Virus record (IMG/VR): IMGVR_UViG_3300029258_001145
Coordinates: 1 to 52,284 of that record
From: a virus
Direction: 5' to 3' (one strand)
Length of the DNA: 52,284 nt
Of this stretch, positions 1 through 52,284 are shown piece by piece. The notes beneath the pieces were generated by a model. That model did not search any database. It was given only the letters and a program-made list of their open reading frames with translations, and had not been told where the DNA came from. The position numbers and the translations under genes were made by a program. The stretch's first letter is position 1, and each line of letters opens with the position of its first letter.

Positions 1-144
1 AGCTGCCTACAGCCCGTTGTGTCGCCGAGAAACAGGGTTCCTGAGAGCATCCACCAGCCTTCGTCTCTGACCTTCGACAGATCATGGCCCTTGGCTGGGC
101 CCCGGAACCAGTGGGCCCCAAAATCGACGCCCCTTTCGGCCAGT
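1..144. repeat. Terminal direct repeat, left copy (circular overlap)
   Basis: These 144 bases recur without a mismatch at 52141-52284. The repeat lies inside a glycosyltransferase reading frame that continues through the junction without a break, so the unit genome is 52,140 bp. It is either assembly overlap of a circular or circularly permuted molecule, or less likely a true short terminal repeat, because it sits inside a gene far from the terminase genes. Confidence 0.95.
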
Positions 145-386
145 CCCTCGAAAAATCCCTCACAGTTCTCGTGAACGAAGGCATCTACGTCGATATATAG
201 CAGTGGGCCCGTGTGCTTCTGCCTCATCTCGCGCAGGAAAACCGGCTTGTACGCTGTGTTGTCGTACCAATCGCCCCGGCTTTCGATAGCCGTGATTTCA
301 TGTTCCATCCCGACCTGTTCAAGTGAGGCACGGAACAGTTCCGCCTCATGGGCGTAGTCCGGGGTATGAAAGGCGATGGTTAGCAT
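1..386 (-). CDS. Glycosyltransferase, N-terminal part (gene continues at 51834-52284)
   Basis: The ATG at 386 begins a frame that runs off the left edge and continues in the other window end, giving about 230 residues when circularised. The N-terminus (MLTIAFHTPD) reads as a Rossmann-like strand. A D-V-D motif follows a hydrophobic strand at residues 64-68 (YIDVD), as in metal- and nucleotide-sugar-binding DXD sites of GT-A glycosyltransferases. The start overlaps the stop of the GT9-like gene by 7 bp. It probably transfers a sugar from a nucleotide sugar to a surface glycan or virion protein; the acceptor is unknown. Confidence 0.75.
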   Translation of the reverse strand, partial: MLTIAFHTPDYAHEAELFRASLEQVGMEHEITAIESRGDWYDNTAYKPVFLREMRQKHTGPLLYIDVDAFVHENCEGFFEGLAERGVDFGAHWFRGPAKGHDLSKVRDEGWWMLSGTLFLGDTTGCRQ

Positions 387-1201
387 GGAACCATGTGTTG
401 CACCGCACTCAGGACCGGCTCGGTCGAATACCACGAGTCATGCAAGAGCCGGATCGGTGAGTGTGTGTGGTTCGCTTCTCGGTAGCGTTCGATTTTGACG
501 GGCCAGTATTCCGGCTCCATCACCGTGCCGTGTTCGTCGGTCACGGGGCCCGGAGCGACAATGCCATTGGCGTGTGTAATCATCAGAAGAGGCCGACCAC
601 ACAACACGGCGAGATGCGCCAGACCCGCGTCGGTCGCCACCACCAGGTCCGCCGAGAGCATGGCCTCAATCGTCGCATCCAGGGGACGGTCATAGTCCCA
701 GGCTTTCTCACAGTCCACATCATAGGATGAATCTGGAGCCCCACCGGCAAAGACATCATATCCCTTCGCCCGGAGCCTGAGTGTTAGTTCTGGCCAGTGT
801 TCCCAGTTCTTCTCACTGCCGTATTGCCGCTTTCGGGGACAGACGACGATATCACAGGAGATGTCCTGGGTTACGTGCGGTTCGGGGATGAAACGCTTCT
901 TGGGCCATTTCGCGTCAGGTTTCACGATCTGACAACCCGGGATGTCTCGCATGGCCGCTCGTTCCATCCGTTCGACGTACTCTGCGTCTCGCGCATAGCG
1001 GTTCCGACGTTTCGAGTCGTCTTGTCGGTCAATCACAAGCCATTCTTCGGCACTCGGGTACAGTGCTTCCATACCCGGCTCGATGAACACGATCTTGCGC
1101 CCCGATACCGCATGAACGGCGGGCACATGCCACCACACGAGCATTCCAAACTCGGCGCGAAGGGCGGGGATGACGCTAGGCGGCACGGTCCACCCGTCCA
1201 C
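380..1201 (-). CDS. GT-B glycosyltransferase, GT9/heptosyltransferase-like
   Basis: This 273-residue protein has the C-terminal layout of family 9 glycosyltransferases: a strand with an NWEHWPEL-like segment near residue 130, then ATDAGLAHLAVLCGRPLL near residues 189-206, the nucleotide-sugar-binding signature of ADP-heptose/LPS heptosyltransferases. The N-terminal half is short compared with cellular heptosyltransferases (about 330-350 residues). The start overlaps the HNH gene end by 26 bp; an internal ATG at 1144 is an alternative. It belongs to a run of sugar-modifying genes in the late operon. The donor sugar cannot be told from sequence. Confidence 0.7.
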   Translation of the reverse strand: MDGWTVPPSVIPALRAEFGMLVWWHVPAVHAVSGRKIVFIEPGMEALYPSAEEWLVIDRQDDSKRRNRYARDAEYVERMERAAMRDIPGCQIVKPDAKWPKKRFIPEPHVTQDISCDIVVCPRKRQYGSEKNWEHWPELTLRLRAKGYDVFAGGAPDSSYDVDCEKAWDYDRPLDATIEAMLSADLVVATDAGLAHLAVLCGRPLLMITHANGIVAPGPVTDEHGTVMEPEYWPVKIERYREANHTHSPIRLLHDSWYSTEPVLSAVQHMVPC

Positions 1202-1814
1202 AACGCTTCCAGTAGCGTTCCATATTCACCCGGTTTACACACGATCGGTGGTAGTGATCGGGACCACTCAACACCATGTTCTTGAGATCATCATACTGTT
1301 TACAGAATTTGCACGACCTCCAATCTGGGTTCCCGCAGGCATCCCGCGCCCTCTGTCGCGCATGGAGGAGGTGGTGGTAAGCATTGTCGGGACAAATCAC
1401 CAGGTTTTCGTCCCGGTTGTCCTTCCGGTCCCCATTCACATGATGAACCTGTTCGGGGAACCGGAGGGTACGCCCAAGGGCCTCCTCTGCAACCAAAATG
1501 TGTTTATGCACATAGCCGTTGCTGTGCGCCCTCGGGTGGACGGGCATCCATTCCATAATGTAACCGTTGTGCTCCACCTGCCCGACCGGCAGGCCAGACC
1601 TCTTGGCTCCGTGGCCCCTCACAAAACGCTTGGGTTCACCCTTGATCCAACCACGCGCCGCCCTCGTCTGCTCGGCGACTTGGGTTTCCTGCCCACACCC
1701 GCATTGGCAATAGCCATACGGAGTCGCCCCCCCGGCTTCAGCGGGAGTATCCGAAGCAGGCGGTGTGCTGCCAAGAACAGCACCATCGGGTCCCGGTCCA
1801 CCAGGGGGGTTCAT
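1176..1814 (-). CDS. HNH endonuclease, free-standing homing type
   Basis: The 212-residue protein contains an HNH_3-type core with the string HHVNGDRKDNRDENL: paired histidines, central Asn and a following Asn-Leu. A CQCGCGQET zinc-knuckle-like stretch lies near residue 35, and a second Cys pair (CKFCKQ) near residue 170. The ATG at 1814 overlaps the upstream TGA by 4 bp. Such genes are mobile nucleases often lodged between phage structural genes. Here it sits between a small hypothetical gene and a glycosyltransferase, and its 3' end overlaps the latter's start, which suggests insertion. Confidence 0.8.
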   Translation of the reverse strand: MNPPGGPGPDGAVLGSTPPASDTPAEAGGATPYGYCQCGCGQETQVAEQTRAARGWIKGEPKRFVRGHGAKRSGLPVGQVEHNGYIMEWMPVHPRAHSNGYVHKHILVAEEALGRTLRFPEQVHHVNGDRKDNRDENLVICPDNAYHHLLHARQRARDACGNPDWRSCKFCKQYDDLKNMVLSGPDHYHRSCVNRVNMERYWKRCGRVDRAA

Positions 1815-2191
1815 GCGCTCCTCCGATTCTTCCGCCTGCGGACCTCGTCGGTGTCCCACCTAACCCTCACGCCACCACTCAGGCGGTCGTACACGAAACC
1901 GTCTTTGTCGGTAACCACCTCATCGGCCGGACTCATCCGAAGAACCTCAACCCAATCATCGTCCAGGTCGTAGGCGACAACGTGTTCCAACTCCCGCCCA
2001 TGCCGAAAAATCTTGATCGGCTCGTGGCAGTTGTCGGGGTTGATCCGACAATCCAGCCGCCTGGGCACGGTGTCGTCAGAATGGAGCCATGACCGAAACC
2101 GCTCTAGCGGATTGTGGGACGCGAAGCCCGCCCAGAACCCACCGAGCGCAGACCACGAAGCCACACCCCGGACAAACTCTTTCCTGTTCAT
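1811..2191 (-). CDS. Hypothetical protein with TAT-like N-terminus
   Basis: 126 residues, no recognised family. The N-terminus (N-R-K-E-F-V-R-G, then an Ala/Trp/Gly-rich hydrophobic stretch) resembles a twin-arginine signal peptide (S/T-R-R-x-F-L-K), but the second arginine is lysine. The rest is soluble and charged, with DCRINPDNCHEPIKIF and an acidic segment near residues 73-90. It overlaps its neighbours by 4 bp on each side and is co-transcribed with the glycan-related genes. Export is inferred only from the N-terminal pattern. Confidence 0.6.
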   Translation of the reverse strand: MNRKEFVRGVASWSALGGFWAGFASHNPLERFRSWLHSDDTVPRRLDCRINPDNCHEPIKIFRHGRELEHVVAYDLDDDWVEVLRMSPADEVVTDKDGFVYDRLSGGVRVRWDTDEVRRRKNRRSA

Positions 2192-2373
2192 GCCGCCCTC
2201 CTGACCAGTGCATCGAGTTCGGCGCCCTGTTTGTCTACCCGACCTAGCCTGCGCCAGCCACGGCCCTGGTAGACCACACCATCGGGTGTGATGCGGATAC
2301 CGCGTTTCCGCCGTGCCGCGATGTACCGCTTCGGGCGGATCTCACGCAGCTCTAGCGTTTTGCCATATGCCAT
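2188..2373 (-). CDS. Small basic hypothetical protein, paralogue of 6354-6542
   Basis: 61 residues. The ATG at 2373 was chosen because GGGAGG lies six bases upstream. The middle shares a pattern with the protein at 6354-6542: L-[ED]-L-R-x, then a [IA]-x-A-R-K-like basic stretch, then D-G-x-V-Y and G-W-R-R. It is strongly basic and likely folds as a small beta unit. The start overlaps the upstream glycosyltransferase by 32 bp. Function unknown; the duplication inside the same module suggests a role tied to decoration or fibre genes. Confidence 0.65.
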   Translation of the reverse strand: MAYGKTLELREIRPKRYIAARRKRGIRITPDGVVYQGRGWRRLGRVDKQGAELDALVRRAA

Positions 2374-2977
2374 CCTGTGCCTCCCAGTGTTGACGTGCCC
2401 AGTTGTTTGGGGGCAGGTCTGAAAGTCTCGGTTTTCCATGGAAACAGACGACGGAATAACCCCTTGCGCCGTCTGCTAGATGATGGGCCTTGTACGATCC
2501 GATCAGGCCCGGGTAATAGACCTGTAGCCTGTCTGCCGTACTGAAGAGCGGGTCCAGGTAACGGTCACTACGCCCCTCAAATGGCGGCGGGTTGTTCTGT
2601 ATCCAGGCCCAGATGTTGCGTGTTGTCGAGCCGTCCCAAGCCAGGACACCCGTTGCCGTCAGGCTCGGGTGGAAAAAGTCGTCAATGCCCGCCAGATTGC
2701 CGTTGTAGTCGAACAAACATGAGGCGTCTCGGACAATGAGCGTGTCCAGATCGAAGAACACATTGCGACCCGTCAGGATGTCCGGTCTCCAGAGTTCGAG
2801 CTTCGACCAGAAACCGGGCCAGTCGTTCTCTAGCGGGATCGTCTCACAATCCAACTCAAGATCCGTCAGGCAGACGAAGTTGTGGGCGGGCAGGTAGCGG
2901 CTACACTGTGTCTGGAGTCGGTAGACCCATTCGGGGGTGAAGACACCACCAGACTTGAGCACACACGCGACGGTCAC
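2342..2977 (-). CDS. Glycosyltransferase with DLD motif
   Basis: 211 residues from a GTG at 2977 that overlaps the upstream stop (GTGA). The N-terminal strand is TVACVLKSGG, and F-F-D-L-D at residues 74-78 gives the DXD metal/nucleotide-sugar site. The length and layout (DXD about 75 residues in, Trp/Pro-rich second half) match compact GT-A enzymes in bacteria and phages, and it resembles the enzyme spanning the window junction in size. Longer upstream starts would overrun the 51-residue gene and look unlike protein. Probably part of the virion or host glycan modification set. Confidence 0.72.
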   Translation of the reverse strand: MTVACVLKSGGVFTPEWVYRLQTQCSRYLPAHNFVCLTDLELDCETIPLENDWPGFWSKLELWRPDILTGRNVFFDLDTLIVRDASCLFDYNGNLAGIDDFFHPSLTATGVLAWDGSTTRNIWAWIQNNPPPFEGRSDRYLDPLFSTADRLQVYYPGLIGSYKAHHLADGARGYSVVCFHGKPRLSDLPPNNWARQHWEAQDGIWQNARAA

Positions 2978-3129
2978 GGGATGCCGGGACCTTCCCACCG
3001 GACCGTGGGGCGCTTGTCCTCCAGTCCAGCACGTAGGGCCTCGACAGTTTCCTTGAGGTTGTCTTTCGTCGCCTCTGCCGTGGCCTCCCAGGTCACGTTC
3101 CCAACAACGCACCTCACGGTGACAGTCAT
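2974..3129 (-). CDS. Small hypothetical protein, 51 aa
   Basis: The ATG at 3129 opens a 51-residue frame (MTVTVRCVVGNVTWEATAEA...), ending in a TGA that overlaps the GTG of the next gene by 4 bp. It starts only 9 bp downstream of the previous gene's stop. The alternating beta-prone start followed by an amphipathic helix (TKDNLKETVEALRAGLED) looks like a real small domain. No family recognised; the tight coupling on both sides is the main support. Confidence 0.6.
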   Translation of the reverse strand: MTVTVRCVVGNVTWEATAEATKDNLKETVEALRAGLEDKRPTVRWEGPGIP

Positions 3130-3138
3130 GACTCTACC

Positions 3139-4917
3139 TCATATACGCAGGATCGAAATGGGGTTCGGTGCAAAGGTGAAGGCGGTATGGCACGTCCCGC
3201 CGATATTTGCCACTTCACTCGTGTACGGACTTCCTGAAATCGCCGTACCATCCAGGGTGATAGCAACCGAGTCCGTACCGCCAGACGTGGGGGTGTAGGA
3301 ACAGGTGTACGTGCCGTCCCCAACATCAGTCACGGTCGGGGTTGCGGTGTTCGCTCCTGTGACGGAGACGACGACCGTACAACCGCCGACGGTCAGATTG
3401 TTGCCGAAGATGTCCTTCGATTGGATCGTGATAGATGTGACCGCGCCAACCTCGCCCTCGGCCGGGACCGTGGCCGTCGAATCGGTGGCGCTCGGGATAA
3501 ACCTCTCTAGTGCGCTCTGGATATTAGACCACTGACCGGCTGTGAGATTGGTTCCGGCTGGTTTGGCTACACAAGCACCCTCAAGGAAGCCGGAGGCACC
3601 AGATCCGCCGCCACTATACGACATAATTGTCAGATCGAGTGCGTTTGTCGTGGAAGCAACATCTGCCGTTCCGGGAGAACCGGAGCCCGTGGTGTCAATA
3701 CTTACCTCCACCTCGTCCGCAGAGGCGTCCCGCTCTAAACCAAGGCAGTATCTTTGATACAGCGTAAGCGTGCCGTAAACATCTTCTGCCGAGGTAGCCC
3801 CATCTGAACACTTAGCATGAGCCGCGTCCGCGGCCGATTTCGCCAGTACAAGTCCTGGGTTTCCTGTCGCCGAACCGGCCTTCTTTGCTACCAACGCATC
3901 AGTACCCCCCGCTTCTGCGTTTGCAAATACGGCGGCCAACACCGCATCTTCGTCCGCAAAGTCGAGATCGCTGCGGTTGGGCACCACCACATAGTGACTT
4001 CCCGCACCCTGTAGACAGTTGCGGTTGATGATGTCCATGACGAAGCCGGAGGCACTTCGGGCCGGGGTCCAGTCTTTCGAATAGGCGTCGGTATAGGCCG
4101 ACGTCATACCCGGTGTGAAGTCCGTGGTATTCGTGAAATCGGCGTAGGCCACCGTGTCTACTGAGGGGGCGCCGCCATCGGTGTAGACGTCGATACTCTT
4201 GACGTACTTGTCATCGAAATTCGATTGGGCACCGCCCAGGACGAGGTTGCCGGAGCCGTCCGTCGTCTCTTCGCCCGTCGCCGTCGAATCGTCCATGTAC
4301 GTGACGGTGTAGTCGTAGGCCGTCGAATTGGAGAGCCCGGAAACCGTCCACGCATTGTCCGCCACACCAGAGGCCCAATAGACCTGGCCAGTGACCTCGT
4401 GGCAGACCGGGTCATTGGCGGTGGCTCCTGTAGCATTGATGGTGACGGTGAGGGCTGCATGAGACTCGGTAAAACTCGTGTCGCCCACAGAGAGGCCGGA
4501 GAACTCCAGCAGCGCCACCGTGTTTACGCTCGGGGCACCGCCATCCGTGTAGACATCAATCGTCTTGACCCAGACCCCATCGAACTCTGGTTGTGTGTTC
4601 CCCAGGACAAGATTCCCGGAACCGTCCGAGTCCTCCGTGCCGGTATCCGTCGTATCGTCCGAATACGTGACCGTGAAGTCGTAGGTGGTAGAATTGGAGA
4701 GCCCGGCTATCGAAACGTTGTTGCTCGCCGCACCGGGGAAATAACAACCCACGGTCCCCGACCAGCTTTCTGCCACAATACAGCGTTTCGCACTCCCAAA
4801 ATGTCCGTGATGACCGCCGAGTTCGCCTTCCCAGAACAGGCGCGATGAATCCAGCTTGTCTACATGGAGAAAGAGCTTGCTGACCGCATCGTCGATGACT
4901 TCCGAGTAGGCGCTCAT
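3139..4917 (-). CDS. Fibre/decoration-like protein with repeats, LamG-like middle and filamin-type Ig domain
   Basis: 592 residues. Two tandem copies of a beta module lie at about residues 67-150 and 188-270, each with SGLSNST-like, DGSGNLVLG and IDVYTDGGAPSV segments. The region around 285-470 looks like a concanavalin/LamG-type fold. The C-terminal 100 residues (SKDIFGNNLTVGG..., VGDGTYTCSYTPTSGG, SGSPYTSEV) match the filamin-type Ig repeat pattern. Such mosaics are typical of phage surface or host-binding proteins. It lies downstream of the portal gene rather than with the tail tip, so it may be a head decoration or side fibre. ATGA coupling joins it to the upstream gene. Confidence 0.65.
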   Translation of the reverse strand: MSAYSEVIDDAVSKLFLHVDKLDSSRLFWEGELGGHHGHFGSAKRCIVAESWSGTVGCYFPGAASNNVSIAGLSNSTTYDFTVTYSDDTTDTGTEDSDGSGNLVLGNTQPEFDGVWVKTIDVYTDGGAPSVNTVALLEFSGLSVGDTSFTESHAALTVTINATGATANDPVCHEVTGQVYWASGVADNAWTVSGLSNSTAYDYTVTYMDDSTATGEETTDGSGNLVLGGAQSNFDDKYVKSIDVYTDGGAPSVDTVAYADFTNTTDFTPGMTSAYTDAYSKDWTPARSASGFVMDIINRNCLQGAGSHYVVVPNRSDLDFADEDAVLAAVFANAEAGGTDALVAKKAGSATGNPGLVLAKSAADAAHAKCSDGATSAEDVYGTLTLYQRYCLGLERDASADEVEVSIDTTGSGSPGTADVASTTNALDLTIMSYSGGGSGASGFLEGACVAKPAGTNLTAGQWSNIQSALERFIPSATDSTATVPAEGEVGAVTSITIQSKDIFGNNLTVGGCTVVVSVTGANTATPTVTDVGDGTYTCSYTPTSGGTDSVAITLDGTAISGSPYTSEVANIGGTCHTAFTFAPNPISILRI

Positions 4918-5438
4918 CGGATGACCTCGACTTCCTTCTCCACGACCTCTTTCTCCACCCCTTTCGGCTTGAGTACTACATCAGGACAGGTCGCTACACG
5001 GAGGTCGGCGGGAGAGCCATTGGCTTCGACGACCTTGTCCAGCATGCTTTCGCCCTCACCGACCACAACGTCTTTGGCTTCGACATTCGGAGTGGGTTGA
5101 GTCTTGTCTTTCCTGGATTTCTGTACCTCGGCAGATAGCGCCCGAACGTCAATCTGCGAGTCCTCGGTCATAGGTGTCTTTTCCACGACCTTGCCGTTTT
5201 TCAGCTTCCACGCGATGCGCCCAACAATGTCCGGTGTAATCTTCGGATGGTCGTGGATTGCCACCTCGGCCTTGTCCCGGAGCATCACCGAATACGTCGG
5301 CTGCATACCCGTCTCACCAGCGAGGGGCGGACGGAAGAACAGGTGCCAGAGTTCCGGTTCACCAACGACCGAAAGCTCGGCCTTCTCCTCTTCGGACAGG
5401 GCTTTCAGCTTCGCAACGGGATATTCGAGAGACGCCAT
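4914..5438 (-). CDS. Hypothetical protein with charged Lys/Glu-Val tail
   Basis: 174 residues from an ATG at 5438, just inside the upstream stop at 5440; an in-frame ATG at 5468 is possible. The N-terminal half looks globular (WHLFFRPP, YSVMLRDKAEVAIHDHP, RIAWKLKNGKVVEKTPM). The C-terminal third is charged and repetitive, ending in alternating Val/Glu/Lys. No family recognised. It sits between the two fibre-like genes, so a role in their assembly or attachment is possible but unproven. Confidence 0.55.
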   Translation of the reverse strand: MASLEYPVAKLKALSEEEKAELSVVGEPELWHLFFRPPLAGETGMQPTYSVMLRDKAEVAIHDHPKITPDIVGRIAWKLKNGKVVEKTPMTEDSQIDVRALSAEVQKSRKDKTQPTPNVEAKDVVVGEGESMLDKVVEANGSPADLRVATCPDVVLKPKGVEKEVVEKEVEVIR

Positions 5439-5439
5439 A

Positions 5440-6354
5440 TCACCACCCCGGATCGGTGTCATAGACACGCAGATTGTCGAGCCCTACGGTCACGTCTTCG
5501 GGGAATCCGGGATTTGACCACCCAAAGATGTAGCCGTTCTGGAAGCCGTTCCTGCTTGGATCGGGGTGGAAGAAGCCCATCGGCCCACTCACGACCTTTG
5601 CGCCGTTCCACCACATCTCGAAAAGGCCGTCGCCCCAATCGTGAGAATGGAATGTGTCTTCGGGGGCATAGGTGCCGGTCTTGAAGTGCATCCTAAGCTT
5701 ATTCCATCGGCCTTTGTCGGCATCCGTGATGCCTGGTTCCCACGGCCTTGTAACCGCTGACATGGTGGGGGTATTCACATTGCTGAAAGATGCCCGGAGC
5801 ATTACCCCTGCGGCCTGCTGGAAGGCACCGACAAAGCAGGATACCGCACCCGCAGCGCCGCCCGGATAAGATCCCGAATCCCAGATCGCAAAAAACTTGC
5901 TGTTGCCACCACTCGCGTACTGGTAATTGGCCGGAATCCACAAGTCGTATTCGATCCAGATTTCTTCGTACAGGGACCCCAACGTGAAGTTGGCCTCGGC
6001 GCTCTGGTTCGGCCCTGCGGGGAAGTGGAAGGCTAGTGCGTCGTCATCGACGTACACAGCCGATCCTCCGTGCCGTCGTGTCCACCCAGGAGACGACACG
6101 AGAGTCTGTGGCCCCGCATTGTCAAACGTGTCTTCCCAGACCAGCCCTTCGCCGGACGGCTCAGGCTCTGGGTTCGGCTCGGGCTCAGGCTCGGGCTCGG
6201 GTTCCGGTTCTGGTTCGGGCTCGGGCTCGGGTTCAGGCTCAGGTTCAGGATGCACCGGATACTCGAAGTTGATTTTCTTGAAGGCGGCAATCTCCGCTTC
6301 CGCCGCCTCAATTCCCGCTTCTTTCGCCGCGATTACTTCGTCGAAGATGGCCAT
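5440..6354 (-). CDS. Fibre-like protein: coiled coil, Glu-Pro stalk, lectin/polysaccharide-lyase-like domain
   Basis: 304 residues. An alanine/glutamate-rich helix (residues 1-28) is followed by an uninterrupted Pro-Glu dipeptide run at about 36-66. The remaining ~235 residues are rich in Trp, Gly and aromatic beta segments (EIWIEYDLWIPANYQY, GLFEMWWNGAKVVSGP, VGLDNLRVYD), the layout of jelly-roll concanavalin-like domains in polysaccharide-lyase 14/20-like proteins. Likely a glycan-binding or depolymerising appendage on a rigid stalk. Catalytic residues could not be assigned. The start overlaps the upstream stop by one base. Confidence 0.65.
   Translation of the reverse strand: MAIFDEVIAAKEAGIEAAEAEIAAFKKINFEYPVHPEPEPEPEPEPEPEPEPEPEPEPEPNPEPEPSGEGLVWEDTFDNAGPQTLVSSPGWTRRHGGSAVYVDDDALAFHFPAGPNQSAEANFTLGSLYEEIWIEYDLWIPANYQYASGGNSKFFAIWDSGSYPGGAAGAVSCFVGAFQQAAGVMLRASFSNVNTPTMSAVTRPWEPGITDADKGRWNKLRMHFKTGTYAPEDTFHSHDWGDGLFEMWWNGAKVVSGPMGFFHPDPSRNGFQNGYIFGWSNPGFPEDVTVGLDNLRVYDTDPGW
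6168..6250 (-). repeat. Hexanucleotide tandem repeat encoding Glu-Pro stalk
   Basis: About 14 imperfect GGCTC(G/A)-like hexamers, read on the minus strand as alternating Pro and Glu codons of the fibre-like protein. Third-position variation keeps the dipeptide while breaking the DNA identity, which suggests selection on the protein stalk. The tract can expand or contract without a frameshift. Confidence 0.85.
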
Positions 6355-6542
6355 TATGCCGCCTTTTTCCTTTGTACCCGCCTCCAGCCACGATCCGTGG
6401 CGTGGTAGACAGTGCCGTCCACACAGATACGGAAGTCCTGTTTTCGTGCCGGGATGTGTTTGACCGGACCGAGGGCCCGTAGATCAAGAACCTGCTGTTG
6501 TTCGGGTGTCACACCCCGGCCATTCCTGCCAATCTGGGTCAC
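6354..6542 (-). CDS. Small basic protein, paralogue of 2188-2373
   Basis: 62 residues from a GTG at 6542 overlapping the upstream TGA (GTGA). Its second half (LDLRALGPVKH, I-P-A-R-K, D-G-T-V-Y, G-W-R-R) lines up with the 61-residue protein at 2188-2373, including spacing. It ends in a basic tail. Each copy directly precedes or follows fibre/glycan genes in the late operon. Function unknown. Confidence 0.65.
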   Translation of the reverse strand: MTQIGRNGRGVTPEQQQVLDLRALGPVKHIPARKQDFRICVDGTVYHATDRGWRRVQRKKAA

Positions 6543-6997
6543 AACCACTCCTTGGTCGGTGCGCCCAACAGTTCCCTGGTCCAACCACTCATTGAGCGCA
6601 CATTCACGAGTTGGTCTTTGTTCTGCTCCCACCACCCATGATGAGAGTCCGCAGGAAGCCACCCTCCTGGCCGCCTGAGGTGCGGGCGCTTGTCCATGGG
6701 CATCCCACACAGGACAACCTTGTCCGCGAGTTTCAGCGCCTCTAGCACGGCGGCCGCGCCCGACGATCCACCACATTCAGGCGCGACAATCGCCTCGTGG
6801 TCATCGTTGCCCGTCCGGTGCGAGCGCCACCAGTCCAGCTTTTCGCCGTGCATTGTGACCCAGACGTCGATATCGTGCGGGTAGAACACGCCCGTCTCGT
6901 TCACAACCACGACCAGCCCGTCCCACGGTCCGAGATCGGCCAGCCTCATCAGGTCGTCAGCCAGACAGTCGGCCGACCCCAGGACAGCCGCCTTCAT
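6539..6997 (-). CDS. Rossmann-like hypothetical protein, paralogue of 49908-50273
   Basis: 152 residues. It begins with a strand-loop-helix unit (MKAAVLGSADCLADDL), followed by VVVVNETG and a P-x-x-I-D-V-W-V-T-M-H-G-E pattern. The same order (G-x-x-x-C-x-x-D-D, then I-A-I-N-K-V-G, then P-x-x-L-D-H-W-I-S-L-H-P-E) occurs in the protein at 49908-50273. A GGSSGAAAVLEALKLA segment follows. The fold suggests a nucleotide- or sugar-nucleotide-binding protein; the two copies flank the fibre/glycan block. No precise family name. Confidence 0.65.
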   Translation of the reverse strand: MKAAVLGSADCLADDLMRLADLGPWDGLVVVVNETGVFYPHDIDVWVTMHGEKLDWWRSHRTGNDDHEAIVAPECGGSSGAAAVLEALKLADKVVLCGMPMDKRPHLRRPGGWLPADSHHGWWEQNKDQLVNVRSMSGWTRELLGAPTKEWL

Positions 6998-8490
6998 GCT
7001 GCCTCCCGCTCAATCGGCACAATGTTCAACATTCCATCATTCGCGATTCTCTCCCGGACCAACTCACGGTCGAAGTTTTCGGGTAGCCACTCACCGGCAA
7101 CGAGCGCATCCCAGAACGTGTCCAGGTCGAGCTTGCCCTCACTCACCAAGAGAGAGAGCGCATTGACCTGTTCGGCGGTCATCTGTTGGGCATGGAAATC
7201 GCGGTTAAGCCTAATCGTGCCGGGCTCCGCTTTCCGCAGGAGGCCCACACTCATCAACTCGGCATGGGCCCCGAGCGCATTGTTTAGACAGTTTTCTTCT
7301 GCACTAACGGCCGTCATCAACGCCGAATCAGACTCTCCCTTCCGCAGCAGGTCACTCGTAGCCGTCTGTTGGTTACTGGTCTGCGGACTGGGCCTGGCCA
7401 TCAGAAGGGAGAGACCGAGTGTGGCCATTCTCTGTTCGGTGTCTCGTAGGTCTTCGCGGGACTCACTCAGCGCCTCACCCGAATAGACAACCCACTTCAT
7501 GTCGGCATCCGAACCCGTAGCACGGAATGCCTCTGCCTCTGAGACCTTGATCTCTTCGTCGTCAGGGAAGTCTTTCAGGAACAGCAGCGGGATGTGGGCA
7601 ATGGTCCTTGACTTCTCGCGTTCACTCTTGAGTTCGAAATGGCCGATATTCTCATAGGCCAGGTCGAGGAGTGGCGGTTCGGCCTCAAAAAAGCCTGTAC
7701 GCCGGAAGTAGAACGGGAACAACGGGATGTAGCTGAGCGACACATCGCCCCAGTCCACCATCTCCCAACGCAACGGGTCAGAGCGTTCTTGCCACACCTC
7801 GAATGAGCCCGGACGAAGGACGCGGTAACGTGTCACATCCTGCTGGCCATAGGCCCCAACAGGCTCGATCTCCGATTCCTTGAATACGGCCAGCGTCAGG
7901 ACGGGTGAGCCGTTTTGAATTTCCCACTGCCAGTTGATAAGGTCTTCGAGTTGAACATGAACCCAGAATGGCCGGATGTTCCCACGCTGGAGTGCGGCCC
8001 TCGACCTACGGGCACCATCGTCCCAGACCTGCGGATAATCGACATAGACAAAGCTGATGCCGTCCAGACCACCGGCCGTAAAGACATCCTTCGCAAAGGA
8101 CGCCAGGTCCCGGCCGGCCAGGTCGATGTTCTTGGTGTGCTCCAGGATGTCAGGACTCGTCTCCTCGGACAGGATCGGGTCCTTCCGGTAGACCATGCCC
8201 GTCAGACCGTCGGCCGTGCGGCGGGTCGCATTGAAAAGCCGTGCCTTGCCCAACCGCTTTTTGTAGCTGACTTCGCTTTCACGCTTCAGTCGGGGTAGAT
8301 AGGGTTCACCCTTTGTTCGCATGTGGGCCGTACCGCGATAGACGTCACGAACGACCTGAGCAAGCTTCCACTGGTTCTTGTGGGAATCGCATTCGTAGTC
8401 CGGTCGGTCGGCTTCGCCAATATTCGAGTCGACGACTACACGGGTCGCCTGATCGGCTTGTTTGTCTCGGAGATCCTGCGAGTACGGCAT
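6994..8490 (-). CDS. Portal protein (DUF4055 type)
   Basis: 498 residues, usual length for siphovirus portals. It has the DUF4055-like layout: N-terminal KRESEVSYKKRLGKARLFNATRR-type region, TADGLTGMVYRK near 95, a FYFRRTGF segment mid-protein, a LAYENIGHFELKSE helix near 290, and a conserved late segment QTATSDLLRKGESDSAL. It forms the dodecameric ring at the capsid vertex through which DNA enters. It lies directly after the large terminase (TAG abutting ATG), the classical packaging order. Confidence 0.88.
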   Translation of the reverse strand: MPYSQDLRDKQADQATRVVVDSNIGEADRPDYECDSHKNQWKLAQVVRDVYRGTAHMRTKGEPYLPRLKRESEVSYKKRLGKARLFNATRRTADGLTGMVYRKDPILSEETSPDILEHTKNIDLAGRDLASFAKDVFTAGGLDGISFVYVDYPQVWDDGARRSRAALQRGNIRPFWVHVQLEDLINWQWEIQNGSPVLTLAVFKESEIEPVGAYGQQDVTRYRVLRPGSFEVWQERSDPLRWEMVDWGDVSLSYIPLFPFYFRRTGFFEAEPPLLDLAYENIGHFELKSEREKSRTIAHIPLLFLKDFPDDEEIKVSEAEAFRATGSDADMKWVVYSGEALSESREDLRDTEQRMATLGLSLLMARPSPQTSNQQTATSDLLRKGESDSALMTAVSAEENCLNNALGAHAELMSVGLLRKAEPGTIRLNRDFHAQQMTAEQVNALSLLVSEGKLDLDTFWDALVAGEWLPENFDRELVRERIANDGMLNIVPIEREAA

Positions 8491-9930
8491 CTAATAAATC
8501 TCCAAATGGCACGAGGAGGCGGTTTTCTTTTTGGTCAGAACGCGGTAGCGGACCTCATCGCCGACATGGTCTTCGGCGTCGGTGTCCACGTCATCAAGGT
8601 TCTTGTCCGAACGCGGAAGGGTCGGCACCGTGCGAATGAATTGCCGACACGTCTCGAAGACCCAAAGGCCGGGTTCCTCGGGACGGTCCTCTGATGCCGC
8701 CTGAAACATCCTGCGCATTGCCTGCCAACCCTGGACCCGGCTTCCGGGCCGCTTGTCCGAGGGCTCGAAGCGAGCGCCATTCGCGGCCAAAACAGCGGCG
8801 ATACTCTTGCCGCCGGCCTCTTCATTGAAAATCGAGGCATCGGCGGGTCCGGGTTTGACACGCTTCCGCCAACCCCAATCGGTTTCCCGTTCGACAATGC
8901 CCTGCGCAATTAGGGGGTCAGTCATACGGAGCCCCACATTCGGGTTCTTGCCGTCCCAGCCGTACCACTCGCCGATGCGGATGAGTGAGCCACGCGGGAA
9001 GAAAAGCGTTGTGCCGTCATCCCGGACCGCCACTGTCCCATCACTCTCGGCCCAGAGACCATAGGAAAACGGCTTAGTTGATCCCCAGTCGAAAGAGCGG
9101 TCGATGCGCCAGGATTGGGGGATCGGGAATGGCCGCAGGACATGCTTGTCATGGTCCCAGACATCATCGAACATGCCTCCGGCAACAATGTCCCAACTAC
9201 CATCGAGCCACGCCTTTTCCTGTTCTGGATTTGCTGCCGCTGCCGCGATCTTCTTCGGATAGTCGGGCTCCGCATCGAGCAGAATCTTGTTTTCTGACCA
9301 GTGCGCGTGGATGCGAACTCGCTTTAGACCATCGTCGCCCGTGACCACATGACCCGCAGGGGCCGGGTCGATGAAGTACGCCTTCACGACATTGTGGCCC
9401 ACGCCGTATGGGTTTGCTGTCCCCCTGTACTTTCTCGGGACATCTGGATGGGATGACCGATTGCAGGACTTGAGCATGTGGTAGAGATCGAGGCTGGGCC
9501 ATGTCGTCAATTCGTCCCAGCCAATGAACGGAAACTCGTGCCCGTGGTAATCCGTCCAATAGTCGGCCTCGCGTTTGATGTGGCGAAGCAACAACTCCTC
9601 GCCCTCGGGCCAGACCCACTTGTACTCCTGCGCCGATTCCTTGAAACGTGCCTCGGGAAAGATCCGGGAAAACCAACGTCGGCTCTTGACTACCAACTCG
9701 CCCAACGCCTTGTAACTCTGCCGAAAGATGACGCCACGCCACGCTGCACCGTATCCCGCCCCGCAGTGCTGGGCAAAGTCCATCAACAGACAATCGGTCT
9801 TGCCGGGACCGCGTGTCCCCTCGATCAATGCTTCGTAGATCGGGCAGGTTAGAAAAAGCTCTTGGCTGCCAGGCTGTGGTTGCCATACGACGTTAGGCCC
9901 CCTTGCCATTGCCACGTTTTCCGTTCCCAT
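8491..9930 (-). CDS. terL: Terminase large subunit
   Basis: 479 residues. Walker A is G-T-R-G-P-G-K-T at residues 38-45 and Walker B is F-I-G-W-D-E at 135-140, giving the packaging ATPase. The RNase H-like nuclease acidic residues are visible in FDWGSTKPFS (near 280), GPADASI (near 370) and the C-terminal DHVGDEVRY. The enzyme cuts concatemers and pumps DNA into proheads with the portal. The ATG at 9930, after GGGGG, overlaps terS by 38 bp; an in-frame ATG at 9909 is an alternative. Confidence 0.95.
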   Translation of the reverse strand: MGTENVAMARGPNVVWQPQPGSQELFLTCPIYEALIEGTRGPGKTDCLLMDFAQHCGAGYGAAWRGVIFRQSYKALGELVVKSRRWFSRIFPEARFKESAQEYKWVWPEGEELLLRHIKREADYWTDYHGHEFPFIGWDELTTWPSLDLYHMLKSCNRSSHPDVPRKYRGTANPYGVGHNVVKAYFIDPAPAGHVVTGDDGLKRVRIHAHWSENKILLDAEPDYPKKIAAAAANPEQEKAWLDGSWDIVAGGMFDDVWDHDKHVLRPFPIPQSWRIDRSFDWGSTKPFSYGLWAESDGTVAVRDDGTTLFFPRGSLIRIGEWYGWDGKNPNVGLRMTDPLIAQGIVERETDWGWRKRVKPGPADASIFNEEAGGKSIAAVLAANGARFEPSDKRPGSRVQGWQAMRRMFQAASEDRPEEPGLWVFETCRQFIRTVPTLPRSDKNLDDVDTDAEDHVGDEVRYRVLTKKKTASSCHLEIY

Positions 9931-10366
9931 TGCCCCCAGCTAGGACCGCCAGTCGGTTCCCTTGGGCATTCTTCGCCGTCTCTTCCCACGCCTCGCCCCG
10001 CTCTGGCACGACGAGCACACCCGTATCGACATGGCCGGAGTGCTCGACCTTATCCGTGAATGCGCCGAAGTGCTTGCCGAGCCAGGACAGTGCCGAGACC
10101 CGGGCGGCATGGGACGCTCCCTCGCCCTCCTTCGTGGCCTCGACCCACAGGCGGTCGATGACCATTTCCTGTGTGACCCCAACCCGTTCCGACCTCTTTT
10201 GCTTTTCGGTGGCAATAGCAGAGGCCACCCTAACATTTTCCAACAGCCTCGGTCCTTGGACGTGGGCTGTTTTTTGGCTGTATCCAGCACGAATCGCGGC
10301 CTGTGTCGCATTCAGGTCGATCAAGTACTCTTCAACGAATCGTGCCTGTTTGGCCGTAAGACTCAT
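9893..10366 (-). CDS. terS: Terminase small subunit
   Basis: 157 residues. The N-terminus (SLTAKQARFVEEYLIDLNATQAAIRAGYS) is the standard Terminase_2 helix-turn-helix start that recognises the packaging site. The middle carries a long helix, and the C-terminus is a Gly/Asn/Lys-rich flexible tail. It sits directly upstream of terL and downstream of a small zinc-type gene, close to the start of the late operon. Confidence 0.93.
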   Translation of the reverse strand: MSLTAKQARFVEEYLIDLNATQAAIRAGYSQKTAHVQGPRLLENVRVASAIATEKQKRSERVGVTQEMVIDRLWVEATKEGEGASHAARVSALSWLGKHFGAFTDKVEHSGHVDTGVLVVPERGEAWEETAKNAQGNRLAVLAGGNGNGKRGNGKGA

Positions 10367-10581
10367 GCCGCCCCCTTGAGTTCACGGACCAGGGCGCTTT
10401 CAAGGCTTTCGTTGGTGGAAACTTGGTAGGCTCTGCGTTCTGCGGGGATGACGATCAGACGACAGCCGGGGCGGTTGGATTTATGATGAACGAATGGGAC
10501 GGGGCCCGACGTCCGACTGAATGGGACGTCAATCTTCCGGTTACAAACCGGGCAAGTGATGTAGACCAGGTGTTCGTTCAT
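10363..10581 (-). CDS. Small zinc-ribbon-like protein, first late gene
   Basis: 72 residues from the ATG at 10581. C-P-V-C near the N-terminus plus a later His pair and G-C could bind one zinc. It is the first gene after the intrinsic-terminator-like hairpin at 10593-10635 and overlaps terS by 4 bp. No good Shine-Dalgarno precedes the ATG, since the hairpin's U-tract ends 11 bases upstream; translation may depend on leader structure. Function unknown. Confidence 0.6.
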   Translation of the reverse strand: MNEHLVYITCPVCNRKIDVPFSRTSGPVPFVHHKSNRPGCRLIVIPAERRAYQVSTNESLESALVRELKGAA

Positions 10582-10592
10582 GGAGCCCAACG

Positions 10593-10635
10593 AAAAAAGG
10601 GCGACCCCCGCTTCCGTTGCGGAGTATCGCCCCAC
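10593..10635 (-). terminator. Intrinsic-terminator-like hairpin in late leader
   Basis: Read on the minus strand, GTGGGGCGA and CTCCGC pair with GCGGGGG-TCGCCC around an AACG loop, followed by six T. The same GTGGGGCG...CGCCCC-T5/6 design occurs at 43287-43326 and 47871-47908. It lies between the putative promoter at 10661-10689 and the first late gene, so it may stop early readthrough or act as an attenuator. Confidence 0.75.
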
Positions 10636-10660
10636 GGCGTGTCCATATTTTCAAGTTTCA

Positions 10661-10689
10661 AGTTAATAAGGCTCCCGTGTGGTGGTCAA
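10661..10689 (-). promoter_or_regulatory. Putative late promoter (copy 1)
   Basis: On the minus strand TTGACC (10689-10684) is followed after 17 bases by TTAACT (10666-10661) and then TTGAAA. The arrangement TTGACCACC ... TTAA(C/G)TTGAAA recurs at 47959-47987, upstream of the scaffold gene. In both places a GTGGGGCG hairpin follows. The -10 box is poor, so an activator may be needed. Confidence 0.5.
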
Positions 10690-10869
10690 GATTTAAGTAG
10701 CGCCTCAATACGGTCTGCGAGGAAGTAGAAGTTGCGCTGCGGAAACGGCTATTGGATTGTACTCGTATTGGATTGTACTCGTATTGGATTGTACTTGCCA
10801 TCGGGCACAACCTTGATTACCCACTGACCTCAACCCCTGGCGCTGTCAATCTCCGGTGCGTCCTGTCGG
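10690..10869. other. Gap between early and late blocks, no gene seen
   Basis: No convincing reading frame with a ribosome-binding site is present on either strand. The stretch holds three 16-bp direct repeats at 10750-10797 and otherwise unremarkable sequence. It separates the end of the second early block (stop at 10870) from the late promoter candidate. Confidence 0.5.
10750..10797. repeat. Three tandem 16-bp iterons
   Basis: TATTGGATTGTACTCG occurs three times head to tail, the third copy ending TTG instead of TCG. The reverse strand presents TACAAT at 16-bp intervals. Position just upstream of the late promoter candidate and downstream of the early block suggests binding sites for a phage regulator, or a replication or packaging protein. 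Confidence 0.85.
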
Positions 10870-11118
10870 TTACCGCTCATTGGTCTTTGCTTTCGGTTGG
10901 GGGGCGCATCTGGAACACGGACGTTCGCCCGATGCGTACTCGTCGTATAGCTGTTGGAGGAAGTCGCGCATCTCTCGAACCTCCGGGATTGGGTGCTTCG
11001 CGAGAAAGCGGTCCATGTCCCTGATGCCCCAACCCAGGGCGCAGCACTCCACGCCATCCGTGCCAGAGTATAGCCATGTTCCGTCCACCGCGTCCGCTGC
11101 TGTGAATTTCTCAGCCAT
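10870..11118 (-). CDS. Hypothetical protein, 82 aa
   Basis: Starts at the ATG at 11118 with AGAGGT five bases upstream. The sequence (WLYSGTDGVECCALGWGIRDMDRFLAKHP, then a long helix and a C-terminal C-S-R-C) looks like a real small domain, but I recognise no family. It is the last gene of the second early block. The frame at 10830-11057 is a shadow. Confidence 0.6.
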   Translation of the reverse strand: MAEKFTAADAVDGTWLYSGTDGVECCALGWGIRDMDRFLAKHPIPEVREMRDFLQQLYDEYASGERPCSRCAPQPKAKTNER

Positions 11119-11126
11119 GATTACCT

Positions 11127-11249
11127 CTATTCGTCACTTTGTTGCCCCCTTGGCCTTGGCCGATAGTGCGGCGCCACCCGCGAGAGATGTCGTCCATTCG
11201 CAATCCTGAAAGCTTCACACCGCTCCTCGAACGTTGGTAGCGCGTTCAT
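11127..11249 (-). CDS. Small hypothetical protein, 40 aa
   Basis: The ATG at 11249 overlaps the upstream TGA (ATGA) and has GGAGAGGAAGG immediately upstream. The product (MNALPTFEERCEAFRIANGR...) is amphipathic, then basic and proline-rich. Support is the coupling and ribosome-binding site; function unknown. Confidence 0.5.
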   Translation of the reverse strand: MNALPTFEERCEAFRIANGRHLSRVAPHYRPRPRGQQSDE

Positions 11250-11590
11250 CCTTCCTCTCCTCTCAGTGCGCGGCCGATTTCCCTGTCAATGTCATCAAGT
11301 GGTGTGGTGAATTTCCATCCCGGACAGGACCGCACCTTGATCCGGATCTCCTCCAGGGCCTTGCGGTAGCGAAGGTTGTCTCCGATGGTGCTCACGTACT
11401 TTGCATTGGCGTCCGCAGCATCTTCGGTTCTGGCCCTTGCCTCCAGGATGAGGCGTCCGTTCTCCTCCCGCAGCCGCTCAATTTCGGCGAGGAGGTCTTC
11501 AAACTCCTGGTGTATATGGGCGTTAAGGATGTTGTTCTCGTCACGCCACTCGTGCCTCTTCCGAATCTCAGCCAGCCTCACATCATCCAT
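11246..11590 (-). CDS. Coiled-coil hypothetical protein
   Basis: 114 residues. Residues ~20-80 form a charged heptad-like helix (FEDLLAEIERLREENGRLILEARAR). The C-terminus (RYRKALEEIRIKVRSCPGW, DDIDREIGRALRGEEG) resembles small phage proteins encoded beside replication genes. The upstream gene overlaps by 8 bp. Function unknown. Confidence 0.65.
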   Translation of the reverse strand: MDDVRLAEIRKRHEWRDENNILNAHIHQEFEDLLAEIERLREENGRLILEARARTEDAADANAKYVSTIGDNLRYRKALEEIRIKVRSCPGWKFTTPLDDIDREIGRALRGEEG

Positions 11591-11810
11591 CGTTGGGCTC
11601 CTCGTGGGTGGTACGCAGGTCTACATGCTTGTGGAGGAACTCGCCGCACCTATAGTCCCACGGCACCGGGTTGGTTGGATATCCACCATCCCTGGGGTCA
11701 TCTGGTTCTGGGGACCACCGCTGACAGTTCATGTACCCACTGTCGATAAACGTGGCGTGGTCACAGTTCTCACACCTACGTTTGCTCACCCGTATCGTTC
11801 TCTCACTCAT
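11583..11810 (-). CDS. Zinc-binding small protein, 75 aa
   Basis: C-E-N-C near residue 13, then a Cys in MNCQRW and another in YRCGEF, give four cysteines that could hold one zinc, as in many small phage Cys4 proteins. It overlaps the coiled-coil gene by 8 bp. Function unknown. Confidence 0.65.
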   Translation of the reverse strand: MSERTIRVSKRRCENCDHATFIDSGYMNCQRWSPEPDDPRDGGYPTNPVPWDYRCGEFLHKHVDLRTTHEEPNDG

Positions 11811-11877
11811 CGGTACCCCCTTGATTAGACGTAACCTCGGTTTCCGTCTGATCTATTGGTCCACTCACCCTAGTCAT
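11803..11877 (-). CDS. Possible 24-aa peptide
   Basis: An ATG at 11877 preceded by GGGGGAGAGACCG opens a 24-codon acidic/polar frame that ends 8 bp inside the next gene's start. It fills the gap between the replication gene stop (11890) and 11810. Support is only the ribosome-binding site and the coupling. Confidence 0.3.
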   Translation of the reverse strand: MTRVSGPIDQTETEVTSNQGGTDE

Positions 11878-11889
11878 CGGTCTCTCCCC

Positions 11890-12723
11890 CTATGCTGCTG
11901 TGTCGGTATAGTCCGATACGTCGATGTTGACTCGCTCGGGTTCCGTTGGCTTGCGCTCTGTGATTTCTGGCGTGTAGTCGCGTTTGAACTTCGGGTCCAG
12001 TTGCGGGCCACCCGGTGGTTCTTTCACAACTGCGCTTTCGGGGATGTGCCACGGTTCGGCCCACCACTCTTTAGGCCCGAGGAAGGTTGCCGGGTACTTC
12101 AGCTTCGTGTCCGTTGCCTTCGCCCACGCTAGGTAGCGGGCAAGGCCGGCCATCAGGTCTTCCTGACTCACACCCGCCCGCCTACGCGCCCGCCACTTCT
12201 CTAGCGCATCCTTCTTCCCAATCTTCAGCGGATAGGCTTCCCAGAACCCCAAAAACTCCCCCTCGAAGGGTGGTCGTTGGTCGTTGGTAGTAGGTCGTTG
12301 GTCCAAGATCGGAACGCTAGGGTCTCCCTCGGTTCTCGCTAGGCCCTCGCTAGAGTCTCCCGAGGGTTCCGTATCTCCCTGTGGTTCCACAACTTCCGGC
12401 GGTGGGGGTGGGAGGGTGTACTTGCTCGGGTTGTCCACACGCTGATGCTCTTCCCAATTGGTGATTTGGAGCAACCTTTGCCCGCTATCGGAGGTGTATC
12501 GAAGCACTCGCCCGAGTCTCGCGAGAGTCTCAAGAGACCCCGAGCAATCGTCGTCCGTGTCGGGGAAGAGTAGACCGTTCAGGAGGCGTATGTTGTCGTT
12601 CAGCCTCCCGGCGTCATCGGCCTGGGAGATGAGCCCGAGGAACACAAGGCGGTCGAGTGGGGGGAGTGGGGCAAGCTTTTCGTCCTGCCAGAACTCGGGC
12701 TTGATGGTGCGAATCCTAGCCAC
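11890..12723 (-). CDS. Phage replication organiser / helicase-loader-like protein
   Basis: 277 residues from a GTG at 12723, chosen because homologous proteins usually start with (M)ARIRTIKPEFWQDEKLA, exactly what follows. The N-terminal ~100 residues look like the winged-helix domain of phage replisome organisers (LDRLVFLGLISQADDAGR). A proline-rich linker follows, then a C-terminal domain with FEGEFLGFWEAYPLKIGKK and a YPATFLGPKEWW helix, as in DnaD/replication-loader relatives. It probably helps load the host replicative helicase at the phage origin. Confidence 0.72.
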   Translation of the reverse strand: MARIRTIKPEFWQDEKLAPLPPLDRLVFLGLISQADDAGRLNDNIRLLNGLLFPDTDDDCSGSLETLARLGRVLRYTSDSGQRLLQITNWEEHQRVDNPSKYTLPPPPPEVVEPQGDTEPSGDSSEGLARTEGDPSVPILDQRPTTNDQRPPFEGEFLGFWEAYPLKIGKKDALEKWRARRRAGVSQEDLMAGLARYLAWAKATDTKLKYPATFLGPKEWWAEPWHIPESAVVKEPPGGPQLDPKFKRDYTPEITERKPTEPERVNIDVSDYTDTAA

Positions 12724-12742
12724 GGGGAGGCTCCCAACAAAA

Positions 12743-12819
12743 CGACCCACCCGAGCTTACTTGCGGCTGTCGCGCTTCCCTCCATCGGAGGTCGGCACCG
12801 CGTTCGACTGGGTGGGTCG
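12743..12819 (-). ncRNA. Intergenic structured element with 10-bp outer stem
   Basis: CGACCCACCC (12743-12752) and GGGTGGGTCG (12810-12819) pair perfectly. Inside are CTCC/GGAG (12780-12783 with 12787-12790), GTCG/CGAC (12791-12794 with 12805-12808) and a weaker GCG/CGC hairpin (12763-12773). It lies in the gap before the replication gene and after the methyltransferase gene. It could be a cis-acting mRNA element or a small RNA; the strand is inferred from the operon. Confidence 0.45.
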
Positions 12820-12861
12820 GTTTCCGTTTTACCACGAAAAAAGCCTTTCTGCTAAGTTCGG

Positions 12862-13827
12862 TCATTTGGTGTGGAACATTTCGCTTTGTTCGGTCCGGGT
12901 CCCGGTTACCGCCTCTCGGCAGTTTTTTATCGCCTGTCGGTAGTAAGTTTCCTTAAGCTCCACACCAACACCCCTCCGGCCCTGGACCACCGCCCCATAC
13001 ACCTCCGAACCCACACCCATGAACGGGGTGAATACAACCTCCCCAGGATTGCTCCACAAAACCACGGCTCGGTCAATCACGTCCAACTGAAGCGGGTGTA
13101 CGTGCTTCTCGTCCTCCTCGTCGCGGGCCTCGCGATACGGTAAAACCCGATCAATCCTCACATCGTCCCAGAACGCGCTTGCGTACTGTCTCCATATCCA
13201 ATGCGAATAGCGGTTCTCAATCTGGTTGCCCTTCCATTCGCGATACTGATACAGTTCGCGAGGAATTTGGCGTTCTCCAGCATATTCAAGTAGTCCGTTG
13301 GGATGGGATATCGGCACCGGATTTTCGCCCTTCTTGCGAAACATCAATAGGTAGTCGGCAGAAGCCACCGAACACCGCGACGAGTCGTCTACAATGGTTT
13401 TGTGGGCCAGGTTCTTGGCCATTGTTCGGTTACGGACCCCCAAGGGCTCCTTCCAAACACAATACCGGGCCACGTATACGAATCCGTGTTTTTCGTGGAG
13501 GCGGATAATGTCACCCGGAAAGTCGATAAGGTGGTCCTTGCCGGTATTGCTGGACGGGATGTCCATACAATGAACACCCGTCAACCGCCCCGTCATGGTC
13601 ATACGGGCAAGTTCTTCCACCACGAACCCATAGTGCTCGAAGAACTCCTCGTAACCACGGGCATTAGACAGGTCCCGCTCGGAACTGGAATAGTGGTAGA
13701 GTCCCCCGAATGGCGGAGAGTATAGAGAAAGGTGTATGCTCCCATCGGGGACCGTGGGCATAAGTTCCATACAGTCCCCGTGGTACAGTGCGTAGTGGTC
13801 GGTCACTACCTGATTCATCACAGCCAT
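12862..13827 (-). CDS. DNA methyltransferase, N4-cytosine/N6-adenine (beta class)
   Basis: 321 residues. The catalytic motif S-P-P-F is at 37-40, preceded by G-D-C-M and followed ~235 residues later by the SAM-binding F-x-G-x-G-like FTPFMGVGSEVYGAV and GVGVELKETYY, so the motif order is catalytic first (beta). S-P-P-F favours N4-cytosine but does not exclude adenine. It probably modifies phage DNA against restriction. A GAGG lies nine bases before the ATG. The upstream SNF2-like helicase overlaps by 10 bp. Confidence 0.85.
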   Translation of the reverse strand: MAVMNQVVTDHYALYHGDCMELMPTVPDGSIHLSLYSPPFGGLYHYSSSERDLSNARGYEEFFEHYGFVVEELARMTMTGRLTGVHCMDIPSSNTGKDHLIDFPGDIIRLHEKHGFVYVARYCVWKEPLGVRNRTMAKNLAHKTIVDDSSRCSVASADYLLMFRKKGENPVPISHPNGLLEYAGERQIPRELYQYREWKGNQIENRYSHWIWRQYASAFWDDVRIDRVLPYREARDEEDEKHVHPLQLDVIDRAVVLWSNPGEVVFTPFMGVGSEVYGAVVQGRRGVGVELKETYYRQAIKNCREAVTGTRTEQSEMFHTK

Positions 13828-15194
13828 TTCGGGAGCCTCGCATCTAAATTATGGATATGTTCGGTTCGTTTGATCTGTAGGGCGTCTTTCATGTGGGCCA
13901 GTAGGGCGTCAAACATCTTGTCCGCTTGTTCCGACTTCCGTTTCAAATTTTCCACCACCCGCCTTTCGCCCTCGGTCGCTACAATATCCACGGTCACAGG
14001 CCGCTTCTGTCCAAAGCGCCAACACCTTCGAACGCCCTGGTAATACTGTTCGTAGGAATGGGATGGAAAAAACGTAACGTGGTTGCACTCTTGAAGGTTA
14101 AGGCCCCAGGCTCCTATCTTGGGTTTAGTTACAAGGACGGGTAATTCTCCATTGGCAAACGCCGTTAACCGCTCTTCTTTTTTCTCCACCGAGTCCGCAC
14201 CCTTGACCTGCCTTGCTCGCGGTATCAGTTCCTCCAGTAGGTCGCCCTCGTCATTTAGATGACACCAGATAAGGGCTTGGGCCGAATCCTCAACCATCTC
14301 CGCCACAAACTGACACCGCTCTTGAATCGTCCGCTTCCGCTCCTCGCGTTGTTCTTCCAAAGTCACGGCGGGTAGGTCGAACAACCACCCCTCACGGGTT
14401 GTTTTGGCGTCTACGATGTGTTCGTTCTCGGTGAGCTTCGGGAGAATAAAGCCGCTGTCCTCGTATCCGTAGTCTGAGGGCTTGCGAATCGCCCTGGCCC
14501 AAGAGGACACCCATTGCCAAAACGGCCCTTCCGCATGGCCCTTGAAGCGCCACTGTGCCGCCTTGCCATAGTACCGGCGCTCTGCCGAAACGCTGGAGGT
14601 TGTGGTCCGGAAGAATCTGGACAACATATCCATGTACCCCAATTCCCCGAGGGCCTCGGAACTAGTGCCCAATTCGATGTAGTCGTTGGGAGCGGCGGTT
14701 GCGGTGCAAAGTAGGCGATACCTGAGCGGCCGCATAAACTCTGTGACCACCGCCTTCCGCGCCCCATTGAAGTTTTTCAGGATACTGGACTCATCGGCCA
14801 CCATGCCCGCGAATTGAGTGTTATCAAACCGCTCAAGTCGCTCGTAGTTAGTGGTGACTATCCGCGCCCCGGTGGGGACCCTTCCGTCCGACACCCTCAC
14901 CGCCTCAATTCCAAACTTTTCCGCTTCCCCTATCAGTTGGTAGCCCACCGCCAGGGGGGTCGCAATTAGAACGGGCTTATTCGTTTCCCTGACCACGTTC
15001 TCGGCCCACACAAGTTGCATGGGGGTCTTACCCATTCCGCAATCCGCAAAGATCGCCGCCCGCCCCCTGCGTACCGCCCAATCCACGATGTCCCGCTGAA
15101 AACCAAACAGGAACTCTGGCAGGGTGTTGGGCTCAAAGCCATCGGCCACACCAATCTGAGATTTTTGGTTAAGGAATGCCTCATACTTGCCCAA
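13818..15194 (-). CDS. SNF2/DEAD-like DNA helicase-translocase
   Basis: 458 residues from a TTG at 15194, selected because GGAGG stands six bases upstream and it overlaps the previous stop by 14 bp. Motif I is ADCGMGKTP, motif II V-A-D-E-S-S-I-L, motif III C-T-A-T-A-A-P-N-D, and motif VI Y-Y-Q-G-V-R-R-C-W-R-F-G-Q-K, matching superfamily 2 SNF2-type enzymes with an R-x-x-R-x-G-Q finger. It probably remodels or unwinds DNA in replication. No nuclease domain is seen. Confidence 0.85.
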   Translation of the reverse strand: MGKYEAFLNQKSQIGVADGFEPNTLPEFLFGFQRDIVDWAVRRGRAAIFADCGMGKTPMQLVWAENVVRETNKPVLIATPLAVGYQLIGEAEKFGIEAVRVSDGRVPTGARIVTTNYERLERFDNTQFAGMVADESSILKNFNGARKAVVTEFMRPLRYRLLCTATAAPNDYIELGTSSEALGELGYMDMLSRFFRTTTSSVSAERRYYGKAAQWRFKGHAEGPFWQWVSSWARAIRKPSDYGYEDSGFILPKLTENEHIVDAKTTREGWLFDLPAVTLEEQREERKRTIQERCQFVAEMVEDSAQALIWCHLNDEGDLLEELIPRARQVKGADSVEKKEERLTAFANGELPVLVTKPKIGAWGLNLQECNHVTFFPSHSYEQYYQGVRRCWRFGQKRPVTVDIVATEGERRVVENLKRKSEQADKMFDALLAHMKDALQIKRTEHIHNLDARLPKWL

Positions 15195-15495
15195 GAAAAG
15201 CCTCCACAGATTCAAAGATCGGAATACCAAGCCGGCCGGCCTTTTCGGTTTCCACATCGGCCCCGGCACTCTCACCGGGAAGTCTGACCACTGCTTCCGC
15301 AAACGGCAACCACGCCAGGTCAATTCGCATCCAATCTTCCCAGGGCCGTGGAAAGGCTAGGTCCTGGAAATGTGTCAGGAGTGGACAGAAAGGTTCGTGG
15401 CCAGCAGCAATAAGTTGGTCCATTGCCTTCATGGCGTTTCTGACATTCTCAGACCTGTCACCCTTGGTGTAGGGACCAGCAACATAGACTCTCAT
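15181..15495 (-). CDS. DUF4406 / nucleoside deoxyribosyltransferase-like protein
   Basis: 104 residues starting MRVYVAGPYTKGDRSENVRNA, the standard opening of DUF4406 and related nucleoside 2-deoxyribosyltransferase folds, and continuing with HEPFCPLLTHFQD. Members hydrolyse or exchange the base of nucleosides or nucleotides; the phage substrate is unknown. It precedes the helicase and methyltransferase genes, so a nucleotide-metabolism role in replication is likely. Confidence 0.75.
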   Translation of the reverse strand: MRVYVAGPYTKGDRSENVRNAMKAMDQLIAAGHEPFCPLLTHFQDLAFPRPWEDWMRIDLAWLPFAEAVVRLPGESAGADVETEKAGRLGIPIFESVEAFLGQV

Positions 15496-15520
15496 GTCAC
15501 CCTCATTGTACGTGCGAAGC

Positions 15521-16048
15521 TCATGCGGCCAACTTCGCTTTGAATCGCTGGGTTGCTGTGCCGGTGTACGGCCGGTCGGTTTTCCACATCAAATGCCACC
15601 TGTCACCGCCTGGCAATCTGCGCTCCATTTCCCGCTTGATAAGCTGCTGGGTAGGGGTGAGGACACGAGGCGTGTTACAGCGGGCACAGACCCGGTTCCT
15701 GGTCAACTCCTCGACGGCCGTCGGGGTGCCGCACTCTTTGCAGGGGGCCTGGACGATGGTTGTCTTCTTCGGGACCTTCTTCCATCCGCGTTTCGCGAGG
15801 TTGTTACTCACGGCAGTCCCCGAGAGCCCGCATTCCCGGCTCCATGCTGCCCAGGTCATCAGGCCACGTTGCTCCCAGATTTCGTCATCGGTCGGAAGGC
15901 GCTCCTCGATTTCGGCCGGCGTCGATGGGTTGGCCTTGTGAGCTACAGCAAGGACACAGTCCCGTGAACAACATGACCTTTGCCGTGGGCCAAGCTCTTT
16001 CCCACAATTCCGACACTTCCGCCCTGGTGGGTAGGTTGTTGGCATCAT
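15521..16048 (-). CDS. Double zinc-ribbon protein with helical linker
   Basis: 175 residues. The first knuckle is C-R-N-C...C-C-S-R-D-C (residues 12-31), the second C-K-E-C...C-A-R-C near 103-124. Between them TWAAWSRECGLSGTAVSNNLAKRGW reads as a helix-turn-helix-like unit, suggesting nucleic-acid binding. The start overlaps the upstream stop by 4 bp. Could be a transcription regulator; no family name recognised. Confidence 0.65.
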   Translation of the reverse strand: MMPTTYPPGRKCRNCGKELGPRQRSCCSRDCVLAVAHKANPSTPAEIEERLPTDDEIWEQRGLMTWAAWSRECGLSGTAVSNNLAKRGWKKVPKKTTIVQAPCKECGTPTAVEELTRNRVCARCNTPRVLTPTQQLIKREMERRLPGGDRWHLMWKTDRPYTGTATQRFKAKLAA

Positions 16049-16836
16049 TCCACCTCGGAGCGGAGCCGGCCAGCAGCTATCCTATGTGATCCCTTTTGGG
16101 TTTCCAGCCAATCAGCGACAGCCAGGATGGCGGCATGGGCCGCGACGTGGTGTGCTGCATCACGGTCGTCGTGCTTTACCAGCTCTACGTGCCACGCCTC
16201 ACTCCATGCCGTTATCACCCCATCCACCAGCGACGATTCACACTTTTCCGCTGGTTCACTTTTTTGTGAATCCACCATGGGTTGCCGCTGTGTGTCAGTA
16301 GGGGTGGTTTTGCTGGCCGTATGAGCGCCTGATGACAAGCCACTATCCCGAACTACTGCTGGTTCTTGGTTCAGGCTGGCGAGGAAAAGGCCGATGTCTT
16401 GAATTAGAGCAAGTGACGACTCGATGGCATCCCACCTGTTGCACCCACACGTACAACTTGGCTCTGGTTGTTCGGTATCATGCAACCGTTCGTTGGCGGG
16501 TCCGTCACTGCCTACGCACATATGCGAATCGCAGTTTTGCGTACAACCACAAGCGGACGTTTTGTCCGGTTTCGTGCTAGTGGAGTCGGACGTCCCCGGA
16601 GGGGTGCCGTGGATTGGGCAGTTACGATTCTCTGCCCCAGGCCAGCACGAACACCCCCTCCGGGGCTCCGCTACGTCGGCCTCACCTCCAGTCTGTTGTT
16701 CGATGTCTTCCAGGATCGTCTCCAGTGCCGCAACCCGCGCCTCCAATGCATCCACCCGCCGCTCTAGCCGAAAGACGTTGATCTCCCGTATGGTAAGGTC
16801 TTTCGACTCGTCAATCCTGTCGCTTTCGTCGCTCAT
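16045..16836 (-). CDS. Cys-rich coiled-coil hypothetical protein
   Basis: 263 residues from an ATG at 16836 behind GAGGGCGGA. Residues ~10-55 form a clear coiled coil (INVFRLERRVDALEARVAAL), then a long Cys-rich region with CSCWPG, CPIHG, CGCTQNC and CTCGCNRW pairs, then a C-terminal helical segment (DDRDAAHHVAAHAAILAVADWL). The upstream extension of the frame is not protein-like. Function unknown. Confidence 0.6.
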   Translation of the reverse strand: MSDESDRIDESKDLTIREINVFRLERRVDALEARVAALETILEDIEQQTGGEADVAEPRRGCSCWPGAENRNCPIHGTPPGTSDSTSTKPDKTSACGCTQNCDSHMCVGSDGPANERLHDTEQPEPSCTCGCNRWDAIESSLALIQDIGLFLASLNQEPAVVRDSGLSSGAHTASKTTPTDTQRQPMVDSQKSEPAEKCESSLVDGVITAWSEAWHVELVKHDDRDAAHHVAAHAAILAVADWLETQKGSHRIAAGRLRSEVE

Positions 16837-16867
16837 TCCGCCCTCATTTCGTCGGTTTCGGCGAGTT

Positions 16868-16937
16868 ACCGACCGTGCAGATTCGTCAGTCTGTGTGTCA
16901 TTGTGGGAGAAAAACCGTGGTTCTCTGCACGGTCGGT
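16868..16937 (-). ncRNA. Intergenic structured element with 14-bp perfect outer stem
   Basis: ACCGACCGTGCAGA (16868-16881) pairs perfectly with TCTGCACGGTCGGT (16924-16937), with an internal GAGAA/TTCTC hairpin possible (16907-16911 with 16921-16925). It fills the gap between the membrane-protein stop at 16937 and the start at 16836. No U-tract follows on the minus strand, so it is not a simple terminator. Confidence 0.45.
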
Positions 16938-17215
16938 CATAAATGTTTCGTCCTGTAGTAGAGGTCGGTGCGCCAGTCGTGGAGTAGGTTGCAGACCGTG
17001 AACCAGAGACGATTCGGCCAAAATGCGATGTCAGTCCAGCCCAACTCCTCGGGGTAGCCCCAGCGACCGAGGGCGCACACCAGATGACCCGCCGCGAACC
17101 AGAGCCACAGGTAGACAAGCACCGCCAGCGCGTGTTCATCGAAGGTCTTCCCGACCAACAAAGCAAACCCAACGAATAGCACGGGGCCGGGTAGTACCTT
17201 GAGCACTTTCTTCAT
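16937..17215 (-). CDS. Small membrane protein, 92 aa
   Basis: The ATG at 17215 follows GGGAGAGGGCGA. Two hydrophobic segments (LPGPVLFVGFALLV and ALAVLVYLWLWFAAGHLVCAL) predict two membrane passes, then a Trp-rich soluble tail. The frame stays open back to an ATG at 17335, giving a 133-residue alternative with a basic low-complexity extension; the inner start is preferred because of its ribosome-binding site. A 23-codon frame at 17212-17283 ends on this ATG and may be a leader peptide. Confidence 0.6.
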   Translation of the reverse strand: MKKVLKVLPGPVLFVGFALLVGKTFDEHALAVLVYLWLWFAAGHLVCALGRWGYPEELGWTDIAFWPNRLWFTVCNLLHDWRTDLYYRTKHL

Positions 17216-17327
17216 TCGCCCTCTCCCAGGATGGCGCCTGTGGGTTCGGCCTCCGGGGGGGGTGCGCTGGTGTCTTCTCCCATAGTCGTTTTCACCTGGA
17301 CCGAAAATCCTTGGACCTTTCCACCCG

Positions 17328-17603
17328 TCACTCATGGCTCTCTGGCTCCTGGTAATAGTCGGGTCGTGGGAATCGGTCGGTGAATATCGCCTCGGAGTAT
17401 ACGCCCAAGTCCTCAACCTCCTCCGCATCCGGCCAAAAGCGTCCCATCTGATTTGGCCTCATGTAAGCCACCAGAATGGCCCGGCCATCGCACTCATGGC
17501 CGCTTACCCAATAGCAACAACCGACAGGTAGCGGCCACTCAATCGGCCTCGGGTCGTCGTCGTCCACGTAAAAACGTAGGCGGTGGATTAGGCTCTCACT
17601 CAT
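17328..17603 (-). CDS. Hypothetical protein, 91 aa, C-terminal EPESHE
   Basis: Starts at the ATG at 17603 and ends QEPESHE. The first residues (MSESLIHRLRFYVDDDD) and a Cys pair in the middle (GCCYWVSGHECDGR) look genuine. The 3' junction DNA (about 21 bases around stop and next ATG) is almost identical to the junction at the end of the upstream gene at 17596-17618, suggesting a small duplication. Function unknown. Confidence 0.55.
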   Translation of the reverse strand: MSESLIHRLRFYVDDDDPRPIEWPLPVGCCYWVSGHECDGRAILVAYMRPNQMGRFWPDAEEVEDLGVYSEAIFTDRFPRPDYYQEPESHE

Positions 17604-17955
17604 GGCTCTCTGGCTCCTCCGTCTGGGTTGCGAGGCGCTTTTCCTGCCAATTGAGCAGCTTTGTGGCGAGGTGAACGTATCCATCACTGCTCGTAACTTG
17701 ATCGTTGATGAAGCGCAGGCAGGTTAGGTAATTGGGCCAGGTGGTGTTGGCCTCAACCCTGTGGAAGGTGATGTCCACGCCATAGCGAGCACCGACGTGT
17801 AGGTATGCAAGATTCGACCACCACTCTATCCAACAGGTTCCTGTGGGCGTGTCAAACTCAATCGTTCGACTGAAGCCGCTGTCCCCGGCCTCTATCCAGC
17901 GTGGGTTTGTGCCAGCCACCTCCAAGACAGAAAACATCATCTCCTTGTCTTGCAT
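17596..17955 (-). CDS. Hypothetical protein, 119 aa, C-terminal EPESHE
   Basis: Starts at the ATG at 17955, whose A is also the last base of the upstream TGA. The middle is aromatic (CWIEWWSNLAYLHVGARYGVDI) and the protein ends TEEPESHE, the same tail as the next gene. No family recognised. It overlaps the downstream gene by 8 bp. Confidence 0.6.
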   Translation of the reverse strand: MQDKEMMFSVLEVAGTNPRWIEAGDSGFSRTIEFDTPTGTCWIEWWSNLAYLHVGARYGVDITFHRVEANTTWPNYLTCLRFINDQVTSSDGYVHLATKLLNWQEKRLATQTEEPESHE

Positions 17956-18359
17956 CACTCCCTCCCCTCTATCCTGCCGAGTGGTTGGGAGACGTAGGTG
18001 ATGCCCTCCCACTCTGGGCCGACGTGTTTGTGCGCCCGCTCCGGGCTGTCGGTCAGCTCCTTGCCTATCAGCTTCCCGCCCTTCCACCACTCCAGCCGCC
18101 AAGCCACCACCTCGGGCTGGACGGGGGTGAGGTAGACGGGGACTTGCTTGATGGTGGCGCTAGTGGGGTGCTTTCCGAACCACACCTTGGTACGCCCGGG
18201 GGACGCCTCCTTGATTCTGGCCAATGAACCTTCGTCGATCCACCCCACCGGCTCGGCGTCTGTGATGAGAGCCAGGATTTCGTCGGCTCGTTCGTAGTTG
18301 TAGTCATCGGGTTCATCGTCGTCCCAAGATGCTATCAGCGCTGCTATCCACTCTCTCAT
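17955..18359 (-). CDS. Hypothetical protein, 134 aa
   Basis: Acidic N-terminal helix (MREWIAALIASWDDDEPDD), then a beta-rich region with WFGKHPTSATIKQVPVYL and WRLEWWKGGKLIG. The pattern resembles early small phage proteins with an antirestriction-like acidic start, but no family can be named. Overlaps the upstream TM-peptide gene by 4 bp. Confidence 0.6.
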   Translation of the reverse strand: MREWIAALIASWDDDEPDDYNYERADEILALITDAEPVGWIDEGSLARIKEASPGRTKVWFGKHPTSATIKQVPVYLTPVQPEVVAWRLEWWKGGKLIGKELTDSPERAHKHVGPEWEGITYVSQPLGRIEGRE

Positions 18360-18457
18360 TTCTCCCTCCGTGTGTCACACCAAAGCATTAGGGCCCCGAG
18401 CCCAATCGCGAGCAGTGTAAAGCCCAACAGTGTGGCTATGATTTTCAGGACGGTCAT
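18356..18457 (-). CDS. Single-pass membrane peptide, 33 aa
   Basis: The ATG at 18457, eight bases after GGAG, encodes MTVLKIIATLLGFTLLAIGL..., one hydrophobic segment with a short basic tail (DTRREK). The stop overlaps the next ATG (ATGA). The coupling on its 3' side and the coherent TM segment support it. Function unknown. Confidence 0.5.
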   Translation of the reverse strand: MTVLKIIATLLGFTLLAIGLGALMLWCDTRREK

Positions 18458-18639
18458 ACGTCACACTCCATGTCACGGTAAAGCATTTTGTGACGGGGTT
18501 CCGGGGAGGTAGAACCTAAGGTTTTACGGGGGTCCTTGGAGGGTAAATCTGATCCGAAGTCAGGTACCCACCCCAGGAAATCCCTAGTGTTTACAGGCGG
18601 TTCAGTAGTTAATGTCACAGAACGCCGTCGAAAAATGGG

Positions 18640-18954
18640 TCACTTCGCTTCCCACGCCAGGTGTCTTTCGTAGCACCGCCTGCCCCGACCCTCGCGGCAC
18701 TCTTTGCAGAAATCGTGAACGAGTGTCCCGTAGGGAAAGGTGCCTCGACAGTACGAGCAGTAGTCCTCCCGAACATTCCATTTTGGAGTCTTGTCCCGGG
18801 CCTCCGTGAACGAGCCACCGAACGACATGGACCCGAAGGGCACCGTCCAGCAGATCGGGCCGTGGCAGTGCGGACAGCGGGTGCCGTCCTCCACGGCCTC
18901 CTCGCAAGCCACCCGTTTCCCGCAGTGCGGACACTTTGGTTTGTGCTGATTCAT
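18640..18954 (-). CDS. Three-zinc-knuckle protein, 104 aa
   Basis: First gene after the promoter at 19089-19118. C-P-H-C (residues 8-11), C-P-H-C (27-30), C-S-Y-C (66-69) and C-K-E-C (83-86) give four Cys pairs, enough for two zinc ribbons. As leader gene of the second early block it may bind nucleic acid or regulate. The gap 18458-18639 downstream holds only TGTCAC/GTGAC words and a short GGTTC/GAACC hairpin. Confidence 0.65.
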   Translation of the reverse strand: MNQHKPKCPHCGKRVACEEAVEDGTRCPHCHGPICWTVPFGSMSFGGSFTEARDKTPKWNVREDYCSYCRGTFPYGTLVHDFCKECREGRGRRCYERHLAWEAK

Positions 18955-18994
18955 CGGTATGCCCCCAAAAACAAACCGCCCGACTCGTTGGGGT

Positions 18995-19082
18995 GTGACC
19001 CGGACTTCCCGAAGGAGTCTGGCCCCGTTGAATCGAGCGGTCTGTCAGTTTTCACGAAAAAACTCCTTCGGTTCCGGGTCAC
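18995..19082 (-). ncRNA. 5'-leader long hairpin
   Basis: On the minus strand GTGACCCGGA and CCGAAGGAGT (19082-19062) match the plus-strand block at 18995-19018, so two 10-bp helices form around a small asymmetric bulge (1 against 4 bases) with a 43-base loop. The promoter at 19089-19118 would start RNA at about 19082, the first base of the stem. A six-T run directly after the 5' arm is not in terminator position. Confidence 0.5.
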
Positions 19083-19088
19083 GAGTAC

Positions 19089-19118
19089 ATGATACTAATG
19101 TGACATTTCCTGTGTCAA
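19089..19118 (-). promoter_or_regulatory. Promoter of the second early block with operator-like palindrome
   Basis: On the minus strand TTGACA (19118-19113) and TATCAT (19094-19089) are separated by 18 bases. TGACA-N7-TGTCA (19101-19117) overlaps the core promoter and looks like a repressor site. The -35 box overlaps the integrase stop codon. Similar TGTCAC words occur near 18371, 18460, 18471, 18490 and 18612. Confidence 0.55.
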
Positions 19119-20236
19119 GGATTTTCTTTTCGCCTCTCTTCGAGCCCCCTCAACAGCTCTTCGGCTTGGGCACGGTCGAAGTGGACATACCGGCCATCAA
19201 GCATTTCCTCCGTCGTGCCCGCCTGGAATTTCCGACCCGGTAGGGCCTGGCTATCGGTGGCGAACGCTCGTTTCAGTGAGTGGTAGCCACGCTGTTTCTT
19301 CCGAGGTACTTCCGCCCGCCTCTCGGCTTCCCGGAGGAACTTGTAGAGCGGTGTCTTCGTGATCGGCCCGTCGGCCCCCGGGAACAAGTGCTCGCTTCCA
19401 TACGAACGGCAGCCTTCAATAAGGACCCGGACAGGCTCCGGTATTAAAGCCGCGCCCGCATTTCCGACCTTGTCCGTCTCGGGTGGGAAGTGAATCACAT
19501 TGCCGTCGATATCGTCCCAGCGGAGTTGCCGGATACTGGACATCCGTCTACCCGTCCAGTAGGCGATATGGGCGATGGTCCCGGCCCGCAGGTCTACCTC
19601 GACCAAGGCGGGGAGGAGTCGCGTCAGCTCGTCCCGAGAATACGCCTCGCGCTTCTGGTTGAGTTTCGGGAAGCGGAGTCCTTCGAGTGGGCTCTTGTCC
19701 AACCAGCCCTCGCGGACGGCCCAGGTCAATGCCTCTTTGATGTACCGCAGGTAGTAACGTTGGGTCGTAGCACCCCAGCCCTTCTCGGCTGTACCATCGG
19801 CCACACAGCGCCTCACAAGCGCCGGGGACACGGCGGTCAACACCTTGGCCCCCCCGAGCGCCGACGTCCACCACAGGCGGTAGTGGGCCTGCTCCTGACG
19901 GTATCTGTCCGACCATTCGGACTCCCGGTCTCGGTGAAGGGCCTTGAGTAGTTCGCCGACCGTCTTCCCGCCCTCATCCCGTACATAGTTGTCGGCATAC
20001 TCGCGCCAGGTCCGGCGATGTTCTGCGGCCACCTTGTCGGCCACCCGGCGGGCGAGCTTCCGGTCTTTCGCCGTCTTCGCCAGCATCGGGAAACCGAGAA
20101 TGGTGCGCGTCGAAACCTGGACCCGCTTCTTGCCCAGCCAGTACTCAATCTGGAGGATACCGCCGCGCTTCCGCTCGTAGATGACGACACGGTTTACACC
20201 CCGCTGGCCCGCTGAGTAGCGAAATAGGTCTGACAC
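19115..20236 (-). CDS. int: Tyrosine recombinase integrase
   Basis: 373 residues. An N-terminal domain with basic strands is followed by a SAM-like core-binding domain (~90-190) and the catalytic domain. The box I arginine lies in GRRMSSIRQLRW (near 230). Box II reads Y-H-S-L-K-R (318-323), with Lys at the place of the usual second Arg of H-x-L-R. The nucleophile is probably Y350 in GRYVHFD. It integrates and excises the prophage. A tRNA-end-like sequence 1.2 kb upstream may be attP. Confidence 0.9.
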   Translation of the reverse strand: MSDLFRYSAGQRGVNRVVIYERKRGGILQIEYWLGKKRVQVSTRTILGFPMLAKTAKDRKLARRVADKVAAEHRRTWREYADNYVRDEGGKTVGELLKALHRDRESEWSDRYRQEQAHYRLWWTSALGGAKVLTAVSPALVRRCVADGTAEKGWGATTQRYYLRYIKEALTWAVREGWLDKSPLEGLRFPKLNQKREAYSRDELTRLLPALVEVDLRAGTIAHIAYWTGRRMSSIRQLRWDDIDGNVIHFPPETDKVGNAGAALIPEPVRVLIEGCRSYGSEHLFPGADGPITKTPLYKFLREAERRAEVPRKKQRGYHSLKRAFATDSQALPGRKFQAGTTEEMLDGRYVHFDRAQAEELLRGLEERRKENP

Positions 20237-20400
20237 AGCTCGCGGTACCCCCTACCACAGTATTCGACGACAGCCTCGATAATCGCCTCATCATGTGGTG
20301 TGACATCGTCTGTGGCAAGCACTTCCCTTGCCAGCCGTTCTTTGACCTCGCTAGAGGCGTGTTCCCAGGCGTCTATCAGGATGCGGTCGATGGCGCTCAT
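20194..20400 (-). CDS. Small hypothetical protein, 68 aa
   Basis: Helical (MSAIDRILIDAWEHASSEVKERLAREVL), ending 43 bp inside the integrase start and overlapping the upstream stop by 4 bp. Its position just before int would suit an excisionase, but no winged-helix pattern is evident. Function unknown. Confidence 0.55.
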   Translation of the reverse strand: MSAIDRILIDAWEHASSEVKERLAREVLATDDVTPHDEAIIEAVVEYCGRGYRELCQTYFATQRASGV

Positions 20401-20645
20401 GCGGCACGCTCCTGCGCTGCCAGTTCTTTTTCGATTTCCCGGCGCATCACTTCGATCAGCACCTCTAGGTCGAACGTGTTGATAGTGATGTCCTTGGCCC
20501 TCATCACGGGGTCAATTCGCACGAACCGCTCCAAGGGCACGTCGATCCGGTCCATGCGCTCCATAAGGTCCTTGGGAAAGTTCTCCAGAAACACCCGCTC
20601 CATCGTTTCCAGCGCAGCGGCCATACGGCGTAGGTGAGCCCTCAT
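20397..20645 (-). CDS. Small helical hypothetical protein, 82 aa
   Basis: Two amphipathic helices (AAALETMERVFLENFPKDLMERMDRI; TFDLEVLIEVMRREIEKELAAQ) around a basic middle. Coupled by 4-bp overlaps to the RusA-like gene upstream and the 68-residue gene downstream. No family recognised. Confidence 0.6.
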   Translation of the reverse strand: MRAHLRRMAAALETMERVFLENFPKDLMERMDRIDVPLERFVRIDPVMRAKDITINTFDLEVLIEVMRREIEKELAAQERAA

Positions 20646-20998
20646 GCCGCCTCCAGGATATCGAGTTCTACACGAGGTTCTTTGCGGTCGATGGTTTGGT
20701 AGTCGGCGCGATAGTCGATGTTCGCTGCCTTGTCATCGACGATGTAGTCGTGGCCCCGGAGCCAGTCGAGTATCCACTTGGCCCTAGCCCTAGCATTGTC
20801 TGGGTCCATCTTGTTCCAGACGTGCCAATGGAATGTGATGACAGCAGTTTCTAGGGGCTTCTCGGGTGGTTTCTCGATCTTACCGAGTGCCAGCAGGACA
20901 TTGAGCCCATCCCAATACGCCTTCTTTTTTCGGTTCTTCGCGGCCCAATGCAGACGTGCGTTCCCGAGATTGATGGGCAACGGCAGTACCAATCTCAT
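20642..20998 (-). CDS. RusA-like Holliday-junction resolvase
   Basis: 118 residues from the ATG at 20998, nine bases after GGAGG. The signature M-D-P-D-N-A-R-A-R-A-K-W-I-L-D-W-L, followed by DYIVDDKAANID, carries the aspartates (D-P-D-N and V-D-D) that bind metal in RusA. N-terminal LPLPINLGNARLHW also fits. It cleaves four-way junctions made by recombination or replication, consistent with nearby ERF, exonuclease and SSB genes. Confidence 0.85.
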   Translation of the reverse strand: MRLVLPLPINLGNARLHWAAKNRKKKAYWDGLNVLLALGKIEKPPEKPLETAVITFHWHVWNKMDPDNARARAKWILDWLRGHDYIVDDKAANIDYRADYQTIDRKEPRVELDILEAA

Positions 20999-21219
20999 GC
21001 TACATGCCTCCGTTCGGCTTGGTCTGCCCATCCTTCGAACTCAGTGAGATCATCCCGTATCTGGGCTGTTGTATTCCAGACTACGGGCTCGTCACACTCC
21101 ATTAGCCCTTCGATGACGGCATTCCGCTTCGCCTCGCGTCGCCGGAAAATGCAGCCCTCGACAATGCCAATGAGGGTGACAGCGAGACAGCCCAGCAACA
21201 GCTTGAGTGCGGTACTCAT
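20995..21219 (-). CDS. Small membrane protein, 74 aa
   Basis: An N-terminal hydrophobic stretch (LLLGCLAVTLIGIVEGCIF) followed by a charged tail (RRREAKRN...) predicts one membrane pass with a cytoplasmic C-terminus. Overlaps its neighbours by 4 bp on both sides. Function unknown. Confidence 0.6.
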   Translation of the reverse strand: MSTALKLLLGCLAVTLIGIVEGCIFRRREAKRNAVIEGLMECDEPVVWNTTAQIRDDLTEFEGWADQAERRHVA

Positions 21220-21416
21220 TCCTCACCTCCAAACTGACAATGGACCGTCAACATACGACCACCATCTGCCGCAGGAAGGTCTGCCCTTACATAGCAGACG
21301 CGCTCTGTCGGTACTGGACACTCGGTTTCGGGTGCAGACAGTCGGCCCATCGCATAGACGGCGGCAACAACGAAGCACGCTACCAAAAGCATGGCCACCT
21401 TTTCGACGTCGATCAT
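21216..21416 (-). CDS. Small membrane protein, 66 aa
   Basis: The ATG at 21416 follows GGAGG by seven bases. MIDVEKVAMLLVACFVVAAVYAMG forms one membrane segment. The remaining ~45 residues, with two Cys, may face the periplasm. The in-frame extension upstream reads through the tRNA-like sequence and is rejected. Function unknown. Confidence 0.6.
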   Translation of the reverse strand: MIDVEKVAMLLVACFVVAAVYAMGRLSAPETECPVPTERVCYVRADLPAADGGRMLTVHCQFGGEE

Positions 21417-21433
21417 CGGGTCCCTCCTTTCGT

Positions 21434-21485
21434 AAAGCGGGTGCCGGACTCGAACCGGCACGCTGCCTGCCCGCTAGTCTGTGGC
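21434..21485 (-). other. attP: tRNA 3'-end-like sequence, candidate attP core
   Basis: On the minus strand a perfect T-arm is present: GCCGG, loop TTCGAGT, CCGGC. ACCCGCT follows in the acceptor 3'-strand position, and a short AGCGGG-type complement lies just 5'. No D-arm or anticodon arm can be folded upstream, so it is not a whole tRNA. Temperate phages integrating at tRNA genes commonly carry just this 3' piece as attP. It lies 1.2 kb from the integrase start in a non-coding gap. Confidence 0.5.
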
Positions 21486-21872
21486 GTCCATAGTTTGCGC
21501 GAACCGTTTCCAAATGCCGTAGCCGGAGCCGTAGCCGAAGCCGGAGCCGGAGCCGTAGCCGTAGCCGTCGCCGGAGCCGTCGCCGTAGCCGAAGCCGGAG
21601 CCGTAGCCGTCGCCGGAGCCGGAGCCGTAGCCGGAGCCGGAGAGCCACCGCAAAGGGAGGTGGCCAAAAAATCGGACATTCAAACCGGCAGCCCGCACGG
21701 CCTCGGCCCAGGCTACGTCAAACTCCTCCCCAAGGACGATGCCCTGGGCCTCAGCCCACCCCAGGTCCCCCGAGGTGAGCGTCCGGAGGGCACGACCAAC
21801 CAGGTCGGGGCCAACGTTGTCACAGGCCCCGGCCAGAACGGCCCGGCCGACCTGTTCTCTCGTCAGCTCCAC
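21474..21872 (-). CDS. Small protein with Gly/Ser/Tyr-rich repeat tail
   Basis: 132 residues from a GTG at 21872 (10-bp overlap with the upstream stop). The first ~75 residues are globular and helical (LTREQVGRAVLAGACDNVGPDLVGRALRTL, then AWAEAVRAAGLNVRFFGHLPLRW). The rest is a run of S-G-x-G and G-Y-G dipeptides encoded by 6-bp repeats, then a short end. The reading frame is supported by the normal N-terminal domain. Function unknown. Confidence 0.5.
   Translation of the reverse strand: MELTREQVGRAVLAGACDNVGPDLVGRALRTLTSGDLGWAEAQGIVLGEEFDVAWAEAVRAAGLNVRFFGHLPLRWLSGSGYGSGSGDGYGSGFGYGDGSGDGYGYGSGSGFGYGSGYGIWKRFAQTMDATD
21516..21642. repeat. Six-bp tandem repeat (GCCGNA)n
   Basis: About 20 units of GCCG(G/T/A)A in varied order. 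Read on the minus strand they encode the Gly/Ser/Tyr/Phe tail of the 132-residue protein. All unit changes keep the frame. Confidence 0.9.
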
Positions 21873-22156
21873 GGGGCTTCCTCCCACTTCCGGGCCGCCG
21901 TCTCGGAGGCCGGGAATACCGCGGTGACCCCATACAGACGGGTCTCGCCGGAAACCTTCGCAGTGATCCTGCATGAGGCGTCGGGGCCCTTCGAGGCGAG
22001 GCCGAGAACCCCGCGCATCCCCTTGGACCAGTAGACGCACATCCGGATGCCTGAGACAGCGAGGGAATCTCCCTCGCCCAGAGTCTCGGGGACCCCGTTC
22101 TTGAGGTGTCCGAAGAACACGCCGCGATGCTTGGTGGTAATCACTGCTGGAATCAT
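21863..22156 (-). CDS. Phage protein resembling DUF6948
   Basis: 97 residues. MIPAVITTKHRGVFFGHL is a typical opening of a small early phage family whose members start (I/V)xTxxKGVFFGY and end in DNA-contact-like sequence. The middle (RMCVYWSKGMRGVLGLASKGP) also fits that pattern from memory. Role unknown. Strong upstream GGAGGG. Confidence 0.6.
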   Translation of the reverse strand: MIPAVITTKHRGVFFGHLKNGVPETLGEGDSLAVSGIRMCVYWSKGMRGVLGLASKGPDASCRITAKVSGETRLYGVTAVFPASETAARKWEEAPWS

Positions 22157-22197
22157 GTCTGTTTCCCTCCGTTGTTAGTTGGTCCCTCTAGTTGATT

Positions 22198-22322
22198 GGC
22201 TAGTGGGCTGGCCGGGCACCTACCATCCCATCCCGGCTACTCCTGGTAGACAGTGACCAGGCTGTTGCCTAAGCACGGCGCTGTCACTCGGGGTTTCATA
22301 CACTCGCCGCAGCCCACTAGCC
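22198..22322 (-). ncRNA. Candidate structured RNA: 13-bp stem closing a four-helix junction
   Basis: GGCTAGTGGGCTG (22198-22210) pairs perfectly with CAGCCCACTAGCC (22310-22322). Inside, with no unpaired base at the outer stem, GCCGGG/CCCGGC (22211-22216 with 22232-22237) and CGGCG/CGCCG (22276-22280 with 22305-22309) abut both sides. CCTGGT/ACCAGG (22242-22247 with 22256-22261) lies between. This fills a 166-bp gap in a genome with almost no gaps. Strand inferred from the operon; both strands fold alike. Confidence 0.55.
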
Positions 22323-22616
22323 TCATGCTGCTTCATCCCTGTAGATCAAGCTTTTCCATACCCGGAGCGGTCTGCCATGAGAGCCGACCGGGATATGATG
22401 ACCGGTCCCAAAGATTAGACCACGTTTCTGGGCCACACGCATGACCGGCCCAATTGCACGGCGTTCGGTTGGATCGTCCTGGAGTCCGGCCCACACGTCA
22501 TTCGTGGTGAGTTCCGGTCGGCGAAGGGCAACCGTCTCAACCACCTTGACGGCCACCTCGATCCAGTCCTCGTGCCGCTCCTCCATTGAGCTGGAGTCCC
22601 ATAGGTCAGGCTGCAT
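22323..22616 (-). CDS. Winged-helix-like early protein
   Basis: 97 residues. TTNDVWAGLQDDPTERRAIGPVMRVAQKRGLI followed by SHGRPLRVWKSLIY matches a widespread small phage protein with a winged-helix-like layout (helix, helix, basic wing). It overlaps the HNH-like gene by 11 bp. Likely DNA-binding; role unknown. Confidence 0.65.
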   Translation of the reverse strand: MQPDLWDSSSMEERHEDWIEVAVKVVETVALRRPELTTNDVWAGLQDDPTERRAIGPVMRVAQKRGLIFGTGHHIPVGSHGRPLRVWKSLIYRDEAA

Positions 22617-22944
22617 CGGAACCCTCCAGGAAGTCCGTTTCTGCCCTTACGTAGTCGCGCCATCTGCGTTCGACTTCTGCCGCCTCTTCCCGGAGATCCA
22701 GGCCGAACCGCTTCTCGAAGGTTTTCCGCCCGCAGTTCGGGCCATGAATCATGCCATGATGAACAAAGCAGAGCGGTACGATGGTCGAGTAATGCGCCTT
22801 CATGCCCATGCCCCCGGCGCGGGTGTGGTGGTTCTCACACGGCCAGCCCTCACAGCCGGGGACGATGCAAGTCCAGTTCTGGACCCACTTCACCCGCTCT
22901 TCCGAGTGGTATTCGTAGGCGAACTTCCGGGGGTCCTTGGCCAT
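22606..22944 (-). CDS. HNH-like / DUF968-type recombination nuclease
   Basis: 112 residues with C-I-V-P-G-C, C-E-N-H-H-T-R, L-C-F-V-H-H and H-G-P-N-C-G: the Cys/His layout of phage HNH-type proteins related to DUF968 and lambda-Rap-like junction nucleases. It lies between SSB and a winged-helix-like gene in the recombination module, so DNA processing in recombination is likely. Catalytic activity is unproven. Confidence 0.65.
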   Translation of the reverse strand: MAKDPRKFAYEYHSEERVKWVQNWTCIVPGCEGWPCENHHTRAGGMGMKAHYSTIVPLCFVHHGMIHGPNCGRKTFEKRFGLDLREEAAEVERRWRDYVRAETDFLEGSDAA

Positions 22945-23339
22945 TAGAAGGGCAAGTCCTCGCCGGGGTCTTGTGTCGGCTCGGGTCCACTCTCCGCTGT
23001 CACGCGCCCGTCACCACCCAGCATGATGAGTTCGTTGACCACGATATCCACCCAATACCTTGTGCCCCCGAAATCGTCCTGGGTGGTTGAGTACTCAATC
23101 CGACCCTCCACATAGAGCCTGTCGCCCTTGTGTATCCACTGCTCCGCGATGTCGGCCAGCCGACCGAAAAAGGTCAGCCGGTGCCACGCCGTCTTCTCTT
23201 GGTCATTCCCGGCCCGGTCCTGGTACGTGCGACTCGTGGCCAGTGAGAACTTCGCCACCTTCGAGCCGCTTGGTGTCATACGAATTTCAGGGTCCCCGCC
23301 CGCGTTCCCAATGAGGAACACCTTGTTCAGTGAACGCAT
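22944..23339 (-). CDS. ssb: Single-stranded DNA-binding protein
   Basis: 131 residues from the ATG at 23339. The OB-fold start RSLNKVFLIGNAGGDPEIRMT, the WHRLTFFGRLADIAEQWIHKGDRLYVEGRI core and the acidic tip ending DLPF are classic SSB features; the tip binds partner proteins. It works with the adjacent ERF and exonuclease in phage recombination and replication. It overlaps the exonuclease gene by 13 bp. Confidence 0.95.
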   Translation of the reverse strand: MRSLNKVFLIGNAGGDPEIRMTPSGSKVAKFSLATSRTYQDRAGNDQEKTAWHRLTFFGRLADIAEQWIHKGDRLYVEGRIEYSTTQDDFGGTRYWVDIVVNELIMLGGDGRVTAESGPEPTQDPGEDLPF

Positions 23340-23989
23340 TCGGCAGCCTCCATTTCTGCGATGATTTCGGGACTCCACGGGCGGAGGACCCGGTGTTCGG
23401 CAAGCCGCTCTTTGTCGGCCTGTAGTTGTTCGATGAACGCATCAAGGACGGGGACTAGGGCAGCGAGGTATTCCTCGTCCCGCTCGATGCGGTGGATGAC
23501 CTTCGGCAGGTCGGGGTGGTAGGAAAGGATATCGGCCCACTTCCGGCCCGTCAGGTACATGTAACCCTGCACCTGGCCGATGTAGTCCGGGTCCTCTCCG
23601 AGCATGTAGCGAACATGCTGGGCGGGGCCGGGACACTTGATCTCCAGAATGCCGTCGTCCCCAACCAACCCATCGGGAGATCCACCCACCATCCCATCTG
23701 CCCGGACGATGAAGCCTACCTGCTCAACCTCCACATCCCGCTCAAAGACGTAGTACCTGCGAGCCTCCGCCTCCAACTCTGTGCCCCGGTCCATGTAGGC
23801 CGTTGTACCCCAGTCCAGCGGTTGGCCCATCAACCACTCGGCCAGAATCTCAGCGCGGTACGTCGCTCGGGAGGCGGAGGGCTTTCGCGACTTCGGTGTG
23901 ATGATGCGGTCGAACTGGCTGGCTGTTGGGATGCCCAACCGAGCATCGAGCCATTCGAGTGAGCCCTGTTCCACGTTCAGGATCTTCAT
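23327..23989 (-). CDS. YqaJ-type viral recombinase exonuclease
   Basis: 220 residues from the ATG at 23989. EQGSLEWLDARLGIPTASQFDRIITP is the usual YqaJ opening. G-G-S-P-D-G-L-V and I-L-E-I-K-C-P give the metal-binding D and E-x-K of the PD-(D/E)xK core, and Q-V-Q-G-Y-M-Y-L the conserved Q-x-Q. It resects double-stranded ends to make single strands for ERF annealing. 4-bp overlap with the ERF gene. Confidence 0.9.
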   Translation of the reverse strand: MKILNVEQGSLEWLDARLGIPTASQFDRIITPKSRKPSASRATYRAEILAEWLMGQPLDWGTTAYMDRGTELEAEARRYYVFERDVEVEQVGFIVRADGMVGGSPDGLVGDDGILEIKCPGPAQHVRYMLGEDPDYIGQVQGYMYLTGRKWADILSYHPDLPKVIHRIERDEEYLAALVPVLDAFIEQLQADKERLAEHRVLRPWSPEIIAEMEAAECVH

Positions 23990-24699
23990 TTGCGCTTCTT
24001 CTCCAGGGCTTGGACCGCCCGGGGGAGATCGCGTTTCGTGATGGCGGGGAGGTGTGCCACACCCAACCACTCACAGAACTTCACCTCATCGGCCCCGACC
24101 TCGGAGATCAGCGCCTCCAGATTGGCCAGGTCTTCTTCATCAACCAACTCGCCGGTCCCACCGCCGTCCGTATCTTCGTCAGCGGTTGTGATTCCGAGGG
24201 CAGCGATCAGCGAGTAGCGCATCCCGTAGGTCTGGGCAATCGCATACTTCTGTTGTGGCGACGCCCCGGCCTTGGAATCGAACGGCAGGGACACCGTGGC
24301 AGACTCAGAGTGGCCGTCTACGTGGAGGACTTTGCAGGTGACATGCATCAGGTCGCCCTCAACGCGAGTGTCCCATGTCCAGATGAGGCCGTGCGCCTCC
24401 GCTACGGGGCGAGCCACCCGGTCGATTTCCTCCAGGGGTGCATACTTGACGGGTTTCTTCACGCCACCCCTGGTTGTCTGGAACTGCGTGTTCTCCCGCG
24501 TCTTCTTGATTGGCGGACACTCGGCCCGGAATGCAGACAACGCGGACACGTAGGCCATTCTCGCGTCCCTATCCGTCACGCGCTCCTGGAGGGCAACCAG
24601 CCGCTCCAACACCTCGACGGAGTGTCCCTTCTCCAGCGCCAACTTTACCAGGCCAGAAGCCTCTTCCTGGCCGTTCGTCTTTACCACCTCGGTACTCAT
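23986..24699 (-). CDS. erf: ERF-family single-strand annealing protein
   Basis: 237 residues from the ATG at 24699 behind GAGGAGGGCGGG. The ERF core is seen in YVSALSAFRAECPPIKKTREN, KPVKYAPLEEIDRVARPVAEAHGL, and SPQQKYAIAQTYGMRYSLIAALGI. It anneals complementary strands during phage recombination and circularisation, paired with the YqaJ exonuclease and SSB. Confidence 0.93.
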   Translation of the reverse strand: MSTEVVKTNGQEEASGLVKLALEKGHSVEVLERLVALQERVTDRDARMAYVSALSAFRAECPPIKKTRENTQFQTTRGGVKKPVKYAPLEEIDRVARPVAEAHGLIWTWDTRVEGDLMHVTCKVLHVDGHSESATVSLPFDSKAGASPQQKYAIAQTYGMRYSLIAALGITTADEDTDGGGTGELVDEEDLANLEALISEVGADEVKFCEWLGVAHLPAITKRDLPRAVQALEKKRK

Positions 24700-24953
24700 C
24701 CCGCCCTCCTCATGCCGCAAATGTCACCGGCAAATGCCACCATGTCGAAATTGCGTTCGCCGATCCGCGCCTCGGCTTCCGCGTCCTCGGCCCTTCCGTC
24801 CAGTTCGGCCATGGTCATGAGCCTCGTTCCGTGAAACGGACAGAACCGCCAGCCACAACCCGGGTCAAATCCAATCGGCGCACCATCCCACTCGTCCGAG
24901 CAGTCACAGTCCGGGCAGTAGGACGGTTCATCGAAATAGTCATCAGCTTCCAT
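24696..24953 (-). CDS. Cys-rich small protein, 85 aa
   Basis: C-P-D-C-D-C (residues 13-18), then C-G and C-P-F-H-G-T suggest one zinc site. The C-terminal half is helical (AELDGRAEDAEAEARIGERNFD). The start codon has GAGGAG upstream and overlaps the previous gene by 11 bp. Function unknown. Confidence 0.6.
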   Translation of the reverse strand: MEADDYFDEPSYCPDCDCSDEWDGAPIGFDPGCGWRFCPFHGTRLMTMAELDGRAEDAEAEARIGERNFDMVAFAGDICGMRRAG

Positions 24954-25125
24954 TGCTCATCAGCTCCTCGAATTCGGCCCGGATCTCGGCTTCCCTTTGA
25001 CCGTTCCGGGGCACGCGCATTTCTTCACAAACCAGCGCGACATAGACCCTGAGTACCATGTCAGGTGCATGGGGCACGAGTTTCAGGGTGTCCAAAAAGT
25101 CGCGCCTACGGGCCTCGGGTATCAT
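24943..25125 (-). CDS. Small helical protein, 60 aa
   Basis: Entirely helical and charged (RRDFLDTLKLVPHAPDMVLRVYVALVCEEM). It overlaps the upstream repeat-protein gene by 4 bp and the downstream gene by 11 bp. Function unknown. Confidence 0.55.
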   Translation of the reverse strand: MIPEARRRDFLDTLKLVPHAPDMVLRVYVALVCEEMRVPRNGQREAEIRAEFEELMSNGS

Positions 25126-25430
25126 TTCAACCCGCCCTCACGGATGGCTGTGTAGAGAGCTGTGGCCGTCGCTTCATAGTAGGCTGCCAAGGCCGGGGCC
25201 GTCGCTTCCAGGTAGGCTGCCCAGGCCGGGGCCGTCGCTTCCAGGTAGGCTGCCCAGGCCGGGGCCGTCAGGAACCTTCTAGCGAACCAATCCAAGTCAA
25301 GCCCCAGGCGGGCAGCCTTTTTGATGGTGCGCAGAAGTGGACGGGCACCGTTAGGCCAGTGCTTGCGGAAGACCGCCACCTGATCCGAACATGCCCCACT
25401 TGCCTCCAACATCTCTGCTGTGATTTTCAT
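25122..25430 (-). CDS. Repeat protein with A-P-A-W-A-A-Y-L-E-A-T units
   Basis: 102 residues from the ATG at 25430. The start (MKITAEMLEASGACSDQVAVFRKHWPNG) is a common small phage domain, followed by about four 11-residue units APA(W/L)AAY(L/Y)EAT. The units come from a 33-bp DNA repeat at about 25164-25270 whose copies are nearly identical, so copy number probably varies. Function unknown; such proteins are common in early regions of temperate phages. Confidence 0.6.
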   Translation of the reverse strand: MKITAEMLEASGACSDQVAVFRKHWPNGARPLLRTIKKAARLGLDLDWFARRFLTAPAWAAYLEATAPAWAAYLEATAPALAAYYEATATALYTAIREGGLK

Positions 25431-25432
25431 CG

Positions 25433-25630
25433 CTACCAAACCCGGTCGTACAATTCTTTGGCATCCCGGATCTTCACGTTCTTCCCGGTGACGGCCATCA
25501 TGTGCTGGCGGAGGACTCGCACCTCTCGGAGTTCCTGCGTCATGGAGTACCCACCCGAGTTCGCCAGCTTCACGCCGCGGGCGACTTCGTGTATCAGGTT
25601 GATAAGCGTTTTCTCTTGCGCCTCGTTCAT
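25433..25630 (-). CDS. Small hypothetical protein, 65 aa
   Basis: Helical (NEAQEKTLINLIHEVARGVKLANSGG; QELREVRVLRQHMMAVTG). Four-bp overlap with the upstream gene, 2-bp gap to the downstream one. No family recognised. Confidence 0.55.
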   Translation of the reverse strand: MNEAQEKTLINLIHEVARGVKLANSGGYSMTQELREVRVLRQHMMAVTGKNVKIRDAKELYDRVW

Positions 25631-25899
25631 TTTCCCTCCATCAGATCGTTGACCGTTTGGTGGTGGTCCCGGACGAGTTGCCGGATTTCTGCCAGCGATT
25701 GGGCTGCTGATTCGTGCAGGACCAGGCCGAGAAGCCCCCTCAACGCCTGATCGAAGGTTCCGGCGTGTTTCGGGTCGGGTATGCCCTCGACGTCCCTCTC
25801 AAGGCGCTTGTCCAAAGACATTTTCGGTTTGCCATAGACCCGACCACCGCCGGTATCAGCCTTGATGACGAAACCACCAATCGGGATGCGCGTGGTCAT
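25627..25899 (-). CDS. Hypothetical protein, 90 aa
   Basis: N-terminal beta-prone region (TRIPIGGFVIKADTGGGRVYGKPKM) and helical C-terminal half (FDQALRGLLGLVLHESAAQSLAEIRQLVRDHH). Coupled to its neighbours by ATGA overlaps. No family recognised. Confidence 0.55.
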   Translation of the reverse strand: MTTRIPIGGFVIKADTGGGRVYGKPKMSLDKRLERDVEGIPDPKHAGTFDQALRGLLGLVLHESAAQSLAEIRQLVRDHHQTVNDLMEGK

Positions 25900-25994
25900 C
25901 GTGCCACCTCAACAGCAATCATCCCCAGAGCACAGAGTAGGGCCACAATCAACCCAACACGTATGCCCCATAGCGTGAATTGGGATTCGCTCAT
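25896..25994 (-). CDS. Single-pass membrane peptide, 32 aa
   Basis: The ATG at 25994 overlaps the upstream stop, and the stop overlaps the next ATG. The peptide (MSESQFTLWGIRVGLIVALL...) is one hydrophobic segment. Function unknown. Confidence 0.5.
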   Translation of the reverse strand: MSESQFTLWGIRVGLIVALLCALGMIAVEVAR

Positions 25995-26191
25995 GCCGCT
26001 TTCCCCTGACTCATGGCCCTCAGGCAACCAGGGCACGTTACGGGTCGGTCGGTTTCTTCGGGTTTACCAGCAAAACGCCAGTCCCGGTCACAAAGCGTCC
26101 ATGCCATCGGATCTCCCCTGTGTGTAAGGACCGCTGGGATGATGTCTCCCCGGTGTACCTCGGTTCCCTGGCCGATTCGGAAGTTCTTCAT
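25991..26191 (-). CDS. Small protein, 66 aa, C-terminal C-P-G-C
   Basis: Start chosen at the ATG at 26191, 4 bp inside the upstream gene. KNFRIGQGTEVHRGDIIPAVLT, then WTLCDRDWRFAG and VTCPGCLRAM. The three cysteines might bind zinc with a partner. No family name. Confidence 0.55.
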   Translation of the reverse strand: MKNFRIGQGTEVHRGDIIPAVLTHRGDPMAWTLCDRDWRFAGKPEETDRPVTCPGCLRAMSQGKAA

Positions 26192-26757
26192 TGGGCTAGC
26201 CACGCCTCTGTGCGGCCCCTGATCTCGTCTAGGTCCACCTCGCACCTGGCGTACTCCAACAGACGGACACACGGCCATTTGCGTTCGGCGGAATAGGCGG
26301 CGGAATAGGCGGCGGAATAGGCGGCGGAACGGGCGGCGGAATAGGCGTCGTCGTCAACTAACCCAAACGCATAGGCCCGTGACACCCAAACCGCTTTTAC
26401 GCTCCGGGGGTCGGGGTTGGCCACAGCCTCAAGTGCCCGTTCTGCACAGTCACAGGCAAAGAGACGGGCCGTCTGTTCGTTCCAACCGTCAAGGTGTTTG
26501 GTCAACCGCGCCTGACGAACAACCACCTTTTCTTGATTCTCAACGAGCCTGCCCTTGTGCTCGACCTCGTAGAGGTCTTGGGCAATCCAAACAGGCAGGT
26601 CTTCCTCGCGGCACAGGTGGATGCCATTACGACATGGCACCAACTCGCCCTTGACCTTCCACCACTTGCCGGGCTTGCCGTTCTTGGGTAGGCCCCACTC
26701 GCCAGAACCACCGTGGGCCGGTTTGTTCCCGGTGTTCAGCCACTTATAGAGTTTCAT
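26188..26757 (-). CDS. DUF7666-like repeat protein
   Basis: 189 residues. The opening (MKLYKWLN..., CRNGIHLCREEDLPVWIAQDLYEVEHKG, QEKVVVRQARLTKHL) matches a widespread early phage family (DUF7666 as I recall it). Near residues 140-160 a Y-S-A-A repeat is encoded by 12-bp units (about five copies, 26286-26345). The C-terminus (WPCVRLLEYARCEVDLDEI) continues normally. Role unknown; the repeats are probably variable in copy number. Confidence 0.65.
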   Translation of the reverse strand: MKLYKWLNTGNKPAHGGSGEWGLPKNGKPGKWWKVKGELVPCRNGIHLCREEDLPVWIAQDLYEVEHKGRLVENQEKVVVRQARLTKHLDGWNEQTARLFACDCAERALEAVANPDPRSVKAVWVSRAYAFGLVDDDAYSAARSAAYSAAYSAAYSAERKWPCVRLLEYARCEVDLDEIRGRTEAWLAQ

Positions 26758-26861
26758 CGAATGCTCCTCGCGACGTACCAGAGCACGGCCCTCCAGAAAA
26801 TCTCCCGTGCCCTACACGTACTTGAGTCATATAGACGGAGTGCTTCGGTTAGGGGGGTCAT
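26754..26861 (-). CDS. Small helical peptide, 35 aa
   Basis: The ATG at 26861 has GGAGG nine bases upstream, overlaps the upstream TGA, and its own TGA overlaps the next ATG. The product (MTPLTEALRLYDSSTCRARE...) ends in an amphipathic Trp-rich helix. Function unknown. Confidence 0.5.
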   Translation of the reverse strand: MTPLTEALRLYDSSTCRAREIFWRAVLWYVARSIR

Positions 26862-27409
26862 GTTCCCTCCGTGAGCCACTTGCGGAACTTCGCTTGCGCC
26901 CGCTTGGGGGCTTGCCGATAGAGGTTCTGAAGCTGCCAGACGAATCGGTCGCTCTTGTTGTCCGGAACTTCGCCGGATGGGGCCGGGGGCTCGGGGGGCT
27001 CACCGTCGATCAACTTGAGGATGCGCGTCTGGCGCACCTGTGACCGATGCTCGGCCCTTAGGATGTGCGGCCACACCTCGTCCCAATGGCGGGCAATCTT
27101 CCGGTAGCGCACAGCGGTCCTGGGGTGAACGTCAACCTGTGCATGCTCGCACAAGTCGGTTCGCTCCCCCTGCGTTACGTCTGGCCCCAGCAACACGCCC
27201 CTGCGGTACTCCACGATGCGAAGCGCCTTCTCGAACTCCACTACATCGCCGTCGAAGGATTCGATGTAGGAGGCCATGCCCATTAGCTGCGCCTCGGCCT
27301 CATCCAACTCATCCCAGGTAGCGGCCTCTATCAGGGGTGCGGCCACATCTGCAGCCCAACCCTTCGGGACCGGCTGTTGACGGGGGTCGGGGACGATGAG
27401 CGCGTTCAT
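26858..27409 (-). CDS. Hypothetical helical protein, 183 aa
   Basis: Start at the ATG at 27409 (4-bp overlap). ATWDELDEAEAQLMGMASYIES and FEKALRIVEYRRGVLLG form long helices in a pattern seen in phage proteins near ParB-like genes. HPRTAVRYRKIARHWDEVWPHIL looks helix-turn-helix-like. The C-terminus is basic. It may bind DNA together with the upstream GQHR protein. No firm family. Confidence 0.6.
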   Translation of the reverse strand: MNALIVPDPRQQPVPKGWAADVAAPLIEAATWDELDEAEAQLMGMASYIESFDGDVVEFEKALRIVEYRRGVLLGPDVTQGERTDLCEHAQVDVHPRTAVRYRKIARHWDEVWPHILRAEHRSQVRQTRILKLIDGEPPEPPAPSGEVPDNKSDRFVWQLQNLYRQAPKRAQAKFRKWLTEGT

Positions 27410-28281
27410 GCGACCAGCAACTCTGGAACGGTCTTCACGGAGTCGGTCGAGAACGTCCGGCGCTTCGCCTGTTTGGCGTTCCACGCCCTAACCACATCCG
27501 CCGCCACCTTGGTCGGCCTCATGTCCTTGCCGTTCACCAGAAGGTGGTCGCGAAGCTTCTTCTCAATGGAGCGGGGACCGAGGTTGGCCCCGGTAGCCAC
27601 GGCCTCAAAGAACTCGGTGGCCCGGCCATTGGTCATCTGGTGGGCCACCACATACAGGGCGGCGATGGTGGATTGCTTCGGGAGGTGATTGGCGCTCAAC
27701 ATCTTGTACAGGCGCACACCCTCTTGGACGTCATCGGGACCGACCTCCAGGTAGTATCTGTACGTCTCTTCTGGGGTTTTGATGGTCGGGAAACCCGAAG
27801 AGCTTCCGCGATAGCCGTTGCTGTGGTAGACGTTGATCTGGCGGGTGATGGCGGCAGCCTGGGTATAGTTGGCGACTCCCTCCATCGAGAAGATGTCGCC
27901 GGGCGACCGCTTCTTTCCCCCGTCGTACTTGGGGAAGAGGGCCGGGTCTTCTCCGAACTTCACATACATCGGAATCGAAACACCAGACTCGACGATGGCG
28001 TGCAGCCTGTGCTGACCCTGTTGGCACAGCCCGTTCCAGTCAAAGGTGATGGCCTCAGGGAGCAGTGCCCACAGACCGTTACTCATCCTTCTGGCCAACT
28101 CACGAACCCATGACGGCGACAATGGACGCTGAAGCCTCTGTCCCTCACCGTCTTCGCCCTCTGTGTTGTAGGTGAGGGCCGCAAGGGCCATCTCGGGCGT
28201 CATGAGGACCAACTTGAAGTGGGCTGGGGCCTTCTTGATCCAACCGAGAAACGTGTTCGCTGATACTTCCTGCACTTTCAT
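27406..28281 (-). CDS. GQHR-motif protein (ParB/DndB-like)
   Basis: 291 residues. The core G-L-W-A-L-L-P-E-A-I-T-F-D-W-N-G-L-C-Q-Q-G-Q-H-R-L-H-A-I follows an RxxxRRMxNGxW lead-in, like the D-G-Q-H-R signature of ParB-like and DndB-like proteins in many phages. After it come helical segments (YTQAAAITRQINVYHSNGYRG; KQSTIAALYVVAHQM). Probably a regulatory or DNA-interacting protein. GAGGGGG lies eight bases before the ATG. Confidence 0.65.
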   Translation of the reverse strand: MKVQEVSANTFLGWIKKAPAHFKLVLMTPEMALAALTYNTEGEDGEGQRLQRPLSPSWVRELARRMSNGLWALLPEAITFDWNGLCQQGQHRLHAIVESGVSIPMYVKFGEDPALFPKYDGGKKRSPGDIFSMEGVANYTQAAAITRQINVYHSNGYRGSSSGFPTIKTPEETYRYYLEVGPDDVQEGVRLYKMLSANHLPKQSTIAALYVVAHQMTNGRATEFFEAVATGANLGPRSIEKKLRDHLLVNGKDMRPTKVAADVVRAWNAKQAKRRTFSTDSVKTVPELLVA

Positions 28282-28763
28282 TTGAAAACCCCCTCTTCGG
28301 TAAGACCGCGTGCTTCCATCTCGTCACAGACAGCCGCGAGTTCTTCGTCAATCGCGGCGTCTCTTCGTTTCATGTGGGCCCGGTCGCCCCAGGAAACCCC
28401 GCGCCTCATGTCAATGCAGTTATCCTCACCCTCCATGGTCTTTTCGAGTTCACGCAATTCGTGGAAGCGGGCGATGAGTTCGGCGTCGGAGAGCACTCGG
28501 ATCTCCTCCTGTTTGGCTACCGACTTCAGGTGGGCAATTGCGTAATAGTTCTGGGGTGAGATTCTGAAATGCCTATCGTATTGGTCCTGCGGGCTGCCGA
28601 ACCCATCGCACTTCCACTGGCGGACCCTTCGCTCCGAAACACCCATGAGCTTCGCCGTTTGGGGCGTGTCCGCCATCTTGTGGACCCTCGCGGCAGAACG
28701 GGCATATGAACCGCGCCTCCGAGGGTCATTTCCGGTTTCACCTTTTTCGGTAGTGACGCCCAT
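28278..28763 (-). CDS. Helix-turn-helix early protein
   Basis: 161 residues. ADTPQTAKLMGVSERRVRQWKCDGF is a MerR/HTH_17-like helix-turn-helix near residues 30-54, followed by helices (SDAELIARFHELRELEKTM). AAGGAGG stands seven bases before the ATG. It is the second leftward gene, so it may be an early regulator such as a Cro/CII analogue. A 19-codon Cys-rich frame in the 81-bp gap upstream is too short to call. Confidence 0.65.
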   Translation of the reverse strand: MGVTTEKGETGNDPRRRGSYARSAARVHKMADTPQTAKLMGVSERRVRQWKCDGFGSPQDQYDRHFRISPQNYYAIAHLKSVAKQEEIRVLSDAELIARFHELRELEKTMEGEDNCIDMRRGVSWGDRAHMKRRDAAIDEELAAVCDEMEARGLTEEGVFK

Positions 28764-28844
28764 GTGTTGCCTCCTTATTCATTCCCGCATGGACAGAGCG
28801 AGAGCCCCACCATGCAGCACGTCTCCCGAATCATCCCCGACGTC

Positions 28845-29045
28845 CTACGCAGCCTGATTGAGGATGGCGCGGACCCTCAGCGCCTCGGCCAACACGTCCT
28901 CCAGCGAGTTCTGCCGGAGAAGCGTGCTCCGGTCGGTTCCCCGGACAGCAACCAGGAAATCGACCTCGGCCAACTCAGAGGGCGTGCAGGTGATTGTCAC
29001 CCGCTCTGACCTCGACTCTTGCGTCTTTGGTGTCTCAGTGGTCAT
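28845..29045 (-). CDS. Ribbon-helix-helix-like protein, first leftward gene
   Basis: 66 residues from the ATG at 29045. RVTITCTPSELAEVDFLVAVRGTDRSTLLRQ reads as one basic strand and two helices, the ribbon-helix-helix fold of Arc/CopG regulators. It is transcribed divergently from the repressor, from the promoter at 29100-29128, in the place of a Cro. No clear Shine-Dalgarno is present. Likely an early regulator. Confidence 0.65.
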   Translation of the reverse strand: MTTETPKTQESRSERVTITCTPSELAEVDFLVAVRGTDRSTLLRQNSLEDVLAEALRVRAILNQAA

Positions 29046-29051
29046 TTGGTA

Positions 29052-29108
29052 CCGTCGTATACTTGGTGGACAGTGGGACATCTGACACTTACGTAAGGAA
29101 GTATACGG
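29052..29108. promoter_or_regulatory. Operator region with mirrored GTATACTT half-sites
   Basis: ACCGTCGTATACTT at 29051-29064 is mirrored by AAGTATACGGT at 29099-29109, with the palindrome CTTACGTAAG (29088-29097) between them. This lies between the divergent repressor and leftward genes and overlaps the leftward -10. Probably bound by the repressor, the ribbon-helix-helix protein or both. Confidence 0.6.
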
Positions 29109-29128
29109 TCCCGTCAGATCTAACGCAA
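29100..29128 (-). promoter_or_regulatory. Leftward early promoter
   Basis: On the minus strand TTGCGT (29128-29123), 17 bases, TATACT (29105-29100). The -10 falls in the operator half-site at 29099-29109, so repressor binding would block it. It would produce a ~45-base leader before the ribbon-helix-helix gene. The matching rightward promoter for the repressor is not clear. Confidence 0.6.
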
Positions 29129-29138
29129 GGGTTTTATT

Positions 29139-29588
29139 TTGACGACGTTCACGGAGCGGTTCGCGAAGGTGGTTGAAGCCAAAGGACCGGAGAAACAGGT
29201 CGTGGCAGAACTACTTGGAGTGGACCCGAATCAGATTAGCCAGTGGTTGGGGGGAAGGAAGCCCAGCCTCGAACACTTGAGCAACATGAGCAAGAAGCTC
29301 AACGTCTCCGGGCACTGGCTCCTGACCGGCGAGGGCACAATGGATGACACGCCCGAGGAGGCACAGAAGAAACTCGGGGAACTCGAACGGAAACTAGCTG
29401 AGGCTCAGGACATCATTTCTAGGCCATCAGACGCAGAGCCTGGTTCCGTGGATGTCCTCCGGCGCGCTGGATTGCTTCCCTCAGATAAAGAGCCGGACTC
29501 GGAGGACGAGAGTACACAAACCGAAGATGATGATGATGACCCAGAAGCCGAGCCATCTGGTAGCGATCCAGTTCCGGCCCGAGGATGA
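29139..29588 (+). CDS. Cro/CI-type repressor
   Basis: 149 residues from a TTG at 29139 with AAGGG about nine bases upstream. The helix-turn-helix is KQVVAELLGVDPNQISQWLGGRKPSLEHLSNMSKKLNVS, followed by WLLTGEG, as in XRE/CI repressors. A short coiled coil (EEAQKKLGELERKLAEAQ) then leads into a highly acidic disordered tail (EDDDDDPEAE). It has no LexA-like peptidase domain, so induction is not by RecA-driven self-cleavage. Its last 170 bp overlap a minus-strand gene. It probably maintains lysogeny. Confidence 0.82.
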   Translation: MTTFTERFAKVVEAKGPEKQVVAELLGVDPNQISQWLGGRKPSLEHLSNMSKKLNVSGHWLLTGEGTMDDTPEEAQKKLGELERKLAEAQDIISRPSDAEPGSVDVLRRAGLLPSDKEPDSEDESTQTEDDDDDPEAEPSGSDPVPARG

Positions 29589-29730
29589 AGTCCTCACCAT
29601 TCAGCCAAACCGTATGGATGACCATTCTCTCTTCGGTGCGATGGCGATGAAAGACGAAATGGCTACCCCGAGGAATGTCGAGCTCCGGGAAATCCTCGGT
29701 AGCCTCCCAGACCGCGATCCAATTTCGCAC
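29419..29730 (-). CDS. Convergent small protein overlapping the repressor 3' end
   Basis: 103 residues from a GTG at 29730 preceded by the near-perfect AAAGGAGGTGTT. The first ~60 residues look folded (RNWIAVWEATEDFPELDIPRGSHFVFHRHRTEERM; HTVWLNGEDFILGPELDRYQM). The rest is antisense to the repressor's acidic tail. Expression would antagonise repressor mRNA. The upstream 80 bp hold only a weak promoter-like TGGACC...TAGATT. Function unknown. Confidence 0.55.
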   Translation of the reverse strand: MRNWIAVWEATEDFPELDIPRGSHFVFHRHRTEERMVIHTVWLNGEDFILGPELDRYQMARLLGHHHHLRFVYSRPPSPALYLREAIQRAGGHPRNQALRLMA

Positions 29731-29812
29731 AACACCTCCTTTTGATGCCCCTGGGGAGGGCTCGAACAATCTACACACGTAACCCGCAAGGGGTCCACGG
29801 GAAACATCTGAT

Positions 29813-29923
29813 ATGACTAGAGAGTGGGTTATCGCAGTTGCCGCTATTATTGTTTTGCCAATCGCCTTTGGGGCACTACTGGCCTATTTCCGGGCAAACG
29901 CCGAACGGAGAAAAGACGAGTGA
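29813..29923 (+). CDS. Single-pass membrane peptide, 36 aa, beside repressor
   Basis: Plus-strand ATG at 29813 encodes MTREWVIAVAAIIVLPIAFG..., one membrane segment with a basic end (RANAERRKDE). Its TGA overlaps the GTG of the lipoprotein gene. Lying in the repressor's direction, it is likely expressed in the lysogen. Function unknown; lysogenic conversion or superinfection exclusion is possible. Confidence 0.55.
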   Translation: MTREWVIAVAAIIVLPIAFGALLAYFRANAERRKDE

Positions 29924-30153
29924 GATGGCTAGTGTTGGTGGCGTGTCTGTGGGCGTGCTCCGACTCGACGGGCCCGAAGTGTACAGAGCGTACGGAAACC
30001 ATCGAGGTCGAGTGGGGAAGTCTGATGGAGGACGTCCAGGAACAGCTTGTCGAGGTCTTCCGCGCCGAGGGTTGGACGTGCCGTTCCCAGCCGCTACGCA
30101 ATGCCTTTGGTACGCAGATAGGACTCGTCTACACCTGTACGATTTGTGACTAG
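29920..30153 (+). CDS. Small lipoprotein, candidate lysogenic-conversion/exclusion protein
   Basis: 77 residues from a GTG at 29920 (GTGA overlap). MRWLVLVACLWAC forms a short signal peptide with lipobox L-W-A-C, giving a mature protein starting CSDSTGPK. The body has Cys residues (KCTERT, WTCRSQ, YTCTICD) suitable for disulfides in the periplasm. Phage lipoproteins beside repressors (for example in TP-J34) block superinfection; that role is inferred from position. Its stop meets the opposing gene's stop at 30150-30153. Confidence 0.6.
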   Translation: MRWLVLVACLWACSDSTGPKCTERTETIEVEWGSLMEDVQEQLVEVFRAEGWTCRSQPLRNAFGTQIGLVYTCTICD

Positions 30154-30392
30154 GCCACAAACTGATAGGCGCTGATCTTTTGGACCTGGCCGTCCATACG
30201 GGGACGGGCAGCGCGGGTCGGCTTCATTTTGCCCTGGCCTATCAGCAGTTTGATTCGCTTGCGGGCCAGTTCGACGGAGCAGCCCATCAGTTCGGCGATC
30301 TCGTTGGCTGTGTAGGCGTCGTCGGGGCCGGGATCGCCGAGTGCGGTCCTCAACTCTTCGAGTAGTTCGGCCTCGGTTATTTTGCCGTCCAT
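30150..30392 (-). CDS. Helix-turn-helix protein, 80 aa
   Basis: MDGKITEAELLEELRTALGD leads into YTANEIAELMGCSVELARKRIKLLIGQGKMKPT, a winged-helix-like DNA-binding domain, ending with QVQKISAYQF. It is the last gene of the late operon and converges on the plus-strand lipoprotein gene. Could regulate late genes or the immunity region. Confidence 0.65.
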   Translation of the reverse strand: MDGKITEAELLEELRTALGDPGPDDAYTANEIAELMGCSVELARKRIKLLIGQGKMKPTRAARPRMDGQVQKISAYQFVA

Positions 30393-31210
30393 ACTTTCCC
30401 CCGCGAAGGCTTGTGGATGTCTTTGTGGACCTCGTAGTTGTCACCGTCCACGACGATGGCGATACCACCGATATCTGCCAGGCTTTCGGGCACCCTCTTG
30501 TGGACGTAGGACGTCGCGAGCTGGTAGGCCGGGGTCTGTATCACCCGGCAACGTTGGGCGTCGTAGGAATCAGAGTGGCGGTGGTAGTGGCTACGGATGG
30601 CGAGGTCGGGTATGCGCTCATCGCCCTTGACGCGCTCCATCACGATTTGGGCGGCGAGCAGGTTGGTCGCGTTCCAGTGAGTCCACGGCCTGAGCCCCGT
30701 CCGACCGTGGTGGGTGAAGTCCAAGAACACGCCCTCGCACTCCATCATCAGGTGCCACCAAGAGAAGCGGCGTTCGTCCTCTGGCTCGACCGGCCAGTCA
30801 TCAGATAGCGCCTTGGCTATGCCCTCTTCCTGGGCCGCGCCCTTGCCGACATGCGATTCCGTGCCCCTAATCAAGAAGATGCGCTCTAACCCAAGATCAA
30901 GCGGTGTGTCCAGGACGTCACGAACGACCTCGCGTTCCATCGCGTTAGTGATGGCCGACGTCTGGTATGTTCCGTGATGGAGGGGGCCGTCGGTTAGGTC
31001 TCCGTTGTTGACCCACCACGCTTCTGCGCTGTGCTTGCCCTTCAGTCCGTCCACCATGTCCCAAAAACTCAACCAACAGTCCCAAAGCCAGCCCTGACCC
31101 TTTGAGGGTCCCAACCACTGGCCATCATCATGGTAGACGCCCTTGGGTGACATGAGCCCCACACTACTACCACAGTGCGTATCGGATGTTACTGCGATGA
31201 CTTTCGACAT
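30377..31210 (-). CDS. Metallophosphoesterase, calcineurin-like
   Basis: 277 residues with the family motifs: S-D-T-H (9-12), N-N-G-D-L-T-D-G (near 68), R-G-T-E-S-H (near 116), and S-H-Y-H-R-H (near 208), which together bind two metals. Substrate unknown; phage members may act on nucleotides or DNA ends. It lies at the distal end of the late operon after the lysis and membrane genes. GGGGG precedes the ATG. Confidence 0.8.
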   Translation of the reverse strand: MSKVIAVTSDTHCGSSVGLMSPKGVYHDDGQWLGPSKGQGWLWDCWLSFWDMVDGLKGKHSAEAWWVNNGDLTDGPLHHGTYQTSAITNAMEREVVRDVLDTPLDLGLERIFLIRGTESHVGKGAAQEEGIAKALSDDWPVEPEDERRFSWWHLMMECEGVFLDFTHHGRTGLRPWTHWNATNLLAAQIVMERVKGDERIPDLAIRSHYHRHSDSYDAQRCRVIQTPAYQLATSYVHKRVPESLADIGGIAIVVDGDNYEVHKDIHKPSRGKVWTAK

Positions 31211-31321
31211 TTAGCCCCCACAGAATGAGAAAAGCAGAGCGCAGAGGGCCGACAGCATGACAGCGATACTGATGAGCTTGCGTCTAGAGACGCGCCGTGG
31301 TGTTAGACCCTCAACGCTCAT
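31211..31321 (-). CDS. Single-pass membrane peptide, 36 aa
   Basis: The ATG at 31321 overlaps the upstream peptide's stop. RRVSRRKLISIAVMLSALCALLF: basic N-terminus and one membrane segment. One of three consecutive tiny membrane genes. Function unknown; lysis-related possible. Confidence 0.5.
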   Translation of the reverse strand: MSVEGLTPRRVSRRKLISIAVMLSALCALLFSFCGG

Positions 31322-31392
31322 ACCGTGACCAACACCCAAACGGCCAACAGAACCACCAGTACGACAATCTGGGCACGGCGGCAGGTGTTCAT
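31318..31392 (-). CDS. Single-pass membrane peptide, 24 aa
   Basis: The ATG at 31392 overlaps the upstream stop (ATGA) and the TGA overlaps the next ATG. After MNTCRRAQ the peptide is all hydrophobic (IVVLVVLLAVWVLVTV). Very small but coupled on both sides. Confidence 0.45.
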   Translation of the reverse strand: MNTCRRAQIVVLVVLLAVWVLVTV

Positions 31393-31562
31393 GCGGTGTT
31401 TCCGTTGTTCCAGCGTTCGACGAGCTTCATACCGAACCATCCAGACACAAGGGCCGGCGCGACGACGACGAACGTGTTTTTGTCCTTGAACCAGTCGAGG
31501 GCCGCTGCCAGTGTGGCGAGGTAGAGAACAATCCAGAACGACCGCGACAAGAACTTGTTCAT
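31389..31562 (-). CDS. Membrane protein, 57 aa
   Basis: Start at the ATG at 31562 (4-bp overlap). Hydrophobic segments (RSFWIVLYLATLAAAL; FVVVAPALVSGWFG) give two probable passes. Could be a holin-like protein in the lysis/membrane cluster. Confidence 0.55.
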   Translation of the reverse strand: MNKFLSRSFWIVLYLATLAAALDWFKDKNTFVVVAPALVSGWFGMKLVERWNNGNTA

Positions 31563-31807
31563 AGCCAATTCATCGGTGGCTTGCCCAGCATGACCGGGAC
31601 AAGGCGGAAACCGAAGTGGACAAGGAGCCACAACAGAAACAACAGGATGGGTACACCAACCCACGGAGCACGCTGGACGACGGCAACGGTGTTTTCCGTC
31701 AGGCTCCAGTGCTTGCCTGCGCCAACGGCGTACATCTCAACCACGAGCAAGAGTATGAGGATGAGCATGTAGGTGCTGAACCAACCGACGTGCAACTTGT
31801 ACATCAT
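31559..31807 (-). CDS. Membrane protein, 82 aa, two TM segments
   Basis: Start at the ATG at 31807. STYMLILILLLVVEMYAVG and GVPILLFLLWLLVHFGF form two membrane passes with a polar loop between. Size and topology fit a class II-like holin, but holins cannot be identified by sequence alone. Confidence 0.55.
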   Translation of the reverse strand: MMYKLHVGWFSTYMLILILLLVVEMYAVGAGKHWSLTENTVAVVQRAPWVGVPILLFLLWLLVHFGFRLVPVMLGKPPMNWL

Positions 31808-32109
31808 CGCACCATCGCTTTCGCCCACATCTCCGTAACTACAAAGTGCTGCCGAAGGGCATCGCCCGAGAGCATGGCTTCGAGTTTCCTCGCCTCATTG
31901 GCAAGGGGCAGCATATCTGGCTTTGAGTAGGCGGGTGTGATGTAGACGGTATCGACCTCGGTGACGGGCGGCAGTGTGACCACCTCAAGGACGGGCGGCT
32001 TGGCCAGGGCTACATCACGTTCGACCGTAAGCCTGTCACACTCGCGAGAGAACATCATGGCTACGGCCGTCACGATGAGTATGACCAGGAGGTAGAGTGT
32101 GTCCTTCAT
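31804..32109 (-). CDS. Membrane-anchored protein, 101 aa
   Basis: N-terminal anchor (LYLLVILIVTAVAMMF) and a periplasmic body with a proline-rich stretch (KPPVLEVVTLPPVTEVDTVYITP) and a C-terminal helix. The next upstream protein has the same plan. An i-spanin-like role is possible. 4-bp overlaps on both sides. Confidence 0.55.
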   Translation of the reverse strand: MKDTLYLLVILIVTAVAMMFSRECDRLTVERDVALAKPPVLEVVTLPPVTEVDTVYITPAYSKPDMLPLANEARKLEAMLSGDALRQHFVVTEMWAKAMVR

Positions 32110-32642
32110 CGGATTATCCTTCCTCCGAGGTAACCTAGTCCTACGTAGACCCCGGCCTCGACCAACTCACGGAACCAGCCGAAACGGGGCTCACGGAAGA
32201 TCAGGTCGGGGTGCGTTCGGACGCTCCATCCTGGATAACTGTGGAAACGCAATTCTTGCAGACCCCCCACGGATGTGGGACCGAAAAGCGTGATGTTATC
32301 CCTTTGGAAAAACCACCCAGGATCGTGTACGACCGACCGCAGCAGATACACGGTATCCGCCGGAGCCCACACCGTGTCTCCCCGAACCACCTCAACCACC
32401 GTATCGGGACGGCAGAAATCTTCGACAACATCTGTCGCGCCGGATGGCTGTGTGATAGCCACTTCGGGTTCCCGGTCACGATATACAATGCGATCCACAA
32501 ACGTTCGTATCGTGTCGGGCTCTCCGTAGATGGTGTCAACGCGGAACTCCGTATAGGTGATGGGCTCGCGGTCCGGCAGTAGCACATAGAGTGCTCCCGA
32601 CCCGACAACCAGCCCCGCAACGAGAATCAGTATCTCTTTCAC
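32106..32642 (-). CDS. Membrane-anchored periplasmic-type protein, 178 aa
   Basis: Anchor at residues 4-22 (ILILVAGLVVGSGALYVLL). The body contains repeated D-T-[IV]-x segments (FRVDTIYGEPDTIRTFVD; RPDTVVEVVRGDTVWAPADTVYLL). A second hydrophobic region ends the protein (AGVYVGLGYLGG). The anchor plus beta-rich body suggests a periplasm-facing structural protein. Family unknown. Confidence 0.6.
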   Translation of the reverse strand: MKEILILVAGLVVGSGALYVLLPDREPITYTEFRVDTIYGEPDTIRTFVDRIVYRDREPEVAITQPSGATDVVEDFCRPDTVVEVVRGDTVWAPADTVYLLRSVVHDPGWFFQRDNITLFGPTSVGGLQELRFHSYPGWSVRTHPDLIFREPRFGWFRELVEAGVYVGLGYLGGRIIR

Positions 32643-32651
32643 CGCGTCCTC

Positions 32652-32918
32652 CTATGCCACGGGCTTTAGGCCCGGATGTTCGGACGGGCGCACGAACCGT
32701 CGGAGGTCGTGGACCTGTCCACAAAACGCGCAAATGTGATAGGGGTCATTCGGGTCTACGGCTTCGGTTAGCATGTAGGCCGTCCCACATGCTGGACAGT
32801 GGAAGTGGTTCCCATAGACCAACTCGGGACGAACAGGTTCCGGGTTCCGAATAATCATCGGAACGCTTAGTACTGAACCATCGTCTGCATCTTCACGCTG
32901 CGTTTGCCATCGTCTCAT
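32652..32918 (-). CDS. Zinc-ribbon protein, 88 aa
   Basis: Start at the ATG at 32918, nine bases after AGGAG, overlapping the endolysin end by 26 bp. F-H-C-P-A-C-G and I-C-A-F-C-G give a Cys4 zinc ribbon in the second half. Function unknown. Confidence 0.6.
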   Translation of the reverse strand: MRRWQTQREDADDGSVLSVPMIIRNPEPVRPELVYGNHFHCPACGTAYMLTEAVDPNDPYHICAFCGQVHDLRRFVRPSEHPGLKPVA

Positions 32919-33342
32919 CTCGGAGTCTCCTAACACCCAGGAGCCTCGACCTACTGAATGGGCGAACACTCACGGTATCGCCCTGATTGCCACCAAGGAG
33001 GAAGACGCTATCGGCGTCGTGGCCCGAGTAGAAGCCAACGTGCCCCGATTCCGGGTTCGGTGGGCGATCCAAAATCACCACATCGAAGCCGGGCCTCGCG
33101 TCATCCAACTCGACAGCGGCCCCCACGTCCAACCAGCTCCGAGCATTCAACCGCTTGCTCCTGGGCAGTCGCAGGAGCCAGCAGACGTAGTTCGCAAAAG
33201 CACTGCACCACGGCACCTCGTCATGTTGTGGCCACGGATCATCAAGCTTGAGCATGGCCAGGATTTGGGGATTATCCCCCGACCCCGGCACCTCAGGAAT
33301 GCCGATAAACCGTTGTGCCAATACGTGGGCCGTGATTTTCAT
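32893..33342 (-). CDS. Endolysin, CHAP/NlpC-P60-like amidase-peptidase
   Basis: 149 residues from the ATG at 33342. The catalytic Cys is C46 in E-V-P-W-C-S-A-F-A-N-Y, and the His is in S-G-H-V-G-F-Y-S-G near residue 112. N-terminal AQRFIGIPEVPGSGDNPQIL matches small phage/prophage members of the TIGR02594 type. It cuts peptidoglycan peptides at lysis. No signal peptide, so a holin or related protein must release it. Confidence 0.82.
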   Translation of the reverse strand: MKITAHVLAQRFIGIPEVPGSGDNPQILAMLKLDDPWPQHDEVPWCSAFANYVCWLLRLPRSKRLNARSWLDVGAAVELDDARPGFDVVILDRPPNPESGHVGFYSGHDADSVFLLGGNQGDTVSVRPFSRSRLLGVRRLRDETMANAA

Positions 33343-33353
33343 TGTTCCCCCAA

Positions 33354-33410
33354 CCCGCCCACGCCCGGGCGGAGGCAACCCGGCAAAGACTCAGAGAGTA
33401 CGTGGGCGGG
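33354..33410 (-). ncRNA. Intergenic structured element with 10-bp outer stem
   Basis: CCCGCCCACG (33354-33363) pairs perfectly with CGTGGGCGGG (33401-33410). Inside are CCGGG/CCCGG (33366-33370 with 33379-33383) and a short CTC/GAG hairpin. It occupies the gap between the holin-like gene and the endolysin gene and lacks a U-tract. It could protect or tune endolysin mRNA. Confidence 0.4.
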
Positions 33411-33415
33411 GGTGT

Positions 33416-33649
33416 TCATTGGCCACCATTGATAAAGAGGCATTCGGCCGGGTCGGTGTTTCTTATCTCATGCTCGGCCCAGCATTCGAGCATATCGACG
33501 GCCGGTTGCATCTCATCCAGCCGCTGTGTGTTTTCCTTGACCTGGGCGGGAAGGCCGATCCACGCACCGAGCGCCATACCCAAAAGGACAGCCGCCCCCA
33601 GGGCCGTGATAGCTTTGGCTAGCGGGTCCATCTTTTTCCACCAGGTCAT
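33416..33649 (-). CDS. Holin-like membrane protein, 77 aa
   Basis: One membrane segment at residues 13-35 (AITALGAAVLLGMALGAWIG) with a basic N-terminus (MTWWKK), followed by a soluble helix (QVKENTQRLDEMQPAVDML) and two Cys. Immediately upstream of the endolysin, the usual holin place, but a single pass followed by a coiled coil could also be an anchor or antiholin. Confidence 0.55.
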   Translation of the reverse strand: MTWWKKMDPLAKAITALGAAVLLGMALGAWIGLPAQVKENTQRLDEMQPAVDMLECWAEHEIRNTDPAECLFINGGQ

Positions 33650-33653
33650 CGGA

Positions 33654-34007
33654 TCATCTCACAATTGGGGGTAACTCAGACGGGTAATCGAGGGTGGTGG
33701 TCGCACTTCCAGCCTGACCCCACGCCGTGAAAACAAGGCGGGCTGGGACCCCCTTCGGGATGTACCAGCGGTGTCCAGCACGTACACCCGGTTCGGCCAC
33801 ACCCTCCCCAATGAGGGTGCCGTTCATTTTCAGCTCCCAGTACGTCCAATCGGGGGGCGTTTGGGTGGCGTGCGCCTGGAAAGCAAAGTCCGTTGACGGG
33901 TCGTAGGAGTACCGCTCCTCGGGCACGCCCTGGAACCACACGTCGAGAGAAGCGGGATCGGTCGGCGATGAACATCCGAGGACCAAAAAGAGGGCGAGCC
34001 AGCGCAT
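33654..34007 (-). CDS. Lipoprotein, 117 aa
   Basis: Start at the ATG at 34007. MRWLALFLVLGC gives a signal peptide with lipobox V-L-G-C and a mature end CSSPTDPAS. The body is beta-rich (SLDVWFQGVPEERY; TYWELKMNGTLIGEGV; LVFTAWGQAGSATTTL). N-terminus and lipobox style resemble the plus-strand lipoprotein at 29920-30153. Next to lysis genes, it may be an outer-membrane spanin component or an envelope moron. Confidence 0.6.
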   Translation of the reverse strand: MRWLALFLVLGCSSPTDPASLDVWFQGVPEERYSYDPSTDFAFQAHATQTPPDWTYWELKMNGTLIGEGVAEPGVRAGHRWYIPKGVPARLVFTAWGQAGSATTTLDYPSELPPIVR

Positions 34008-34741
34008 CAGAAGGCCGTCCTCATCTGGGCGAGTGTGCGTGTGCCGTGTGCGATTTTCAGTGCCCGGAAATCGGCATTCGTTCGGAGGGAACCATTCACG
34101 TTGCCGAGGTGCAGATAGTCTCCCGCCCACGCCGACTGGAGTGCATTCGCGGTCCCGGCACTATCCGTTTGTGCCGCACCTCCATTGATGGAAACTTCGA
34201 GGGAGACGCCACCATCGGCCTCAAGGACGGCTAGGATCTCTACACCATCCCCTACACTCGGCTCGGGCGACAGGCTGATAGAAACGAATCGGGTCGCCGA
34301 CCCGTTATTGTGCGCCGCCGAATAGGAACCCGACCCATTGTCGATACGGAAGTACGGGGCCGTCGAATACGTGGTCTCGTGACCGATCTGAAGAAATGGC
34401 CCACCACTAGCCGCCGTGAGTGCCGAACAAACAAAAGTCAGATAGACGGTCATCTCACACGGCAGAATATTCATTTCCCACTTGAGCTTTTCGACCCCGG
34501 CGGTTGTCATCCTCAGGGTTGTTACTTCAAGGCCATCGTCCCAGTGCCAGGTCGGCTGGTGGTCAACAGCACTGTAGGATGTGCCGACCGAATCATCACA
34601 TGCCGTGGTCGCACCCGTCTTCGCATACGTCGCTGTCTGGTCGGTTAGTGGATCGAGACTCAAATCAGCAGCCCGCCAATGAAAGATCAGTCCTGACAGT
34701 TTCGTTGTGATGACTTCTGAGATTGCTACCGGAAGGCTCAT
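34007..34741 (-). CDS. LamG/concanavalin-like tail-tip protein
   Basis: 244 residues from the ATG at 34741, one base overlapping the Dit-like gene stop. Beta segments with the jelly-roll order (GLIFHWRAADLSLDP; YLTFVCSALTAASGGPFLQIG; VEILAVLEADGGVSLEVSINGG; DYLHLGNVNGSLRTNADFRALKI) suggest a LamG-like carbohydrate-binding fold. Location next to distal tail genes suggests host-receptor binding. Confidence 0.65.
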   Translation of the reverse strand: MSLPVAISEVITTKLSGLIFHWRAADLSLDPLTDQTATYAKTGATTACDDSVGTSYSAVDHQPTWHWDDGLEVTTLRMTTAGVEKLKWEMNILPCEMTVYLTFVCSALTAASGGPFLQIGHETTYSTAPYFRIDNGSGSYSAAHNNGSATRFVSISLSPEPSVGDGVEILAVLEADGGVSLEVSINGGAAQTDSAGTANALQSAWAGDYLHLGNVNGSLRTNADFRALKIAHGTRTLAQMRTAF

Positions 34742-35535
34742 CAGACACTCCAATTCCGGTGGTAGGCTATTGTCCCCTCATTCGTTGATACTTCAAGGGT
34801 CGGCCACGCGCCCCAACTCGGGCTTCCGTGGGATGGATCGAGGGTGAAGAACTGGCCAGAAGTTCGTATCGAGTCATCACGGGTCCGTGTGCCAGCAATC
34901 GACTTCGTGATAGTGCGCTTATCCAAATCGACCTCAAGGAAATCATCAGAAGTCAGTGCAATCGTGAAGCCCATTGTTTCCTTGGACTCCCCACTTGAAG
35001 CACGATAGGTCAGTGTTGGGTTTGTGGCCGCACCCATGATAGTGACCACACCACCGGAGGGCAGATCGCCAAGCGGAACCTCGGTCCTTGAGGTATCGAA
35101 ACTGATGATCTGGCCATAGCGGTCGAAGCGATACGGGCGAGGGGTCAAGAAGCTCAGATTGACAATCAGGCCAGGCTCGACAAACGAGTTGGCCGACGAT
35201 TCAGGGACCGCCGAAACATTCGTACAGATGGCCTCAAGGACCTTGTCGGGTTGGTCGGCAAAGCGGAGTTCAAGAAGTCCCTTCATCCGCCAAACGACTT
35301 CATTGATCTTGGATTCCCGATCGGTGAGCGATGTTGGCTTGAGTCGCGCCGACACGGAAAGTGACCCCGCCCCCACGGTGAAAGCCGGACTCGGCACACC
35401 ACCAATCGAGCCGGGTAGCGGTAGGGTCGGAACACTGAAACCCGGCCCCGTCATCCAACCCGGATGCCCCGTGACATGGAGATCCATGTCAGTCAACGGC
35501 ATATCATTAACGTACAGCACCTCGGATTCAGCCAT
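34741..35535 (-). CDS. Distal tail protein (Dit-like)
   Basis: 264 residues from the ATG at 35535. SEVLYVNDMPLTDMDLHVTGHPGW, then RESKINEVVWRMKGLLELRFADQPDKVLEAICTNV and FLTPRPYRFDR follow the siphovirus tail-protein (PF05709-like) pattern. It forms the ring joining tail tube and tip. It lies after the hub gene in transcription order. Confidence 0.72.
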   Translation of the reverse strand: MAESEVLYVNDMPLTDMDLHVTGHPGWMTGPGFSVPTLPLPGSIGGVPSPAFTVGAGSLSVSARLKPTSLTDRESKINEVVWRMKGLLELRFADQPDKVLEAICTNVSAVPESSANSFVEPGLIVNLSFLTPRPYRFDRYGQIISFDTSRTEVPLGDLPSGGVVTIMGAATNPTLTYRASSGESKETMGFTIALTSDDFLEVDLDKRTITKSIAGTRTRDDSIRTSGQFFTLDPSHGSPSWGAWPTLEVSTNEGTIAYHRNWSV

Positions 35536-35537
35536 GC

Positions 35538-38270
35538 TCAGTACTCGGTTGGAGTCACCACACCACCCGTGGAATTGGCCGGTGCGACAGAGCGCCATGC
35601 GCCATCTTCGCGCACGGCCGGCCTGACCTCTGGCCCCGTCAACTCAGTCGTCTGGTCGGACTCTGGCCGCCGGATCGTATAGCGTGGGTTCATCAACTTT
35701 TTGGAGGCCAGGCGCACCGTCTTCTCAAGTACAACCTGGGTGTTCAGCGGGTCGGCAAAGTCGTAAGAAATGGCGATGATCCGCGCATCGACATCAATGC
35801 CAAGATCAGAATCCTCAATGGGGACTGTCGCCCCCAACACAAGTCTTTCGTCGGACGCATCAAAGCCGGGAACCTTCGTCAGGTCACGTAGCGATATCTG
35901 ATACGAAACCTCTGGAGACGAGACCACGGAAAGGCGGCTGTTCGCATCCTGCCAAAGCGTGTTGGCCAGCGAACCGGGTGTGATGGGTGGCTCGGTCTCA
36001 GGGCCCAGCCACACAGACACATAGCGGAGAGCCTGGAGGTACTCGGCCATCGTCCAAAGGATCTGTTTGGTTGACCCGCCAATTGACGCACGGAACGGAT
36101 AAACCTTACAGACCAGCTCCTTGTCTTCGGCAATCGTTATCGAACCACTGATATCGTGATGAGATTCCGCGTAGGCACTCGTGGTAATGTCGGAGTCTGA
36201 TGCGTAGAACGTGTCCGTGTCATAGGCACCCGCAGAACCGAGTTCCCTGGAGTCGAGTTCAATGCGGGCCATCTCGGTTGTTGACGAACTCTGGGCATAG
36301 GTCTTCCCGTCGTTCCACAAGGTGAAACCGGCCCCCACGTACACACTCGCCTTGCCCGGCACATACCGGACAGCGATTCCAGGGAAACTCAGGTATTGGC
36401 TGTCAAACGGATCGTGGGCAACCAGGACATAATCACCCACACTCACGGCCCACGTATTGGGATCGCCCGGATAGGTCAGCCACGCGGCACTCCCATCACT
36501 CGCAGCATTGCCCAGTGTCGAGTTCTCGAAATGCACCCGGGCAGCACCCGAGCCGTCTGTCACAAAGCCACAGGCACCCGTCTTAACGCGGTCTGTAGCC
36601 GTATTGTCGGTGAAGTTGACCCTGAACCCGGGCGGGAAGTATGTCGATGCGGACAGGCCCGTTATGTCGATGTAGCGGACCGAGGTTGTGAGGTGGTCGC
36701 CATCTACCGTACCCACCAAATCGGAGGGCCAACCATCAGCGGCACTGAGTGGATAGCCAAGGGCATATTTGTCGGCAGCTTGGCCCGTATCGAGAGAGCC
36801 GAGCGAGCAGAGGTCCGACCCACCAAGCGTCGGCCATCCATCAACATCACCCGATATGTCGATGCCCGTGACCAATAACAACAGCTCGCCGTCCGATGCC
36901 GTGATGGCTGAGTCAATGGTTACTGTTGCATCGCCCGAACCATCGGCAGTGTCACCAGACGAAACCGCGAAATCCCAATCGGCGGCAGAGGCATTATTGA
37001 AATAGCCCGATGAGGTTTGGTGAATCAGTGCATCAGTGCCAACGACGAGGCCAACAGGTAGGTCCTTCAGGTTCAGCGTCGTGGTTGAAGAATGGACACC
37101 ATCAACCGTCGCTGCGACTAGCCTGGTTGTGACATCGCCCCAGCCTGTCAACTGGGAGAGTGTGCCACCAGGAGCATAGTTCCGTGATGTGGGCTGGTCG
37201 GGCCGATCGAAGATACCGACCCTACGACTGTAGGCCGTGATGGCCGACGGAGATGGGAGTTCGGAGAGTAACGATCCACTGGAATCGCGAACGACTCTGA
37301 CCAAGTCACCAACCGCAAAGTCTGATGGCGTCGAGGCCATGGTACAAATCTGTGTAGACTCAACGGAATCACTAATCTCTAGCCGTGTTGTTTCTGTCGC
37401 AGATTCGAGATAGTAGCCATTCAACTGGTCATCTTCGCCTATTGGCCCATCGCCACCAAGCGGATCGGCAAGGGTCAGATCATCGCCGCTCTTCGCCGTT
37501 ATCTCCCAGGCATTGTCGCCGATATCACCAAATTCGAGGGCACCCGAAGGCACCCGCCCGCGTGGTACGATGACCGACGCAAGGCCAGTCGTAGATACCG
37601 CCTTCTTGACGGTCAGAAGGTTGCGCCCAAACTCAACGGGCGCTGTCGTTGTGCCCGACCCTGTTTCGGCAATATCAATGCGGTAGTCTGTCGAACCGTT
37701 CCTACGCAGCCTGAGTTCGTAGTCGGGGAACTTGGCCGTCAGGTCCCTGAGTAGTTCGAGTGCCGTATAGCCATCCCACGCGAGTTCGACCCAGTCCGTA
37801 GGTGTCACGGTTCCGCGAACAATCCAGGATGGACAGTTCGTGTTGCCTATGACGTAGGTGTCAATAATTTGGTGCGCCGTCAGCCGGATTGCCCCAAGAT
37901 TCCGGCGCATTGTACCGCCAGAAGGCTGATATTCGACCAGGAAGTTTTTCAGGTCCCAAAGGAGCGGGTCACCAACAATAGAAAGAAAGGCATGGCCGTT
38001 ATCGGCCCTGACCTCATTGATACCCGAAACCCGCCACTCCCAGACATCATCTGTGTCCGAATCCTCAATGCGGATAATGGTGTCAATGGCTAGGTCATCG
38101 TACCACGCCCAATCGTTGCCCTCAGAATCGAAGCGGGTTGCTGTCAATTCAAGGGTTTCATCGGCAGCCAATGATGTTTTTTGGAGCCCCGCGACCACAC
38201 CAACAATTACCGATTGGCGAGTGCCAGAATCACATTCCGGCGCATCCCAAATCTCGAAATGGTACGCCAT
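35538..38270 (-). CDS. Tail tip/hub protein, large
   Basis: 910 residues between tape measure and Dit-like genes. The first ~200 residues (RIEDSDTDDVWEWRVSGINEV; HAFLSIVGDPLLWDLKNFL; YTALELLRDLTAKFPDYELRLRR) look like the hub domain of siphovirus tail-associated proteins. The middle is a string of beta-rich modules with repeated VDGDHLTTSVRYID-like segments. The C-terminus again resembles hub (AEYLQALRYVSVWLGPETEPP...). It likely anchors or is the central tail spike. Start overlaps the tape measure stop by 1 bp. Confidence 0.7.
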   Translation of the reverse strand: MAYHFEIWDAPECDSGTRQSVIVGVVAGLQKTSLAADETLELTATRFDSEGNDWAWYDDLAIDTIIRIEDSDTDDVWEWRVSGINEVRADNGHAFLSIVGDPLLWDLKNFLVEYQPSGGTMRRNLGAIRLTAHQIIDTYVIGNTNCPSWIVRGTVTPTDWVELAWDGYTALELLRDLTAKFPDYELRLRRNGSTDYRIDIAETGSGTTTAPVEFGRNLLTVKKAVSTTGLASVIVPRGRVPSGALEFGDIGDNAWEITAKSGDDLTLADPLGGDGPIGEDDQLNGYYLESATETTRLEISDSVESTQICTMASTPSDFAVGDLVRVVRDSSGSLLSELPSPSAITAYSRRVGIFDRPDQPTSRNYAPGGTLSQLTGWGDVTTRLVAATVDGVHSSTTTLNLKDLPVGLVVGTDALIHQTSSGYFNNASAADWDFAVSSGDTADGSGDATVTIDSAITASDGELLLLVTGIDISGDVDGWPTLGGSDLCSLGSLDTGQAADKYALGYPLSAADGWPSDLVGTVDGDHLTTSVRYIDITGLSASTYFPPGFRVNFTDNTATDRVKTGACGFVTDGSGAARVHFENSTLGNAASDGSAAWLTYPGDPNTWAVSVGDYVLVAHDPFDSQYLSFPGIAVRYVPGKASVYVGAGFTLWNDGKTYAQSSSTTEMARIELDSRELGSAGAYDTDTFYASDSDITTSAYAESHHDISGSITIAEDKELVCKVYPFRASIGGSTKQILWTMAEYLQALRYVSVWLGPETEPPITPGSLANTLWQDANSRLSVVSSPEVSYQISLRDLTKVPGFDASDERLVLGATVPIEDSDLGIDVDARIIAISYDFADPLNTQVVLEKTVRLASKKLMNPRYTIRRPESDQTTELTGPEVRPAVREDGAWRSVAPANSTGGVVTPTEY

Positions 38271-41200
38271 CAGACGAACACCCTGCCCGCAGCGATCTCT
38301 TGTTTGACCACCGCACCACCAAGTCCAGCATCCAGACCACCACCCGTATTCCTGACAATGGCGCGGTTACTCCCGGCGATATCCTGAAGCACGGCAAGCG
38401 AAGACAGCAGAATCGCATTCATCTGCATCCCGGCTGTTTCAGATAGGCCCGCCGCTGTCGAGTGGTGAACTGTTGAGCCTGTAGGTGTTGTGACATTCGG
38501 TGCTGCGGCCGACCGTGGTTCGTCGGGCGGATACAGCAGGTCCCAGAGGTTTTGATATTCTCGGGTCTGGAGTTCCTTTAGCCGCTCAATGACCCCCCCG
38601 GTGACACCGGCTTCAATGGCCTCATTCAATGCCTGTTGCTGGCGAATCTGTAGTTGGAGTAGGCGGGCCTCTTCATCGAGTCCTGCGGCATAGAGTTCCC
38701 TGACCCGAATGTCCTCAATGAGCGAAAGCTGGTAGCGTTCCTGTGCTTCAGCGGCGAGTTCGGCAGCCTCGGCGATCTCCTCAAACAGACCTGCGAGTTC
38801 GGCTTCCTGGAGCGCCTTCAGTGCCTCGACGAGATCGTCTGATGCGCCATCCTCAATGGCTTCATTCAACTCCCTTTGGTGCTTGAGTTGGAGTTGAAGG
38901 ATCTCGTAGCCTTCATTCATGCCCCGCACCTGGAGTGTGCGTAGCCTGATGTCCTCTTCAAGCGCGGTCGGGTCGTATATCGTCTCGACAACCTCATTCA
39001 GGCCATCAATGAACTGATCCCATTCAAGCCCCAGGATCTCGCGGAGTGCGGCAAGCTGGTCCTCTGACCACCCATCCTCGATGGCCTTGTTTAGTTCGTT
39101 GCGTTGTTCGATCTCCTTCTGGCGCATCTCCAGTTCGTCGCCCTGGAGGCCGATCAGTGAACGGCGATCTTCGAGTGAGAGGTCTATCGCTGCAGCTTCT
39201 TTCGCTAGGCGTGCCGCTTCCTTGGCCGCCTTCGCCTCTTCCTCCCTGGCCCTGGCCAACTCTTCTAGTGCCTGGATCTCCGCTAGACGGGCACGGGTTT
39301 CGACGTCCCAACCGGCGGCCTCTGCGGCGGCCAGTTCCTTGCGATTGTCAATCTCGCGCCGTAGTGCCTCGGACTCTTCGGTCAGGCCCAGGGCCGCCAG
39401 TTCCCGCACGTCCAGGCTTTCGTGATACAGCGCCGTGACCTCGGCCATCTTGTCGGCCAAGAGTTGTTCGAGTTTCAGGCGTTCGGCTTCGATCTCTAGC
39501 GGATCGGTGGTGCGCGGTTGGGCTGTACGGGTCAGGGCATCTAGTTGGGCATTCAGGTCCTCGAACCACGCAGTCAGGCTTGACGGCGTTCCACCAACGG
39601 CATCCTCGAATTGTTCGACCGATTCTTGGAAACGCTCAGTCGCCTCGCGTTCTCGGTCGAGGCGGTCAAGCTCCATCTGCTGGTGACGTGCGCGGCTGGC
39701 CGCATCCTCTTCAAAGAGGCCCCTGATGCCGCTTACCATACTCCCGATAAGCGGAACAACAGCACCCTGGAATGCGGTGGCATTGAGTTGGGCGGGGGAG
39801 AAGCCTACGCCCCCCTCGCTTTCGGCGGCCTCACGAACCGCTGCCCACGCATCAGCGGCATCCCAAACGACACCCGCAGTCAGTCCAATTGTGCGGTTGA
39901 CCTCTTCCAGGGCCGAGCCGACAGCCTGGAGGCCCTCGTGCCAGTCAGTTGTTTCGTCGGCGACGTACTCTAGGCTGCCGGCCACCCCGGCCAATTCGGT
40001 ACGAACAGGCGCGAGATCCAGCCCGAGCCACGGACTGATGCCGGACAATCCACCGCCACCGGCACCCGACCAGCGGTCGGCAGTCGATTGGATGAATGCC
40101 TGTTCGGCCTGTTCTTTCGCCGCCTTGATGGCTTCCGTGAGTTGTTCGTAGGCGGTCTTGGTGTCTTCAACATCTTTCTTTACACCCTGCTGCTCCTTCC
40201 GCCATTTCTCCATGAACTCGTCAAGAGTCGGCGGAAGCGTGATGGCCTCCATCTCGTCGCCAGTGCCCCTCACCAGTTCAAAGACGTCGGACCATGTTTC
40301 TTTCAGATCAGAAAAAGCGCCCTTCGGGTCTAGTTCATAGATTGCCTTGTCAATGGCATTGAGGGTCTTGAGGATACCGCCGAAAATGGCCGCAGCCTCG
40401 GCCGCCTTCTCTGCCGTCTGCCGGAAGTCTTCCATTGACTCCCTGGCCTCATCGACGTCCGGGATGAACTCCTCGATTACGGGCAGAAACTCAGTGGCGA
40501 CAATCTCTTTGGCTTCGCGGAACATCGCGCCGAGTTGGCGGGTGGTTCCCTGCGTTGTGTCAAGCGTCTCTTCAAGGTTGCCGACCTGTACACCGGCCCG
40601 GTCGTACATCAGCGCCACAGCGGCCAGCGCCTTCTCTTCGCGGGTTACCTCGCTGATGTGGTTCTTCTTGGTATCGAGCAGAACTTGCTCTTTGAGGGCT
40701 GCTTCGTCGTAGTACAGGCCGAGCCGTTTCAGCGCCTCACGCTCTCCCGTGAGTGCCGATGTGAGGGCGTGTAGAACCTGCTCGGTGGGAAGATTGTTGA
40801 ATGCCGCCACGTCACCAGCGAGCCGGACGATCTGTTCCGACATTTCGGCCGACGCCTTGGCCGATGCACCCATACCCTGCGCCACGACCGCCGTGGTGGC
40901 CATCATCTCACGGGCTTCTGTGACCGTGAGCCCCATCTTGTTGGCGTACTCGCCCAAGAACTCATCCGCCTCTTTGATGGCGGGCCCGAGGGCGATACGG
41001 AACTTGTCGGCGGTCTCCTGGACCGCAGCACCCGTCTCAAGTACGAACTGCGTGAACTTGATCGTGCCCGCCACGGCAGCAGCACCGGCCACAGCAGCAT
41101 ACGCCGACTTCAGGGAATGAAGGCCCTGTGTAAGCTTGTTGGTGCTTTTCTTTTGGGTCTCGTTCGCGCCCTCTTGTTCGCGCTGCGCTTTGGCTACATC

Positions 41201-41290
41201 ACGAAGGGCTTTCGAGATTAACGCTAGGTCGCTCTCGGCATTGCCGGTATGTACGCCTACTTTCAGGCCAGCATCTTCGTGGGCACTCAT
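38270..41290 (-). CDS. Tape measure protein
   Basis: 1006 residues. N-terminal helical region (AQREQEGANETQKKSTNKLTQGLHSLKSAYAAVAG), hydrophobic Ala-rich helices (40-100), the PhageMin_Tail-like segment (AAFNNLPTEQVLHALTSALTGEREALKRLGL) near 165-195, and C-terminal tandem helical repeats of about 60-70 residues built on RELNEAIEDG and LREL-type motifs. It sets tail length; at roughly 1.5 angstrom per residue a tail near 150 nm would follow. Confidence 0.88.
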   Translation of the reverse strand: MSAHEDAGLKVGVHTGNAESDLALISKALRDVAKAQREQEGANETQKKSTNKLTQGLHSLKSAYAAVAGAAAVAGTIKFTQFVLETGAAVQETADKFRIALGPAIKEADEFLGEYANKMGLTVTEAREMMATTAVVAQGMGASAKASAEMSEQIVRLAGDVAAFNNLPTEQVLHALTSALTGEREALKRLGLYYDEAALKEQVLLDTKKNHISEVTREEKALAAVALMYDRAGVQVGNLEETLDTTQGTTRQLGAMFREAKEIVATEFLPVIEEFIPDVDEARESMEDFRQTAEKAAEAAAIFGGILKTLNAIDKAIYELDPKGAFSDLKETWSDVFELVRGTGDEMEAITLPPTLDEFMEKWRKEQQGVKKDVEDTKTAYEQLTEAIKAAKEQAEQAFIQSTADRWSGAGGGGLSGISPWLGLDLAPVRTELAGVAGSLEYVADETTDWHEGLQAVGSALEEVNRTIGLTAGVVWDAADAWAAVREAAESEGGVGFSPAQLNATAFQGAVVPLIGSMVSGIRGLFEEDAASRARHQQMELDRLDREREATERFQESVEQFEDAVGGTPSSLTAWFEDLNAQLDALTRTAQPRTTDPLEIEAERLKLEQLLADKMAEVTALYHESLDVRELAALGLTEESEALRREIDNRKELAAAEAAGWDVETRARLAEIQALEELARAREEEAKAAKEAARLAKEAAAIDLSLEDRRSLIGLQGDELEMRQKEIEQRNELNKAIEDGWSEDQLAALREILGLEWDQFIDGLNEVVETIYDPTALEEDIRLRTLQVRGMNEGYEILQLQLKHQRELNEAIEDGASDDLVEALKALQEAELAGLFEEIAEAAELAAEAQERYQLSLIEDIRVRELYAAGLDEEARLLQLQIRQQQALNEAIEAGVTGGVIERLKELQTREYQNLWDLLYPPDEPRSAAAPNVTTPTGSTVHHSTAAGLSETAGMQMNAILLSSLAVLQDIAGSNRAIVRNTGGGLDAGLGGAVVKQEIAAGRVFV

Positions 41291-41638
41291 CTATTCAGTC
41301 TTCCTTCGGACAGCCTTCATATAGGCCGTGTCCATAGCGCGGATCAGGGTGCGGAACGTCTGTGTCTCCGTGATGCCCTCCGTCTGGATGAAGTCCGAGA
41401 CTGATGCCCGTGGAATCGGGGCCATACCGCCCATGGAAATCGGGCGGTCGGTGGTCAGATCCCAAAAGGCATCGGTCAGCCATGTCAAATGGTCCGGTAG
41501 TGTCGGGTGGCCTTGGTGTTCTTTGCCATCAGCATCTAGCCAGTAGTCCCAGCCTTCGGTTCGGTGTCCTCCTTCGATTCGCTCTTGGATGGCTTTGTTT
41601 CGGAGGAAGTCGCCGTATCGGACTCGCCACTCAATGAT
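41291..41638 (-). CDS. Tail assembly chaperone, frameshift extension (T part of G-T)
   Basis: A 115-codon frame in the -1 register continues past the G-like stop at 41536, down to 41291. It reads as good protein (KIIEWRVRYGDFLRNKAIQ, EGWDYWLDADGKEHQGHP, LPDHLTWLTDAFWDL) and has no sensible start of its own; the ATG at 41488 would cut it in the middle. With the slip site it gives a ~254-residue G-T fusion, as in lambda gpGT. Such fusions load the tape measure. Confidence 0.78.
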   Translation of the reverse strand: MIEWRVRYGDFLRNKAIQERIEGGHRTEGWDYWLDADGKEHQGHPTLPDHLTWLTDAFWDLTTDRPISMGGMAPIPRASVSDFIQTEGITETQTFRTLIRAMDTAYMKAVRRKTE

Positions 41639-42054
41639 TTTCCCAGGCGGTCCGTGGCCTCCTTGAGATCATCAAAGCGGAAGAGTTCCTTGTCGCGCCC
41701 CTTCCTGCGGACGGCCTCACGGAAGTCGGGAACCTCAAGCATGAGATCCACAGCACCGTCTTCGGAAAACGGGATTGGGCGGGCCTCGTAGGACAACTCC
41801 CAATCGACCAGTACGGTGCCAGCCAGGACGCGGGCCCACGCCTCGCCGATCTCTTCCTCTGAAAGCGTCTGTTCCTGTTCCTGGAGAAGCGGCTTGATGT
41901 GTTCGAGGACGCGGTTTTTGAACGCCTTCGAATGCCGCTCACTGGCGATCCTGACCGGGATCTCTACATCACCGACCAGGACCGTTGTCCACACGCCTTC
42001 TGCCCCCTTGGCGCGGTCTACACCACGCTTGAGAACATCCTTCAAATCCGCCAT
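41536..42054 (-). CDS. Tail assembly chaperone (G-like)
   Basis: 172 residues between the tail tube and tape measure genes. WTTVLVGDVEIPVRIASERHSKAFKNRVLEHI and LSYEARPIPFSEDGAVDLMLEVPDFREAV are typical of siphovirus chaperones. The last ~33 residues after the slip site are Ser/Thr/Glu/Lys-rich and look like an unselected tail. Slippage at GGGAAAA makes the longer form. Confidence 0.78.
   Translation of the reverse strand: MADLKDVLKRGVDRAKGAEGVWTTVLVGDVEIPVRIASERHSKAFKNRVLEHIKPLLQEQEQTLSEEEIGEAWARVLAGTVLVDWELSYEARPIPFSEDGAVDLMLEVPDFREAVRRKGRDKELFRFDDLKEATDRLGKSLSGESDTATSSETKPSKSESKEDTEPKAGTTG
41638..41644 (-). promoter_or_regulatory. Programmed -1 frameshift slippery site GGGAAAA
   Basis: In the zero frame the codons read CTG GGA AAA, so the heptamer G-GGA-AAA allows both tRNAs to slip back one base, as at GGGAAAG in lambda G-T. 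The -1 frame is open from here to 41291 and encodes the chaperone extension. Confidence 0.75.
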
Positions 42055-42072
42055 CAGTTTGCCTCCTGAAGT

Positions 42073-42092
42073 GGGGGCCCCGAAGGGCCCCC
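42073..42092 (-). promoter_or_regulatory. UUCG-capped hairpin after tail tube gene
   Basis: On the minus strand GGGGGCCC, loop TTCG, GGGCCCCC: eight GC pairs and a stable tetraloop, between the tail tube stop (42100) and chaperone start (42054). No U-tract follows, so it is more likely an RNA-stability or partial-termination element. Confidence 0.6.
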
Positions 42093-42099
42093 GGTTGGT

Positions 42100-43248
42100 C
42101 TATGCAGCCATCTTCGTTATGTGGACCGTGTAGCCGGTCGTCGCGTCCTTCGACGCCTCCCACTTCACGTTTTCCATGATGTCCGAGTCGATGCCCGGCG
42201 TCTTCGTGTCATCGTCCGCGAAGTAGATGCAGGGCAGGTGGACACCATAGGCATTGCCCGCCGTATCCTGGAACGCGAAGAACAGTGCTGACTGCGTGTG
42301 GGCCAGCCACTTCGTCTTGATGTCATTGTTCGCGAAATAGAGGCTGATCGTGCCCTCGGCCGTGACCGTGCCAAGCCCGATATCGTTCGGATCAGTCGAG
42401 CCACAGACGTCCTGGCTACGCAGCGGATTCGTGATGTTGATGGTTGCGCCCGTCACCGTGACATCGGCGGGCGTAGTGCCCTCCCCCACAATGACTAGGT
42501 TTGAGACCGCATTCATGATCTTCGTTGAGGTCGCTGCCGTGGGAGACCCCGTTCCAATCGTTGAAGAGTCAACGTTTTCGGTGTTGCCCATGAATGGGAA
42601 CGAGACCGAAACCTTGTCTTTTGCCTTGAACGACAGGTCCATCCCCCCACACCGGCAGCCTAGCCAGTTGGAAAAGACGTTCGTGAGGTCGGTATGTTCG
42701 CGCTCGAACGAGAACGACCGAGTCTCTGTGCCGTTCTTCACGACAGCACCCGAGATGGTCACACTTTGACCGGCACTCTCGGTCGTTGCGGGATTCGGGT
42801 AGACGCCGAGTGCGCCAGCGGCGGCGGCCTCGACGTAGTAGACGCGGTTCAGGCTCGACGCACTGAAGCCGCTGACCTTGACGAACTGGCCGACCTCGAA
42901 CGAGCCGAGGCCACTACCCGAGTCGGTTAACTCGGTGGCCGTTGCGGCAATCGACGTGTCGGTCACCGAGGTCTCGGCCCCGAAGTCGGCCGACCGAATT
43001 GCAGACGTGATGAACTCGTCATACGTGCCGAAACTCAACTCGCCCGGCAGCTCACCGACCGAACCATAGCCAGTCTCGATGATGTCACCACGCTGGGCAT
43101 CACCAACGAGTTCGGCACTCTTCATGGTGCTCTTGGTGCCCTTAAACCCGTCACCCGTGGTACGAAGAATCTGAAGGGCCGATGCGGGCGTAGTGCCCCT
43201 GGTTACCTCTTCGATGTACCGGAAGGCCACAGAAGAACTGTCAGCCAT
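42100..43248 (-). CDS. Major tail (tube) protein
   Basis: 382 residues starting ADSSSVAFRYIEEVTRGTTPASALQILRTTGDGFK, the usual start of siphovirus tail tube proteins, with KSAELVGDAQRGDIIETGYGSVGELPGELSFGTYDEF, and an extra Ig-like domain in the middle. C-terminal KWEASKDATTGYTVHITKM. It has AAAGGAGCAGG before the ATG and lies behind the terminator-like hairpin at 43287-43326. Polymerises into the tail tube. Confidence 0.87.
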   Translation of the reverse strand: MADSSSVAFRYIEEVTRGTTPASALQILRTTGDGFKGTKSTMKSAELVGDAQRGDIIETGYGSVGELPGELSFGTYDEFITSAIRSADFGAETSVTDTSIAATATELTDSGSGLGSFEVGQFVKVSGFSASSLNRVYYVEAAAAGALGVYPNPATTESAGQSVTISGAVVKNGTETRSFSFEREHTDLTNVFSNWLGCRCGGMDLSFKAKDKVSVSFPFMGNTENVDSSTIGTGSPTAATSTKIMNAVSNLVIVGEGTTPADVTVTGATINITNPLRSQDVCGSTDPNDIGLGTVTAEGTISLYFANNDIKTKWLAHTQSALFFAFQDTAGNAYGVHLPCIYFADDDTKTPGIDSDIMENVKWEASKDATTGYTVHITKMAA

Positions 43249-43286
43249 GTTCCTGCTCCTTTTTGTGGCCTCTTACGGCCCAGAAG

Positions 43287-43326
43287 AAAAAGGGGCGGCA
43301 CCTCCGACATTGGAGGCCCGCCCCAC
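43287..43326 (-). terminator. Intrinsic terminator before tail tube gene
   Basis: Minus strand GTGGGGCGGGCCTCC pairs with GGAGGTGCCGCCCC around AATGTC and is followed by five T. Shares the GTGGGGCG...CGCCCC design with the hairpins at 10593-10635 and 47871-47908, but no TTGACC promoter precedes it here. Confidence 0.75.
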
Positions 43327-43347
43327 GGCGCTCTTTCGCTATGTTTC

Positions 43348-43788
43348 CTAGACTACCGTGAACTGCTCATCATATTCGTAGGGAACCTCAACGTCGGTCT
43401 GGAACCAGTTCCCCACGGGCCCAATGGACCGGATTGTTGGCGTCCGATACTGCACACTCGCAGCACCGGACTCCTCTTGTTTGCCACGGAACGCGGCGGC
43501 CACCGTCACGGCCCTAGACGTTCCAGCCCCCGCCCCCAGGTGGCGAAGTGTGAACAGCGACAGAATCAGTAGGCCGGGGTGTCTGTACAGGTTCGTTCCG
43601 GCCCCAACATCAGCCTGGAACGCGCTTTCCGTCGCCGTGGCATAGGTCACAACCATATACCCGTCTACGTTGTCTGTATCTGGATCGGGCACCTCGGTTG
43701 CTGTATTCGCCCAAAGCACGTCAAAGCCCGTCGGCTTGTTCGTGTTCACACGAGCCTCAATGAGGGCGCGGGCCGTCGTCTCACTCAC
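43348..43788 (-). CDS. Tail terminator-like protein
   Basis: 146 residues in the classical position between the neck protein and tail tube genes. ARALIEARVNTNKPTGFDVLWANT, then ILSLFTLRHLGAGAGTSRAVTVAAAFRGKQ and VGNWFQTDVEVPYEYDE fit DUF4128-type terminators. It closes the tail tube ring and joins it to the head. 4-bp overlap with the upstream gene. Confidence 0.72.
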   Translation of the reverse strand: MSETTARALIEARVNTNKPTGFDVLWANTATEVPDPDTDNVDGYMVVTYATATESAFQADVGAGTNLYRHPGLLILSLFTLRHLGAGAGTSRAVTVAAAFRGKQEESGAASVQYRTPTIRSIGPVGNWFQTDVEVPYEYDEQFTVV

Positions 43789-44273
43789 TTGAACCTCCCG
43801 GCCCGGAGCATCGACTTGACGGCCTCAACGGACGCCCTCACAAAGCCGGTACCAGACTTGATCGACCCGGCCCGCATTGTACTTCCGCCGGACCTCGAAC
43901 TCGTGCCTGTCACGACGCCGTACTCCAGCGCCTTGGCATAGGGGACATTGTTTGATAGGCCGATGTATTTGGGGATCAACTGAAACTCGCCCTTCAGGGC
44001 GTCCATGGCATTGTTGGCCCGATTTCTCGACTGTGCTTCTGCCGCCCGCCGGGTTCCCGGACCCTCACCAAATTCCCAGGACGAAAAATGGTCGAGGCTC
44101 ACATCCCACGACCCAACGAAGCGCCCGGTATCAACGGGGCTCGCGGTCATTATCATTCGAAGAAGCTGGAAAACCACCTTCCGCAGTCGGTCGTTGTAGG
44201 CGCCTGTCACGCCGTCATTGATCCACTTGTCGGCCAACGCCTCAAATCCGGCAGAATCGACAATCTTCGTCAT
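43785..44273 (-). CDS. Neck protein, HK97 gp10-like
   Basis: 162 residues. RKVVFQLLRMIMTASPVDTGRFVGSWDV and NNVPYAKALEYG(VV) carry the S-P-V-D-T-G-x-F-x-x-S and P-Y-A-x-x-L-E-Y-G motifs of gp10-like proteins. It sits at the head-tail interface. Coupled to both neighbours by 4-bp overlaps. Confidence 0.8.
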   Translation of the reverse strand: MTKIVDSAGFEALADKWINDGVTGAYNDRLRKVVFQLLRMIMTASPVDTGRFVGSWDVSLDHFSSWEFGEGPGTRRAAEAQSRNRANNAMDALKGEFQLIPKYIGLSNNVPYAKALEYGVVTGTSSRSGGSTMRAGSIKSGTGFVRASVEAVKSMLRAGRFK

Positions 44274-44662
44274 CCGCCAATCCTCAGGTGCGCCTGCCAG
44301 GACACGATTTCATTGCCGGTGCCGTGGTCTACGAGGCCGACAATCTTCCATTGTGCATTCGCGCGCTCGGTCGAAAACTCGATGACATCACCCTTCCGGG
44401 GGTCATCTGGCAAGCCATCATTCACGATGATCCCGAAGCGGTCTCCCGGCTGGACCGCCCCGTCGTTCCTGAGTTGGTCCGCCGTCGCACTCCACCACGC
44501 CATAGTCATGGTGTGAGGGAATCCGGCGGGTTCGGACGGTGTGAGCGCCTGGGTCGTGGTGCTGTACGTCCCGTCCGTCAGACGACGGAACAACACATCG
44601 GCCTCGGCCACCTTCGCCGCCGCCTTCACGGCCCGGGTCAACTTGCCATCGAGGAGACCCAC
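44270..44662 (-). CDS. Head-tail joining-like protein
   Basis: 130 residues between connector and gp10-like genes. GDVIEFSTERANAQWKIVGLVDHGTGNEIVSWQAHL resembles head-closure proteins. The first 60 residues include FRRLTDGTYSTTTQALTP. Assignment rests mainly on position. Confidence 0.6.
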   Translation of the reverse strand: MGLLDGKLTRAVKAAAKVAEADVLFRRLTDGTYSTTTQALTPSEPAGFPHTMTMAWWSATADQLRNDGAVQPGDRFGIIVNDGLPDDPRKGDVIEFSTERANAQWKIVGLVDHGTGNEIVSWQAHLRIGG

Positions 44663-45012
44663 TAGACGTAGCCTTCAACCGCCAGGAACGGCGTCTCACC
44701 ATTCGTGTACGGCATGAAAAACACGTCTTCGTGGCCCCACGAATACGTCTGGCCGGATGCGCCTTCGGGCACATAGATTCGGCCTTGCTGCTCGCCGTCC
44801 GGTGTAGCTTCAACCAGTGCTTTGGTCCGGGCGATATAGCACGCCTTTGAGGCATAGCCGATCTTGACAAACGACACGGCGACCCCGGCACCGGCCCCAT
44901 CATTGAACGTCTGGGTTTCCGAGCCGGAGAGCACCTTTTCGCCCGTACCATCGCCGGCCGAGTGTGTGAGTTCGTTGGTATAGGGCGGTGCGCCCGTAAT
45001 TCCCTTACTCAT
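44662..45012 (-). CDS. Hypothetical virion protein, 116 aa
   Basis: Beta-rich, Gly/Thr-rich sequence (SGSETQTFNDGAGAGVAVSFVKIGYASKACYIARTKALV; RIYVPEGASGQTYSWGHEDVFFMPY), resembling minor structural or decoration proteins. One-base overlap with the next gene. Role unknown. Confidence 0.6.
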   Translation of the reverse strand: MSKGITGAPPYTNELTHSAGDGTGEKVLSGSETQTFNDGAGAGVAVSFVKIGYASKACYIARTKALVEATPDGEQQGRIYVPEGASGQTYSWGHEDVFFMPYTNGETPFLAVEGYV

Positions 45013-45022
45013 GTCATCTCCA

Positions 45023-45526
45023 TTAGCCGCGAACGAGTGATACGGTCGAACGGCTTGTTATCAGCCAGAGTCGTAGGTCGCGCCTGACTTCCGCCGGAAG
45101 CTCACCGGCAGTCCGACCGTGGCGCGGCTCCACACTGATTGGCCCGACCCGAACACTTTCGAAGCCTTCAAGGCCGGTATCGACCAGGAGATCATCAGAG
45201 TCCAGAGCCAAGGCCAGCTTGAATTGTGCGTTCTTGATTCGTTGGGGGATGACGTCATTGTCGAGTGAGTTGCCATCCTCATCATAAAGCCCGTCTCGCG
45301 GGAACTTCATGGCCTGGTCGGCATCACTCTTGACAGCCTTGTAGTTCTCCTGGTCGATACGATCCGCCGCCGTAATCAAAAGCCGGTTTTTCGTGTCATC
45401 CGCTTTCGCGTCCAGGGTTGCAGCAGCAGCATCCGACCGTTCATCGAGCCAAGCATCAAACTCAACCAACGTGCCGTAGCTGTTGGAATCTTCGCCCCCA
45501 ACGGTTGCGTCAATCGTCGCTGCCAC
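45023..45526 (-). CDS. Head-tail connector (DnaT-like/DnaT_2 family)
   Basis: 167 residues. AATIDATVGGEDSNSYGTLVEFDAWLDER is the standard start of the phage family annotated DnaT-like ssDNA-binding protein, which in this genome position acts as head-tail adaptor. Then RLLITAADRIDQENYKA and DNDVIPQRIKNAQFKLALAL. Lies just after the capsid region. Confidence 0.75.
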   Translation of the reverse strand: MAATIDATVGGEDSNSYGTLVEFDAWLDERSDAAAATLDAKADDTKNRLLITAADRIDQENYKAVKSDADQAMKFPRDGLYDEDGNSLDNDVIPQRIKNAQFKLALALDSDDLLVDTGLEGFESVRVGPISVEPRHGRTAGELPAEVRRDLRLWLITSRSTVSLVRG

Positions 45527-45941
45527 CAGTCATCTCCATGTAATCCGCCCATGCCGCATTTTCGGCGGCCTCTCGTTTGTGGCCGGCTTTCAGCTCCCGG
45601 CCATCCGGCGAGACGGGCCTGTGCCAGGTGCCACGCTTCTCGATCCGGTAACCCGGCGGAAGTGTCGGGTCCTGATGTTCTTTCAGGTTGGGAAGGCCCG
45701 GCATGGGCTGGGGCGCATCGGCCAGGATACGGACATTGAAACCCGCTTCCTGGAGAGGTGGAACAACCCTCATGGCCGCTTCTGTGACAAAGACCAGATC
45801 CACATCGGCACCACCGACCTGGAACTCGAAATCGCCATCAAAGCGGGCTGCATTTCTAGGCAGCACCCGCCCATCGAAGTCGCCAATCAACCGCAACGCC
45901 TGGTCCGTTTCCCTGGTCCTGCAATACAACAGTGCCAGCAT
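45510..45941 (-). CDS. Hypothetical structural-region protein, 143 aa
   Basis: Start at the ATG at 45941, after the hairpin at 45958-45983. MLALLYCRTRETDQALRLIGDF, GADVDLVFVTEAAMRVVPPL, RIEKRGTWHRPVSPDGRELK. No family named. The C-terminus is helical and overlaps the connector start by 17 bp. Probably a minor virion or assembly protein. Confidence 0.6.
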   Translation of the reverse strand: MLALLYCRTRETDQALRLIGDFDGRVLPRNAARFDGDFEFQVGGADVDLVFVTEAAMRVVPPLQEAGFNVRILADAPQPMPGLPNLKEHQDPTLPPGYRIEKRGTWHRPVSPDGRELKAGHKREAAENAAWADYMEMTGGSDD

Positions 45942-45957
45942 GGCAAGCCTCCAGAGT

Positions 45958-45983
45958 GGGGCAGGGCCAAGCGGCCCCGCCCC
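45958..45983 (-). promoter_or_regulatory. GC-rich hairpin after major capsid gene
   Basis: Minus strand GGGGCGGGGCC, loop GCTT, GGCCCTGCCCC: eleven pairs with one G-U, 10 bases after the capsid stop. No U-tract. Like the hairpin after the tail tube gene, it may set mRNA 3' ends or limit readthrough. Confidence 0.6.
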
Positions 45984-45992
45984 TGTCATTGC

Positions 45993-46991
45993 CTACCGGG
46001 TCGTAACGATGACGCCGGGCAGCAGCTTGTTGTCCGCTACGACGGTGTCCCAATTCGTAGCCGTGGCAACGTTCGTGTTGGTCGGGTTGACTCCACCATT
46101 CGTGGTGTCCCACTGACAGCCCAGCAGCCCGAGGTTGTAGGCGTACTCGGCCTGCCACCGGAAGAACAGGTTCTCCGATCCAGTCAACGGACCCTCCATA
46201 ACCGCGATGGGCGGCTCGGAGATATCGACCTGGATGGCTCCCTTGCGGAGGCCGAGAATCGAGTACTTGTCCTGGGCCGAACTCACCCCACCCGTCTCAA
46301 CCAGCGAGGTCGAGTCGATGACCAGTGTGGGCCGGTTCAGGGTGTAGGGGTTGGCCTCATAGAGCGTAGCACCGATATCGGTGGAGCCCCAGATCGTGGC
46401 CGTCGAAGCGAACTGTGCGGCCATCAGATCGAAGTACTGAGCCGAGTGCATGACCCAGAGCACGACTCCGCCAGCCGAATCCCCAGCCTTTTTCAGGCCA
46501 TTTATCATCGCGGCATTCGTGATGGTGGACGCCGTGTTGTCGTACTCCAGTGCGGCAATGCTGTCGAGCTTGGCTTCGCAGGCGGCGAGACCCCGGTCGA
46601 TCATCTCTTTCGGTACCGCAACGGCGGTCTGTTGACCGATGACACGACTGAAGCCCCTCGGATCGAAGCCCTTCTTGCGCTGGGCGTCGATGTTGACCTC
46701 GTAAGGGCCATTCCGGCGGTTCAGCTTGACACTGATGAACTCGTCCTGCGTCAGTGCAGTCGCAGTGACGGTGTCCGAGGACTGTTTGGAGATGTCCCGC
46801 CTGGCGATGGCACTCACCTCATCCCACATCGCCTCCTTCTCGTAGTGCCCGAGAAGGGAGCGGGTGTTCAGGGTGATCGCGCCAGCGGAAGCGGCGTTGA
46901 ATGCGGAAACATTCTGGGCAAGCGTCTCGATGAACCCGCCCTGGAACTGTTCGTCAACAATGACGTAGTTGGCATAGGTAGAGGTAGCCAT
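45993..46991 (-). CDS. Major capsid protein
   Basis: 332 residues. ATSTYANYVIVDEQFQGGFIETLAQNVSAFNAAS, LLGHYEKEAMW, then AACEAKLDSIAALEYDNTASTITNAAMINGLKKAGDSAGGVVLWVMHSAQYFDL and NRPTLVIDSTSLV match the family annotated major capsid protein 13-like (HK97 fold). The order scaffold, capsid, connector supports it. Confidence 0.9.
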   Translation of the reverse strand: MATSTYANYVIVDEQFQGGFIETLAQNVSAFNAASAGAITLNTRSLLGHYEKEAMWDEVSAIARRDISKQSSDTVTATALTQDEFISVKLNRRNGPYEVNIDAQRKKGFDPRGFSRVIGQQTAVAVPKEMIDRGLAACEAKLDSIAALEYDNTASTITNAAMINGLKKAGDSAGGVVLWVMHSAQYFDLMAAQFASTATIWGSTDIGATLYEANPYTLNRPTLVIDSTSLVETGGVSSAQDKYSILGLRKGAIQVDISEPPIAVMEGPLTGSENLFFRWQAEYAYNLGLLGCQWDTTNGGVNPTNTNVATATNWDTVVADNKLLPGVIVTTR

Positions 46992-47024
46992 CTGTGGTCA
47001 GTCTCCTGATTGGAGACCGAGGCG

Positions 47025-47813
47025 CTACTGTCCGTATTCGGCAGCAATCAGTTTCCGAAACGCTTCCTCACCATGCTCTTCGGTGTAGGCGATCTTTTCG
47101 GCCTCGGTCATGTCTTTAAGTGCTTTCGACCGAGCGCCCCTAGCGCCCTTCCGACCGGGGGACCCGCCACCAGTCGCGTCCGAACCCTTGAAGAGGCAGG
47201 CATACTTGGGTACACCACTCATCTCTTCGATCAGTTCGGCCATAGTCATGTCGTTGCCGTCCTTGTTCAGTCGGCGTTCGCCATGCTCATCGACAACGAT
47301 CACCCGCTCTTCGCCGCCCTCCGTAATCGTCTTGGTCTGACCCATGACGTGGGGCAGGGCGGCATCAACAAAGGCATCGGCCTCGTTTAGGTGGGTGACC
47401 GCCGCATTCTTCCTCAGCACGGTATCGAGCTGCTGTCGCAACGAACTGTTTTTCTCTTGTTCCGCCGCGATTGCGCTCTCGTGCGCCTTCTGCTGCTTCT
47501 CGCGCAGCTTCTCCCATTCGCCCTTCTCTTCGGCCTTCTGGGTTTCGCGTTCCTCGCGTTCCTTCCTGAGTTCGGCGAGTTCGGCAAGATCCGTCTCGGG
47601 ATCAAAACCCTCGGGCAAAGAGGACAGTCGCTCCATTGCAGACCGCCGCTTGTCCTTCTCCTTGGCGAGGGCCGATTTCAGACCGGAAACCTCGCCTTCG
47701 GGGACAAACCCCTTGATGGGCCTTAGGTGAAACCCACCGTCCCGCTCTTCGTACAGCTCGTGTAGTGCTTCCGGCACCGTCTCCAACGATTCCAGTGTCA
47801 CTTCGAGATCCAT
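47025..47813 (-). CDS. Scaffold protein
   Basis: 262 residues. Residues ~45-130 are a long charged coiled coil (AKEKDKRRSAMERLSSL; ELRKEREERETQKAEEKGEWEKLREKQQKAHES) and the C-terminus is basic and helical, as in phage scaffolds, directly before the capsid gene. It guides prohead assembly and is then removed. Its leader carries the hairpin at 47871-47908. Confidence 0.82.
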   Translation of the reverse strand: MDLEVTLESLETVPEALHELYEERDGGFHLRPIKGFVPEGEVSGLKSALAKEKDKRRSAMERLSSLPEGFDPETDLAELAELRKEREERETQKAEEKGEWEKLREKQQKAHESAIAAEQEKNSSLRQQLDTVLRKNAAVTHLNEADAFVDAALPHVMGQTKTITEGGEERVIVVDEHGERRLNKDGNDMTMAELIEEMSGVPKYACLFKGSDATGGGSPGRKGARGARSKALKDMTEAEKIAYTEEHGEEAFRKLIAAEYGQ

Positions 47814-47870
47814 ATGTGCGCCCCTCCAGGGCGTGTGTTTCTGCGGCCTAGACCCGCTAAACCGGAAAAG

Positions 47871-47908
47871 AAAAAAGGGGCGACCTCTCCGAAGAGAAAT
47901 CGCCCCAC
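47871..47908 (-). terminator. Intrinsic-terminator-like hairpin in scaffold leader
   Basis: Minus strand GTGGGGCGATTTCTC, loop TTCG, GAGAGGTCGCCCC, then six T. Located between the promoter-like element at 47959-47987 and the scaffold ATG at 47813, the same order as at 10593-10689. Confidence 0.78.
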
Positions 47909-47958
47909 AGCGAAACCGTTTGAATTGTTGGCGGAGCCCTCGGGCCCCTATTCTTTCA

Positions 47959-47987
47959 ACTTAAATTAACCGCCCCCAGGTGGTCAA
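47959..47987 (-). promoter_or_regulatory. Putative late promoter (copy 2)
   Basis: Minus strand TTGACC (47987-47982), 17 bases, TTAAGT (47964-47959) followed by TGAAA. Nearly the same as the element at 10661-10689. Overlaps the stop of the 66-residue gene. Would give extra transcription of scaffold and capsid genes. Confidence 0.5.
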
Positions 47988-48184
47988 GGTTTCTCGTCGT
48001 CAACCAAACCAGCGACGGGCCCAAAAAGTTGGCGTTGTAGATCCGCAACTCGTCTATCTGCAAGCTCTGGTGGATAACCAAGCCTGACGAGTTGTTCGAA
48101 GAACCCGACCAAGATGGGTGCGAGTTCTTTACAGTGTGCGGCCAGTTGTTCTGTCGCGTGCGTCATTCGGGGGTCCACAGCCAT
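47984..48184 (-). CDS. Small helical protein, 66 aa
   Basis: Start at the ATG at 48184, 9 bp after the MuF gene stop. THATEQLAAHCKELAPILVGFFEQLVRLGYPPELADRRVADLQRQLFG: an all-helical protein that looks genuine. No family. Between MuF-like and scaffold genes. Confidence 0.6.
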   Translation of the reverse strand: MAVDPRMTHATEQLAAHCKELAPILVGFFEQLVRLGYPPELADRRVADLQRQLFGPVAGLVDDEKP

Positions 48185-48192
48185 AGGACAAT

Positions 48193-49227
48193 TTACCCCT
48201 TCGCCCGCAATTCTTCTACCCTGACGGTTGAGCCGTCCGAGCGGACCATATCCCGCAAGGACACCTTGCCAGAGCGGAACAGTTCGGCACGGCCCTTCCC
48301 GAGGATTTCCACCTGTTTGGTTTTCGATTGCTGTTTCAGCCATTGTTCATAGTTGATACCCGCCTTGACGGGGCCCGTCTCGGTTGCCCGCTGGCCGTAA
48401 CCCGAATCATCGACGCCAGACACAACGGGGACAATCCGACTCCTACAGCCCCAATGCTGGGGTGGGCGTTTGGCGTTTGGGTCATCGAACTCGAACTCTT
48501 GCCCATCCAGTGCCATACAGATCGGCGTTGTCCTTGAATCGAGGGTCGCATCATAGCGGTAGCCATCGAGGATATCCTTGTTTGCCTCGAAGCACCGGAA
48601 ATGCGCCCCACCAACCACATGACTGGTCGCCGTCCTGACCAGGCTCGCAGCGTCCCGGGTCGATATCTGCATCACACCACCCTCATAGACGCCCCGCCTC
48701 ACATACCGTCCCCGGACCCGGCGGATCATGTCATCTATCGTTTCGCCGTTCGCGATGCCGATACGAATTTGCTGGGCCGCCCGCCTCGTGACCTTTTCGC
48801 CCTGCTCTTTCCAGAAGTCCTTCAACAACCCACCCTGCACGAAATCAGTATCAATGACCGACTTCATGATATTGATGCCCGTGGGACCCGCTCCAATCGC
48901 CACACCGACCCCCGAAAGATCCCGTAGGTAACTGGCGGCCCACTCTCCCTGGAGTACACCAATTTCCGCCAGTTGCTGTCGGACCTCGCGATGAATGACC
49001 TTGAACGCCTCGCGTGAATCGGCCCTGATCAGCTTCAGCCATTTCGCGACCCGTTCATCACGCCAGCGTTTCGATTTGGGCGCTGTCGGGTCGATCTTCG
49101 CGAGCTGCGCCACCATCTCATCAATCAGGTCTCGGATCAGAGCAGAGGCATCCGCCACAACGCCATTCTGGAGACGTTGCACATTGAGCAGGTTGCGGAC
49201 GTAGGTCTCGGCAGGGTCGTTAGCCAT
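48193..49227 (-). CDS. Minor head protein, MuF-like
   Basis: 344 residues. The MuF core lies in TRDAASLVRTATSHVVGGAHFRCFEANKDILDGYRYDATLDSRTTPICMALDGQEFEFDD with P-P-Q-H-W-G-C-R-S-R-I, the conserved His/Cys/Arg end of PF04233. It is a minor capsid protein near the portal, possibly injected with DNA. Here it is separated from the portal gene by the fibre and glycan module, which is unusual. Confidence 0.87.
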   Translation of the reverse strand: MANDPAETYVRNLLNVQRLQNGVVADASALIRDLIDEMVAQLAKIDPTAPKSKRWRDERVAKWLKLIRADSREAFKVIHREVRQQLAEIGVLQGEWAASYLRDLSGVGVAIGAGPTGINIMKSVIDTDFVQGGLLKDFWKEQGEKVTRRAAQQIRIGIANGETIDDMIRRVRGRYVRRGVYEGGVMQISTRDAASLVRTATSHVVGGAHFRCFEANKDILDGYRYDATLDSRTTPICMALDGQEFEFDDPNAKRPPQHWGCRSRIVPVVSGVDDSGYGQRATETGPVKAGINYEQWLKQQSKTKQVEILGKGRAELFRSGKVSLRDMVRSDGSTVRVEELRAKG

Positions 49228-49319
49228 CAGTCATGTTCCCTCAAAATCTCTGCCGCGAATAGCCCGAAAGCAAAAGCCACCAACCCCCATGCAAGGAGCC
49301 ACCAAAGGTCAGGCGTCAT
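49227..49319 (-). CDS. Single-pass membrane peptide, 30 aa
   Basis: The ATG at 49319 overlaps the metallopeptidase stop, and its TGA is shared with the MuF ATG (TGATG). MTPDLWWLLAWGLVAFAFGL... is one membrane helix with a short acidic end. Function unknown. Confidence 0.5.
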   Translation of the reverse strand: MTPDLWWLLAWGLVAFAFGLFAAEILREHD

Positions 49320-49735
49320 GCCGCTTTCTCCATCAGGGAATGGGCTAGGTCACAGACCGCGCCCTCCATAGCGATCCGCCAGTTCTCTTCGACCAGTTCC
49401 TTAAAGGGCACATTGTCCGTACAGGCCACACTGTCCAAGAGAACACAGCGCATCGGTGCTATCGGGATGTGTAGCAGTTCGTGGACCACGGCCTCTTCGC
49501 GGTTCCGGTCATCACGTTCAAGCCAAGAGCCAGCCACCCGGATGCGGGCCCCTCGGTACTCGGGGACCGTGCTGTTCGAGGCATAGGCATCGGGCTCCTC
49601 GCCAATCACGCCCTCGTAATGGACGTGCAATTCGTGACACCATGTCGGTACGAGCCAGAGCCACTTATCGACCAACGGCGCCAGGGACTCCAGCACTTCT
49701 ACCGGAATCTTCTCATCATACCGGGTGCGGGTCAT
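49316..49735 (-). CDS. Zincin-like metallopeptidase
   Basis: 139 residues from the ATG at 49735 (4-bp overlap). H-E-L-L-H at 85-89 in NREEAVVHELLHIPIAP is the gluzincin/metzincin HExxH with catalytic Glu. LHVHYEG and ARIRVAGSWLERDD precede it as the beta edge. No third ligand was assigned with certainty. It may process scaffold or a decoration protein, or act on the host envelope. Confidence 0.72.
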   Translation of the reverse strand: MTRTRYDEKIPVEVLESLAPLVDKWLWLVPTWCHELHVHYEGVIGEEPDAYASNSTVPEYRGARIRVAGSWLERDDRNREEAVVHELLHIPIAPMRCVLLDSVACTDNVPFKELVEENWRIAMEGAVCDLAHSLMEKAA

Positions 49736-49911
49736 ACCCCCACCCAAACCGGCCCGTCTTCTTCGTCCGTTGCCGGGATCTCCAGGAGGTCAACACGCCG
49801 GGCAGACTCCCCACAGTCATTGCATGGCACCTCATCGGGAACCACGTCAGGATCGAACAGCCGATACGTACTGTGACCGTTCTTGCACACAAACTCGAAG
49901 ACCTCTTTCAT
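49732..49911 (-). CDS. Zinc-ribbon protein, 59 aa
   Basis: The ATG at 49911 overlaps the upstream stop; the stop overlaps the metallopeptidase ATG. MKEVFEFVCKNGHSTYRLFD and VPCNDCGESARRVD give C-x-x-x-H and C-x-x-C, an FmdB-like small zinc ribbon. It is too short to appear in length-limited gene lists. Function unknown. Confidence 0.6.
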   Translation of the reverse strand: MKEVFEFVCKNGHSTYRLFDPDVVPDEVPCNDCGESARRVDLLEIPATDEEDGPVWVGV

Positions 49912-50273
49912 TGGTATCCCTCTCGTTCAATGACGTCCGCTAGTTGGATGCGGAACCATTCCTTCTGGTGGGGCGAAAGCACGGAACCGAGGCCGGCACT
50001 CAGCCGGCCAGAGCGTACCGCCTCCTGTCCAAAGGCCAGGAACGCGAGACCAAGCCGTTCACCGTTCTTCTCGCTGTCTGGTGGGCGCTTCTCAAGCCAT
50101 TTCTTTCTGATAAAGTTTTCCGGGTGCAGGCTGATCCAGTGGTCGAGTCTGCCGGGAACCATCCAGCCGACTTTATTGATGGCTATCGTCACGACAGGTC
50201 CCGAATAGAGCTTCCGGAACGCCTTGACATCGTCCCAGACGCAGACAGCACCACCGTAGATCAGGCCGACCAC
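49908..50273 (-). CDS. Rossmann-like protein, paralogue of 6539-6997
   Basis: 121 residues from a GTG at 50273, six bases after AAGGA; an ATG at 50291 is an alternative. VGLIYGGAVCVWDDVKAFRKL, VVTIAINKVGWMVPGRLDHWISLHPENF lines up with the protein at 6539-6997. Placed directly after the pyruvyl-transferase gene, it may bind a sugar nucleotide or assist glycan transfer. No formal family. Confidence 0.62.
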   Translation of the reverse strand: MVGLIYGGAVCVWDDVKAFRKLYSGPVVTIAINKVGWMVPGRLDHWISLHPENFIRKKWLEKRPPDSEKNGERLGLAFLAFGQEAVRSGRLSAGLGSVLSPHQKEWFRIQLADVIEREGYQ

Positions 50274-51274
50274 ATCAGATCCTTCAGCCAATCAACGGCC
50301 ATACAACGCTCACGAAACAGTTCACGCTCCGCGTCAAGTCGCTCTGTGACCGAATCGCCCATAGGCTCCATATCCAGATTCGGCGCAATCTCGTCGCGGC
50401 CCATGATCTGGACTGTGGCATGGCCCTCTAACCCCAGCCGCTCGATAGCTACATCCATGGTCTCGGCCTTGTCGGTCGGATAGATCAACTGGGCTGCTGC
50501 ACCATGGACGACCGAAGGCACAAATCCATGAATCCGTGTGCCGATGTAGTAGCGGCACCGCGAATAGAGCTGGTACATATCCCGGTAGTCTGACGAACAG
50601 TAGACGTATTCGGGACCGAACAATTCCTCTGCGGCGCGGATCTCGCGGTTATCGTGGACCGTCACGACCTTTGGCCCGTCCATTGCCTCGAACGCCGCGA
50701 CCATCGCATCATCGAGTTGCTTGGACGGTCCACCATCCCGCAGAACGTGGTGGCGGTTGCCATCATTCGGCCCGAGTCCCATGCCGCGATAGCCGATAAT
50801 GTTCAGGTCACGGTCGCCCCCCAACGGCTTGCAGAACAACGCTGGATCGCACATGGTCACGGAGTCGATGCCCCAGGCGTCAAGATAGCGAGGCGCGATG
50901 TTGTCTCTCGTGATGGCAATATCAACGATTCCGGCCCGCGCCACCGCAGCCATCAGCGTCGAGTGCTCGTCGTTCAGGAAGCCGCCCGTCCGACCGACGC
51001 CTAACAGTGCAATAGGCTTCTGGGCCGACATGCAATGCCGATAGATGGCCTCATTTCGGTCGATCCACTCAGGAGTACCGGCCATGATGATGTAGTCGGA
51101 CAACTCCAGGTTGACCTTCAGGGAGTTGGCGAACATCGACCGGATACCCCAGCCACGGTTCCACCACAGTGTCCGTACATCGGGCTTCAGATTCAGGCAT
51201 CGTAAAAGCCCCTCCCGAATCCAATCATCGCCACAGTTCCATAGCGAAGAAGTCGAGAGTAGGACGGTTCTCAT
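50261..51274 (-). CDS. Polysaccharide pyruvyl transferase-like protein
   Basis: 337 residues. STSSLWNCGDDWIREGLL at the N-terminus and G-T-R-I-H-G-F-V-P-S-V-V-H-G near 252-265 are the hallmark ends of the PS_pyruv_trans family (PF04230), with ALLGVGRTGG and YCSSDYRDMYQLYSRCRYYIG in between. The family adds pyruvate ketals to sugars using phosphoenolpyruvate, making them acidic. 4-bp overlap with the sulfotransferase gene. Confidence 0.8.
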   Translation of the reverse strand: MRTVLLSTSSLWNCGDDWIREGLLRCLNLKPDVRTLWWNRGWGIRSMFANSLKVNLELSDYIIMAGTPEWIDRNEAIYRHCMSAQKPIALLGVGRTGGFLNDEHSTLMAAVARAGIVDIAITRDNIAPRYLDAWGIDSVTMCDPALFCKPLGGDRDLNIIGYRGMGLGPNDGNRHHVLRDGGPSKQLDDAMVAAFEAMDGPKVVTVHDNREIRAAEELFGPEYVYCSSDYRDMYQLYSRCRYYIGTRIHGFVPSVVHGAAAQLIYPTDKAETMDVAIERLGLEGHATVQIMGRDEIAPNLDMEPMGDSVTERLDAERELFRERCMAVDWLKDLMWSA

Positions 51275-51837
51275 ACGTATCTCAGCCTCACCATCATAGC
51301 ACCACAGATGTCCCAGAATGTCCGCTTGTGGACTTCCGACCAGTCGTCATAGACCGGGAATGCGTGTGCCGACACGTTGGCCGGTTGTAGACGTTCGCGC
51401 TCCCACTGTACCATGTTCACTGTTTTGGCACCCAATAACGTGGCGCACAGTTTGAAGGCATCGAACTCCTGGATTAGGTCTTCAAGGCGGAACCTATGGG
51501 TGTCGGGTATATCACGCATCATCTTTTCGTTACGCTTGGTCCACGTCGTACACGACTGCTCAAATGGCCAATCGGGTATGTCTACCTTCCTTGTCATTAC
51601 GCTGCGCAGTACCTTGCGACCATCACGCACCTGATGTACCACAGCAACACCGGGATAGGTGTGGCGTAGAAGACTGGAGTCTCTCCAAAAGTTGCCATTA
51701 GATTCGACACCGCCAAAACTCTGACCCAGGCTTTTCCCCATCGACTCATGCCGTGCATCTAAATCGGTACAGGCCGTAAGGGCGCGGGCTATCCAGGTCG
51801 TACCACTCCGACCGTGTGCCAAAACAAAGCCTTTCAT
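51271..51837 (-). CDS. Sulfotransferase-like protein
   Basis: 188 residues. The 5'-phosphosulfate loop is H-G-R-S-G-T-T-W at 8-15, and the 3'-phosphate region is V-R-D-G-R-K-V-L-R-S-V at 70-80, both needed to bind PAPS. The C-terminal region (HRFRLEDLIQEFDAFKLCATLLG) has the conserved R-x-E-D-L helix. It is short compared with typical cytosolic sulfotransferases (~250-300). It would transfer sulfate to a sugar or tyrosine on host or virion. Coupled to GT and pyruvyl-transferase genes. Confidence 0.8.
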   Translation of the reverse strand: MKGFVLAHGRSGTTWIARALTACTDLDARHESMGKSLGQSFGGVESNGNFWRDSSLLRHTYPGVAVVHQVRDGRKVLRSVMTRKVDIPDWPFEQSCTTWTKRNEKMMRDIPDTHRFRLEDLIQEFDAFKLCATLLGAKTVNMVQWERERLQPANVSAHAFPVYDDWSEVHKRTFWDICGAMMVRLRYV

Positions 51838-52284
51838 GCTACCAGCTTTCGTAACCCCATGATATAGTTGCGCCGCGTTTGGTTCACGCGCCCGTGGAAG
51901 GGGCCGACATGGTTGGTCGGTGGTCTGTGCTCCCGACTCGCTATCGAGTGCTCAATGATGACCGGCTCATCCGTATCGTAGGCCCACGGCTTGTCGAACA
52001 CCCTACAATAGCAGCCCGGCAACCGTTCAACCTTCAAGTGTTCAAGACACGTCACGAGGTACCAAAGATTCTTCTGGCCGCCGCCCTGTGTGACGCCGAT
52101 CTGACGCATGAAGCGGTTGAACATGACCCATGTGTCGAGGAGCTGCCTACAGCCCGTTGTGTCGCCGAGAAACAGGGTTCCTGAGAGCATCCACCAGCCT
52201 TCGTCTCTGACCTTCGACAGATCATGGCCCTTGGCTGGGCCCCGGAACCAGTGGGCCCCAAAATCGACGCCCCTTTCGGCCAGT
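51834..52284 (-). CDS. Glycosyltransferase, C-terminal part (gene continues from 1-386)
   Basis: Same gene as 1-386; bases 52141-52284 are duplicate sequence. In this end the frame continues through DTWVMFNRFMRQIGVTQGG and ERLPGCYCRVFDKPWAYDTDEPVIIEHSIASREHR, ending LRKLVA. The His-rich ending (HVGPFHGRVNQTRR) fits GT-A enzymes in which a late His completes the metal site. 4-bp overlap with the sulfotransferase gene. Confidence 0.75.
   Translation of the reverse strand, partial: LAERGVDFGAHWFRGPAKGHDLSKVRDEGWWMLSGTLFLGDTTGCRQLLDTWVMFNRFMRQIGVTQGGGQKNLWYLVTCLEHLKVERLPGCYCRVFDKPWAYDTDEPVIIEHSIASREHRPPTNHVGPFHGRVNQTRRNYIMGLRKLVA
52141..52284. repeat. Terminal direct repeat, right copy
   Basis: Exact copy of bases 1-144 (see that entry). 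Confidence 0.95.

Follow-up and report, generated by a model that had tools for sequence, protein, structure and literature searches.

Temperate phages are well known to convert the serotype of their hosts, and in Gtr serotype conversion GtrA and GtrB operate together with a membrane glycosyltransferase. The nearest annotated counterparts of the present locus in isolated phages are found in P1 (Punavirus), where the genes pmgO-pmgP-ppp-pmgQ, annotated as 'putative morphogenetic', are nonessential (PMC10695390), and in Citrobacter phage phiNP, which has a sialyltransferase-like/PmgQ pair upstream of terS-terL-portal. In both, PmgQ accompanies a sialyltransferase-like gene in a late or packaging region. 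For mycobacteriophages such as Che8, glycosylation of the virion by phage glycosyltransferases is established, as cited in PMC11256854, and the glycans sit on capsid and tail proteins (PMC11256854, PMC12619734). Che8, Rita and their relatives encode several glycosyltransferases, one of which is fused to a methyltransferase domain.

The locus described here has features of each of these systems. Its DLD glycosyltransferase is a true homologue of P1 PmgQ (E 3e-38 with a cassette profile), but unlike the P1 and phiNP clusters, in which no sulfotransferase, pyruvyl transferase, GT9 or junction glycosyltransferase (GTj) is annotated, it also encodes all four of these. As in the mycobacteriophages there are multiple glycosyltransferases. 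No homology was detected between these and the Che8 glycosyltransferases gp108-110, which belong to unrelated families, and so the likeness is functional only and common descent was rejected; the stretch of Che8 examined also has no annotated sulfo- or pyruvyl transferase, unlike the cassette. Gtr cassettes similarly place glycosyltransferases on a temperate phage, but include membrane proteins, of which the present cassette has none. We propose, with middling confidence, that the locus, known here from its genes, is an acidic glycan-tailoring cassette that modifies virion proteins.

The window, by which we mean the whole stretch of 52,284 nucleotides analysed, is the entire IMG/VR record IMGVR_UViG_3300029258_001145. 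Its ends form an exact direct repeat of 144 bp, so that the assembly closes into a circle of 52,140 bp. The minus-strand genes come in the order TerL, portal, the 152-aa protein ROSS, further structural ORFs and a Ser/Thr-rich Ig/filamin protein, then the DLD glycosyltransferase, small ORFs with an HNH endonuclease, the GT9-like gene and GTj, and finally the sulfotransferase ST, the pyruvyl transferase family protein PT, a 127-aa ORF, MuF, capsid and tail genes (Table 1). Portal, MuF, capsid and tail-tube genes thus flank the cassette on the same strand, and since structural genes and the HNH endonuclease are interspersed it is not one unbroken block. The original prediction had placed five genes here, sulfotransferase-like, pyruvyl transferase-like, GT9-like and two further glycosyltransferases, and had them continue across the ends of the record; all five are there, with the enzyme families that it had named for the 188-aa, 337-aa, GT9-like and DLD proteins upheld by the searches below. 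GTj is indeed one ORF of 230 aa on the circularised sequence, running from 386 to 51834 over the join and spanning the terminal repeat, and the predicted 4-bp overlaps of GTj with ST and of ST with PT are both exact (ATGA). The original prediction had put the set between portal and MuF, which is correct for the window but does not hold generally: in relatives the cassette may precede the terminase, lie between terminase and portal, or follow tail genes. A scan of 49-52 kb for promoters and terminators found sites no more frequent than in shuffled sequence. The phage appears to be temperate, having an integrase-like gene and an HTH regulator.

Table 1. Positions of cassette genes and flanking features in the window.
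Feature	Position	Strand	Basis
GTj, junction glycosyltransferase, 5' part	1..386	-	same single ORF on circularised sequence
GT9 heptosyltransferase-like protein, 273 aa	380..1201	-	PF01075
HNH endonuclease within cassette	1176..1859	-	PF13392, several PHROG HNH families
DLD glycosyltransferase	2342..2977, inside ORF 2342-3112	-	phrog_1962
Ser/Thr-rich acidic Filamin/Ig-repeat structural protein	3139..4917	-	PF00630; Ser/Thr 22.8%
ROSS, small cassette-associated protein, 152 aa	6539..6997	-	4-bp overlap with portal
Portal protein (flank)	6994..8490	-	~31% to annotated portals
Terminase large subunit, TerL (flank)	8491..9930	-	~55% to proteobacterial siphophage TerL
Integrase-like gene	19115-20236		slightly under Pfam cut-off
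HTH regulator	29139-29588		
Tail tube	42100-43248	-	
Capsid (MCP)	45993-46991	-	
MuF head protein (flank)	48193..49227	-	PF04233
Remnant fusion ORF, 127 aa	49908..50291	-	ROSS-like N-terminus and C-terminus of second sulfotransferase type (ST2)
Polysaccharide pyruvyl transferase family protein PT, 337 aa	50261..51274	-	PF04230; R123, R247-I-H249, K269
Sulfotransferase ST, 188 aa	51271..51837	-	PF13469, motifs, predicted fold
GTj, junction glycosyltransferase, 3' part	51834..52284 (52141-52284 repeats 1-144)	-	DVD motif, 4-bp overlap with ST

Pfam, motifs and predicted fold all identify ST as a sulfotransferase. Its PF13469 score is 32.0 bits (cut-off 27), it has a 5'-PSB loop (GRSGTTW) and a 3'-PB motif (VRDGRKVLRS), and its PAPS-site residues (G9, S11, G12, T13, R71-D72-G73-R74 and R78) are invariant across six ST homologues. 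With an AlphaFold2 model built with six cassette homologues (pLDDT 86.9), Foldseek ranked tyrosylprotein sulfotransferases (TPSTs) on top (E 5e-6, probability 1.00), followed by a bacterial sulfotransferase, heparan 3-O-sulfotransferases, SULTs and StaL. When the six homologues were combined into a profile, this too reached TPST sequences in the PDB (E 8e-4), and in the alignment the P-loop and an invariant glutamate, E31, fall ungapped on the TPST pattern RSGTT...GEET, whose glutamate is presumably the TPST catalytic base. ST has its PAPS-binding motifs and fold in common with TPSTs and PF13469 proteins, is shorter than the matched TPST chains (273-333 residues), and resembles them remotely, at 15-18% identity. 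The scores are modest; the predicted activity would be PAPS-dependent sulfation.

PT scores 35.6 bits against PF04230 (cut-off 25.3), and does not reach the cut-off of the CsaB equivalog TIGR03609 (23.9 against 213.1 bits). In CsaB, R148, H308 and K328 are critical for PEP binding, and R306 was implicated by docking (PMC10435577). R247-I-H249 and K269 of PT fit the R306/H308/K328 pattern, with a spacing of 20 from histidine to lysine in both proteins; R123 is the presumed equivalent of R148, by motif only. R247 and H249 are invariant and K269 is near-invariant among ten PT homologues, and the R-x-H motif aligns with that of E. coli WcaK. The model of PT (pLDDT 88.9) has a GT-B-like two-domain fold, for which generic GT-B enzymes rank first in Foldseek. 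PT thus has family, R-x-H...K pattern and GT-B-like fold in common with CsaB, WcaK and Pvg1p, but the substrates of these characterised ketal-pyruvyl transferases are cell-wall polymer, exopolysaccharide or yeast N-glycan, and their sequence similarity to PT is remote. Membership of PF04230 is by itself no proof of pyruvylation; it is the conserved PEP-binding pattern that makes pyruvyl transfer by PT likely.

Among the glycosyltransferases, the GT9-like protein scores 25.5 bits against PF01075 (cut-off 22), and its profile finds heptosyltransferase II in the PDB (1PSW, E 2.5e-4). The DLD protein matches phrog_1962, a glycosyltransferase family, at E 4e-31. GTj has no Pfam match, and homologues of it occur in 15 IMG/VR loci. 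By sequence alone, PT, GTj and ROSS had no meaningful match in the PDB, those to antibodies and trafficking proteins being noise. The enzyme families of the cassette are secure, and the corresponding activities probable. No transmembrane segment was found in the cassette proteins of the window (maximum 19-residue hydropathy 1.5), and the set includes no membrane glycosyltransferase, flippase or polyprenyl-linked gene. ROSS has homologues in most cassette loci, and its family has weak similarity to the GT42-like PmgO/PmgP of P1, matching PmgO weakly in hmmsearch. The 127-aa ORF that follows PT is 54.5% identical over 44 aa to the C-terminus of ST2 in L004, and this remnant fusion of ROSS and ST2 implies that an ancestor probably had a second sulfotransferase, as the related contig L014 still does. 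A GT-D-like reading of a GDGE-motif protein in relatives was dropped, as it had no Pfam or NCBIfam match.

Scanning IMG/VR with ST, PT, GTj and GT9, with near-identical contigs merged into lineages, recovered the core cassette set in 12 distinct lineages: the window, L002, L003, L013 (= L004), L014, L015/16/18, L017, L019, L021/22, L023, L024/25 and L026. The same grouping of genes in 11 other lineages, together with a 100% identical partial assembly of the window phage from a second metagenome (L027), shows that it is not due to chance. A sulfotransferase (ST1, ST2 or a third type, ST3) was found in ten of the 12 by profiles built in this analysis, ST3 and some relatives being under the Pfam cut-off, and PT in four (the window, L002, L003 and L013), the same four carriers being returned by a search of whole records; several contigs are fragments, and so absences of ST or PT are soft. 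PT lies downstream of a sulfotransferase in all four carriers, ST1 in three and ST2 in one, with a short ORF between the two genes in L003. The place ahead of PT can thus be taken by either ST1 or ST2, an exchange which suggests that the function is selected and not one particular gene. The comparison with related phages proposed by the original prediction therefore does find the two genes together, and its statement that it knew of no described phage system pairing these enzymes agrees with our own searches: none of ST, PT, GTj and GT9 was matched in a catalogue of 50,697 phage genomes, and in the literature searched we found no paper that joined sulfotransferase, polysaccharide pyruvyl transferase and phage. 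As such, the pairing appears to be undescribed in phage.

Other associations recur in these loci. In L019 an FkbM-like methyltransferase domain and ST1 form a single polypeptide, and in L002 one run holds GT9, GTj, an FkbM-like gene, ST, PT and an epimerase that scores 268.4 bits, against a cut-off of 274.6, with the ADP-heptose 6-epimerase equivalog. Two further, distant phage contigs (L047 and L048) have a PF04230 gene directly after a GT9 gene, with a 4-bp overlap in L047. The fusion, the epimerase run and the GT9-PF04230 pairs link sulfation, methylation and pyruvylation with a glycan that a heptosyltransferase-type enzyme helps to assemble. Phages that differ in packaging type have the cassette next to packaging or structural genes. 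In L014, as in the window, it lies between portal and MuF; L004 has it after the portal and L003 before the portal. In L002, where the terminase is a different one, and in L026 it falls between terminase and portal. L017 and L018 carry it ahead of a GpA-like terminase, in L022 it follows portal and MuF, and in L024 it follows tail genes.

In our proposal the cassette would be a modular, phage-encoded and cytosolic set located among the late structural genes. A short glycan, probably containing heptose, would be built on an acceptor in the infected cell by two or three glycosyltransferases (the PmgQ-type enzyme, GTj and the GT9-like protein). PAPS-dependent ST may then add sulfate and PT, as a PEP-dependent ketal-pyruvyl transferase, pyruvate, which would render the glycan polyanionic. 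The acceptor would most likely be at least one virion protein, such as the capsid, the tail tube or the Ig-repeat protein, which is a candidate by its composition and a homologue of which adjoins the terminase in L004, so that progeny particles would bear an acidic sugar coat. The original prediction had allowed for either the virion or the host surface as target. The virion is favoured by the linkage of the cassette to the head module in unrelated phages and by its lack of membrane genes. Soluble enzymes whose late genes neighbour those of the virion, with counterparts that are nonessential in P1, fit an accessory glycosylation of virion proteins.

The strongest counter-reading, and a serious rival though on balance the less likely, is that the enzymes remodel the host surface, with the lipid A-core or another envelope glycan gaining heptose, sulfate and pyruvate late in infection at the cytosolic face of the inner membrane. 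Progeny would then not re-adsorb to debris, or rival phages would be excluded. GT9 enzymes classically act on the LPS core, and both GT9 and ADP-heptose are part of the pathway that makes the inner core of LPS. The heptosyltransferase-type gene and, in L002, the ADP-heptose 6-epimerase-like gene are consistent with this reading, as is the apparently temperate nature of the phage, and the closest cellular homologues of PT are in envelope-polysaccharide loci with GT9/GT4-like and flippase-like genes. Against it, the cassettes are in the head or tail module of many unrelated phages and not in a moron position, the window set has no gene for membrane-linked assembly, and a late operon would not be expected to give expression in the lysogen.

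Direct sulfation of a tyrosine or serine of a virion protein by ST, with the glycosyltransferases and PT being a separate activity, we regard as improbable. TPSTs are the best matches of ST in both structure and profile searches, and the 'RDGR..s...RK' 3'-PB region and the placement of E31 agree with them, but these matches are of remote identity, with 3-O-sulfotransferases and StaL close behind, and ST is always found among glycosyltransferases and is once fused to an FkbM-like domain. Decoration of modified bases in the phage DNA is very unlikely. Modification of bases by glycosyl- and sulfotransferases has been reported or predicted for phages (Iyer 2013, as cited in PMC10829341). However, no Tet/JBP match was found in 16 cassette records, a weak result as the control was also silent, and among 20 further window proteins, mostly early and structural, there was no hydroxymethylating or C5-methylating enzyme, only an N6/N4 methylase; the cassette is also not adjacent to replication genes. 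With no supporting enzyme in the proteins scanned, hypermodification was set aside. Least probable of all is that these are horizontally acquired genes without a current role, as the remnant ST2 fusion, the HNH endonuclease and the nonessential P1 relatives might suggest, since the ORFs are intact, conserve their catalytic motifs and are maintained at 32-60% identity across several lineages.

The adhesion of particles to cells, sediments, mucus and antibodies is governed by the acidic sugars on their surface. If the phage sulfates and pyruvylates its particle or its host, virion glycosylation, known by experiment in mycobacteriophages, would be extended to a chemically new and modular system. 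A role would also be suggested for the uncharacterised pmgO-pmgQ genes of P1, and the cassette is a source of sulfo- and pyruvyl-transferases that can be tested. The broader idea, that a widespread class of uncultivated phages decorates its own virions with heptose-based glycans bearing both sulfate and pyruvate ketals, by means of a swappable head-module cassette, we put forward tentatively; such a system would be the first known in a phage to pair sulfate- and pyruvate-adding enzymes.

The PT homologues in Planctomycetota, Verrucomicrobia and Omnitrophota MAGs are in chromosomal envelope loci, and GTj turned up in no more than 2 of 392 genomes from one of these phyla; an assignment of the host from these MAGs was therefore rejected. 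The TerL of the window is nearest to those of proteobacterial siphophages.

The window phage has been assembled twice: a second metagenome yielded the 21-kb contig L027 (IMGVR_UViG_3300017987_000422), which matches the window at 100% identity over the 10.6 kb compared. The gene order in which a GT9 heptosyltransferase gene is directly followed by PF04230, the polysaccharide pyruvyl transferase family, was found in two further phage lineages (L047 and L048), the latter with a GT2-like gene also present.

In the window, an ORF combining an N-terminus of the type of ROSS, a small cassette-associated protein, with a C-terminus of the second sulfotransferase type is a recombination footprint. In the cassette carrier L019, a sulfotransferase domain of the first type and an FkbM-like methyltransferase domain share one 353-aa protein.

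In a protein adjoining the window cassette, an extended stretch of Glu-Pro dipeptides precedes a region with weak similarity to a polysaccharide lyase domain (PF14099, score below cut-off). Among other cassette phages, L003 carries a PAPS-reductase-like gene (DUF3440-type, assigned by eye) adjoining a ParB-like gene, the pair lying beside structural genes, and L004 has ORFs resembling a C5-type DNA methyltransferase upstream of its structural genes.

On the phage contig L044, a NeuB-family gene (PF03102) is accompanied by PseB-like, cytidylyltransferase-like, aminotransferase-like and sulfotransferase-like ORFs, possibly a nonulosonic-acid pathway in a virus record. The 114-kb viral contig L043 carries a PF17784 sulfotransferase with a large island resembling glycan biosynthesis.

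Coordinates of the features discussed
Locus	Positions	Strand	Feature
Window	5440-6354		Glu-Pro protein
Window	49908-50291		Chimeric ORF
L003	10497-12334	-	PAPS-reductase-like/ParB-like pair
L004	414-1383		Methyltransferase-like ORFs
L019	10717-11778		Two-domain protein
L043	140-15313		Sulfotransferase and island
L044	2406-9367		NeuB-family set
L047	1402-3410		GT9, PF04230
L048	7310-9820		GT9, PF04230, GT2-like
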